From positions 22,457,911-22,521,910 of the forward strand of contig OV121085.1 of NCBI GenBank assembly GCA_921293015.1: a DNA stretch of 64,000 nucleotides. The letters are read 5' to 3'. The notes under the pieces were generated by a model. The model worked only from the letters and a program-made list of their open reading frames with translations, made no database searches and was not told where the DNA came from. Within the stretch, counting starts at the first letter, position 1. The number at the start of each line of letters is the position of its first letter. This document shows positions 1 to 64,000 of this stretch, piece by piece. This DNA is from Phorcus lineatus (taxonomy: Eukaryota; Mollusca; Gastropoda; Trochida; Trochidae). The position numbers and the translations under genes were made by a program.

Positions 1-842
1 ATGATTGCAAAGAAGTTGATAATGCGAAAAAAGTATGCTAGTTACGAATTCGTCATGATTGACTTTTTTGTTTGGACTGTGATGACGCTTCATTCAAAAC
101 AAGTTTCAAGTGTCTAGGTGCATTTTGAAAAATTACCCCATGTTAAATTTTGTCAAAAGATTTTTCCCGATTTCGATCGTTAATTGTGAAAAAAGACCAT
201 GTTCGCGATCAATGTTTTGATAGTTTCATCAAGTCGACATATAGGTCTTACATTCCTGAAAAAATGGTGCAATTGTGAGTCTAACTTTTTGAGTTATCGG
301 CCCTTGAACATGGTCACACGAGCTAAGTCGCCCGACTTTGAAGGGTTGCATAAAAAAAAGTATTAAGAAAAATGCAAATGTTGCTCTATTACTTTTCTCC
401 CCACTCCTTCAGCTATGATATATGTGAGTTTCAGCTCTTAATTGCATGTAGAAGATTGTCAAAGATGTATGGGGTCCGGAAATTTAAAAAAGTCAAAAAA
501 AGAAATATGGCGGCGAAAGTAGTAACGCTACGAAATTGCCATGATTTACTTTTTTGCTCTAAATGTAATTGCCTATCGTTTAAAACAAGTTGCAAGTCTC
601 TAAGTGCATTTTGAAAATTTTTCCAATGTTAATTTTTGAAACTTTGAGTTGGTCTGTGCCTTTAACGCATGATCCGATTAAGCCCAAAAGCTTCGCACGA
701 CTATTCCTCAGTAAGGGCTGTCAGCATACAAAATTTGGTTGAATTTGAAGCAGCCGTATTGGCTGTATCCGATTCACAAAAAAAGTACAAATAATAATAA
801 CTCGGATAAAAACAATAGGTCTTCCAGACTTTGTCTAGAAGA
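1..842. other. Non-coding, A/T-rich, diverged internal duplication
   Basis: No exon or recognisable gene is seen. Two segments, about 20-160 and 505-640, resemble each other: both have a cgaatt/cgaaatt then catgat then gacttttttg-like run, followed by a caagttt/caagttg and gtgcattttgaaaa block. This suggests an old duplicated dispersed repeat. It should lie in an intron of the malic enzyme gene, whose first exons are outside the window. Confidence 0.4.
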
Positions 843-1292
843 CCTAATAATGAGTATTTATAAAGCGCTATTAATATCCATACACAAGGTGCATGCTCAA
901 AGCGCATATACATGTTAGAATAAAGGGTAATGATGTGAAGTATTGGCATGAATAAAATCAAAGAGAAAAGTATGAGTTATAACATATGAATAAATATAGT
1001 ACACAAAGTCAGATAATTCCGTCAGTGGGAAAAATCTAGGAATAATAGCTTGAAAAAAGATAAGTTTTGAGTTTTGATTTAAAAACAGTCAATGAAGGCG
1101 ATATCTTGAGGACATGAGGAAGTTGATTCCAAAGTCGGGGAGCAGCATAACTGAATGATTTCTGTCCATAACTGGTATGATTAGAGCTTGGTATCTTGAG
1201 AAAGTTCAAATTCTGTGAACGAAGAGTTTTTGCAGGGATGTAGTCATTTAACATCTTTGAAAGGTATAGTGGTGCAGAATTATTTCGACATT
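843..1292 (-). mobile_element. CR1/L2-like non-LTR retrotransposon, 3' end
   Basis: The minus strand from about 1292 to 1036 encodes the C-terminal tail of a non-LTR retrotransposon ORF2. The conserved RLWNQLP and FKSKLKTYLF motifs are visible in the 72-residue frame 1254-1036. A 3' UTR follows down to about 843 and ends in a short AAT-type repeat. Related copies lie at 6511-6905 and 18371-18785 and share the same 3' UTR (gagtatttataaagcgct, ggtgcatgctcaaagcgc). The copy is severely 5'-truncated and lies in an intron of the malic enzyme gene, about 130 bp before the next exon. The assignment to CR1/L2 rests on the tail motifs only. Confidence 0.75.
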
Positions 1293-1423
1293 TGTATACA
1301 TGTTACTGTAATACAAGTATTAACTAGACGGTTGTTTCAACAGAATCAACTAAGTAAAGGATGTTGCGAGGCTCCATGGTTAAGGGTACCATCTGAATAA
1401 ACGTACGCTGTGTTGTGTTGCAG

Positions 1424-5910
<4,487 letters not shown>

Positions 5911-6439
5911 TTTCATGAAGCTGTCTCTCTACATGTCTACGCAACATGACACGGCTAGAATCAATCTCAACCATTAGTCTTGACCTATTTTACTGTTGGG
6001 ACACCTTTTTTTTCACCTGAGTTTTCTTGATGATTCTTAGTTGTGTTCTACATATGAAAATATCTGAAACTGCTGCATTTTGAAGAACATATAAGATCAT
6101 GCAACGATGCAGTCGTCTAAATGGAATCTGGAAAACTTAATCGTAGTACATCCAGTTCTCACTGCAACAACCCAACCTACATTGTTAGATTGTCAACAAA
6201 TATGAACGTAACTAATCTCGCTCCATTTATATTGTTTCACGTTTGATGTTGAGAGTTATATATATTATATTACACAAGTGTTCTTTAATTTTTCTCGAAC
6301 TATTATCTTTATGTGTTCATTTTTATTTTGTATTTATTCCTATATATATATATAGATATTTCATAATGTATAAAATAATGAATTGTTGACATTGTTGAAA
6401 TGATTTTTACGAGTACAACAGACAAGAGCAGTAAGATTC
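5911..6439 (+). other. Malic enzyme 3' UTR and downstream flank
   Basis: This A/T-rich sequence follows the malic enzyme stop. I see no clear AATAAA signal. A short TA run lies near 6342-6355. Nothing coding is recognised. Confidence 0.5.
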
Positions 6440-8262
6440 ATACAAGGATCAGATGCAAGGAACACATACAAGGATATATACAAGGAGTTTGTACAAGGCG
6501 TATATACAAGAATAATGATAATAATGAGTATTTATTAAGCGCTATATCCATGCTCAAAGCGTATATACATGTTAAAGTAAAGGGTAATGGTGTGAAGTTT
6601 TGGCAAGAATAAAATCTAAGAGAAGAGTATGAACACAACTGGTATGATTATAGTTTGGTATATGAGAAAATTCGAATTCTGTGATCGAAGAGTTTTTGTA
6701 GGGATATAGTCATACAAGGTTGTATTATAGGTCTTTGAGTCATTCAACATCTTTGAAATGTATAATGGTGCGGAATTATTTTGACCTTTGTATGTCATGC
6801 AGAGGACTTTAAACTTTATTCTCGCTTCAATTGGAAGTCAGTGTGGTGTACAGGTGTTACGTGACATGATTTAGAAGTTCTAGTCACTATTCTTGCTGCA
6901 GCGTTATATACTAGGAGTATATACAAGGAATACATATAAGGAGTATATACAAGGAGTATATACAAGGCATACATACAAGGAGTAAATACAAGGAGCACAT
7001 ACAAGTAGTATATACAAGGAATACATATAAGGAGTATATACAAGGAATACATACAAGGAGTATATACAAGGAGCACATACAAGAATTAAATACAAGGAGC
7101 ACATACAAGGAGTATATACAAGGAATACATATGAGGAGTAATTACATGGAGCACATACAAGGAGTATATACAAGGAGCACATACAAGGAGTATATACAAG
7201 GAATACATACAAGGAGTATATACAAGTAGTATATACAAGGAATACATACAAGGAGTATATACAAGGCATACATACAAGGAGTACATACAAGGAGTAAATA
7301 CAAAGATTAAATACAAGGAGCACATACAAGGATTAAATACAAGGAGCACATACAAGAATTAAATACAAGGAGCACATACAAGGAGTATATACAAGGAATA
7401 CATATAAGGAGTATATACAAGGAATACATACAAGGAGTATATACAAGGAGCATATACAAGGAATACATATAAGGAGTATATACAAGGAATACATATAAGG
7501 AGTACATGCAAGGCATACATACAAGGATTAAATACAAGGAGTATATACAAGGAATACATATAAGGAGTATATACAAGGAATACATATGAGGAGTAATTAC
7601 ATGGAGCACATACGAGGAGTATATACAAGGAGCACATACAAGGAGTATATACAAGGAGCACATACAAGGAGTATATACAAGGAATACATACAAGGAGTAT
7701 ATACAAGGAATACATATAAGGAGTACATGCAAGGTATACATACAAGGAGCACATACAAGGAATACATACAAGGAGTATATACAAGGAATACATACAAGGA
7801 GTATATACAAGGAATACATAAAGGGGTATATACAAGAAATACATATAAGGGGTACATACAAGGCATACATACAAGGAGTAAATACAAGGAGCACATACAA
7901 GGATTAAATACAAGGAGCACATACAAGGGTTTAATACAAGGAGCACATACAAGTAGTATATACAAGGAATACATACAAGGAGTATATACAAGGAATACAT
8001 ATAAGGAGTACATACAAGGAATACATACAAGGAGTATATACAAGGAATACATATAAGGAGTTATTACATGGAGCACATACAAGGAGTATATACAAGGAAT
8101 ACATACAAGGGGTATATACAAGGAGCACATACAAGGAGTAAATACAAGGAGCACATACAAGGAGTAAATACAAGGAGCACATACAAGGAGTAAATACAAG
8201 GAGTATATACAAGGACTATACTTACAAGCAGTTCATACAAGAAATACGTTTCCGGCGCAGAG
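6440..8262. repeat. 13-bp satellite array
   Basis: The array is built from 13-bp units of the type ACAAGGAGTATAT, ACAAGGAATACAT, ACAAGGAGCACAT and ACAAGGATTAAAT. It starts near 6440, is interrupted by a LINE fragment at 6511-6905, and resumes to about 8262. The invariant core is ACAAGGA. Thirteen is not a multiple of three, so each strand reads the same 39-bp, 13-residue period in all three frames. This produces long overlapping spurious frames (up to 223 codons) on both strands. No start context or splice structure supports a gene. Confidence 0.95.
6511..6905 (-). mobile_element. CR1/L2-like LINE fragment inserted in the satellite
   Basis: On the minus strand the fragment starts near 6905 in the NAAARIVTRTSKSCHVTPVH segment, which is typical of the region after the RT domain. 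It runs through NNSAPLYISKML and ends with the 3' UTR shared with 843-1292 and an aataatgataataatgag tail at 6511. A short extra stretch between ISKMLND and YDYIP, and a truncated end of the ORF, show decay. The 13-bp satellite flanks both sides, so the LINE inserted into a pre-existing array. Confidence 0.8.
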
Positions 8263-8455
8263 CTCAAGAAACCGCTTATGAAATCTGTCTGAAACTTTGC
8301 AGGTGTGTTAACCGCCTACTGAAATTATGCCTTTTGCTATTTTCAGTTGTATATCTTTCTGAAACTTTGAATTTTAGTTGCCGTCTTGCTGAATTGGTAC
8401 GTATCATTGGCATTTGCTGATTTTTAAAATTTCTCTTTTTCTGTTTCTATTCATT

Positions 8456-8874
8456 TTCTCCCAACAGAGGTAGCTATGTCATACATTCCTACACAACCTC
8501 TGTCTCAATGCGAAGGTTTTCGGGCTTCAGGCAGTTCCACTTCCTGCGCAATATTGCAACTTCAACTACCTGACAATATTTCAGCCAATGAAAACACCGA
8601 ATGCAAGAATAACATTAAGTGTTGTCACCATGCCTATGCATCGATGCAATCGCAAAATGAGGCATAGGTGTTCTGAAAAGAAACCTCAAAGTGCAAGGTG
8701 CATATTCGAATATAGTTACGCTTTTGGAAAGCTTCCGGAAATAACTTATTTTATTTGAATGATAATTTTTTAAACGGCATCCAATCAGCGTTCTACATTT
8801 CTAGATCAAGAAACCTTCTTTTAAGACAGAGGTTGTATAGGAATTTATAACGGCGCTATCTTGTTGGGAGAGAA
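8456..8874. mobile_element. Foldback/MITE with long inverted termini, copy A
   Basis: The left end (TTCTCCCAACAGAGGTAGC..., then cctctgtct and cgaaggttt) is the inverse of the right end (aaaccttc, aagacagaggttg, ttgttgggagagaa). Arms are about 65 bp and imperfect. A related copy in the opposite orientation, with further extended arms, lies at 47129-47752. The two share interior blocks such as gtgcaaggtgcatattcgaat and catccaatcagcgttctac. The 63-codon frame inside it has no recognisable product. Confidence 0.75.
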
Positions 8875-10085
8875 TGGTTTCTATGCAAACCAGATTAATT
8901 TTAACTCTTTACAGGTACAGCTTCGATTTTGAAGTAAAACTAAAAAACTACAAATCATTTCCTTTTTAAACACAACTCAATGATTTATTAGACAATCTTA
9001 TTTTATGATTACAAAATTGTATATTACGTATTATGGGGTATTAGGGGTATGCTATAATTTGATAACTTGTTTTCATTTGACTAGACAATGTTTTGGCTAC
9101 CCGTCATGAATCCAAAACATGTAATTGAGGCCATGATAATACGCTATAAGGAAGTATTAAGCTGTTCGACAGTTAGAGAAAAAACCTACTCCCTTGTGTT
9201 AAGTTACATAAGTTATTTTATGTCTTTTCCCTGCACGATAAAGGACTCCCGTCATATGAGCGGATTCTTCCGGTTGGAGCGTCAGAGTGTTTGTACGATC
9301 TGTAAATCTCACATGGAAGTGGTCATTACACGATTATACTGACAGACTGTTTGGAGATAATCACGCCTCCTTTGTGTTCAGCATTATCACGACATTGTGA
9401 CTGTTCACAGCAAATATTCCTGTTCAGGTGAATTCTCTTTGTTTGGTGCCTCGTAACCATATCATGCTGATGATAAATGACTTCGATTTTCTCAATAATA
9501 TCAACGAGAAAAACCTTTGGAATGAAACTTATCCCTGTGTATAGTTGTTCCATTTGATATAAAAATGAATGAATGACAATAATAACCTAACCAAAAATCA
9601 TATACACTAATTCGAGTTCAGTCTTTAAAAGAAGGTTAAATTCTGAATTAAAAGGGTATATATCGAATACTATAAATTTAAGAGAAAAACGTTTGTTTAA
9701 CGTACAGTCTTATGAAGAAACCAATTGCAGCTTGCTATGTGTATTTGTCCCGTCCAATACAGTGAAACATTGTGGCGTGTGAAGACTGCCTTACGATAGG
9801 TGGTTTTATTGGTCATGTTTAGACCATATTGACCAAAAGATTATTTTGGGGCGGTTCCATGTTACGTTTCAAGAATTAATTTGGATAAAGAGGCATGTGC
9901 TAATTGTACTCGACATGCAAATGATAATTGGAGATGTTCTTTTGTGAGCACTGAAGATCGGACATGTAGCAGCTAGTTAAAGAGGAATCCAGAACCAAAG
10001 CATATGGGGAGAAGTGGCTGATTGGCTGATTGGCATATTTGAACGTGAACCTGATAGCTTGTTAAGATGAAGGTGTAACATGATA
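8875..10085. other. Intergenic, nothing recognised
   Basis: No exon, transposon terminus or tandem array is recognised on either strand. Short open frames at 9088-9342 (+) and 9326-9553 (-) show no family motifs. Confidence 0.4.
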
Positions 10086-10386
10086 CCTTGTTGGAGTCAC
10101 AATATGACACAATACCTTGATAGGGTGACAATATGACACATTACCTTGTTTGGGAAACAATATCACACATTACCTTGTTTGGGAAACAATATCACATAAT
10201 ATACCTTCTTGGGGAGACAATATCACACAATACCTTGTTTGGGAAACAATATCACATAATATACCTTCTTGGGGAGACAATATCACACAATACCTTGTTA
10301 GGGTGACAATATCACACAATACCTTCTTGGGGAGACAATATCACACATTACCTTGTTGGGGGAGACAATATCACACAATACCTTGT
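10086..10386. repeat. Minisatellite, about 29-31 bp unit
   Basis: About ten units of the form ACAATATCACACAATACC followed by TTGTTTGGGAA or TTCTTGGGGAG occur, with small length changes. The array spans the boundary of several short spurious frames. Confidence 0.9.
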
Positions 10387-12627
10387 TCGAGTGAAAGTGC
10401 CTGAGGTACTTGTGCTTCATGATCTGCATACAATAGAGACAGCCGTACTTGAGCAGCGGGAGCATCACAACCTTTTTGTCTCGAGCCCACGTCTCCATGG
10501 TCTGCATTGTCACACCGCCCTCACGTCTCATTGTTACATCCCCGTCGCGTCCCATTGTCACACTCCCGTCACGTCGCAGTTTAACCATTCCGTTGGCTCT
10601 TTTCTCACCAGTGATATCAGTTATATTATTATGAAAAAATTATAATTGAAATTTATTCAATTTTAGTATCACAAGTCTTTTAAGATACCACTTTTTTGTC
10701 TTAATATATAATTTAATTTTGAATGATTAAATATTCCTAGAAAACTTGCATCATTGCACTCTTCTTTGTCATTCCGTCGCTCCTCCTTGATGGATGAATC
10801 TTGAGTCTTGTCGATGCAAACAACAACTATATGACGTTTTCTCATAGTCGATATGAACAACACCACATAAGCAACACAATTCTCAAAATCACACTAACAG
10901 GTGTTCATTGGTCTGTTTCCCCTAGTACGATTCACCCTTTTTGCACAATAGCGGTGTCTCAGAAACATGCATGGTCACTAATGACTTCTAAACGGATGAC
11001 TCGTGAATTGTGCTATCCGAGACACAAAAGAGCAAGGTCGCGGTCGTACGGACGTATCGACCTGCTACAATCCAGCAGGAAATTGGGAAGAAAAGCTTAG
11101 TCTTATTCCTGGGTGATCAACATGTGTAAAGGGAGGGGGTTGGCTGACGAGTGAGAGGGGGAGTGGTGGTGGGCGGGCTGGTGAGAGTCGGCTGCCTCGA
11201 TACAAAGCCCTTGTCATGTCCACTGCTTGCTAGATTTGTCTTACCTCTAGACTAATTGCAAAATCGATCTCGTCACCGAAAGGCAGCGATTGTCTTCGAT
11301 TATTTGCTTTGCGGTTTCTTGCTCCTGTAACAGTAATGAGAAGCAATTGTCACGGTCTGCCCTGAAGTGTGACCGAGCTACCCGGTACCGTCTCTTCTGA
11401 CTCTGTTGACAATGTTAACATCTAGGGGTTCTAATGCAGTAATGGTACAACAATCATTATCACATTCATACATGGAAATAAATTAAACGACACCTGATTC
11501 AGTGTGTAATCATTTTCTACCCATTAAATTTTGTGTTCTTTTATTCTTTTGATTCACAGATTCTGAAGAGTGTGACCTTGAACGAATTTTTAGTTGACAA
11601 ACACCCTAGGCGCAAATACACCATATGTAAGGTACCTATGGCACCTCAAAACGCACTTTCAATTGTTTGAACAAAAAAGTTTGAAAACAACTTTACTATT
11701 TTCTCGGAACTTATCTGTGTATACGGCAGCGATATTCACATCAGTGAACTTTTACGGCATGTAGGTCCACTTATTGGACAAGGGCAGGTTCCTTTTGAAT
11801 GCTAGCGATGGAAGATGACCATAAAAACACTGCGAATGTCCCGATAGACATCAAAGATTTGGGTATGAGAATTTTATTTCCATTATTTAGAGATGGATCT
11901 TGTTACGTTGCGGAGAATTTCAATTGTGATCCCTCGCCGCGAATGGCTGAAATATTGCCCAAGCGGCGTTAAACAATAACTCACTCACTCAATTGTGATC
12001 CCATTATCTTGGACAACTTTGACGACGTCCTTGTACCTCATATTGACGTCATGCTATAGCAACTGGTCGTTTACTTGTTTGTGATAACGCTCAGGCTCAC
12101 CGTCCTGTGAAGGAGCGTCTCTTAGAACAACACCATCCCCCACATCACCTTGCCTGATAGAGTCCAAATTAGAATCATTGGAACATGCCTGCAGCTTTCT
12201 TGGATGTGAAATCCAAACACAGAATATAGAGGCTTGATGACACCGTTAGTATCAAAAACACAAAACTAAGACTTACTCTAATCCTACTTAATTGGTCTCG
12301 GTGATTAAGCGAGCAATAGTCCATATCTGAAGAAATCCCACTGCATTTGGACTGCACAGGGCCAAAAATAAAGGGATAAAATACTTACTGGTTACGTAAA
12401 ATATTTTTATCAAACCAGACGTCACCTAGTTTGTCACCCCATTTCTGTTTCAGGATTACAAACGTTCGCTAGCAAATACATCCTGGGGAGAGGATGGGCT
12501 TGAAACTTTTATAATTTTTGTTTACTAAGCATATAAAGCATATATTCACAAACATAATGTATCATATTTTGCAGTAATGAACCCTCCTTCTTGTAACTGC
12601 GAAAGACAGCATTATGAGAACTTTACC
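10387..12627. other. Intergenic with one dispersed tail motif
   Basis: No gene is supported. At 11941-11990 lies GCCCAAGCGGCGTTAAACAA followed by taactcactcactc, which resembles a dispersed molluscan repeat tail and recurs at 13104-13154. The C/G-richer stretch near 11100-11220 has no coding signal. Confidence 0.45.
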
Positions 12628-13060
12628 TTAAAGTGACACAGATTATGTTCAATGAATTTTGTATGAGGCTTAAATAGGGCCAAAATATCATATGATCTGA
12701 GTTAAGTTAGTTCAAATCGCCTATCTAAAGTTGTATCTTTATCTCTTAAATTCAAAATTTATGGCATTTCAAAATAAAGTAGAGTAAATTCAAAACTCAG
12801 CGTCCCTTTTACATGTATATCGGTTAAATAACTAAATAAGCAAAACCAACCTATATTTCTAGTTGTGTCTGCTAAAAAAGTTTTTAAAATTACGTTTGAG
12901 TCATTGGCGCGCGCCATTGTCCAGTTTTCGTTCATAAATCTAAACCACTTTCCTGTTTATCGTCACTACGCTAACTGATAAGCATTGGGATGTTTATTTT
13001 CAGAAACAACCACTAGTTGTCTATGAAATAACACAATTAAATGAACTTTGACACATTTGA
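12628..13060. repeat. Dispersed repeat related to 53272-53660
   Basis: This segment and 53272-53660 share several blocks in order: TTAAAGTGACACAGATTATG / TTAAAATGACACAGAATATG, ttttgtatgaggcttaa / ttttgtatgtggttt, and a core near 12907-12930 reading GCGCGCGCCATTGTCCAG. The core also appears, slightly changed, in the MITEs at 53969-54432 and 61242-61727. The right end is not defined. Confidence 0.55.
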
Positions 13061-13103
13061 CCTTAAGAACATACTCTGTGCCCCTTTGACTTAAGTTTGC
13101 CTC

Positions 13104-13154
13104 TAATGGCTAAAATATTGCCCAAGCGGCGTTAAACAACAATTCACTCACTCA
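13104..13154. repeat. Dispersed tail motif, second copy
   Basis: AATGGCTAAAATATTGCCC, then AAGCGGCGTTAAACAA and ttcactcactc, almost matches 11941-11990. I associate this motif with gastropod dispersed repeats. Confidence 0.6.
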
Positions 13155-13439
13155 TTTAACTTAAGTAAAAGCCTCACCTAAACCGACAGATTTTGTAAGT
13201 TACTATTTTGAACATCCGGGAGAATGTTATGAGGATCCGTGTAATAACTATTGAAACTAGAGCGATTGCGAAACACCGCGAAAGCAGAACAGCCCAAAAA
13301 CTGAGGGTTTTTTACAGCCACAATACATTTCTCATTGATATACTACGAAACACAATTTCACATAAAGTCAAGAAAATGCACTTACAACTAGTAGCGTTTG
13401 GATGTCATGAATGCATTAGGGTGACACAATTTTGATCAT

Positions 13440-13735
13440 CATATTTCAGTGATTTCAGAACTTATGAATTTGAACTTCAAACTTGAATTTGAACATGTCA
13501 AAGGAATTCATTCATAATTTGACTTTTTCTTATTTTGTGGCCTTGACCTTTGACATTAAAGGTCACCCAATCTATGATCACTTTTCATTTGGTCAAAGCA
13601 TCATGTAATGATTAAAAATGTTAAAATAAGGCATTTTCGCTAAACACTGTATAAGTCGTGACCTTGCTGTAACCTTGATATTTGACCATTTTAGCGAAAA
13701 CCTTTCCAAATCTTGGTACTTCTCAATATTTGATT
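13440..13735. repeat. Dispersed repeat with AAGGTCAC motifs, copy 1
   Basis: The blocks gaccttgacctttgacatt, aaaggtcac, cacttttcatt, gtgaccttgctg and aagttatcgtgtttacaag occur in this order. They recur in the same order at about 16600-16880 and in part at 16990-17100. This is an interspersed repeat of unknown class with no coding capacity. Confidence 0.6.
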
Positions 13736-13747
13736 TAGACCAAAACT

Positions 13748-14360
13748 TTAAGTTATCGTGTTTACAAGTATTTTTAAAATGGATTTCATTATACAGTGAG
13801 GTAGAAAAGAATACTCATCTTCTATCTCTCCTGATCTAAACAATCTGCATTTTCTATTTACGCGTTCTATGCCATTCATCCTACCAGTTTCTATTTCAAG
13901 TGGGAGGACTCCACAACGGAAATTTGCCAAAGTATTTCTAAATTTATTTATTTGAAGTGAATTTATATAATCTTCGGTTTCAAATCTGAGTTTAAATTTT
14001 TTGTAATTTTAACGTTTGGATATCTTATCCATCGATGTAAACTAATCTGATATAAACACATCTTTTATCCTTTGTCTGAATTCATTGATGAATTAATTTA
14101 TACGTTTTGTACCCCCTGATTTCCCCATACATACAAATTCCATTTAAGCACAAAAAGGTTCCTAAATTTAGTTACCCAATTGACTTTACTGTTTGCGTCA
14201 TAAAGGAGTGACATTTTATAGGATTTCTTGGCATATCTTTGGTCTTTCATCTGTAGTCTGGCAGGGGTTAAATATTTGCCCAAGCATTTGTAAGTATTTA
14301 CAATTTTAAATTCGTCTCCATCAAAATCCCGTTTCTCATTTGAAGAGATAATGTTCAACT
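13748..14360 (-). pseudogene. Decayed LINE ORF2 fragment (C-terminal region)
   Basis: The 86-codon minus frame 14358-14098 contains VNTYKCLGKYLTPARLQMK, resembling the segment after the RT palm in molluscan non-LTR elements. The 60-codon frame 13930-13748 contains RCGVLPLEIETGR and a CRLF...SFLPHC zinc-like tail, as in the C-termini of the same elements. The two frames are separated by stops and shifts, so the copy is old and inactive. It appears to be a different family from the piece at 15050-15975. Confidence 0.6.
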
Positions 14361-15049
14361 GTTTTTTTCAGATCCCTGCACAAGGCAATGCAATAATGCA
14401 ATTTCGGAATACAAAACAACACAATGATGTTACTTTGCTATAAAGAAAAGTACAGTAATAACATTTTGTTGTACAACACAATTTAAAAATACCATTTTGT
14501 TTTTCAAAACACAACAATAATGTCACTTCTAAACTACATGAATAATATTAATTTGTAGGCGGCAAAATGAAAATCCATTTTGTTATACATCTCCCTGCAA
14601 GATTGATATTTTGTTAAACAGTTCATTGCAATTATGAAATTTTGTTATTCAGTACACTAAAAGACTTCAAAATATAACGAACTTAAGTTATCAAACGGTA
14701 TTGGAACCATATATGGTTACTAGGTGAATGACGTTTGTGAGGGGATTGGTGTACTAATTTCCATTAATCTTCTGTGAGAGTACAAGTCTTTTCCCCACTA
14801 AGTTTGTAACTTGGTTTTGTGTCATTTATGTTTTCAAGTTGCAATATAGGCCCTATCGTAAAATTCCCTACACCCAGTTTTATTACCTGGAAAGGAAATG
14901 TGGTAATATAGGATATGGCTGCTTACAGTTTATAACAATATTTGTGATTTTATGTATTGTTTTACTGCATATTGAAGAAAATTTGTCTTTACGTTAAACG
15001 TGTTTATGAAAGTATCTAAAGTGATCAAAGTAATTTCCTTTTGAGTCGA

Positions 15050-15975
15050 TAAGATCAATCACATACTTCACACCTCCAGTCTTCCAACATGTATATGGAT
15101 TTCCCGTTTACAGTAATGTTAGTGTTATGCCACAACGGTTGGGTTAGTATATCATTAGCAGTTTTTGTTTTCTTTCCTTTAACTTTCCCCCAGGATTTTA
15201 ATACGACTCTCCAAGAAGCATTTGTCCTAACTGCCATTACCTTTCCACTGATATAAGATTCACTGTTTTGGTATCATATTTGGTAGGTTGGTTGAGATAT
15301 TTTTATTGAACATGTTTCTTTGACAATTACTTGTTGAGGTATGCAGCCGTCTTATCCATGAAAGTTTCTGTGATATGATAATGTTCTTAATGTTAGGCGC
15401 TCTAATACCTCCCTTTTCGAATGTTAGTCATAACACTTGTTTTATCTTATCTGGTTTATTTTTTCATATGAATTTATAACATAGTCTATTTAGTTCGTTT
15501 ATAATTTCGTCGCTAGATTTAGGTTATGTTGAAAAAAGTTTATTAAATTTATGGAGCAATAGGCTCTTCAACACGGTGTTCCTGCCCAGTGGTATTAAAT
15601 CACGTGCAAGCCACATGTTCATTTCAATTTTTATGTTCTTTAGTTTATCTTTGTAGTTTTTTCCCAAACCATTTCTGCCAAATTATGTGTGAATTTTATT
15701 CCTAAGATGTTGAAATAAGTCTGTTACCAGTCTAGATTCGAATTATTACAGAGAGAGCGTTTTTCATATCTTTTAGACCCTATCCACACCACTTGTGTTT
15801 TGACCTGAGAATTCTGAATACAATGTCAGACTTTTTTCGGTTCCGTCCAATATTAGGGTAGTATCATCAGCAAATTACTCCAAAACATTTTGCATAAAAC
15901 TCCAATCTACCGAATCAAAAGCTTTTTCAAAGTCTTTCAAACCAACAGACCCGGTATTTCCATACATTCACCAAT
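15050..15975 (-). pseudogene. Decayed L1/Tx1-like LINE reverse transcriptase fragment
   Basis: Read on the minus strand, about 15940-15895 gives the RT motif DFEKAFDSVDW. About 15425-15350 gives FEKGGIRAPNIK followed by LSWIRR. The frame 15237-15055 gives ILTQPLWHNTNITVNGK, typical of the C-terminal third. The order matches the better preserved element at 57086-60268, whose equivalents are DFEKAFDSVSW and KEGGIGMVES...LSWMRK. Multiple shifts and deletions are present, and the 5' part is missing. Confidence 0.7.
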
Positions 15976-16589
15976 ATATATCATTGGTATGAATCCCTTC
16001 TCTCTCTGACGTGAACGTGTCTTCCACAGTCTAACAGGTGCAGCAAAATAATACATAACAAAATGTTAAGAATAAGAAGATATAATAGAAGCCTTATTTG
16101 GATTTTCATTTCAGAATTTTATGTTTATATAAACTTATTTCCATTAAAAGATTTATGAATCGATTAACCGTTGGTCAGTGGAACGACTCATGTCTCAATG
16201 TTTGCTGGTGTCAAATGAGATTGTCCATTAAATGGGACTCATATACTTCGTCAGTTTTACAGACTTCAAAAATGCACACCAAACATTCGCCCGACAGCTT
16301 GCGCTGTATGTTTACGACAAATTAAACAAAACAACATATAGTAAAGATATGAAACAGTTCATATCCATAACATGATCATTTTACAGGTGCTTCAGAGTAT
16401 GTCTTGCTGTGTAATCATGTTCACGCTGTATAGCCTGTGGCCCCATTGCTTTGAATTATAACATATAACATATGTCACCACTTATGATTAACCATTAATG
16501 ATAAAAAGGACTATGTACTATTGATGCATGAAATCACAAGTATTTGAGCGGGTACGGTAGAACAACGTATCTCTTATATTTACCGACAT

Positions 16590-17100
16590 GTATTAACCAA
16601 AGGGAGGCAACTACCTTTGACATTCAAGGTCACACAATTAATGAACACTTTTCATTGAGTATAGCCAAAATAAATGTAATGGATAAAAGTGTTAATAGTA
16701 AAAATATAGCATTTTTGTTTCACCATGCTTAAATCGTGAACTTGCTGTGACCTTGACAGATGACAGATTGTCACCGAAACCTGTACAAAATTTGTACTTC
16801 TCCAAAGATTATCTATACCAAATTAGAGCTTCATAGCACAACTTTTCAAGTTATCGTGTTTACAAGGATTTGTTTAGTGATTTTATAACTCGTGACCTTT
16901 AAAGTGAATTATTCCCCAGAGGTGTAAACACTTTCACATGTTCATGAGTTCTGAAAAGCCTAATGGGTTAAAGTTATACCCAAATGAGATTTGCGTTGAA
17001 ACAACTCATATCTCATGACCTTGACCGTTGACCTTCAAGGTCACACAATCAATGAACACTTTTCCTTCAGTATAACAATAATGTATTGATTAAAAGTGTT
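16590..17100. repeat. Dispersed repeat with AAGGTCAC motifs, copies 2 and 3
   Basis: This segment shares ordered blocks with 13440-13735 (ttcaaggtcacacaat, gaacacttttcatt, gtgaccttgaca, caagttatcgtgtttacaag). A second partial unit lies at 16990-17100 with tgaccttcaaggtcacacaatcaatgaac spread over the line break. No coding content is seen. Confidence 0.6.
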
Positions 17101-17112
17101 CATAGTTAAAAT

Positions 17113-17510
17113 TTGAATTTTCAACATAATATCTTGAATTTTCAACATAACATCTCGAATTTTCAACATAACATCTTGAATTTTCAACATAATATCTTGA
17201 ATTTTCAACTAATTTTCTTGAATTTTCAACTTAGTTTCTTGAATTTTCAACATAACATCTTGAATTTTCAACATAACATCTTGAATTTTCAACATAATAT
17301 CTTGAATTTTCAACTAATTTTCTTGAATTTTCAACTTAGTTTCTTGAATTTTCAACATGGTATCTTGAAATTTCAACTTAGTTTCTTGAATTTTCAACAT
17401 AATATCTTGTATTTTTAACTTAGTATGTTGAATTTTCAACTTAGTTTCTTGAATTTTCAACATGGTATCTTGAAATTTCAACTTAGTGTCTTGAATTTTC
17501 AAGATAAATT
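17113..17510. repeat. 21-bp tandem array (TTGAATTTTCAACATAATATC)
   Basis: About 19 units of 21 bp, each centred on the near-palindrome TTGAATTTTCAA, with variable second halves (CATAATATC, CTTAGTTTC, CTAATTTTC, CATGGTATC). The unit length is divisible by three, so both strands stay open (NFQHNIL-type heptads on +, KIQETKL-type on -). This is best explained as a minisatellite. Confidence 0.92.
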
Positions 17511-18370
17511 TAAAAAATAGCGTGGCCCTAAAAAAAATCAGATGGCCCTAATATGCCACCGTACTAAAAGGCTTCCGTAGTTTGTATATGCGCGGTTCCT
17601 TCAAATATATTTGGCAAGCTTGAAGCATAAACATTTCGTTAAATCCTTTATGTACTTCACAAACATTTTCACTAACATTTATTTTCACTATGAATCATAT
17701 TTACATGTAGTTGTTCGTTCTTTTCTTTTTAAATTGTGATAATGACGATAGTAAAATCAAGGACGTGTATAGACCTATATATATCCGTAGTGAAATCAAT
17801 GATTACGGTCATTCAAATATTTTGTTTCAAACACAAAATGATTATTTGTAATTATTTGACCCTTGAGTTTTCTCAGTTTGTATGTTGGCCTTTTGACCTA
17901 AACTTTTAAAGTTATTTTTGAAGACAATATGTATGAGACATGTATATGTGAAACAATTAAGTAACTTCATGACTTGTGATTATGTGTAATCTTGTCATAC
18001 AGATATAGGTTCCTGTTGCTGTAGATGGAGATCTTGAGATTGATCACCGTTATTTCTAAATTGACTTAGTGTTTTGTAAGTGGCTATGTTGTCGGACATT
18101 AAATAAAAACACAACTTGTAAACATCGAGCTCCGAATTAAGATTTTCTGAGGAAACTTAACATCCTTGTTTATTCGAATTCTACACATAAAAGATTAAAA
18201 AAGGATATCATTCCGGCTACTGTCCTCATCCACTTGATCTCAGTGGCAGTAGCCGGACACCCTCAAATGCAGATAAATTGTTGGAATTTCACGCTAAACT
18301 ACAGAAAAGCTTATCAGTTGCTTCCAACATGCGGTTTCTGGTCGGAATACGTTTTCAGGGAGTTTTGAGA
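17511..18370. other. Intergenic, nothing recognised
   Basis: A/T-rich sequence without exon, terminus or array signals on either strand. Confidence 0.4.
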
Positions 18371-18785
18371 GATAATAATAATAATAATAATAATAATGAG
18401 TATTTATAAAGCGCTATATCCATACACAAGGTGCATGCTCAAAGCGCATATATATACATGTTAGAATAAAAGGTAATGGTATGAAATATTGGCATGAATA
18501 AAATCTAAGAGAAGAGTATGAATTATAGCATATCAATAAATATAGTACACAAAGTCAGATAATTCAGTCAGTAGGAAAATATCATAAAGTAATCTCTATG
18601 AATAAAGCTTGAAAAAAGATAAGTTTTGAATTTTGATTTAAAAACAGTCAATGAAGGTGATATCTTGATGACGTGAGGAAGTTGATTCCAAAGTCGAGGA
18701 GCAACATTACTGAATGAGTTCTGTCCACAACTGGTATGATTATAGTTTGGTATCTTGAGAAAATTCAAATTCTGTGATCAAATTT
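18371..18785 (-). mobile_element. CR1/L2-like LINE 3' end, copy 3
   Basis: An (AAT)n run at 18371-18397 precedes gagtatttataaagcgct and the shared 3' UTR. Further right, the minus strand encodes SCGQNSFSNVAPRLWNQLP and FKSKFKTYLF (frame 18768-18568). It is more complete at its 3' end than the copies at 843-1292 and 6511-6905. Microsatellite termination fits CR1/L2-type target-primed integration. The copy is 5'-truncated near 18785. Confidence 0.8.
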
Positions 18786-18980
18786 TTTTTGCAAATTCAC
18801 TGCCAGTCTACGTTTAAATGTTTATATTGAGGTTACGATGAGTGTTTGTTGCAGAATGAATAGGGATTTTAACGGTACCAAGGATTTAACTTGGTGATTA
18901 GAAACATAAACACCTGCACATTTCAAACGAACTTTTGGCTCTTTTGAGGGGAGAGAGGGATATTTTTTTTAACGATTAGG

Positions 18981-19560
18981 GACCGATTTTATGAGATGAG
19001 ATTTTAGTACATCACTTCGACCCTGAAAAAAAATAGCTTATAGGCCTTCTGTGGAAGCATGCCAATTCCCCATCCCCAAAAAGTTAAAGCAAGTTCCATC
19101 TGCTGGAAAGGTTGCGGCCTCGGTTTTACGAATAGTCAGGATATCATGACGTAAAATTACTTAGAGAAGGGCCAAACTATCAACGGGGCACATTATGCTA
19201 ATGAGTTGAGGCAATTGAGGGCACCCATAAAGGCCAAGCGGCGAGGGAAGCTCAGTGCAGGACAATGTTCCCATCCACACAACACATGTTGCTTTCACTG
19301 CCGCGACCGAACGTGCCTTTGAAATTCTTCCCCATCCATCCTACTCGCCAGATTTGGCACGATATGACTTATTCCTTTTTCCCGATCTGAAGAACAATTT
19401 ACGATGACTTGTTTTCGCTGATAACAACAGTCTGATTGCTGCTGGCGAGACAAAGGATGCCAAGTTCTACAAGAATGACAAAAAGAAGCTCGAACATTGG
19501 GATTCAGTGCCCTATCCACAAATGGACTTGTGAAGGACTTACACTTACATAAGATTCATT
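18981..19560 (+). pseudogene. Mariner (DD34D) transposase pseudogene
   Basis: Reading frames on + recover the mariner order: a decayed first-aspartate block with VHHFDPE (about 18985-19030), SPSPKKLK, AGKVAASV, QTINGAHYANELRQL, IKAKRRGKLSAG, then QDNVPIHTTHVAF and SPDLARYDLFLFPDL. Counting from the D of QDN to the D of RYD gives 34 residues between, the DD34D signature. There are in-frame stops near the first motif, after DLKNNLR, and after the ARITIS-like segment. A short deletion with a frame change lies between GKLSAG and QDN. No complete terminal inverted repeats were identified, and it is inactive. Confidence 0.85.
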
Positions 19561-20100
19561 TTTAAGTTTGAAACGAATTATCGGCGAAAACTTTTGTTGC
19601 TTACGGTCCCGTAGTTAATTTCATCATTTAGCAAAGACTGTCTTATTCCAAACAAGGGCACGTGACTGTGCGCGAATCTCGTTTCGCGTGAGTGTATATT
19701 GTTGTATTATTTCGGGGAGAAACCCCGCAACACTATAGTGGCTATGCATTGTTGTGAAACCTGGGAGCATCGGCTAGTACTGCGCTAATATTCCGTGTAG
19801 CATTGCATGTTACTAATGTAGAACAGTTCTCTACTGTAGACAAATTTGTTGTCCTAATAGGCGCACACTGGAAAAACACTCTTCGCAATTGCTTGACAGT
19901 TGATTTTATATTTTAGTTTGAACAACATTTCTGTTACAGACATGAACTTGGGCTCGTTTTGATAATTATTACCCTGAACAATATTATTATATTTAATTAA
20001 TTACATTGCTTTTTCAAGATGTTTCCATTTTTTTTTGCACCCCTACCATGCGATTTGCACTCCTGAGTAGGTATAAATGGGGGTTCCGGACCAACGGAGA
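19561..20100. other. Intergenic, nothing recognised
   Basis: No coding or repeat signal recognised beyond the downstream flank of the mariner remnant. Confidence 0.35.
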
Positions 20101-20104
20101 CCAA

Positions 20105-20201
20105 AACGTATTTTTTCATTACCCATAACACAAAAACTACCTTGTCATTGTCAGAGAAAAACTGCAAAGTTTTTGTGTTATGTGTAATGACGAAAATACG
20201 T
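20105..20201. repeat. Short hairpin: 34-bp inverted repeat
   Basis: The left arm 20105-20138 (aacgtattttttcattaccc then ataacacaaaaact) is the inverse of the right arm 20168-20201 (agtttttgtgttatg then tgtaatgacgaaaatacgt) with few mismatches around a loop of about 29 bp. It could be a small foldback MITE or the stem of a transcript. A 76-codon minus frame (20227-19997) overlaps but has no family motif. Confidence 0.75.
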
Positions 20202-20203
20202 GA

Positions 20204-20779
20204 GGTTCCCCCAGTCTGGTTGCTCATTCAAAATCCCTACCACGGGGTTTGATAGAATGAATCATTTTAAAATCAAAATCAAAACTGTACAAATGACTAT
20301 TGAAGGAGTTCCAAATAACGTTACAGTCAATATATGGGTTAACATAATATATGTGATGAAACTAAGAAATGTGATGAAAGATTTATGTCTGACTAATATG
20401 AGTATAAGTATGTTTTAACTGACAAGGACGCTTTTGGAACGATCACAGAATAACGGATAATAACCAATTTCACGGCTCTGGAAGGAGAATTGTAAATGGT
20501 AGTGAATCTGTTGAATTAATAGTGTTTTTAAGAATTATGGTGAGGGAATGTAGTAGGTACTAATGGGGAATTTTAGATCAACGGTAATTGAAGCTTTATA
20601 TTCAATATACATTTGGGTGTTTCATAATAGAAATCATATAATGATATTCAGTTATTTGGTATATTTCTCACGAAGGCTGCTATATTTATATAAAGTATTG
20701 AGTTAGATGTCTTAATCTGTTACAGACAAGCTTTTGATATGTGAAAATTAAAAAAAGGAATTCAAAGACATTTGTTATT
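20204..20779. other. Intergenic, nothing recognised
   Basis: A/T-rich. The 72-codon + frame at 20200-20418 has no family motif. Confidence 0.35.
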
Positions 20780-21400
20780 AACTTATTGCCACTGATGATA
20801 AATCAATTGTTTGTAAAGGAAGAGTTTCTTTAAAATAAATCAATTGTTTATAAATGAAGAGTTTATTTGAAACTGTGGGTAAATTAAATGTTTGTAAATG
20901 AAGATTTTCTTTGAAAGATAAATCAATTGTTTGTAAATGAAGATTTTCTTTGAAAGACAAATCAATTGTTTGTAAATGAAGAGTTTCTTTGAAAGTGAGG
21001 GTAAATCAATTGTTTGTAATGAAGGATAAATCAATTGTTTGTAAAAAAAAGACTTTCTTTCAAAGTGAGGGTAAATCAATTGTTTATAATGAAGAGTTTC
21101 TTTGAAATTAAGAGTAAATCAAATGTTTGTTAATGAGGAGTTTCTTTGAAAGATAAATCAATTGTTTGTAAATGAAGAGTTTCTTTGAAACTTTGGGTAA
21201 ATCGATTGCATGTAAAAGAAGAGTTTCTTTGAAAAATAAATCAATTGTTTGTAAACGAAGAGTTTTCTTTGAAACTGTGGGTAAATCAATTGTTTGTAAA
21301 TGAAGAGCTTCTTTGAAAGATAAATCAATTGTTTGTATGTTAAGAGTTTCTTTGAAAGTGTTGGTACATTAATTGTTTAAGAAGAGTTTCTTTGAAAGTG
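20780..21400. repeat. Degenerate tandem array, about 39-bp unit
   Basis: About 15 units contain AAATCAATTGTTTGTAAATG followed by AAGAGTTTCTTTGAAAG, with spacers gataaatc, tgagggt or ctgtgggt. Units vary in length (about 37-46 bp), so the array is older or less homogenised than the 13-bp and 24-bp arrays. Minus-strand frames (FIYKQLIY-type) are by-products. Confidence 0.9.
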
Positions 21401-21464
21401 AAGATAAATAAAAAATTTGTCAATGAAGATAGAATTTCATTTAAGTTGTGGGACCTCAATGTCA

Positions 21465-21498
21465 TAGTCCACCGGCTACTAGGGGTCCCCATGCACAC

Positions 21499-21530
<32 letters not shown>

Positions 21531-24500
21531 TATGGCAGAACGAAACTAACTTTTTTGAAATCCTTGACATGTCTATCATGAGTGGTAACAGTGTATAAAC
21601 TGAGACGAAATGTGTCACTTATTCTCTGAAGCGTCACACCGAAAGATGGGTGTCCCCATATCTTTGGTTCTAATTATCATAGATCCATAATCTTGGTATC
21701 TAAATGTATGTTAAGAAGGTCACTGAATCCATTGACAGACATTTCAGATAGCTACCATGAGTCATTTGTACGAAATTTTAGGATTCCGTTACAAAAACAT
21801 CTCATTCATGACTTCGATCGGTAACATTTCTGTTTCCTCATCTCTACAGTTAGTGTATATAATTTTATTTTACATTATTTGCACTAAAAGGAGAATTATG
21901 AGTAACTATTTTGTGTACTTATGTGTACTTACGACACACAAATTAAGTGTCCAAAAGCAAACCAAAGGACCTACCGTTATTCTACTATCATTGAAATACA
22001 CCAAATCAGCCTTGGAAAAAAACTATTTTCTCTTCTCTACAGTTAATGTATATCATTTTATTTTACATAATTTGCACTAAGAGGAGAATTATGAGTACTT
22101 GCAACTCTTTTGTGTACTTATGTGTACTTATAACGCACAAATTAAGTGTCCAAAAGCAAACCAAAGGACCTACCGTTATTCTACTAGATCATTGAAATAC
22201 ACCAACTCAACCTTTAAAAAACCTCACAATTTTGTATTTTGAATGTGTTGTTTTACTTCTAAATCATTGGGGATTTAAAGGGATAGATTTAAAGAGTACA
22301 AAGAAGATTCCACATATGTACTAATTCCGTCTTTACACACATCACAGTCATGTAGTAAAGGAGTACATTCTTGCAAGTTATTCATTTTCAATCTCCATAT
22401 GACTGTTTGATTCAGCTGCCTTTTGGACATCACCAATTTATCAAAATCATAGTTTTAAGAGAAAGCATCATCATCAATAACATCACCATTCACCACACAC
22501 CACAACAACCATCATAAGCATTCTCAAAGCTGTCACGTTGCGGGGCCTTGATGTCGACCAACTCTCTAGGAAGAGCGCAATGTCTCTAGCTTCCCATCCA
22601 CAAGTGTCAAACTATGACTCTTATTGGCAACAGGAACAACAGGCATTGGAACATGAGATGTCTTTCTTAGAGCCACTTGTTAATTGAAATGCATTGTATG
22701 ATACTCTAGGCTTTTGATGGTATCATTATAGTGTCCATGTTACATTGTTTGACTCATCTTCACAGCGATAGTCATTCAGTTGCAGACAGCAAACTTTATC
22801 AACATTATTTGTATGCCAGGTCCACCATAGAAAACAAAAATGAAATCCTAATAGGGCTTACATAAGTGATATATATAAGGAAGACAAAATTTTCTGCTTA
22901 ACAACTTTATTTTAAATTTCACGTTCCTGAGTACATTATTACTCCATCAGGTGGGTTGTACGATATATGAATTTTTGTACATATAACCATAACAAGTAAA
23001 CATTAAACAACAGTGAGGAAACATAATTAGCGAGATTAATCATATGAGAATGTAATACAATATAGATTTCCAGTAAATGCAAATATGAAGACACTTAGCT
23101 CAACAAACAAATCTGATGGCACAACCTAAGAGCCACCTGATCTGACAAGAAAAACTTTGAAACTAGCAAGTAAAAAACACCTTGCAATGAGCCTAATGCT
23201 ATATGAGTCCAGTTTCAAGAAGGATAAGGATGCCTGAGAAACAGCTTCCATCCATCTACTTGCTACGCATCCTTATATATACACATTCCATTTGGAATGT
23301 TCCTATGACTATGATATGGTTTTTGTATCTATCATTGTTATGCCATGTGATAGGACACGCCTTCAATGAAACTCCCAGATCAAATGTGGTGATACTGAAT
23401 GTTTGTTGCACCTCTACTCAGCTTTCAGCACACCTTAGGCATTCCCATAAAGTTCTCTATTGAAAGTTACCATAAGATGTCAAACTGTTTGTGTTGTTTC
23501 TAGACTTGGTAAGGAAAGCTACATTACTATAAAGCACATATTGTGTTGATTTGCTGAAAGAAGCACAACTTAACCCCATGGATACATCATATATCTGTGA
23601 TAGTAACGTTAGGCCTTTGGCGGATTGTCATGTAACCACTGCAGTTCTGTTGTCTAGAGACGCAGACACATTTTGTTTGATATATCTTTTGATGAAATTA
23701 CAGCATTGAGTTGCTCATTCCTACGGAGTCTCTCTCAACAGAATGTGTTTTGACAACTTCCACTTACTATAACTTACAGCAAAGAAGATGTCTTGTCATA
23801 ATGATAGCCTCACACCAGTCTCTATTTTGTTTGCCATCAATAGAAAGAGGTTTTGCTTCAAAACTACTAGAATTCTACATGATAATACGCCAAAAACCCA
23901 AACTATTTATGACACATACATTATGTATCAAGGAAGTTAGGCTGTGCTTCTTGAAGCTAGCCTGAAGCAAATGTACACAACAAACTTTCAGTATCACCAC
24001 ATTTGATCTGGGAGTTTCAATGAAGTCCTATCCTATCACATGGAATAACAATGATAGATACAAATGCCTGTTGTTCCTGTTGCTAATGAGAGTCATAGTT
24101 TGACACTTGTGGATGGGAAGCTAGAGACATTGCGCTCTTCCTAGAGAGTTGGTCGACATCAAGGCCCCGCAACGTGACAGCTTTGAGAATACTTATGATG
24201 GTTGTTGTGGTGTGTGGTGAATGGTGATGTTATTGATGATGATGCTTTCTCTTAAAACTATGATTTTGATAAATTGGTGATGTCCAAAAGCTGAATCAAA
24301 CAGTCATATGGAGATTGAAAATGAATAACTTGCAAGAATGTACTCCTTTACTACATGACTGTGATGTGTGTAAAGACGGAATTAGTACATATGTGGAATC
24401 TTCTTTGTACTCTTTAAATCTATCCCTTTAAATCCCCAATGATTTGGAAGTAAAACAACACATTCAAAATACAAAATTGTGAGGTTTTTTAAAGGTTGAG

Positions 24501-25255
24501 TTGGTGTATTTCAATGATCGTAGAATAACGGTAGGTCCTTTGGTTTGCTTTTGGACACTTAATTTGTGCGTTATAAGTACACATAAGTACACAAAAGAGT
24601 TGCAAGTACTCATAATTCTCCTCTTAGTGCAAATAATGTAAAATAAAATTATATGCATTAACTGTAGAGAAGAGAAAATAGTTTTTTTTCCAAGGCTGAT
24701 TTGGTGTATTTCAATGATAGTAGATTAAGGGTAGGTCCTTTGGTTTGCTTTTGGACACTTAATTTGTGTGTCGTAAATACACATAAGTACACAAAAGAGT
24801 TGCAAGTACTCATAATTCTCCTCTTAGTGCAAATAATGTAAAATAAAATGATATACATTAACTGTAGAGAAGAGAAAATAGTTTTTTCCAAGGCTGATTT
24901 GGTGTATTTCAATGATAGTAGAATAACGGTAGGTCCTTTGGTTTGCCTTTGGACACTTAATTTGTGTGTCGTAAGTACACATAAGTACACAAAATAGTTG
25001 CAAGTCTGTCAATGGATTCAGTGACTTTCTAAACATACATTTAGATACCAAGATTATGGTTCTATGATAATTAGAACCAAAGATATGGGGACATCCATCT
25101 TTCGGTGTGACGCTTCAGAGAATAAGTGGCTGAGGGGGGTGACCATGGAAATATGTAAAAATGACACATTTCGTGCCAGTTTATACACTGTTACCACTCA
25201 GATTTGCATAATAGACATGTCAAGGATTTCAAAAAAGTTAGTTTCGTTCTGCCAT

Positions 25256-25286
<31 letters not shown>

Positions 25287-25326
25287 GCATGGGGGCCCCT
25301 AGGGGCCCCTAGTGGCCGGTGGACTA
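21465..25326. mobile_element. Large imperfect palindromic (foldback-type) element, 3.9 kb
   Basis: The left arm from 21465 (TAGTCCACCGGCTACTAGGGG) is the inverse of the right end at 25326 (CCCCTAGTGGCCGGTGGACTA). Both tips have TCA outside (21462-21464 and 25327-25329), a possible 3-bp target duplication. A 31-C run (21500-21530) mirrors a 30-G run (25256-25285). Inverse matches continue inwards, including a run near 22540-22655 matched at about 24060-24180, and 23323-23412 matched at about 23970-24062. The spacer is about 550 bp. The left arm has about 670 bp (22656-23322) absent from the right. A block of about 190-210 bp occurs twice in the left arm and three times in the right. No transposase is visible, so it would be non-autonomous. 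Confidence 0.85.
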
Positions 25327-25329
25327 TCA

Positions 25330-26382
25330 GACCTCTATAATAAAAGTCCTTGTTTAAACTGAATCATTAACTCGTTTAATAAAAAATAGTGTTAAATGGA
25401 GAGTCGTTTAGTATCCTCTATAAATGTTATGTTTGCGAATTTATTTTATCGCGGGGCCAGGCACACTGAATTAGACATAGAATTGATCAGAGGTATACGA
25501 TGATTCTCCCCCACCCTGTGATATGGATCACTCAAATATTATATTTTACAAATATGAGCCATTCGAGGAGACAGTTTCACTTAGCACGGTCATGAAAAGC
25601 ATTATAGGAAATTATTTCCGAATTCGACTATAAGCGCAGTGTGAATCTCAAGTCACTCGTCTAAAACTTTATTTTCTGTTAAAATAACGAACATGTCGAG
25701 TACAGGAGCTGCTACTCCGCCTGTGTATTTCACCTCTCAATCGAACTCGACCTGGTCAGTATCTAGGTCAACCCTAGATTCTGTCTCGCGCGTTTTGATA
25801 ATGAAACGTCGCAGTAAAAGTGTTATATAAAAATATGTTGTTGTAATGTTCTTAATACAGACTGCCACTTGTTCACATGGTGCCTCGAACAGAACGTATT
25901 GCTTATAGAGTAATGCGAAATTTTGGGTACACGTGATCATACCTTTTCATTGCTGAATACGCAACTAGAGCTGCTGTTACGCTGCTCACAGTGTATTCGA
26001 GTTGCCAATCGAAGGCAACCCTGCGTGTAACTGGGGCAGTGAGAATGCAAGTGGAGGTGTGATCCAATGTCAGTGTACTATGGAAGTGAAACTAGCGCTG
26101 ACCTCAGTGTTTCCACGTTAAAAACGTTTCAGGATTCTGTTTCTCATTCCTCGATGATAACATGTAAGAAACTACACTGCAACAGCCATTCTCGATCTGG
26201 ACATGTACGCCTGTGCGTGAGACCAAAAGTAGATCTTGGCCTATGTGGGGCGGTCGTGTCGCCACGCGATCCAACATGTCTACCTTCTCCGGGTTAGCGA
26301 GGCTCTGAGCGGTCCGAGTTTCCGCTCCAACAAACTGTGTATCCTACCCCTGAGCCTGCCAGATACCCCAGGGCGTGGGGAG
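25330..26382 (+). promoter_or_regulatory. Upstream region and probable 5' UTR of the zinc-finger gene
   Basis: No TE signal is recognised. The stretch 26220-26440 is more G/C-rich than its surroundings. In the reading frame of the first coding exon a stop (TAG at 26230-26232) lies upstream of the ATG at 26383, so that ATG is the first in frame. I cannot place a transcription start. A 45-codon frame at 25693 has no family motif. Confidence 0.4.
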
Positions 26383-26502
26383 ATGTCAGGAGGTGGGGGG
26401 CGGTGCTCCCGCTCCACTCAGACAGATCAAGCCAAAAGCAAAGTGATAAATGTCTCTCTCTTCATATTAAAGAGTGGGGACTTCGATGACTTGGACTTTA
26501 AG
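26383..26502 (+). CDS. Zinc-finger gene, exon 1 (40 codons)
   Basis: The frame opens at ATG 26383 after an in-frame stop at 26230 and closes at a GTAATT donor in phase 0. Exon 2 also begins in phase 0, and the joined peptide is continuous in composition. The assignment rests on phase and position, as no homologue was consulted. Confidence 0.65.
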
Positions 26503-29500
26503 GTAATTCACTATTTATAATGATATTGAAGAGGAATATATGGATAAGAACCTGCTATTTCATGATAGTCAAATATATAACCTGGACAACAATTCCTTTA
26601 TGCAAGATACATTCATATGCATTTAAACTTCTGAAATGCTTTCAAGGAAACCCTATCCAATTAGATTATCAATTATTTCTCTTTTCACTCCGATGAAACT
26701 CCTTTCTTTGCTATTCAACCAAACATACTAATTCCCCTCATTGATATGTGCTAATAACTGTGTAAGGCTTAGTCAAATTGACTGTATGAAACCTGATGGC
26801 CTGCTTCTTAAGCTTCCTGTATATGGTATTGGTAAATTTATATATCTTCAGTTATTGTCCGTAAAACACATGATAAATATAAAGCTATCACATGATTATG
26901 ATTTAAGATAACTAAATGTTTTGCTCCAAAGTGTTCACTTATGGTCACGTATTAATAATTTCCAAATATATAGTCTATGTCATGTTTGTGTTTTTTCTTT
27001 GTAAATATAGCAGAGCATTTTCCAAGATACATTTTGATAAATACCCTCATATACTTATTTCCTTAAACGACCGCTAACCTCGACTTTATCACTTCTCGAT
27101 TTTCGTTCAAAGATTTTTCAACAAAATAAAACTGGGCTTGATTTTTGTTAATTTGTCCAATAAACACCTTTAATTAGCCTTTCATTAAGAAAGTGTAATT
27201 ATTTGGCTAGGGGCCATAAAATACGTAATAAACAGACTGTACAGAGTGGCACATTATTATTTCAACTGAAATACCGCCTTAAATAATTGTTTAATTACCA
27301 TTGATGTGGATATCTTTTGTATACCAAACGCTAAATAGTGTTACATCGTCAAATGATTTATCTTACTGAATGAAAACATTCTCTGAAAAGCGTTAAATAT
27401 TGGGGTTTTTTCTGTGATATTTTTGCTATAGATGTATAGATCATGAGGCAATGATTCTGTTTATGATGTCACAAAAAGGGCGTGTGACCAGTCATGCATT
27501 CACTGGTTTGTGGCAAGATAGATCCAAGCGGACAATCAAAAGTGACATTCAAAAACGGCTTTTAGTACCAAACTGAACATATTTGAGTAGCGACCTTTGA
27601 CTATACTCTACAATATTGTAATTAGACATTCATATATTCCAAAGAAAATAGTGAAATACGTTTGTGGTTATGTAAACTTTAAAAGGACAATTATATATAG
27701 CTGTTACCTAGCCATTTTATCAGAGAAAGTAACGTTTTTTATTATTTGAAATGTGATGAGCACTATAGTTTTTCTAATTTGACATTTTTTTTCTGTAGGA
27801 AGACTTCTGTATTGAGTATCCAGTTACAGGATTATTCATCTTTAGACAGATCTACAGGAGCTTGTCATGCTGTAGATCATACCTTTACCTCATTAATATC
27901 ATAGAAATAATAATAGCCTGTTCCTTGTTGTTTCCATTTCCCCATCTCGCCTCATCTCACCATACCCCGACACACCTTTCCCAAACTCATCTCAACTCAC
28001 AACACCACAACCAAACTCACCGCACGGCAATTCACCTTACCCCATCTAGGTCATATAAAAATCCCCACAGAAGAATGTTGTAATTCATAATACCAAGTCT
28101 TTGACATAAAAGTTGTTAATATATCTTTCATAACTAGAAGGCTTTATTGTGTCAAAAAATCATAGCATATTGTATAGAATTACTAACATATAGAAAAGCG
28201 GTAGACTATTGTGACCCATGCAAATGCTATTGCGATAGTTTTGGATCCAATCATAACTTTTTTCCAGCTGGATTTCCAAAGATTCTATAAGGACCATTTG
28301 ATTGATAAAACAATCTTGAGTCATTTTTCACCAAATGCAAACAGGTTTCACCACTTATAAGGAAATTTCTCATCTTGAACATTTAGAAGTCAAATGAATT
28401 CAAATGGTGTCGATAGTTTACTTTGCCATGGATGTATTGATAGTGTTTTCATGGTTTCGATAGTTTACTTTGCTATGGTTGTATTGATAGTGTTTTCATA
28501 GCGTCGATAGTTTACTTTGCTATGGATGTATTGATAGTGTTTTTATGGTGTCGATAGTTTACTTTGCTATGGATGTATTGATAGTGTTTTTATGGTGTCG
28601 ATAGTTTACTTTGCTATGGATGTATTGATAGTGTTTTCATAGCGTCGATAGTTTATTATGCTATGGATGTATTGATAGTGTTTTTATGGTGTTGATAGTG
28701 TACTATGCTATGGATGTATTGATAGTGTTTTTATGTTCCCTATTGGTAGAGTACTATTAGAAAGATGACCGTTGCAATTTATAGTAATAGTTTGTTATAC
28801 CATTAAACCCTTAAGAATTGGTTTTAATAGTTACATCCTAGATCCTCAAAAGCATTTCATTTCTTTAGTGAATAATGGTAAGTAACTGTAATAACAAAAA
28901 CAGTAAGAAAATAAATTGTCAAATACATGAAAAGAATTTTTGTGTGCATATTTTGACTTCGAAAAACTTTTTTGATTTAGACAATAGCCTATTAGCAAGT
29001 AAGAGATTTGTTAACTTTATGTTCAAACTGAATTTTTCAATTTGTATTATTAAACTTGAAATTATTACTTACCTATAAGCAAGTTACATCTAAATTGCTG
29101 GAAAATTGTAAGTCAAAGAGAAAAATTTATGCTTAAGGAAGAATAAATTGACAGTCTGATTGAAGTCGAACGTGTTCCGAGGAATAATTTAAAGAAAAAA
29201 TTGACTCTGGTGGCATTAGTATGCATTCTACCAGGGGCTTTCCTCTCCACAACGGTTTGAAAGCATCCTTACTGGCACGTTCTGATGTAATCTCAACTAG
29301 CCTATCACAAAGACTCTAGCAAAAGCCTTCAGTGTCAGTATGTAGGGGTAAGTAACTCCCGTTAACCATTCCATAAACTTGATGCATTTGAATTCCAATA
29401 GAGTCACCTTTTAGTAAAAAATTATTCCTCCAAACTAGCATTTTGCATGGTGAAACTACAGTACAATAGTCATGTGTCTCTGTATTCTGCAGGTTGTCCG

Positions 29501-32500
29501 GAAAGAGAGCGGGGAGGAGAGAGTGGTGATAACATACAGCGACTTGTTTGGTGTCTTGGGAGAAGACATTGACCCGGTGTCCATCACTCTCTCCTGTGAT
29601 GGTGTCTGCAGAGTCTACGTCCTCTTCTGTGCCTCACTGTCATATCAGCTTGTCAATGAAGGCACATTTGATGCAAAAACATTTGTTAAAATCCTGAAAC
29701 AATTTCAAAGGAGTACAGTGTTCTGTAGTGGTATTCCTCCTCAAATGATTCCTTCAGAACAAACGAATCGTCCTGATGAATTGAAAACCCATGTTCAGCC
29801 CTTCCTTCGCCATCAAGCAAAGAACTGCGTAATCTACTATAAAACAGATATTGAGATTGCAGAAAAAAATGGACTCTGTCAAAATTGTCAACTTTTGCTT
29901 CAGAAATTGAAAAATCTTGTTCCTTCACAGACATTGCTAGGGGAATTGTGTACAAGCCCTGCTGGTGCAGTGAGCAACATTCCGACTACCGTGTGTGAGC
30001 TGGAGGTAAAACTAGAACCTGTTGGTCAGGAGGTTGAGGGGACACGCCCTGCATTCACAGACATCCTCCTATCTTCCCTCTCCCCCTCCACCTCCATCTC
30101 CACCTGCACACAGGAACTTGTTATTGCTGCCTTGAATGCTGGTAATTGTCAAGAGGTGTCAGGGGATGCGAGTGAGGTTCAAGAGATGTCAGGTGATGCG
30201 AGTGAGGTTCAAGAGATTTTAGAAGATGCGAGTGAGGTTCAAGAGATGTCAGGGGATGTGAGTGAGGTTCAAGAGATGTCAGGGGATGTGAGTGAGGTTC
30301 AAGAGATGTCAGGTGATGCGAGTGAGGTTCAAGAGATGTCAGGTGATGTGAGTGAGGTTCAAGAGATGTCAGGTGATGCGAGTGAGGTTCAAGAGATGTC
30401 AGGTGATGCGAGTGAGGTTCAAGAGATGTCAGGGGAAGCTGAGTCAGGTGAGCTTGGGGAGCAGACTGTAGATCATATCAAGGTTGAGCCAACTAGTGCA
30501 TCTGAATTACAAACTGAAAATATTCTTGAATGTTCCATATCCAGTTCCCAAACATCTCGAGTATGTGATCATAGAAAGGAAAAATTGTACACCAAACAAG
30601 AAATGAACACCAAACCGGAAGTGAACACCAAACCGGAAGTGAACACCAAACCGGAGATAGACAAAACAACAGAGATAAACACAAGATCAGAGAGAGACAT
30701 CAAAACAGAGATGGACACCGAGGAATACTCTGAAGTAATATCACATGCCAGGTATCCGTATGTTGCCAAGATCAGTACAGTGCGTAAAAGGAAACAAAAA
30801 CCTGTTAACAAATCCCCTAAAACAGGCAACAACAGCATTGTGGTTGTGAAGAAGAAAACAAGGTTAGGTTATGAATGTATGACACCATTGGCAAGTAAAA
30901 CAGAACAGACTTCATCAGAAAGTACCGAAGTCAAATCATCATCATCGATGAACAAAGTTGTGGAACCGTTAGCTAGGACCTTAGTACAGACTGTGGTAGA
31001 AAGAAGCACAATGGAGATTTCATCAGCAAGTAACACAGTGGAACCGTCACCAGAAAGTACTGAAGTCAAGATTTCATCAGCGAGTAACACAGTGGAACCA
31101 TCACCAGAAAGTACTGAAGTCAAGATTTCATCAGCAATAAACAATGGCAGGATGCCAAAAACTGATAAAATTGTTGAGTTGCTACAAACAGTTGTGAAAC
31201 CACAGACTTTTAATGTCAAAATGCCATTAGATAATGATATGTTTGTTATGAAACCAGTAACAAAAAGTTCATATGACCTATTACGAATCTACAAGGGACA
31301 GGAGAAGCCATCATCTACTACCTACGCGGTCCGATTACCATCACCACTAACCACCCAATATCAAATGCCCCAATTGCCTAGTAACAAAAATGGAAAACCA
31401 CCAATTGGTCACTTAGAGGGAATGACACAAATTAGTAATGCTATCAGGATGCAGATAACAGATAAGTTGAATGGGTTGCAACCGTCAAGAAAAGGCCAAC
31501 ACTTGAAGCTGGTAGCACAAGGCCAAACTTTGTATGGTCAGCCACAAGTAGAGCACAATGGACTACATCTCCTAACCTCAGTTCTAGGTTCACATCCAAA
31601 TGTATCAGATCCGATTGTTTCAAATCCAAGTGTATCTGATGAAGGTGTACCAAAAGCAAGCTCAGCAGGGGAAAACAAGAAGTGTGTACCAGTGCCAGAG
31701 CCAGAGGTTGACGACGTGAAACTGTGTGCCCAGTCCCTCATTGAGCTGGCCAACCAGCGCCCTGCAGCTGCACTAGGTATGTCTCTCAGTGGGAAGCACC
31801 TCTTGGCTCCTTAAAATGTTCAATAGAGATAAATTGCCTGTTTCATGAATCCTTTTAAGTTTAACAAAATAAATAATAAGATAATAAATTCCTACATCTG
31901 CCATTGATATTTGTTGGAGTACAAGCTGTTATGATGGATGGTAAAACCCCATGAGTAAAACGGTCATTGTCCAGAGTCCGTTCGCTTCTGACATTTCGCA
32001 CTGCTATAAATGCTATTTAGAGTGAGAGTTTCAGTGTTTAGTGAGCAGGTATTTTGTAAGTGAAATTATTCAAGTTTGTTAACACCAAAACTTGTGCTAA
32101 ACACCAACTCACTCAAGTAATTAGATATACTGTCAAAAAAAGTATCATAATTTTGAAAGTTGCTGACTGCTTGAAACATAAGGAGTCAAATCTTCTTAAC
32201 AATGTAAAGTTTAAAGAAACTAAAAGTTTTCCAAGACCTGCATGATTGACTAAAAGGGATGATACATTATGAAATTGGTGATTGTCCAGAACCATGATAG
32301 GGATCACATCAGCAATGCTTAGAAATTTGAAGTGTGAGTATGAAACCCTAAACAAAATAAAATCTACTTCACCTTGTCAGCTACAGGACATATGGCTACA
32401 TTTATAGAATTATGGCATTACATCCGGCCATCTGTTCACCCATAAACTCTCAACTATTTCAACTTCTTCTCCAAAACCATTGACTCAAGATATCTGAAAT

Positions 32501-33572
32501 CTTGTGTACGGACTCCTTGACTAATAAGGTTTTTAATTTTTCAATTTTTCAGTTTGGTAACCCTTTGACCCCACATGGGCCACAACCTTAAAAACTATTT
32601 TCATTTTCTTATCCAGAAGCAATAGGCTTGAATCTTGTGTACAGACCCCTCAGGTGCTGTGTATTCTAATTCGTAGATTTGATGATCCTATGTCAGCTCA
32701 TATGGGGACTTTGTGACCATTTACAAAATGAATTGATGATAAACTGATGAGCTACAGAGTCAGTGGCTGTATTTCTATATCATGTCAATTACTGACAAGT
32801 TATTAACGAGTGAATGCTCAGTTTGAAAATCACAAGTTGACCAGTGTTGTCATTTCTTTCCCAATAACTTTTCACACCTTGCTACATGTAAGCATCTGAC
32901 TGGGCTCCAGATCACGCCGTCTGGGTAGATACCAGTTTAACGTTTATAGTAATTAAAACATTTAAGTGACATTTTCTCTTGCTGTCCCCAGGTATCCCCA
33001 CAACTGTCACTGAGCTGAAGGAAATACCAGAGTTTAAAGAAGTGAAATTACAGAAGAAGAAGAATGAAGGCCATGCCCAGTGTCCAGTCTGCTTTGAGTT
33101 CTACAGCAGTGAGACGGCCCTCCTCAGACATGTGCGCATTCACAACGTGGATCGACCCTTTAGCTGCCCCGTCTGCAACAAGTCCTTCGGGCAGAAGATC
33201 ACTATGAAGGTGCACATGCGTCTGCACACAGGGGAGAAACCTCACCAATGTTACATCTGTGAGAGATCCTTTGCGCAGAAGAGCAACATGGAGACACACG
33301 TGAGACGTCATCTTGGTCTGCGACCATTCAAGTGTGAGCACTGTGGGAAGGGTTTCAGTGATAAGGGCACTCTGGACGAGCATGTGAAGACACACACAGG
33401 GGACCAGCCTTATCTGTGTGTTGTGTGTGGCAAGTCCTTCAGTCAGCGGTCGCACATGCGCACTCACATGAAACGTCACCATGACAACAAAACGCCTTAT
33501 GCATGCAAGAAGTGCACAAAGTCCTTCAAGAACAAGGAGAGTTTAAAGCAACACGTTGAGTCCCATGAATGA
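26383..33572 (+). CDS. Six-finger C2H2 zinc-finger protein, 994 aa, three exons
   Basis: This is probably a nuclear DNA-binding regulator; the target is unknown. Exons are 26383-26502 (phase 0), 29493-31776 and 32992-33572 (TGA). Together they give 995 codons in frame with AG/GT borders (GTAATT, GTATGT). Residues 1-130 form a compact, domain-like N-terminus (VSLFILKSGDFDDLDF, SDLFGVLGEDIDPVSITL) that I cannot name. Residues about 259-353 are a tandem decapeptide SGDASEVQEM, acidic, about ten units. Residues about 400-440 have short TKPEVN repeats, followed by Ser/Thr/Pro-rich disorder with two ASNTVEPSPESTEVK units. Residues 832-993 carry six C2H2 fingers; linkers include TGEKP and TGDQP. The start is the first in-frame ATG after a stop; further 5' non-coding exons are possible. 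Confidence 0.85.
26503..29492 (+). other. Intron 1 of the zinc-finger gene
   Basis: This intron of about 3.0 kb contains an A/T-rich unannotated stretch, a C/A-rich stretch at 27940-28050, and the 47-bp tandem array at 28406-28735. The acceptor is ttctgcag at 29485-29492. An acceptor-like tttttttctgtag occurs near 27787-27799, but the sequence after it soon meets stops. Confidence 0.6.
28406..28735. repeat. 47-bp tandem array in the zinc-finger intron
   Basis: About seven units of GTGTCGATAGTTTACTTTGC then TATGGATGTATTGATAGTG and TTTTTATG or TTTTCATA. Units are well conserved, so the array is fairly young. It lies in intron 1 of the zinc-finger gene. Confidence 0.92.
30150..30435 (+). repeat. 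Coding 30-bp minisatellite in exon 2 of the zinc-finger gene
   Basis: About ten units of 30 bp encode SGDASEVQEM or SGDVSEVQEM (one unit reads LEDASEVQEI). Variation is limited to a few positions (GCG/GTG, GGT/GGG). Units are near-identical, so copy number probably varies between individuals and changes the length of an acidic segment in steps of ten residues. Confidence 0.92.
31777..32991 (+). other. Intron 2 of the zinc-finger gene
   Basis: Bounded by GTATGT (31777) and ccccag (32986-32991). The stretch 32440-32710 contains twice the pattern cttgtgtacgga/cttgtgtacaga and gaccccac-like blocks. It resembles the dispersed repeat near 47753-48070, so it is probably an old repeat. Nothing coding is seen. 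Confidence 0.6.
32992..33572 (+). CDS. Zinc-finger gene, exon 3 (all six fingers)
   Basis: Encodes a basic linker (KLQKKKN) and six C2H2 fingers beginning CPVCFEF, CPVCNKSF, CYICERSF, CEHCGKGF, CVVCGKSF and CKKCTKSF. Spacing is C-x2-C-x12-H-x3/4-H throughout, with all zinc ligands present. The stop TGA is at 33570-33572. The whole DNA-binding part on one terminal exon is common for such genes. Confidence 0.95.
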
Positions 33573-34200
33573 AATGCATAAATTAACATTTGCCAGTTTT
33601 TAATATATTTGTGGTTGTTGTCACTGTTAATCGAATTTATGTATTTATTATTGTAATGAAGTTGTTTTTACTTTTTGTATATAGTGAAACTTTTATAAAT
33701 TTGATGCTGATATTGTGAATTTATAACAAATCCTCAGATATGCAGTTTTTGTTGGTGCTGATCAGTATAGGCAAGAGGGTGGGCATTTGGCTTACTTCCA
33801 GACACAACTTGTGTTCAGCTGATATTACATGAAGTCCATTACTTTCATTAACCATTCCAGATAGTGCTTGCTTTCATGACCAGATTGATGTGATTGGTGT
33901 TTTATACAGGTGCTTCTACGTTGCTTCCAATCATCCTTCCAGCAAATAGGTACAGATATGTGTAAAAGCTTAGATCTGGTGCACATAGAGCATTCTTTTC
34001 AGAGTTTGATTGAGAGTTTGATTCTATTTAATTCTGCATTTAGACTGAAGAGTTTGTTTAGGCAATCTTGGAGGGTGTCTCCCACAACTGGTGTTCTGCA
34101 GTGAAAGGGGATATTGTACATCATGAACTGTGGAGACAAATAAATGAATTGTGTATCGTTATTTTGATTATTTTTCCTTTACTCTACCTTCATGCTTATT
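33573..34200 (+). other. 3' UTR of the zinc-finger gene
   Basis: Sequence downstream of the stop. A canonical AATAAA lies at 34139-34144, a plausible polyadenylation signal about 570 bp after the stop. No other coding content is seen. Confidence 0.5.
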
Positions 34201-35110
34201 TAAACTGGAAAATATTCAAATGCATCTAACTTACTAAATGTGCATGCAGAACTTAATTGTACATTGACCTAGTCTTCTGCATTGCCAATATTAGCTGTTA
34301 TCAGTGAAGTTCAGCAACATTAGCCTTGGCTTATAACAGGATTGTTTGGGGGTTTGAAATCTGAACGTTAATAGGGTTAATTCCCTACCTCAGACTGGGA
34401 GGTATGATATGAGACTTATGATGTCACCTTGCCTCTATGATTTTGTTAAGAATGTATCTATGTTTACCATTTTGAAACCAACACAGTGAAAGTTAGCTTT
34501 TGTGTGCTCCTTTTTTGTATGTCCCCAAAATAAGGCAGTGAAAAAAGAATACAAAATATGCATGTACCAATATATAGCTTTGAGCAGATGTTTTGGCCTG
34601 GATAACATAGGTACTTCCTTTACTTTCTGCTGCTATGAAGGTGTATTATCCACCCAGTGAAGTTGGGTCTTGTGGTGTTGGGGTGGGATAGCACATCACC
34701 TTACCTCTTAAGTTTTTACTTTTTCATAAATTCTATATGTAGCTGTTCCAACTGGGTGTGTTTTCGTCTAGCAATCCATCAAATGCTGGCGTCGTCCATA
34801 AGTCCGTCCATCATCCATTCTCATTTCATGGGAAGCTGAAATCTTGTGCACTGACTGCATGGGCAATGCGACATATCAAATTTGGTTTTAGTTACCCTAT
34901 GGCAACTAATGATATCCTAACGATAAGACCCCCCCACCTATCCCCCTCCCCCACACCTTTTTCTGTTTCTCCTGAGGAAATGCACACTAAATGTATGATA
35001 ACTTCGTATGGTATGACGACCAATGGCCAATCGAGATTATGAATTGCAGTTCTGGTGATGGTCTTACTCCTGATAAGGGCCTATTTCAACCTCCGAAAAA
35101 GTAAATATTC
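34201..35110. other. Intergenic, probable old dispersed repeat
   Basis: No exon is recognised. The stretch 34760-34930 contains cgtccataagtccgtccatc and gggaagctgaaatcttgtg, similar in type to the repeat downstream of 47753. Nothing else is supported. Confidence 0.35.
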
Positions 35111-35698
35111 TTAAAGGCGATATTTTGTTTATAGGTTCATTACTGAAATATGAATATCAGTTAAACTGCTTCGTCTATTCAAGTTGAAGTTGTTTTTTCT
35201 GCCCTCATTTATCCCTAACGGATCACACAAGCCAAATGCCAGTTGTTCAGTTCTTGATATTTAGGACCCTTCTGGTTCCCATGTGTCTAGAAACTTATCG
35301 CGGCTTTATGGCTACTGCTAGTAACCAGCAGTTATAGTGGCAAGTTGTGTCAAATGACAGTACGATAAAAGTTGAATGGACATGTGATGAATGTTATTGA
35401 TGAACGAGTCCCTTCAACCTTGTAAGATTATAGACGGAAGTGTGGCTTATAGATATACAGATATTGACAATTTTCCTACGCTTAAAACACTAAACGTTCT
35501 CACCTCTCGCGCATCAAATAGTTCACTCTCTGTTATTAAATATTCCCTGCCGTTCACCGCTTCTACGGTGTGTTTATAGGCTGAATACGTGTATAACAAG
35601 GTAGAATATTTGAGTGCGGGTCATTAGTAATAATAAGAGATATGAATTATCTGTTCATTATCTATATTTACGAAATTGTTGTGCACTAGTGCCTTTAA
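35111..35698. mobile_element. TTAA-flanked MITE (AGGCAC family), divergent copy
   Basis: Starts TTAA-AGGCGATATT and ends TTGTGCACTAGTGCCT-TTAA. The right terminus matches the right end of 4086-4677, while the left terminus and interior are diverged. It may be a distant member of the same family or a recombinant. Confidence 0.5.
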
Positions 35699-35962
35699 GC
35701 GAGCTCCATTTCGCTGCTCTACTACGCATGACAATCAAAGCGGTTGCTTCGACCAAAACTCCAAGAACTTTTAGCGGCCATTTGTGCCGAGATGGATACT
35801 TTGAGCTTCAACATCGTCTTTCGGTAAATTAGCAGAAATTGCAGTAAAAGCTTGGTAGGTTCTATTAGAGGTGATTCCTAATTCTGTCGTCAATGCATAT
35901 TTTGATATTTAGAATACAGGGGATATATACAAGCGTCCTCCCTTTGTAACTGTGTAATTATA

Positions 35963-36640
35963 AACGCGGTTACAAGAATCCTGTACGTTCCTTGTCTCCT
36001 TGTGAAAACTGTCACCAGGATCCTGTACGTTCCTTGTCTCCTTGTGAAAACTGTCACCAGGATCCTGTACGTTCCTTGTCTCCTTGTGAAAACTGTAACC
36101 AGGATCTTGTATGTTCCTTGTCTCCTTGTGAAAACTGTCACAAGAATCCTGTATGTTCCTTGTCTCCTTGTGAAAACTGTAACCAGGATCCTGTACGTTC
36201 CTTGTCTCTTTGTGAAAACTGTAACCAGGATCCTGTATGTTCCTTGTCGCCTTGTGAAAACTGTAACCAGGATCTTGTATGTTCCTTGTCTCCTTGTGAA
36301 AACTGTCACCAGGATCTTGTATGTTCCTTGTCTCCTTGTGAAAACTGTAACCAGGATCTTGTATGTTCCTTGTCTCCTTGTGAAAACTGTCACCAGGATC
36401 TTGTATGTTCCTTGTCTCCTTGTGAAAACTGTCACCAGGATCCTGTATGTTCCTTGTCGCCTTGTGAAAACTGTAACCGGGATCCTGTACGTTCCTTGTC
36501 TCCTTGTGAAAACTGTCACCAGGATCCTGTATGTCCCTTATCTCCCCGTGAACACTGTAATCAGGATCTTGTATCTTCTTCATCTCCCCGTGAACACTGT
36601 CACGGGATTCCTATATGTTCCTTGTCACCCCGTGAACACT
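35963..36640. repeat. 42-bp minisatellite, about 16 units
   Basis: The unit is CTTGTGAAAACTGTCACCAGG then ATCCTGTACGTTCC and TTGTCTC. Because 42 is a multiple of three, several frames on both strands stay open for more than 200 codons: + SPCENCHQDPV and KTVTRILYVPCLLV types, - TVFTRRQGTYRILV type. Units near 36535-36640 are more diverged. No splice sites or domains outside the array support a gene. One + frame shows mainly synonymous differences between units; see findings. Confidence 0.93.
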
Positions 36641-38105
36641 TAATCCTGTATGTGTTACGTGTGAATTCATAAAGATGAAATCTGTCCCCAGTTAAACCAG
36701 GAAAATATGACAAACAATTGAATATATAAATCATAAAAAATTAATCAATAATTAACAAAGAGTTTGAAGTTACAATATTGACTAATACAAATAAGTCATA
36801 CAATTTTAAAGCATCAAAAGGCTAGCCAAGTTCTTGATCAAATAGCAGTGACAGGTTGAGTCCTGTCCTTGATGAATCCGGTTGTAATCAGTTTCCAAAA
36901 GTGGACAACAATATGGTGCAGCAGTATTGTCGTTAAGTAAATTGTAGAAAACCTGGTTGATCAATTGTGTGAGTGAGTTCTTTCTCATAGCTGGCCTTTA
37001 TACATAGATCACAAGATTTCCAGACTCCTCCTTTTCTAGAAACATCAGGACTCCCAAAATACATTGAGAGGAAAGAACTTTTCAGAGAGATCATTCTAGA
37101 AAACTAGCCTAGATACAAGTATGTGACCCACTAAACAGTGTAACAGTGTTACATAGTGTTACACGTGTAGACAATCACATTCTCATAACATATGTTTCTT
37201 GGCTTGGTCACGAGTCATTGGTTTTTGAGAAATATCGGCACATTGTACAAAGACGAATTGAAATAATCCAAATATGACAGCGTAAAGGACTGAACTGGTG
37301 TGATAACAGTTTTGGCGTTTCTAAACTTCTTGCCTGGCTGATTAATTGCATGATATGACATTTAGCAAGCGTGTACTTTGAAATTGTGAAACACTGTACT
37401 AAAAGATACATGTAAGTAGAATACAAAGCCGATGGCATGTCCTTGTTGACTTGTTATCGATTTGTTTGTGGACGGTGAAAAGCAGACTTCAGCAAAGTTC
37501 GGTGTTAAAAAAGAACTGAACATTGGGGCTATAATATTGACTTACATGCCACGCACAAACCCGTTTTCGGCTTCTTCCCAAGTAACCAAAAATATTTAAG
37601 TAAGGAAAATTTTGTGCAGATCGAGACTCCTTGGCTTATCGTGGAGTTACCAGTTGTAGGGTTGGTGACCCTGTGGTCCCTCCCTGTGGTCCCATATGAA
37701 GACCACAACTGTAAAATCATTAAAACTTAGTTCATCTTATGTTGAAGAATCAAAAAGGTCTATAAGGTGAGGTGTTGTTTTAAGGCTTTAGAGTTATTAG
37801 TAAGTATAAACTGTAGCTTCACTTAGACATTGCCCTTAAATAAGGGCAGGAGGGGCCACGCCATATAAAACCTCTTACCTCTAACTGTGGACCTAGCGGT
37901 CGTGTCCCTTGTACATAGAAGGCTATTTTTGTCTTTTCTTGTCAACTGCTGAAAATATTGTCTTTTAAAAAAGGATGGTGAACTACAGAGCCAATGGTTG
38001 TATTATTTGCTTTAATGGTGTAGAGGATTACATTATGTATTCCATTCACTTCGGAGAATCTACCGACAACCACTGTGGTGTAGAAAATGTTGAAAACGTT
38101 TCCAC
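36641..38105. other. Region downstream of the mARC gene
   Basis: No exon or terminus is recognised. The part nearest 38105 should contain the mARC 3' UTR on the minus strand, but I see no clear minus-strand AATAAA close by. Short repeats such as acagtgttacatagtgttacac occur at 37137-37166. Confidence 0.4.
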
Positions 38106-38262
38106 TCAATGTTCCTGTAGACCATCATACAGATGCATGGAAACTGGCCTCCTCACCCGCCGTCTGATGACCTCGACCTTGTCCCCGACCCGGATGTGAC
38201 CCCCCTCTTCAACAGCTGCGTAGACCCCGAAGAGAGGAGAGCTCCCGTATGGCGGTATGCAT
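38106..38262 (-). CDS. mARC exon 7 (C-terminus and stop)
   Basis: Acceptor agttacag. Encodes SSPLFGVYAAVEEGGHIRVG then DKVEVI and a tail ending LQEH, with stop TGA at 38108-38106. It is separated from exon 6 by 10.5 kb, most of it the Gypsy element. The tail after DKVEVI is unlike vertebrate mARC, where the protein ends about there. Confidence 0.93.
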
Positions 38263-41200
38263 CTGTAACTGTATAACGCTCTCTTATGTTAGTCACTGTT
38301 TCTTTTCTTTCTGTTGGAGGTAAATTGTCATAACCAACTAAACTATCATAAACTTTTTGAGAAGTTGATCTGTCAAGCAGATTCAAAGTGCTTTATGTCA
38401 TGTAACAGACGTGAACAACGCTCAGTTTGACTGACCAAGAGTGAGTTTTATTGTAACGTGATTGGTTAAACATAGTGTTCACGTGATACATCACATGACG
38501 ATGTAAAGACATTCTATTAATAGAAATAGATTATGTCACATCTCCCTTCTTTAATGAGAAGATATACTGAAGTATGATAAATGCATTATGATATTGATTT
38601 TAATAAAGTTGATATTAAATGATTATATTCAGAGTTCTTGTTTCTTCCTCGTCTTCAAAGATTGAGAATGTCACAGAGAGCTATCTTCATAAACTGCATC
38701 ATATCTGCATCAGGTCACAGTTCATAATGTTCCACAAGTCACTGTTCATGAGTTTTCAGGTATTACTGTTCATGAATGTAATAAAAGAATTTAAGAATAT
38801 ACTACACAATTCACTATAGGTTCAACTCCAATAATAAATTGATGAATAATTAGAGTCTTTCACTTTCATCACTAAGTAGAGTGTAATATTTGAGTCAATC
38901 ATGTTGGTCATGTTATTTTCACTGATAACACAGAACTTTGAAATAAGAATACTTAATAAAAACTTGAAAATTGAATACTTTCAAACAATTAACAATACCC
39001 TAGATGGGGATTAGAGGTTACCAGCACTTAACCCAAAGTTGGAATCAATCATTGCCATTGATTCTTTAGATGAAAATATTTAACATTTACTGCTTGATGG
39101 GGTCAGAGGTCACTAGTACTTAACCCACCGTTGGAGTCAATCTTTACCATTGACTCGAGATGACATGGCACACTCATAGTCACTGTACTTGACAGGTTTT
39201 TTCACAAGTCTTCCAGAGCGTGTAGTGATCTCATCTGGTGATCTGGGTGATGGCTGAGTAGTCGGCTTCGCTGGGAATGGTTCGTCAAGCAGGTAGGTTT
39301 GGTTGATTTCATCAGGTTGTCGACTTCTTGTCGTAGTTGGCACTTTGTGGAGATCACGCCGGTTTCGCCGTAGTGTCGCGCCGGTGTCGGTACTCACTAT
39401 GAAGGATCTGGGTGTGTGATAGTTCTGTACTACTGTGGCAGGTTCCCAAGTATCACCGCGTTGTAGTTGAACTCTGTCATCTTGATGGAGGGGAGATAAC
39501 TCCTTACTGCCTCTGTTATAGTACTTGGCCTGGTTGCGCTGCTTACTCTGGAGTTGAGTGAAAGCGTTGGATACTACTTCAGGCTGAAGTAGTGTTGTAG
39601 CTGTGGGGAGCTTGGTCTTCAGTCTTCTGCTCATTAGAAGCTGTACTGGTGATGCATTCATTCCTGAAATGCATGAATTTCTTAGATTCATTAGAGCAAG
39701 ATAATAATCTTTACCTTCCTCTGTAGCTTTCTTCATAAGTCTTTTGATGGTCTGTATGGCTCGTTCTGCCATTCCATTGGACTGTGAGTAGGTAGGGCTC
39801 GATGTTTCGTGCTGGAAGTTCCAATTCTGTGCGAACTGCTTGAACTTGGCGCTGGAGAATGGCATGTTGTCAGACACAACTTTATCAGGTATACCGTGTC
39901 TTGCAAATATGGCTTTCAGCGATGTGATGACAGTCTCAGTGGTCTTGTTTCTCAGGTTGCTGATCTCGATGAATTTCGAATAATAGTCTACCACTAGGAG
40001 GTAGTTGTGAGAGTTGAATTCAAAAATGTCTGTGCCAACTGTCTCCCACGGTCTCTTGGGTACGTCATGGGAAATCATCGGCTCCTTTGTGTTGGATCGT
40101 CTGAACTTGAGACAGGTTTCACATCTCGAGATGATATCTTCAATGTCTTTTGACATTCCTGGCCAAAACATGACTTCTCTGGCTCTTGATTTGCACTTCT
40201 CTATCCCTAGATGTCCTTCATGAATTATCTTCAACATGTAGGCCAGTCGAAATTTCCCAAAATTTAAGTGAACCCGGACATTTTCGATAACAGACAAATG
40301 ACTTGAAAAAATGAAAGATTACATGTCCCTTACCCTCTGAAAAAAACCCAACCAAAATCAACCATGGGCAAAAATAGTTATGGCCACTTGAAAATGTACC
40401 TAAAAGTTGTGCAGAAGCCTCTCCATAAAAGATAAGTTGTGTGACTAGTATCACCAGAGTTATCTCCCTTCATGGCAACTGCCAAAATGGCCGACATTGT
40501 CGTTGACAACAAAAGTTTAGAAGCGGTATTTTATGACTTTTAAAACGAAAATTGTTAATATTTTTTAGGGAAAAGTATTTTGACAATTAGCTAAATGCTT
40601 TTGTCTATGCAGATACCATCAAATAAACATATTTTTCGTGCTTGAATTATCTATATTTTAACTTTGTAAATTGACTACTTCATCTTCATAAAAGCCTTTT
40701 CTACGAGAAATTATTGTGAACTACTATTGTAATTATAAGATAAAAGTTAAAGCATATGATTTATCTATTCAATTTCCTTTGAAACATTGAATAGATAAAT
40801 TGGGGGAAAGTTCACACACCTCTAAAAAGGCTAAGCATGCCATCCTACTGATACTACTTTCTCGCTGACTTATTTCTTATGAAGAAGCGTCTGTTGATTG
40901 ATACCTATTTACGATCATTTGAAGTTAACATTAACTCAAAATTGAATATTATATTGAATTTATTAATCTTTCCAATGCTAAAAATAGTAACTAGAGAATA
41001 AATAGGTTATAACTATAGATATTTCTGTCAGTCAATTTCGGCTTTAGACAATACCAATTTGGGTTATTCATGCAAAGTTACAAAAAATATGTATATTAAT
41101 ATATAAACAGAAATTTAATGATTTTCATTTAACTGTAAATTTATCTCCCTAGGCTTGTATTTTATAATGACCAACCTACATTGACAAAATTTAATGTCCC

Positions 41201-44200
41201 ACTAATTTCATAACTCATTGACCCAAGGCCTTCGTCATCTCAAAAGTTAATTAGGATCTGCTAATAAATGCACAAATCAGTTCTGACATAATAATTAAAA
41301 TGCTATCAGTATTTATCTAACACTAAGAATTTACGATTAAATATTCTATGTTGAACATATTACTTAGATTAATTAAACTACAAAAATGTCAATACTTTTC
41401 CCCACATCAAATGTTCTAAAATTTTAATTGCTTTTTACAGAACCATGAATCTCAAAGCGTCTTTCAACCCCATTTATCATTAAATGAGACCTTACAGCTA
41501 AACTCAATTTTTTTTAACTCGAAAGCATGCTTGGTTGACTGAGTATCACTCAAATAATTTGAAAAGGTATGATAGTTTAGAGAAACTGATAATTTGTTAA
41601 TCCAGTGAAATGCATAAATCTCTCAGCATCATTTGTGAATCTAACAAACACGGAGATATTCCCTCCGGTGTGCTCAGTGCTTCACATCTAATAAAGGCAT
41701 AAGTGCACACCAATATTTCGTATAACCAACAAATGCACAGATAATGAATATCTCTCGATTACTAACGATCATAATTCATTTACAATACTTATACTACATT
41801 TTTAAAATTGATTATGTTATAAGATTGCTTCAATATACAATATTTCATCACTTATTTTCAGTTCAGAGTTTAGGTAATTTCAAAAGCTACACACATTACT
41901 AGTTTAGCCGTTTTCAGCTGTTCAACTGTTCATATTCTTAGTGCACAGCTGACCATAGATTCAAATATCTCTAAGCTGACTTCAGCTGTCTTAAGTGTTT
42001 TCATTGTTGATTACAGGTCAGTTGTAAAGAATAATAAGTAGTTTACTGCATCGATTGAAAGCATAAGTAAGTGCTTATATAATCATATGCCTTAAAAGAG
42101 CCAATTTGAAGCGAAAAAGCGTGCTATAGTACCTTTAAGCACACGATTCTCTGCAGATTCTGGACAATCATCAATGTCTTTACCATTTTATGAAATTTTA
42201 ATGGATCCAGGAAAAAAAGTTAGAATATTTCATTCTTCGAAAAACATTATCATTGAAGATCAAGGGATATCTCCTAGTAGATATTGTTTTGACAGTAGAT
42301 TTTGAACAAAGCCCTGTTACAGTCAAATTCATGACATCACAATTGTTTTATATCATCAAGTAATGACATGACAATGCTATGACGTCATAAGCATGACGTC
42401 AGTGATATGACTTCACCGCACTGAGAGTCTAAGAGGAGTGTTCAGAAATATACATTTTACATGGAATCAAAATGATTTTGGATGATAAACATAATCTCAC
42501 CCTTGTGTCGTCTGATATCAAATATATCAACATGAGTCTATAAAAGTAAAAATATCCGAGGCAATTTTTATAGAATCGTGTTGATATATTTGATATCAGA
42601 AGACACTTTGGTGAGATTCTCTATTTGTAGCATGGGGTAGATAACAGATTCTGAAAATTGACTCATTTAAATCTGAAATTCAGACATTTTTGAAGATCAA
42701 TCAGGGGCTTTGAATTAAGGGATACTTATTTCTGATGCAAAGTAATCTAGGAAATGTCAATAAAGACTATATTTTTCAACAAATATATTTTTCGTAAAAG
42801 GATTCCTATTTTTTATATCAACCCCTCTAAAAAAGACATGTTATTCAGTCAATAGTAATAATAGCCTTTAGAAGTATGTCCTGTTGCTAGATCTTAAATG
42901 GTAATTGCACATAAGTGTTTTTGTTCAATAAATAAACGTTTTATAAATGTTCCAATTTTCTTTGATGTTTCATATTTTTTATCAAAAAAAAGACATGATG
43001 TTGAACCATGAGCATAAATGACCTTTAAAAGTATGTAATATTGCATGATCTATCATTCTAATCACTACAACATTTTATTTTTCAACATGAATACTTCTCA
43101 TAAAATATTCCAATTTTCTTTCATTTTTTATGCTTTTTCACCCCAAAACAGACATGGCGTTAAATCTACAACAGAAATGAACTTGGGAATCATGTAATGT
43201 TGCACCATCTATCATTCTAGCCAATTCAAAAGTTTTTCCTGCAATACATATATTTTTAAATAAATAATTCCTAATTTCCCTTATTTTTTAAGGTTTTTGC
43301 CCCAAAAATACATGTTGCCCATGGTTGATTTTGGTTGGGTTTTTCATGGTTCATCAGCACTGCTAAAAGGACCATTTAAAAACAAAATTTGTCTGTTATC
43401 GAAAATGTCCGGGTTTTTCATGATTTCTACTGGCCTAATGTCGGATCTCAGGTTCTGGGGAACGATGAGCTTGTCTCCTACAAATATCAGTCCATCCATT
43501 TCATGGATTTCATCACATATGTTCCAATAAGCTCTGCTTTCTGGTGGCGCTTCCCATCTGTGTGTTGGCCATCCTTCTTTGATGAGCTTACGTATTTCTT
43601 GTTGAACCGTGTCGTTCTCAGATTCTTGTTGGAATTGTGTTTTCCTCTCATCGCTCATGGGTAGGTTTGCTGTTACAGTGTGAATCATGATCTTTGCTTC
43701 TTCATTGATAGTCTCGTCACTTTCACATTCTGGCAGATAGGCTCTTGAGAGGGTGTCTGCTATGTACATGTGTTTTCCTGGCACATAGCACACATCTAGT
43801 TGGTATTTTTGTAGACGCATCATCATTCGTTGCAATCTTGGAGATGCCTTGTGCAGTGGTTTTCGCAATATGGTTTCAAGTGGTTTGTGATCACTCTCAA
43901 CATGCACCATCTTGCCGTAGATGTACTGGTTGAACTTCTCACAGGCGAACACAATTGCCAAAAGTTCTTTTTCAATTTGAGCATAGTTCGTTTCTGCTGA
44001 AGTGAGGGCTCTGGACGTATACACGACTGGGTGACCGTCTTGAAGTAAACATGCTCCTAATCCGTTCTGTGAAGCATCTGCTTGAATGGTGACTGGTTTG
44101 TTGACGTCATAGAACTTGAGGACTGGTTTACTTGTCAAAATGTTTTTCAGCTTGTCTAGTGCTTGGTCGTGTTCATGTTGCCATGTCCAGGCTGTATCCT

Positions 44201-47200
44201 TCTTCAGAAGTTCACGAATTGGTGCGGTTGTCTCACTCATATTTGGAATGAACTGAGAGAGAAAGTTAATTGTCCCTAGAAATCTCTGCACATCTTGTTT
44301 ATTTTCAGGCTTTGGCATATCCACAATTGCTTTGATTTTTTCAGTGTCTGGTTTCATTCCAGTTGATGTGATGATGGTCCCAAGATATTTCACCTCTTTT
44401 ACCCTGAGTTGAATCTTGTTTTTGTTGAATCGAACTCCTGCCTTCCTCGCTCGCTCCATGACTTGATGAAGAATTCTGTCATGTTCCTCTTCATCAGAGC
44501 CTGCGATGATCATGTCATCAGACACCATGCCATGTTGACACCTTGTATGTCTCCGAATGTCTCATGATTCTTTCGTTGGAAGACTTCACTTGACGAGCTG
44601 ATTCCAAATGGCATACGCCGGAAACGATATCGTCCGAAAGGAGTGTTGAAAGTGCATAGGTATGAGCTCTCTTCATCTAACTCCACGTGCCAATATCCAT
44701 CCTTTTCGTCCAAGATTGAGAAGATTTTCTTTCCTGCTAGCTGTGCTGCAACATCTTCTGCTGTAGGAATCTTGAAATGTTCTCTTTTTATGGCTCTGTT
44801 TAGGTCTTTCGGGTCTAGACATAGTCTCAGTGATGCGTCTGCCTTCTCTACGATGACTAAGCTATTTACCCAATCAGTTGCTTGTTCAACTTTGGCGACA
44901 ACATCATTCTTTTCAAGTCTGTCAAGTGTTTCCTTCAATTTGTCGTGCATGCTATATGGTACCTTGCGTGGTGGATGAATAACTGGTTTCACTGTCCGGT
45001 CGAGTTCAATGTGATATTTTCCACTGAAGTGGCCTAGACCTGTGAAATTGTCACCATATTCTTTAATCAGGCTTTCTTTGGTCACTTGGTGGATGTGTTT
45101 ATTTCTTCGAACAAGTCCAAGTTCAGTGCATGTTGACAAACTAAGCACTGGTGGTTAACTTACATCAGCTATGATGAACTCTAAATCATGTGACTGTGAT
45201 CCATTTATCTGACATGGAAGAGTTGCTTCCCCTACAACAATGAGGTCATTGTTACCATATCCTGACAAACGCACTGATGAAGGTCTCATCTGTTTCTTGC
45301 AATCTAACTTGCTGAAAACTTGTGAAGGAATGACATTAGCGTCTGCACCCGTATCCAATTTGAAATTGACATTCTTTCCAAGAATGTTTACACTTTCAAA
45401 CCATGATGAATTTGAACTGTCAATACTGTCAACATTTATTGTTCCTACAAACAGGTCTTCGATCAAATCACTGACAGAATTGTCTTCTTCCAAAGAATGA
45501 ATTTTCTTTGAATATTTACCTTTTGTCTTCTTCTCGGTTTGATTCATGTGAGAGTTTAGCAAAACACTGACTTGTGAGATGGCCCCTCAATTTACATCTT
45601 GAACATGTTTTTCCAAATGCTGGACATTCCATACTGCTGTGTGTAGTTCCACATCGTTTACATCTGAAAGTCTTTTTGTCTGAATGTTTCTTCTTATTTT
45701 GATGTTTTCTCACAACATGCATTGATTTATCATGTGTTTGTGTCAAACTAATTTGCGCGGCACTGGCTTCCGCTGCACGGCACATTTCAACTACACGTTC
45801 AAGTGAATGATCGGCAGAATCTCTCAATAAACGTTCTTTTAATCGTTCGTCAGTCACACCAAACACAATTCTATCACGAATCATCAAATCTGTTTGAGCA
45901 CCGAATTCACATGATTTCGCGCGGTTTTTCAGTTCAGTGATATATCTGTCAATCGACTCACCCTGTTTCTGTTTCTGTTCCCAGAACAAATAGCGTTCAA
46001 TCACTGTATTCTTTCTTGGGTTACAGTAATCTTCGATCTTCGCTATCACAACGCTGAACTTTTTGTCGTCACCTCGGTTTTCCCAGTTGAAGGTATTGTA
46101 CACTTCCACAAGGTCATCTCCGCCGCAGTGCAACAAAATGGCGACCAACGTTTCGTCGGGTTTGTCATCTGACCCCGATGCTGTCAAATAGAGCTTAAAT
46201 TTTTGTATCCATCGTTTCCAGTTTTCGCTGACATTACCTTCGAACAATAAAGGCTCTGGTATCCGATATCTGTCCATTTTGTAGCGATTTCTTTGATTAT
46301 TTCTGACACCATGTAACAGACGTGAACAACGCTCAGTTTGACTGACCAAGAGTGAGTTTTATTGTAACGTGATTGGTTAAACATAGTGTTCACGTGATAC
46401 ATCACATGACGATGTAAAGACATTCTATTAATAGAAATAGATTATGTCACATGTCAAATTGATTTTTCTGATACTATTCAACTTATCATCCAAAACAAAG
46501 ATGTAGACTCGTGTCAAAACCTTTCTTAGAAGTTGTACTTAGAGTTGAATGGCAAAACGAACTTCCTTCGCATGTCATCACTCGTGCCAGTTTCTATCGC
46601 GTGCTACTTACAACCTTTCTGGTAAGCGATACAATTTATGGTTTTAGCACAACGCTTTTTTCGTCCATAGGTTGCAATCTTAATAAGAATTCTCATTTGA
46701 CTATCAATTTCTCTCTCAGTTGCCTAGAGAAGAGATACGATAATTTTGGGAATGACCGGTCATTAGGACTGGCACAATTGATGCCTAGAGAAGAGATAAC
46801 ACTTTTTGAAACATGCCTAGAGATGAGAAACAAGTTTCGGGAATGACCAGTCATTAGAACTGGCACAATTAATGCCTTGAGAAGATATGGGCGTTTTGGG
46901 GATGACCGGTCATTGGGATTGGCACAAGACATGCCTAGAGAATATATAACAATTTTTGGAAATGACCAGTCATTAGGACTGGCACAATTCATGCCTAGAG
47001 AAGAGATGACCATTTTTGGAATGAACACAAAGAACTTGAACAAGCCACACCTTGTGGGGAGTTGTTGTTGAACAGGAATAAAAATGTCTTGAATAATGAA
47101 GGAAAGTACTTTTAAGTCATGAGAATAACACGCCCTAAACTTATTTTTATCTTCTGTTCCAGAAGCTAGAGACCTACAGAGCTTTTAAACATTTCCAGAC

Positions 47201-50200
47201 ACCTTAGCTAAAGCATTCTATCCAAACAGAGGAAGCTCCGTCATAAATTTCTATACAACCTGTCTTAATACGAAGGTTTCTTGGTCTAGAAATGTAGAAC
47301 GCTGATTGGAAGCAATCAAAGTAGTTCTGCAATCAACGACGCCGTTTCAAAAGTTATCATTCAAATCGTCTAAGTTATTTCCGTAATCTTTCCAATAGCT
47401 AAACTTTATTCGAATATGCACCTTGCACTTTGAGTCGTCTTTACAGAACACAAACGCCTCATTTTGCGATTGTACCATTGCACAGGCCTGTCAACCAACA
47501 AATATGTTATCCATGCATTCGTTGTTTACATTGGTTGAAATATTGCCAGGTAGTTTAAGTTGCAAGACTGTGCCGGTACGGTAAACTGCCGGAAATCCGA
47601 GAAAACCTCGTATTAAGACAGAGGTTGAATAGGAATTTATGACGGAGTTACCTCTGTTTGGAGAGAATACTTTAGCTAAGGTGTGTAAAGTTCAAAGCTG
47701 TGTAGGTCTCTTCCTTCTAGAACAGAAGATAAAAATAAGTTTTAGGGCGTGGTCCTTGTGGCCCTTATTAGGGGTTGCAGGGTCATCAAATTTTAAAAAT
47801 CAGAATCGTCGTCAGCTTTGAAATCTGTACGGAAGGTTTCAGCTTTCTAGGTCTTTAGCTTCTAGAGAAAGAGCTGAAAATAGGGTATCAGGGCGTGGTC
47901 CCTGTGGCCCTTTCAGGGGCAACGGGGTCACCAAATCTACAAATTTAAAACCTCATTAGTCAAAGAGTCTGTACACAAAATTTCGGATTTTCTGAATTAG
48001 TGGTTATGCAGAAGATGAAATAGCTAAAAGTATACGGACGAACGGACGGAGAAGCCCATCGGGCCTTCCAGGGATGATGAGCTAAAATATACTGTGTCCG
48101 ATGAGAGATAACTCACAGCAGCTTTAGCTAATCCAACGTTGAATAAAATAAAAAGCATATAGGTGGTGAAATGAATAAGTGTTCAATGAAATAAGCCAAG
48201 CTAGATTTATGTATTTCGACATTTTCATAATCAAAAACATATTTTTGATGTTTGAGAGAAAATTATAACTCGGTGAAAAACTTCAAATGAACATGGAAGG
48301 TGATTACATAACCTTCGGACAGCATACCATGAATATACGGATATTGACGCAATTCAATCGGTCGAACGTAATTTTAGAAAATTATCTGAAACAGTCAAAA
48401 GAACAGTTTCGAGGTGATAGTATTTGATAGTAAATGTATAAACATGTAAATTGGACGGTAATTCTGTGCAAATATCAGGCTGTTTAAGATTTCATTGAAA
48501 ACTAGTTCTTATCATATATTTGTCATTAGAGTATGACTTTATTAGATATTTTGAATTTTTATCACCATGTATGTCATTTAGGTTCGCATCATAGCCAACA
48601 AAAAGAACTCATAGAGTGGCTCACTAATCGCTCATATTAGATTTAGCTACCAACATGCCTCAAGTCAGTATTAAATGTGAATCCAGGCAGCAATAGAAAA
48701 CTTACCTTGAACTATTAACGCATATTACAAATAAAAAGAACGCTAGTCTCAATAATATATTCATATCAAAGAATTGAGGTACCCGTTTTTAGAGTTTACT
48801 TACGTCTTGAGCTTCTGCAGTGGTTGGTGATCAGGTCTCTTCCGGCCTGTGGTTGGGTCTATGTTAATGATGGGGCACCTGCAAACATGCTCTCACTTAG
48901 TGCAGAACTCATCGACGGGGAAATGGCACGTTTAAAATGTAACTATAGCGCAAATATTAGGGATTTTATCCATCAAAACAAAAACACCAAATGTCAAGTG
49001 AAAGATAAGCAAACTTTAGTAGAAGACTGAAGCATGTATAAACTGTCAGTCGAAAATAAACAGCAAAGACATCCAGAACCGCAAATAATTTGTATAAAGT
49101 GAAGTCTTTTAAGAGTGGCACACAAACCCTCAAACAATCTGAAGCAAAGAAGGTCACTTATGCATCGCCATATCGCTTATGAGTATTATGAAGATACAAT
49201 CAATTCCTCCATTGTGTTGTTGTCTTGCATATCTCCGAAGAGCAGCCAGAATTTCCTCAGTGCCACATGGTACCCCGGGGAAGTGGACACCGCTAGACAT
49301 TTCGACACACCCACCTGCGACACACGTCCACCAGACGGAGATGCAGTGAGTCTCCGATACGAACCTCCTCCCAGTTGTCCTAGAGACAAACAGACAGACA
49401 AGGATACCGTTTCATGGAAGTGTCTTACTGCTGCGATATAGTCAAACTTGCGATACCTCTTACAAAACGTCTTCCGACTATCTTAATCGGCTAAGATAGG
49501 TGTTTCGATACGATCAAGGTAACGATATGACAGCCTTAGGAATCTTTCAAGAAGCAGGCTCCAGCTTTTGTCTCTTGGCTGTTTCAGTACTAGCTCTAAG
49601 TGCTTTAACTCTTCATCTTGATATACACTCTGAGACAAATGATTATATTGGTGTAAAGTATGCACTACGACCTCTATTGAAACAATTACTTTGGTAAATG
49701 TGAAAACCATCGTTCAAATGAAGAAACATGTAACATTTGCGAGGCCGACGTGGCAGTTGGCAAGGGTCAAACATTCCTTAGTTTTTGGCTATCCTCAGCA
49801 GGGTAAAAAGGTGACCTAAATTGTCACCAACTAAAGGTGTCTTCTTTACGTGCATGGTTCCAGAATAGAGAAGTGTATAATCGAGTATCGGATATTTGTC
49901 TTTCCTGACATTTTAACAACCATTTATTGCCACGCATGGACGATCAGAGATTCCTTTACATCACTATTTTAGTTTGTAAATATGGTTATGTGTCATTGTG
50001 TGACAAGGTACTCACTTCGTCATAAGGCGGGGTACCCTCTATAACGATGTTTGGTCTGAAGTTCATCATTGAGATAGTGGACGAGAGACGCTGGTTTAGG
50101 TCGTGGAGAGAACTAGCAGACGTCAGCATGTAAGACGCCATATAGCTGAAGGCGATCTGAACACAAATACACAAAAACGACCACTTCATTAGCAACAGTC

Positions 50201-53200
50201 AACAGCATGAAGATGTTTTGATAAGACTGTAGGCATTCTTCCATGTAGGCATTAGTGAACGCCACCGCACCAACACCCTTCAGACAACTATTAGAACGCT
50301 ACATGCTGTACTTCTAAATAAACTCAACAATCAGGGTCCCTTTTTAATCAACCGATGCCTACCCAGAGAAGTTATGTTCTGCTTTATTATTATCCTTCCA
50401 AATGTATGATTCATCATAGATACACCTCGTATACATTTGCGATATTTGTAAACGTAGAAGTGATTTAAAAAAGAAGTGTCAATCTGAGGTGTGTAAGAAA
50501 TATCTTAGGAACCTGATCTCCGAGTCTGGTGTAGTTGTCCCACGGCACCTTGTTATCCACCGCCTCCCTCTTTGTCAGGTTGGGTGGGGAGTACACTAGA
50601 CGCAGCGACCCCTTCTCTTCCACCTCCTCGCCTCCCTGCCCCTGTAGGAAGGCAGTCAGCCAGTCCGCCGCCTCGTCCCCGCAGTCCACAACCGACATGG
50701 CCGTGCCGTAGATTCTGCCGAGCAAATACTTTTGTTCCTAACACACGGCAATCGACTATAAAGTGAAACACAAAAATGAACAAAATGTAATGCTTGCGGG
50801 ACGTCAAAATGAGGGTGACCAGCATATCTGGCCAACTGGCAACAACAGGCTATCAACACGTAAAGGTTCAAGATATCTAGTGCCAAAGGATATCTGGCCA
50901 ACTGGCAACTACAGGCTATCAACACGTCAAGGTTCAAGATATCTAGTGCCACAGGATATCTGGCCAACTGGCAACTACAGGCTATCAACACGTTTTATTT
51001 AGAATTTATACTACAAGCGTACTAGTGTGTCATTACATGTTTGTGAGTTTCCTAAAGATCTCATGCCAAGCATATGAAAAAATAAGTGTCTGGATTTTTG
51101 TGTGCGTCTGTATAAAAAAATGAGATTGGATTATTAATTCATTATGCCCGTCAATGAAAGCATCACCTATTTTCTAAGTGTGAAAAAAATTGTCGTTGTC
51201 ACTCCAAGAACGCATGTCATTATCACTAGAACGTGTTTCCTCCATATTTTGACGATTGTTGTACTATTGCACGTACAACATCTATGTCACTGACGATGAC
51301 TGATAAGAAGTGCTGGGTACCTTTGATTTCTTGTATATACTCACCTGCAGCTCACGATCCGACTTGGGTCCGCGTCGAGCGTCAGAGAGGGCATGCCAGG
51401 CGCGTCAAGTCTTAGTCGACCTTGTTCGAGGGGTGTGGGGGAGATGAGGAGGAGACGCCCCTCCGTCTTGGTGCTCAGCATATGCCCGTCTCTCGTCACC
51501 ATCCAGTGTCTGCGGAGTGTTGGCAGTCTCGTGTAGTGTTATCGACCTTGTGCCCCGACCCAACAAAACTCTACTCGATATACCAAGAATAAGCTACTTT
51601 TTCGGCTTGTAATATTGGAACTTCCTCAAATAGATATTAACTTAATAAGGTTAACATTTTGTTTTCAAAGTATTCAGTTTGGAGATGGAGTTTGAAGGAA
51701 ATATCATGTTGGTTTCGTTCCCCGCGAAGCGTATTTAAAAAAAGGTAAAACAATGGCATCTCTTCACACAAAGCTCATGACATATCCTTCTACGCTAACC
51801 TCTGTTTCATTTCGATCACTCTATCAACTTCAAATCAATCAACTTTACAACTATATGGAGTAACTTTACATAAATGCACTATATTTGAAAATCTGGTATG
51901 TACAATCCACTGATTATATATGCTGACAATATGGCATATTTACAGTCATAATGATAGGGAGAAATTTACATAAATTTCGTGATTGTAAAATATTGTTAGA
52001 TTCAAATAAGACTTACATTCTATAATAATTAGGGTTGTTTCCAAAATAATGTTTCAAATAAATACTCCTGGAGATCGATGTCAGATTTGGTACAAAACTG
52101 ATAGGCAATGGATTCAAACTCGATTTTGGAAGGACTTGATTGGCCAAATGTTTGTTTTGAGTTATTGTCGTGTGGTTTTTGTCCGAAAGTTTTTTTTTCT
52201 CATGCGTGTTTATTGATAATTTTTTTAACAATAAATTTAAAAACAGTTTAAAGAATTGTGCAACTCTTTTGGTTCCTCTCATAAAATAACAGAGTTGTCA
52301 GCATATAGTTGCACAATAAGACAAACAAAAATGTAGGGGGCCTACCTATCATCATCATGTGGTAGCGTTACTCCTTCAAAATCATTCCTTTCCTAAAACC
52401 TGATGATCATCAAGCAGTACCTCCGTCTTTCCAACAAAAGTAGTTTGTGTTTGTCTATCATTGTTGTGTATAATCATGGAATATGTATTATCCCTGAAAT
52501 TTTCTGTGATTATTTATATTCCCTGATTCACTCAGTGATTTTGTATATTCCTTGAAATTTCTAATCACATCTTGAGGCGGTGCTTGTTCTGTGTCTGGTT
52601 CTGATGCGTGAGTTCGGGAGATGATGCTCAGCAGATCTTCTTCAGTTTGGAGTCTTTATATGATTTCTGCTGGAAGACTGGGTGTTGAAAGACCGACCTT
52701 TGCATCAGAACCGGGGAGAACAGCAAAGGGAGTTCTCTTGATACCACTATGGTAACTGGAGTATTTCTTGTACTGGACAAACTGCAGACCATCAGTTCAT
52801 TCAGTTGTGTTGTTGTCGGATAACCAGCCTGTGAGCATATCCTTAACATCGCTGTTGGCTCTCTCTACAGAACCTTGAGACGTGGCCATATAGTTGTCTT
52901 AGTTCAACAATAATCTGAGCAGTGAATTCTAATCCATTATCACTTTGCAGGATAGATGGAGCGCCAAGCATAAAACATATGTCTAACAACTGGAATGCTA
53001 CCTCTTATTCCATGTATTAAAGGTTATTGAGGTTGGAATTGAATTAAAAAAACAGCTATCAAAGGCGTAATAAAGTTTAATAAAGTTCTGTTCTGTTCTG
53101 TTGTGCAGGTAATTGGTAAAGAATAAAACGTTTTTTCTTCCATCGATAGATTCCTTTAATGCCCCGAAGTTAGCAAAAAGCTTGTCGAAAGCGATATGTG

Positions 53201-56200
53201 CTTCCTTATTATTTTTTGATAATGAATTAATAATTTCACAAAATCATCAGGCCATTTTGACAACATATTACTTAAAATGACACAGAATATGTTTCCTAAA
53301 TTTTGTATGTGGTTTAATATGAACCAAAATACCATTTGTCCTGAGGTTTTCTAAAGTTCAAACCGCCTTTCTAAAGTTCCATTTTTAATTCTTAACTGTA
53401 AAAATTATGATATTTTCTTGTTTTCTTGACAGTCGAAAAACGACCATACAAATGTTAAGAAATCGAAATTCTGCTCCCATATTACATTACATATTACATT
53501 TGCCAATCGACTTTCTTAACCCTATCCACCCCTATTTGTCTTGATGTTTGCTGTAAATAAGAATCAAATTACGTTTCAATCACTGACGGGCGCCATTGTC
53601 CGGTCTTCGAACATAAATTACGACTTTCACCTGTTTCACCTGGACCGCTACCTTAATACCGTCGATTCGCCTTCAGGCGCTATCACTGGTTGAATACTTT
53701 TAGATAATTCATAAGTCATAGGTTACAGTGCGTAGCTTTGAGTGATGTTAGAACCCATGGTAACAAAGTCGAGCGGCGGCGCATTCGTTTTACCCAAAAC
53801 AAGGATGGGTAGACACACTCTTTAAAACGCAGCAGTGCGTTGAAAGCAAGAGCCTTCGGGAAAGTTGGACAATCCGGAGAAGCCACTTTTAACCTCCCAT
53901 ATGGAATGGTTGAATCCTTGGTTTTGCTCACAGACAGACAAGCCTTCTTATTTACGTCTCAATTGTTATTAAAGAGCCACTACGTGATTTTCATATCATA
54001 TTATTTAACTTTGATACGAAGCTATATGTCATATGTGGTGATATGAAATTAAAAAAATCCTAAATTTTCATGTCCAAAAGACATATATATATATATGACA
54101 AATTCTGGTTTTCCATGAAAATCTAAAAACAGCCTTATAATTGCACAGAGGTGTAGATTTCACGTCCAATATCCATGGATACTAGTTATATAACCTAACA
54201 AACACTATGAACTCCTAACTGCCCTCCTGGCTGTTTTATACAGGTCTCCAAAATTACGTTTGACTATTTGACGCGCACCACTGTCCGGTTTTCGATCATA
54301 ATTGCGACGTTTTACCATCATTTTCTCACTGTAAAAATTTCAATAAGCTTTAAAATGTGTCTTTTTGGTAACAGTTGATAATTCGCGATCAAATGACACC
54401 ATTGATTAAGTTTGGCATATGTGACTCTTTAAGAACCATAAGCCAAGCGATAGATGAGAGATGTACTATTTTAAAACAGAATGAAATATTATTAAGGAGG
54501 TCAGTATTATTTGTACACGGAATAACAACGATGCTGTTATACAGATCTTGGCGCGACACAAAGTAAAATAATCACCTATGTAGATCGGGTCTCATTTTGT
54601 TTAACAATTACTACGTTACACGTTAAATTGACATTGTTCGGTTGAAGTAGTCCCTGGGATCGAGGCAAAAATCTTTTGATCATGGATGTTGTGAAAACGG
54701 TGTTATTTTAAGAGATTGTGAGGATGATTTTGCATAAAAGTGAAGTGAGTGAACTATGGGGAAACGAAGGAACAAATGGTACTTGAGAGAAATGAGTGTA
54801 TCTTAGACTGACCATCTAAATAGATCAATGACATCATTTCATAATACATAATGATAACAACCACTAGTCTGTGCGTCACGTCCTACCGTTGATGGTTTCA
54901 TTTTCAAAGGACAAAGTTATGTCACAATTCTGGACAATAAAAAGTCCTAACCTGGCTAATCTGTGTAACATCCCTATTTAGTAGTTATGAACTTGGGTTT
55001 ATACGTTGGATGAAACAAATTTGTGAAATTCGGCCGTTTTGGGGCAAAATTCAGAGTTTTTTGCATCCTGAAGATTTGACCTAAACAAGGCTCAATACCA
55101 CCTAGGTAACTTAAATACCAAGGTAGAAGTTTCCAAGTCACACTTACTCGAATAATGCCCCAGAAACGTTTCTTTCAGCACCCGCTTACCCCCGTGGTTA
55201 TATTGGAGGTCCGGGTTTTACTCGAGGAAATACGGTATCCATTGATTTAAGTTTATAGTTTTCACATCGTTAGAAAAAAGTGTATTCTGAAAAAACACAT
55301 TTTTCTTTATATCCTATCAAATCCTTTTCAAAATAGACAACACTACGAATTCGTCATAGATCACTGTGTGTAAGAGGTTGTAGATCACTGTGTGTAAGAG
55401 GTTGTAGATCACTGCATGTGTGTAAGAGGTTGTAGATCACTGTGTGTAAGAGGTTGTAGATCACTGTGTGTAAGAGGTTGTAGATCACTGTGTGTAAGAG
55501 GTTGTAGATCACTGTGTGTAAGAGGTTGTAGATCACTGTGTGTAAGAGGTTGTAGATCACTGCATGTGTGTAAGAGGTTGTAGATCACTGTGTGTAAGAG
55601 GTTGTAGATCACTGTGTGTAAGAGGTTGTAGATCACTGTGTGTAAGAGGTTGTAGATCACTGTGTGTAAGAGGTTGTAGATCACTGTGTGTAAGAGGTTG
55701 TAGATCACTGCATGTGTGTAAGAGGTTGTAGATCACTGTGTGTAAGAGGTTGTAGATCACTGTGTGTAAGAGGTTGTAGATCACTGTGTAAGAGGTTGTA
55801 GATCACTGTGTGTAAGAGGTTGTAGATCACTGTGTGTAAGAGGTTGTAGATCACTGTGTGTAAGAGGTTGTAGGAGGTGACAATGAATTGTTTCGGGAAA
55901 ATAGTGTATAATGTAACGATCAAAATGAGTATTATGGTATTAAATTACAGAATTCACAAGGTCAGAGAAAAGTTTACATTTTAAACCAAATGTTGACATT
56001 CATTATCACTAGACCGAACTAATGATGGACAGTAGTTGACATTGTAATGTGAACAAAAGTCTGAGGGGTTAATCTAATCATGAAAACCTCAAACATCTGT
56101 CTTATTATTTTTGCAAAAATATGTAGCAAAGCCAAAGCTGATCTGAAAAAAACATAAACCCTGTAGCACCATAGTTTGGTGTTGAAGATTTTTATACATT

Positions 56201-59200
56201 GTTCTTCAGGTACACTACATAAATCGCCATAACTGTCCAGTGTGTGTGCTTGAGACCAAACGATCAAACCTTATCATATTCCCTCAATCATCGATCAAAA
56301 TGAAAAAAAATTCTCAAAATTGTGTAGCTGTCTCCCACACTCTTATATATTTGCTCTCTAATCTGACATCATGTGAAAATAATCTTTGTAGGCAAAAACA
56401 TCCTTAAAAATAGCTAAAATAGTTTTTCAGCAACAAATCATTTCCTACCATCCTCTCCTGCCCTAAAAATCGGACCTTGCTTTACCACCCTTATCGATAG
56501 CATATAAACCCAATTGACATTATCTCCCGTTTACAGAATATACTTCGGTTAGACAGAGGGACCACTGAAAACGCAAGGTATCAGGTGTTTGATTTCAAAA
56601 CAACTGAATACACAGCCACACGACAGTGAAATTACTGAAATCGCAAGGTATCAGGTTTCCGACTGACTGCACTACATATACCATGCCGAGAGAAATATTT
56701 CAGTGGTTATCTTTTGCTTTCTAATTTTGTTATCATTATGATTTTTTCTTTTTTATAATCAACTTTTTATTCCAGTAACCCTGTTACAATTAGGACTGCT
56801 ACCCAGGGTAGTAGAAGTCCAAATGACAATTAACATAATGGAGAGTTCAAGATTTCTGTTGGGTTTTTTTTTGCACAAGACAAGGACAACACAATCACTC
56901 ACTCATTCACTCTCTTATCTCGTCATTGCATATACTTAAACTTAAAAGGTCAAGGTCAAACATTTCATTCATAACGACTATTGTGTTAATTCATCGACAT
57001 GATATATTAACACTCTGAGGTTGTGACATAATTAAAATCATAAAGTATTACATGATGGACACAAGAAGCAAAAGTTCAAGTCAGATTACTTTGAATTTAC
57101 GATATCATGATACAACATCCATTTCTGATAAAAACTGTCTTGTTTACTTTTACTAAAAGCAATCTGTTTTTCAATGATATACCTATTATAGATATACTGT
57201 CTAAAATGATTAAAACTTAAAGAGGTTTTTAAAACCCTCCATTTATATATGAAAAATTTTGCTAAGAGCAACAGCAAATCAAACACATCATCAGTATACA
57301 TATTCTTTCTCAACCCAAACACAATAAACTGTAGGTCAAAGTTCATGTTATGAACATGTGGGCATTTGTCTTTAAGTGATTTAAAAAAAACATTGCCAAA
57401 AAGTTTGTGCATGCTGACAGTCCCAAAAGAGGTGTCTTATGGTTTCAACTTCAGAGTGGCAAAATGTACATAGGTTGTTTTCAGCAATTTTAATCTTAAA
57501 CAGGAAAGAATTTGTTGACAAGATACCATGAATAATTCTACACTGAAACCAACCCAATTTCGTATCTAATGTTGTCTTGATAGGGTGCAAATATATTTTT
57601 TCCCAGTCTAATTCAGTAAGAACACACTCTTCCCAGGTTTGTTTGAACTTCAAATAAACATCACATGCACCTAAAGTGTAATAATAGCATTTAGCACCTT
57701 TTTTGACCGACATTAGTTTTTGAATGACAGGATTGTCATCTAGTTGTTTAAAAGAAGTAGGTTGGCCGATTTTTAATTTTGACTGATAACTTTTGATCGC
57801 CATGAGAAGACCATTATAGTGAAGAAAATTCACATCAAGTTCAAAGGTATTTTTAAATTCTTCAAGGGAACGGTAAGTACCATTTGACTTGACAAAATCA
57901 GGAATCTGGCTGACACCTCTCTCAAACCAAGCAGAAAAGAAAATTACCTCTTTACCAACTTTCAGATTGTTGTTATAAAAAATTGGTTCTGTTATGAATT
58001 CATTAAATGAATTCGGCTGGATCTTATGTGAAAATTTGCCAAATGCATATATACAATCACTCCAAAATGTATTTTTAATAGCTTTAGCCAGTTCACTTGG
58101 AAAAGAGTTACCAAATACACCTACATTTTGTAGTCCTGGGGTGGAAGCATAGCATAACGGTTCCATTTTGATTCATGACCAACGTCCAGCAACTTCCTCA
58201 TCCATGACAACTTTAAAGAATTGACATAACAGAAGGATTCCACCATACCAATACCACCCTCTTTCACAGGTTTACAAGCAACAACTCTTTTGATCTTGTC
58301 AGGTTTCCTGCTCCAGAGAAATTTGAAAAGCATTTTGTTTAATTCATGAAGAAAGTTTCCTGGGGGGTTGGGCAGAGTTAGAAAAAGATAGTTTAATTTT
58401 GAAATTAGCAATGATTTTATTATAGCAATTCTGCCAAGTGGTGTGATTATTCTTTTCATCCATTTGTTGATTATTAGTTGAATTTCATATAGTTTATTTT
58501 CAAAATTCTTCTTAGAAACAACAGATAAATCTACTGAAAAAAACACCCCAAGGAGTTTAAAGTACTCTGGATCCCACTGAATATTTAAAGATGGTAAGTA
58601 TCTGACTGAACAATTCCTTCTTGAGCCAATCCAAATCACTTGAGACTTATCATAATTAATCTTAAGTCCTGAAATATCAGCAAAACCATTTAAAGTGTCA
58701 ACCGTAGCCTCAAAAGACTTCCGAGAACCATCTAGAATAAACTCTGTATCATCTGCATACTGCGTCAGCAAGTACTCTTCATTATTTACTGAAATTCCTT
58801 TAATATCAGGATTTTTTCTTACAAGACAAGCCAGGATCTCTACACAAAGGATGAAGATATATGGTGACAGAGGATCACCTTGTCTACAGCCCCGTTCTAC
58901 AGAAAACCAAGGAGACAATGTGCCATTAATGTTCAAACAAGATCTTGCATCACTGTAAAGGATATTGAACCACTTTATGATGTCCTCTCCAAATCCAAAA
59001 AAGGATAATGTTTTATTTATGAATGACCATGAGACAGAATCAAATGCTTTCTCAAAATCTATTAAAAACAACATGCCAGGAATGTTATTGCATTCTGTAT
59101 AATTCATCAAATCATAGATTAATCTTATGTTGTCACCAATATATCTGTTCGACATGAAACCAGTTTAAACAGTACTGATCAATTTTGGAAGCACACGTTT

Positions 59201-62200
59201 GAACCTCTCAGCTATAACCGATGAAAGAAGTTTATAAGCAGTATTAAGGAGTGAGATAGGTCTCCAGTTTTTAAAAAAACGCTTAGGTTTATCTCCTTTC
59301 GGAATGCAAGTAATAATACCTTGCTTCTGTGTCACTGAAAGATTACCATTTGCAAAGCTATAATTAAATGACCTCAACAAGAAAGGGTATAAATCTTTCC
59401 AGAAGAACTTATAGAATTCATCTGAACCTGGACTCTTATTGTTTTTTGCCTTCTTTAAACATTTCAAAACTTCATCATAAGTCACAGGACCTTCTAAAGA
59501 ATTAGATTCTTCCTTGTTGAGTCTGCAAAATTCATCCTCAGAAAAAAGTTCATCAAGGTTACAATCTTTCACCACATGCTCCTTGGAAGAATACAAGCTT
59601 TCATAAAAAGATTTTGCTTCAAGAACAATTTCTTTTGTACTCTCAATAGTAGAACCATCTTCCAGCTCTAGTTCAGACATACCTTTACTCACAAATTTCC
59701 TATTTTCTAAGTTGCAGAAGTAACGACTAACCTTTTCTCCTTCATCAATCCACTTGACCCTTGACCGAATAATAATGCCCTCCATTTTTGCTTTTCCGAT
59801 CTCTTCTAATTCTTTTCTCTTTTCCTCTAATTCCTTATTTTCTGAAAAGTTACTTTCCAAAAGCTTAATGTTATCAAGTAAATCTCTTTCTTTTTTGCAT
59901 TTACTTTTTTTCAGAAATGATGAATATGAAATTGACTTTCCTCTGATTTCCATTAAAAGGGTTTCCAAAAATAACTGGTCATTGACCTCAAATTCAATCT
60001 CAGATAAGTTGACTCCACCAATATCACTGTCATGGCCTAAAGATTTGGCATATTGTTTGACAACACTACTTATGGTTTCCTTGATGGACAAAACATATTT
60101 TGAATCCCTTAAAAGAGAATTATTGAATTTCCAGTAGGTATTTTTTATTTCATCTTTTTCAGAAAACTTCATTTTAATATCAATAAGTGAATGGTCTGTC
60201 CTGTACAGATAAATGCAAGAGGCTAACATTCTCTTGGTAATCAAATCCGGAAGTCGTGCAATTGTCACGTGATCGGCTGACAGTCATGTGATCTTTCACG
60301 TCGTTAATTGATTCACAATCACAAAAATTCGAAAATGCATGAAATTGTCTCATAAGTCCGAGAAACATAGTTACGTTAACTTGATTTAGGACTGGAAACT
60401 TTGGTAACAGTCAGTACTTCCACATACATATTCAAGATTGCGCCAAGATCGAAACGTCACACGTGTAGTGATCCACTGGTAGTCATGTGATAGATCCAGG
60501 TCACGTGATTATATATATATATGCTAAACACAGCTCAAATGTCATTATACATTTTGATTAATGATAATTATTGATAAACAGAAAGTTTCAATGCTTCAAT
60601 GTGTACTTACACTTGCCAAAAGAATGACACACTACAACAACCTTATAAAATAATTCACACGATGTCCAAACACTGAGCCAAAGATAATCACGCACCATCT
60701 AGCCTAATTTCAATCGTACACTTTTTCTTCGAGTCCCACAGGTTTCCATGAATTCCCCGCTCCACCTTCGCGAATCTCTAGAACAATCTTCACCTATGGT
60801 GTCATCGCAATATACATATAATTAATTTTCTAACAACATAAATACTGCACAAGAATGCACCATTCAAGACATATTACATTTATAAAAACCTAATGCAATT
60901 CCTATCTGCTGGTAATTTATTCCTAGACGAGATTTCATAATAAGAGTGAATTTGGTTTTCAAAGAAGTAAGAATAACCTCTTTTTGAGTGATTGCTATTA
61001 GTTGACACTTAGCCTCACATATAAGTTTTAGTCTTACAGGCCCAAAACTAGATCTATTCCCTAGGTGCAAGGTACCTCCCCTAAATATTTCGGATTAGGG
61101 GGTGCAGCAGTTCCGGAGGGGTAGTCGACAAGGTCACATATTTACGGACGTAATAACGCTTCAAATAACGCTAAAATTCCCCCGAAAAACAACATGTGCC
61201 CGTAATGGGCTGAATTCTGTTATCATCCCTTGCGGCTATGATTAGAGAGCCACTCCGTGATTTTCATAACATATTATTTACCTTTGATACGAACCTAAAT
61301 GTCATAAGTGGTGATATAAAATAAAAAAATCTTAACTTTTCATGTCCAAAAGACATATATATGACAAATACTGGTTTTCCATGAAAATATAAAAACAGCC
61401 TTATAAATGCACAGAGGTGTAGATATCACGCCCAATATTCATGGATACTAGTTAGTAGTTATATAACCTAACAAACACTATCAACTCCTAACTGCCCTCC
61501 TGGCTGTTTTAGATAAGTCTCCAAAATTACGTTTGACTATTTGACGCGCGCCACTGTCCGGTTTTCGATCATAATTGCGACGTTCTACCTTCATATTGTC
61601 ACTGTAAAAAAACCCAATAAGCTTTGAAATATGTCTTTTTGGTAACAGTCGATACTTCGCGATCAATTGACACCATTGATTAAGTTTGACATATATGACT
61701 CCAACAACTCACGGAGTGGCTCTTTAAATTTTCGTTTTGTATTCAAACTTGAAGTTTCAATGTTGCAGTTTGTTATTAGAGAAGGAAATATGCTATCAAA
61801 TAAGTTCATTTGAATCATTTGGAACTTCTCATTTTTATATTTGTTTTATATGCCGTTATTTGGCCCCTTCATTTAATTTTGGTCAAGAAATGAGTAAGTA
61901 AAAGGTAAAATAATGCCTTAAGTATGTTCATACATTGGTGATGCAAAAATGCATAAATATCCAGAAAATACCCTTTGAACCCAAGATCTATGTATAAGTA
62001 ATTATATCGTTTGTAGTGTTGAGATAAAATTGCATTTAAACTTTCGAAAAATAGAACCGACATTCACAGTGAAATCCTTGTTCAGTTACAAACCAGTGAA
62101 CAATTAAAGCGACCTAGAAAATGTTGTTTGAGTAAAAAATGTCAAGTTTATAAATAGAGATTATTACCCGAGGCATTTTCAACTCGACAAATCGACCGAT

Positions 62201-62656
62201 CCTGTAATGTTATATCATTCGGGAACAAGGTCTCCTTTCACAAATCACCCAAATGATTGTCAGTCACTAAATACAAGTTATGGTATACTATTAAACAATG
62301 GAAGGTAAAGTTAACTTGTAGAAGTTGGTTTATGAAAGGAGCGACAGTGTTACGTCACAACATTGTGCCCAATACACCACAGGTTACTGACTGTATCTGA
62401 AGATATTAATAATATTTCACCTGTCCAGCGTCCCCTTGTACTCCAAACCAAGCATCCCTGCGTCCGCCTCCGAGAGCTGCAGCCCGGCGAACGACTTGAC
62501 GGGGTAGGAGTAGAGTGCGTGGACCCTCCCCACACACTGGAAACGTTGTCCCCGTCGCCTTCTCATCCACCCTAGGGCGGTGAGCTTGACGGCCGAACCC
62601 AGCACCAGGAAGGAGAAGAGACCCACGGGAGTGTTGTCCAAGTCAATCGCAAACAT
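38106..62656 (-). CDS. mARC-like molybdenum enzyme (MOSC domain), complete, 346 aa
   Basis: mARC proteins reduce N-hydroxylated substrates at the mitochondrial outer membrane with cytochrome b5 and its reductase. Seven minus-strand exons: 62656-62421, 51509-51345, 50714-50513, 50156-50016, 49379-49315, 48878-48804 and 38262-38106. They total 1041 nt, and every junction phase agrees. Residues about 10-32 form a membrane anchor followed by MRRRRG. VHALYSYPVKS and GTLDRHWMV open the N-terminal barrel. FRPNIVIEGTPPYDEDNWEE is the MOSC core. The CRRC pair (C268, C271) with INIDPTTG includes the cysteine equivalent to the molybdenum ligand of human mARC1. SSPLFGVY and GHIRVGDKVEVI close the fold. 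Length is near the human 337. The segment before SSPLFGVY is shorter than in vertebrates, and the C-terminus extends about 20 residues. Two introns exceed 10 kb because of transposons. Confidence 0.94.
38401..38540 (-). repeat. 3' LTR of the Gypsy element
   Basis: 140 bp with TG...CA ends, identical by eye to the copy at 46312-46451. TGTCA precedes it at 38396-38400. Confidence 0.95.
38541..38552 (-). other. Polypurine tract
   Basis: Directly before the 3' LTR, the minus strand reads AAAGAAGGGAGA, twelve purines, the usual plus-strand primer site of LTR retrotransposons. Confidence 0.8.
38553..39136 (-). other. Gypsy 3' non-coding region
   Basis: Lies between the integrase stop and the polypurine tract. 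It contains an imperfect direct duplication of about 115 bp (around 39000 and 39110: gaggttaccagcacttaaccc / gaggtcactagtacttaaccc) and several cagttcat/ctgttcatga repeats near 38700-38780. Confidence 0.6.
39137..40239 (-). pseudogene. Gypsy integrase, separated from RNase H by the nested insert
   Basis: The N-terminal HHCC zinc domain is visible (HEGHLG...CETCLKF). The catalytic core has TDIFEFNSHNYLLVVDYYSK, VSDNMPFSS and NGMAERAIQTIKRLMKKA, giving the D, D and E residues; the usual G after SDN is M here. A basic C-terminal tail with DRVQLQRGDTWEPATVVQ follows. The open frame upstream of 40239 belongs to the inserted element, not to integrase. Confidence 0.9.
41691..42138. mobile_element. 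TTAA MITE (AGGCAC family), inverted copy nested in the 3.2-kb element
   Basis: The right end (AAGCGTGCTATAGTACCTTTAA) and left end (AAAGGCATAAGTGCACACCAA) match the termini of 4086-4677 in reverse. Interior blocks also match in reverse: ttcagagtttaggtaatttc, then aaaagctacacaca. The left TTAA is degenerate (ATAA). It lies inside an element that itself lies inside the Gypsy copy. Confidence 0.75.
42493..42618. repeat. 42-bp inverted repeat (hairpin)
   Basis: The left arm 42493-42534 (aatctcacccttgtgtcgtc then tgatatcaaatatatcaaca) is the inverse of 42577-42618 (tgttgatatatttgatatca then gaagacactttggtgagatt) with few mismatches. The loop is about 42 bp. Confidence 0.85.
42770..43310. repeat. 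Degenerate tandem repeat, about 175 bp unit
   Basis: Three to four diverged units carry the order caacaaatatatttttc, ttccaattttctttgatgtt / ttccaattttctttcattt, cccc-aaaacagacatg, and a gttgca-ctatcattcta block. These form the right third of the 3.2-kb element. Confidence 0.6.
43438..44528 (-). pseudogene. Gypsy RT C-terminal part and RNase H
   Basis: Opens with SDDMIIAG, the RT catalytic motif (usually with A or V before DD), followed by KVKEVKYLG-type thumb residues. RNase H follows with IQADASQNGLGACLLQDG, YTSRALTSAE, YAQIEKELLAIVFA and ESDHKPLE, all expected acidic residues being present. Downstream come the spacer and the first integrase residues; the frame then runs into the nested DNA element at 43437. 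Confidence 0.9.
44510..45148 (-). pseudogene. Gypsy reverse transcriptase, N-terminal part, frame-broken at the active site
   Basis: Carries the RT order EKADASLRLCLDPKDLN, FSILDEKDGYWHVELDE and RRMPFGISSSSEVFQRK. At 44525-44534 the plus strand reads (CCATG)2, a perfect 5-bp tandem duplication that shifts the frame immediately before the catalytic DD segment. The downstream frame continues from about 44528. The arithmetic fits: the two frames differ by 2 modulo 3, as a 5-bp gain predicts. Confidence 0.9.
45155..45562 (-). pseudogene. Gypsy protease segment, ended by an in-frame stop
   Basis: Aspartic protease with the DTGA active-site motif (LDTGADANVIP). It would normally continue into RT as one polyprotein; here a TAA (45157-45155) interrupts the same frame a few codons before the RT N-terminal segment (VLSLSTCTELGL). 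Whether the stop is a family feature read through, or a private mutation, cannot be told from one copy. Confidence 0.85.
45516..46277 (-). CDS. Gypsy gag (capsid-nucleocapsid), 253 codons
   Basis: Forms the particle of the retrotransposon. I chose the ATG at 46277 because the open frame upstream of it reads through the PBS and LTR. The middle part contains the retrotransposon gag pattern (W-x3-F...YLTASG, DRY-I-EL, RDRIVFG, LRERLLR-like). The C-terminal part has two zinc knuckles: CKRCGTTHSSMEC (one residue short of the usual CX2CX4HX4C) and CSRCKLRGHLTSQC. The frame is intact. It overlaps the protease frame by 47 nt; the protease is in the +1 frame relative to gag. Confidence 0.88.
   Translation of the reverse strand: MDRYRIPEPLLFEGNVSENWKRWIQKFKLYLTASGSDDKPDETLVAILLHCGGDDLVEVYNTFNWENRGDDKKFSVVIAKIEDYCNPRKNTVIERYLFWEQKQKQGESIDRYITELKNRAKSCEFGAQTDLMIRDRIVFGVTDERLKERLLRDSADHSLERVVEMCRAAEASAAQISLTQTHDKSMHVVRKHQNKKKHSDKKTFRCKRCGTTHSSMECPAFGKTCSRCKLRGHLTSQCFAKLSHESNREEDKR
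46301..46311 (-). other. Primer-binding site, tRNA-Leu type
   Basis: Directly inside the 5' LTR, the minus strand reads TGGTGTCAGAA. This is complementary to the 3' end of a leucine tRNA whose acceptor stem ends TTCTGACA plus CCA. The match extends about 11 nt. Confidence 0.75.
46312..46451 (-). repeat. 5' LTR of the Gypsy element
   Basis: 140 bp; on the minus strand TGTGACATAATC...GTCTGTTACA. By eye it is identical to 38401-38540. It is followed to the right by the TGTCA target copy. Confidence 0.95.
46457..46715. other. mARC intron 6, right of the Gypsy element
   Basis: No coding or repeat boundary recognised. Confidence 0.35.
46716..47040. repeat. Tandem array, about 60-bp unit with a 12-bp palindrome
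   Basis: Five to six units begin ATGCCTAGAGAAGAGATAAC and contain GGAATGACCGGTCATTAGG and ACTGGCACAATT. ATGACCGGTCAT is a perfect palindrome; some units carry ATGACCAGTCAT. It lies in mARC intron 6. Confidence 0.85.
47129..47752. mobile_element. Foldback/MITE with long inverted termini, copy B
   Basis: The outer left sequence cacgccctaaacttattttt atcttctgttc is mirrored by gaacagaagataaaaataag ttttagggcgtg at 47720-47752. Arms continue through accttagctaaag, tctccaaacagagg, and cctctgtcttaatacga. Arm length is about 170 bp with mismatches. The core matches 8456-8874 in inverse orientation. No coding capacity. Confidence 0.85.
47753..48803. other. mARC intron 6, old dispersed repeat and unannotated sequence
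   Basis: At 47820-48070 there are gtacggaaggtttcagcttt, agggcgtggtccctgtggcc, and acggacgaacggacggagaagcccatcgggc in pieces, a repeat style also visible near 32440-32710 and 34760-34930. The rest, to the donor side of exon 6, has no recognisable content. Confidence 0.4.
48804..48878 (-). CDS. mARC exon 6
   Basis: Only 75 nt; acceptor tttgcag, donor GTAAGT. Completes R270 and encodes CPIINIDPTTGRKRPDHQPL then QKLK, matching RC-x4-VDPDTG...EPL-x-TLK of mARC proteins. Confidence 0.93.
49315..49379 (-). CDS. mARC exon 5
   Basis: Acceptor ctctag, donor GTGGGT. Encodes DNWEEVRIGDSLHLRLVDVC then R plus AG, the family's W-E-x-L-x-IG segment leading to the CxxC site. Confidence 0.93.
49380..50015 (-). 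other. mARC intron 4
   Basis: Runs between exon 4 and exon 5. No repeat boundary or coding content recognised. Short frames at 49483-49710 have no motifs. Confidence 0.5.
50016..50156 (-). CDS. mARC exon 4
   Basis: 47 codons in phase 0 at both ends (acceptor ttcag, donor GTGAGT). Encodes LTSASSLHDLNQRLSS and NFRPNIVIEGTPPYDE, the most diagnostic mARC block in the window. Confidence 0.95.
50513..50714 (-). CDS. mARC exon 3
   Basis: Encodes IYGTAMSVVDCGDEAADWLT and GSLRLVYSPP, equivalent to the mARC DCG-E-A-W segment. It ends ...RLGDQ at a GTTCCT donor, which is off-consensus after GT; the family alignment (DQ followed by IAF) supports this junction. Confidence 0.9.
50825..50998. repeat. 66-bp tandem repeat, 2.7 units, in mARC intron 2
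   Basis: The unit runs GATATCTGGCCAACTGGCAA then CTACAGGCTATCAACACG and TCAAGGTTCAAGATATCTAG and TGCCACAG. Units are nearly identical. It lies between exons 2 and 3. Confidence 0.9.
51345..51509 (-). CDS. mARC exon 2
   Basis: Acceptor ccgcag, donor GTGAGT. Encodes HWMVTRDGHMLSTKTEGRL and LLLISPT, matching the mARC pattern W-V-x6-G-x-M-x5-E-x-RL-V-LI. It ends within ...VSC plus AG. Confidence 0.93.
51510..52615. other. mARC intron 1, left part, nothing recognised
   Basis: No coding or repeat signal recognised apart from the start of the integrase remnant at its right edge. Confidence 0.35.
52616..52995 (-). pseudogene. KRBA2/SCAND3-type integrase remnant
   Basis: The minus strand reads GAPSILQSDNGLEFTAQII, a DDE integrase second-aspartate block. 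After a deletion and frame change come SVERANSDVKDMLTGWLSDN, NNTTE, DGLQFVQYKK, YHSGIKRTPFAVL, KVGLSTPSLPAEI and TEEDLLSIIS. The E of VERAN is the catalytic glutamate. These motifs are characteristic of the integrase found in KRBA2/SCAND3-like genes and their parent transposons. In-frame stops after TTE and AEII, plus the deletion, make it a pseudogene. It lies in mARC intron 1. Confidence 0.8.
53272..53660. repeat. Dispersed repeat related to 12628-13060
   Basis: Shares ordered blocks with 12628-13060, starting TTAAAATGACACAGAATATG and including the GGGCGCCATTGTCCGGTCTTC core near 53589-53609. The right end is uncertain. Confidence 0.5.
53969..54432. mobile_element. TTAA MITE (AGAGCCAC family), copy A
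   Basis: Begins TTAA-AGAGCCACTACGTGATTT and ends GTGACTCT-TTAA. Over its length it matches 61242-61727 closely, including ccaaaagacatatatat, ccctcctggctgttttat and tgacgcgcaccactgtccgg. No coding capacity. It lies in mARC intron 1. Confidence 0.8.
54433..55352. other. mARC intron 1, nothing recognised
   Basis: Unannotated sequence. No termini, exons or arrays seen before the 24-bp array. Confidence 0.35.
55353..55874. repeat. 24-bp tandem array with 148-bp higher-order period
   Basis: About 21 units of GTAGATCACTGTGTGTAAGAGGTT. A 28-bp variant with an extra CATG (ACTGCATGTGTG) starts at 55411, 55559 and 55707, exactly 148 bp apart (one 28-bp plus five 24-bp units). Units are otherwise almost invariant, except one shortened by 2 bp (actgtgtaag near 55783). 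Minus-strand frames of the MIYNLLHTV type are by-products of the unit length. Confidence 0.95.
55875..57085. other. mARC intron 1, including the probable LINE 3' UTR
   Basis: Nothing is recognised up to about 56740. The part next to 57086 is likely the 3' UTR of the LINE on the minus strand; a T-run at about 56865-56874 could be its poly-A tail read from the other strand. The boundary is uncertain. Confidence 0.4.
57086..60268 (-). mobile_element. L1/Tx1-like LINE, 5'-truncated, in mARC intron 1
   Basis: A minus-strand ORF2 runs from about 60268 to 57086. It begins at the end of the endonuclease region (YRTDHSLIDIKMKF), so the endonuclease body and everything upstream is missing. It carries the long spacer, then RT, then a C-terminal zinc-like CTFCHSEVETIRHLFWDC. 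Three lesions break the frame. The copy is far better preserved than 15050-15975, which belongs to the same broad family, so insertion was more recent. Confidence 0.9.
57086..60268 (-). pseudogene. LINE ORF2 pseudogene (reverse transcriptase)
   Basis: RT signatures in order: ITCIPKGDKPKRFFKNWRPI (block with WRPISLLN), FLIDFEKAFDSVSW, RGCRQGDPLSPYIFIL, QYADDTEFILD with the catalytic YADD, GLKINYDKSQ and LLGVFF. Frames are 60268-59165, 59155-58121, 58166-57381 and 57412-57086. The first two are the same frame split by one TAA codon (59167-59165). The third is shifted near 58125-58150. The fourth is shifted near 57381, where the minus strand has a run of eight T, a typical slippage site. All conserved RT residues I can check are present. 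It is not expected to be active. Confidence 0.9.
60269..61241. other. mARC intron 1, nothing recognised
   Basis: No gene or terminus recognised. A TA run lies at about 60511-60521, and several CACGTG(A) sites lie near 60268-60510. Confidence 0.35.
61242..61727. mobile_element. TTAA MITE (AGAGCCAC family), copy B
   Basis: Left end TTAG-AGAGCCACTCCGTGATTT (TTAA degenerate) and right end TCACGGAGTGGCTCT-TTAA: a well preserved 15-bp inverted terminus. Its interior closely matches 53969-54432. No coding capacity; a 61-codon minus frame inside has no motif. Confidence 0.85.
61728..62420. other. mARC intron 1, right end, nothing recognised
   Basis: Sequence between the MITE and the exon 1 donor. 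No features recognised. Confidence 0.35.
62421..62656 (-). CDS. mARC exon 1 (start, membrane anchor, first MOSC strands)
   Basis: Starts at ATG 62656 and ends ...GTLD plus AG at a GTGAAA donor. It contains the hydrophobic VGLFSFLVLGSAVKLTALGW anchor, an arginine cluster, and the family-typical HALYSYPVKS segment. Confidence 0.92.
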
Positions 62657-63243
62657 GATTTCACTTCACGTCTCATGTGACACCGCCTTCATTATCTCCT
62701 GTCCTCATATCTCTGTCGGGAGGAAGTGAGTTGTGACCCAAAAGTGTGTCGCGGATGGTGTTTGTCTTTTCACATATGAAAGCAATATGAAACTGGTGTT
62801 CACTGTATATTATCTTGTACTAGTAAATAAAAAAAACAAAAACTGTTATGCGAAGGCTTTTTACTTTCAGATTTGTTTACAAGTAGAAAAATAGTAATTA
62901 AACATACAATAAGAAATGAGTTTTCTACACAATAAACAAATTACTTTTATTTTGGTTTTACCTGTATATGAAATATTATTAGAATAATGCTGACCGCGTA
63001 ACACCTGAACAAACTATCTCTTTTATTTCATATGGACAGTGCAACATGGAATAGTTTCATCAATAAAGGCTGCGTCAATTAACGTTGGATTTGGTTTTAA
63101 AGCGTGCCAAATACGTCATGTTCTAATTATCATATGATCTTATCTCACTCGATGCATGTTCAGTCTCAAATGCTGAACATAACGCACTTATACTGAAATT
63201 AATGAAAGTCTATAACTGCCTTCTTTATGTCCAAAAGCCGAAA
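62657..63243 (-). promoter_or_regulatory. Upstream region of the mARC gene
   Basis: Immediately 5' of the mARC start on the minus strand. No TATA box or other core element could be assigned with confidence. The transcription start should lie here unless a further non-coding exon exists. Confidence 0.35.
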
Positions 63244-63660
63244 TTAAAGAGCCAATTCTAATAACCCTTAAACACTACAAACCCCAAACGGCCTCACTGT
63301 CTGCCATAAGTATTTTTTTCCAAATTAATGTTTGACTTAATTTTAAACGTCGCGGTACAACATCCGGTTTACGAAAAGACGCTTCACCCTTACACCTTTC
63401 AAATTCCCCCACACTATGAGAAGACACACGCCGATCTGACACATTTGAGGATTCATAATTGAAACGTAATCAGTTCGTAGAGAACTTAAATCATTCGTTT
63501 TTTCCGTAGTCAATTCTTGAGCAGTCGGGAAATCGAAACAAAAGCGTTGAACTGTTACAAATTTGTTCTCGGACTCCCGATTGCAAAAGGTCGCAATTAC
63601 CTCGTAACGAATTCGTAATGGATTCTTAGACATGGTAACGGAGTTGGAATGGATTCTTTA
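63244..63660. mobile_element. Probable divergent TTAA MITE (AGAGCCAC family), copy C
   Basis: Starts TTAA-AGAGCCAATTCTAA and ends near GGATTCTTTAG. It shares the order of blocks with copies A and B (cactacaaaccccaaacggcctc, aatgtttgactta, cgtcgcggtacaacatccggttt, cggagttggaatggattcttta). The 96-codon minus frame 63633-63343 lies wholly inside and has no family motif. Confidence 0.5.
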
Positions 63661-64000
63661 GCATTCATAGGTATTCTATACTGATTCAGAAATGATGCAG
63701 AATGATCGGCATTACCATCTCACAGGTTGACACCGGTCTAGACTTAATCCTAGGGAATTAGCTTGATGCTATAGGACCCAACCTCAGAGTTCTGGGAAGA
63801 GCATCTGATCAGACAGGAGTGGAGAGACACACACAAGAAGACGTCATAGAGATGATGGTTTATTTCATTATGACATCATGAGTATGAAGAAAAAGGTCAT
63901 CTGTGAAGTTGACGGCAAAAGGTGGCAAAGTGACTGCCCCTTTGCCCATACCTCACTTAGCAGCCGACTCTCGACTCCTCTCTCATTCCCTGCTGTAGGT
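63661..64000. other. Window end, nothing recognised
   Basis: No features recognised in the last 340 bp. Confidence 0.35.

Follow-up and report, generated by a model that had tools for sequence, protein, structure and literature searches.

Among the closest described comparators to the family reported here is Galileo, a P-superfamily element of Drosophila that shares with it very long and internally repetitive TIRs, a foldback appearance, derivatives made of two TIRs, and chimeric copies, but for which the portions of PMC3573991 drawn on here give a known transposase and duplications of 7 bp, whereas the duplications in our family are of 3 bp, a transposase was not found in our searches, and C/G runs lie at the border of the tips. 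The Foldback/FB4 elements of Drosophila are likewise non-autonomous and palindromic with modular copies, for which template switching has been proposed, and the sections of PMC2955051 and PMC8277862 considered here make no mention of a run-bordered tip with clustered junctions, as is present in our family. Template switching with microhomology in the repair of TIR elements, as proposed for our family, is also a feature of Pack-TIR gap filling and FoSTeST, though the cases in the part of PMC8277862 used here are better fitted by breaks within the element, while our junctions crowd at the termini beside a G-run. Finally, the G4-induced deletions of C. elegans (dog-1), as portrayed in excerpts of PMC4654259, resemble our junctions in having one breakpoint at a G-tract and the other at a variable position, there at a distance of ~50-300 bp, and in sometimes having templated inserts; unlike those deletions, the G-tract here sits in a transposon end, and there are inverted, long-range joins too.

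The element lies in a 64-kb stretch of DNA that was analyzed as a whole (the window), in which it forms an imperfect palindrome of ~3.9 kb running from TAGTCCACCGG at 21465 to CCGGTGGACTA at 25326 (Table 1), with each of these exact 11-bp tips having 1 occurrence in the window at 0 mismatches. Ungapped pairing between the left and right arms reaches 100% over 231 nt, 99% over 228 nt, 98% over 169 nt, 97% over 125 nt, and 99% over 118 nt, the outer blocks being weaker, and a palindrome with mirrored runs of this kind far exceeds chance expectation; elsewhere in the 64 kb there is one C/G run of at least 7, consisting of 7 C at 34929. Sequence and arm pairing bear out the initial annotation, which had described a palindrome with TCA on both sides and runs of C31 and G30 near the tips, and which had counted blocks of ~200 bp twice on the left arm and three times on the right, where we see two and nearly three (about 2.6), respectively. 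The left segment of ~670 bp that it had called private is indeed left-only in the window copy, but it is not private, being carried whole or in part by L049, L100, L109, and other copies, and on these grounds we regard it as ancestral arm sequence that was lost from the right arm of the window copy, and its reading as a foreign insertion was rejected. Pieces of other copies aligned to the window copy by BLAST are mostly 85-97% identical. Runs of 30 and palindromes are prone to sequencing error, and the window copy has both, but that either of them is an artifact of sequencing or assembly is very improbable because the arms are not identical, with substitutions and indels between them, both copies of the target duplication are preserved, and copies with the same plan stand at independent loci; an assembly inversion was rejected on the same differences between the arms.

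Table 1. Parts of the palindromic element and their positions in the window.
Feature	Position	Strand	Evidence
Target duplication, left copy (TCA)	21462..21464	+	Sequence; 3-bp duplications in 17/18 family loci
Left tip, TAGTCCACCGGCTACTAGGGGTCCCCATGCACACA; outer 21 bp at 323 genome sites (up to 2 mismatches)	21465..21499	+	Sequence, genome search
C31 run; proposed synthesis block, in which a poly-G template would be met by synthesis from the left flank	21500..21530	+	
Left arm, with two ~200-bp repeat copies at about 21830-22221	21465..22647	+	Arm pairing
Left-only segment, 674 bp; missing in right arm of window copy, present in other copies, taken as ancestral	22648..23321	+	
Centre of longer relatives (common junction 23726/23161)	23162..23726	+	
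Inner arm block, left; 93% complementary to 23978-24064	23322..23408	+	
Inner arm block, right side; pairs with 23322-23408	23978..24064	-	
Right arm, with about 2.6 copies of ~200-bp repeat (24484-25005)	24063..25326	-	
G30 run, C30 when read inward from right tip	25256..25285	+	
Right tip, with additional partial tip-motif copy (CTAGGGGCCCCTAGGGGCCCC)	25286..25326	-	
Target duplication, right copy (TCA)	25327..25329	+	Sequence

The window element belongs to a mobile family with hundreds of copies. When the genome (957.8 Mb in 74 contigs) was searched with the 21-bp tip TAGTCCACCGGCYACTAGGGG, allowing up to 2 mismatches, 323 sites were found, 160 forward and 163 reverse, as against 0 forward and 0 reverse for the reversed-sequence control, and a second tip pattern at up to 3 mismatches gave 435 sites versus 0 for its control. 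Identical 3-mers flank the tip pair at 17 of 18 two-tip loci (20 facing tip pairs checked), and the duplicated 3-mers are varied, including TAT, TAA, TTA, ACA, CAT, CTA, AAA, TTT, AAG, ATT, and TCA. Flanking 3-mers are not identical at L081 (41-105), an element of 65 bp that is barely more than two tips and a C-run, and at L125 (34-148), which has two tips and a C-run in 115 bp between TTA and TAA and which is an exception read after the 18-locus check. An empty site corresponding to the L036 copy is found in a related repeat within L049 (7268-7326), where there is a single TAA; the other three of the four paralogues that span this site are diverged at it, and only L049 is clean. The initial annotation had proposed a foldback-type mobile element whose tips should be sought elsewhere in the genome, and the recurrent tips, the C/G runs in part of them, and the 3-bp duplications agree with that proposal; the empty site that it had also asked for exists in the family, but it concerns L036 and not the window locus with its TCA.

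The foldback type is seen both in the long inverted arms, which form most of the window copy, and in a junction common to its longer relatives, and it is seen also in the dispersed copies with a constant 3-bp duplication and an empty site. A query with window positions 23410-23977 produced 105 candidates, of which 40 were scored, and 56 matches, and the plan of these relatives is one of ~1.7-kb arms about a ~0.56-kb centre, with the junction of Table 1 common to L099-L102, L106, L107, and a subfamily L109-L115, each relative having been read in part. In all seven fetched members of this subfamily the centre has lost 110 bp, corresponding to 23404-23513 of the window, and many of the listed matches to the query show the same range. 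In the window copy, stop-to-stop frames extend to 114 and 116 aa at most, and, as judged from the frames tested in part of the copies, the element apparently makes no protein. The arm repeats of several copies (L016, L017/L054, and L025) are traversed by open frames of 154-217 aa, with the longest, of 217 aa, in L054; these are possibly due to chance or a coding remnant, and the six such frames tested gave 0 Pfam domain matches at E 0.1.

With respect to superfamily, PIF/Harbinger elements have a 3-bp target duplication that is often TWA, and membership of our family is possible by duplication length, with the 3 bp fitting and with TAA or TTA present in 5 of 18 matched tip pairs and other 3-mers in the rest. 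PIF/Harbinger transposase domains are very abundant in the genome (826 first-look candidates), and of the 150 DDE_Tnp_4 matches listed, none was seen by eye to sit within 10 kb on the inner side of any tip in the tip lists, both lists covering part of the total, while one match lies 5.9 kb away on the outer side of a tip. A transposase for the family was likewise not found among the frames and listed domain matches that were compared with the tips. The CACTA/EnSpm elements have a 3-bp duplication as well, but their termini, CACTA or CACTG, rule them out, as the terminus here is TAGTCC; a CACTA domain search gave 10 matches, four with frames of 861-920 aa, and none of them near a listed tip by eye. 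The 3-bp duplication also rules out the P superfamily, to which Galileo belongs and which has duplications of 7-8 bp, and the Mutator/foldback elements (Tm1-like), in which the target duplication is about 9 bp. Foldback/FB4 differs from our family in its tips and its duplication. A Tc1/mariner assignment, with duplication of TA, was rejected on the identical but varied 3-mers outside TA...TA ends at 17 of 18 loci and on the empty site in L049, which is without an extra TA. The tip pattern had 0 matches in viral and prokaryote contigs, Rfam gave 0 matches, and a literature search with the tip strings returned no transposon-titled paper, judged by titles; going by titles and the opening lines of abstracts, there was no described family with such tips, and within the literature so searched this is a foldback family unmatched to any described one.

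What is new in this family is a clustering of fusions at the border between the tip and the run, where 64 of the 95 tips read lack the normal subterminal sequence and are fused to something else, most of them at 21-33 bp from the end or inside the C-run; in 53 cases the partner is a different arm position, joined in either of the two orientations. The 95 distinct tips are part of the 323 sites, and 81 of them match the 21-bp pattern without edits; because most were picked by this conserved pattern, any break closer to the end would escape notice, and the sample leans toward young copies. Normal subterminal sequence, consisting of the C-tract or its remains followed by ATGGCAGAACGAAACTAAC, is retained in the other 31, of which 21 keep collinearity as far as 300 bp and the other 10 are broken over the ~240 bp that come after the tip and run. 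Among 58 tips scored for the end of the tip match, 56 lose it at 21-33 bp, where the lower limit is set by the search pattern and the upper by the string compared, while the contrast with the next 300 bp is set by neither, and 11 of the 58 breaks occur at 25-26 bp, short of the run, either within GGGGTCCCC or just at its end. Nine tips of the variant lineages CCAATAGGGG and CCACAAGGGG were read later, two of which keep normal subterminal sequence (by eye), and the variant-lineage tips of L125, L127, and L128 break directly after C-runs. A view of the tips as better conserved than the interior was dropped, as variation is also seen in the four tips that were located by way of the interior (L103, L107, L117, and L119).

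The position of these breaks bears on a reading of the copies as ordinary internal-deletion derivatives, in which 21-33 bp would suffice for transposition, deletions would fall anywhere, and selection would keep the tips, with the run being irrelevant. This accounts for the absence of shorter tips, for minimal copies such as L081, and for the lack of a run in most broken tips as they now stand, but it predicts inner breakpoints along the whole 1.7-kb arm, whereas the breaks of 64 of 95 tips lie inside the tip or run, with another 10 over the next ~240 bp, and we consider it improbable. The tip-border C/G runs are instead likely to be the break points at which copies are cut back and reshuffled, although the causal role of the run is inferred. 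The run reads as C inward at both ends, so a strand synthesized inward from either flank copies a poly-G template. Within the first 90 nt, a C-run of at least 10 is present in only 28 of 95 tips and a G-run of at least 10 in 0 of 95, and the runs are not fixed inside the termini, as had been supposed at first, since a C-run of at least 10 occurs in 19 of the 31 normal tips and 5 of them lack any of at least 6, which makes the tract recurrent and variable in length. A C-run of at least 6 in the first 90 nt is kept by 13 of the 64 broken tips and absent in 51, so for these 51 the presence of the run in their ancestor is presumed, and this weighs against a causal run, as do the 11 breaks at 25-26 bp.

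Of the broken tips, the 53 that re-enter the arm (match of at least 60 nt) do so at positions 81 to 2180, with 28 joins in the same sense and 25 inverted; the remaining 11 enter sequence with no arm match of that length and were left out of the junction statistics. Same-sense joins fall within 350 bp in 16 of 28 cases (P 2e-7 versus uniform), and several, at positions 81-102, delete just tens of bases, a point against a causal run, whereas only 3 of 25 inverted joins are this close (P 0.72 versus uniform) and the class is spread to 2.2 kb. The two orientations differ at the 350-bp cut (Fisher P 0.0013) and at a 250-bp cut (13/28 versus 1/25, P 0.0005), both cuts having been chosen post hoc with the data already seen. 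Microhomology of 1-6 nt is present at 15 of the 53 junctions, with at least 2 nt in 17% compared with 5% expected at random, and filler of 0-59 nt is present at 38, being C-rich (239 of 498 filler bases are C). The same-sense class resembles the ~50-300-bp G4-induced deletions described in the excerpted PMC4654259, and its excess within 350 bp, together with the fillers, fits a replication-only G4 fragility, in which polymerase-theta joining at the runs would make small deletions with no excision or gap repair. This explanation is unlikely, as the 25 inverted joins, reaching 2.2 kb, are not readily given by short end-joining alone, nor are the copies of their own host flank that two of 17 complete copies, L002 and L041, have captured. 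At the right end of L002 the tip continues to CACC and is followed by the inverted own left flank back through ATT and the tip, with ATT common to the outer tips and not to the inner pair, while the right end of L041 consists of ~20 nt of tip, a repeat of its own right flank together with an 18-nt filler, and a second occurrence of the tip. A simple deletion does not make such ends, but template switching at the tip/run border would. Tip motifs are also re-copied in L013, L067, and the right tip of the window copy.

Taken with the short deletions, inverted jumps, and fillers, the two flank-capturing copies suggest stalling and template switching, and the reading that we favor, at a probability of roughly 60%, is that in this apparently non-coding foldback family with 3-bp duplications the C/G run by each tip stalls synthesis entering from the flank, and that repair would then weld the 21-33-bp tip to a new and mostly intra-element position. 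A transposase would act in trans on the tips, and, after excision or fork stalling, synthesis would copy the tip, meet the poly-G template, which is G-quadruplex-prone, and stop, whereupon it may end-join slightly further in or switch template. The inverted long-range joins would need another template, for which the opposite arm would serve; the palindromic arms are templates in both orientations, which would explain tips around arbitrary and often inverted arm fragments. Breakpoints near the element termini, as seen here, are the pattern that PMC8277862, in the part used, expects of excision-coupled abortive gap repair. A stronger version, in which the C-inward run would serve the transposon as an inbuilt means of shuffling, its poly-G template forcing the polymerase off after ~30 bp at each tip and continually making mini-elements around arbitrary, inverted, or host-derived fragments, is tentative and on balance doubtful. 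The origin of miniature, scrambled transposon copies is usually inferred from few junctions, while here there are hundreds of tip sites in one genome, most of the tips read end in a fresh junction adjoining a candidate physical cause, and G-tract-triggered template switching in transposon repair becomes countable and testable, connecting the biology of G-quadruplex deletions with the way in which miniature elements arise.

An AT-rich 39-bp tandem array at 20797-21398 stops about 65 bp before the left tip. A probable C2H2 zinc-finger gene is located at 29454-33572, with an upstream open frame of 786 aa that includes ten copies of a 30-bp coding repeat and that had no Pfam match and no relative in a protein search. 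On the minus strand, the remnant of a Gypsy-like LTR retrotransposon with integrase, RT, and RNase H domains in several frames is found at 39137-46358, and LINE-like reverse transcriptase frames with RVT_1 and zf-RVT domains are found at 57086-60283. Together with the C2H2 zinc fingers, these two kinds of reverse transcriptase mark the genome as animal-like. Long minisatellites occupy 6905-8241 (26 bp), 35978-36640 (42 bp), and 55357-55873 (24/148 bp).
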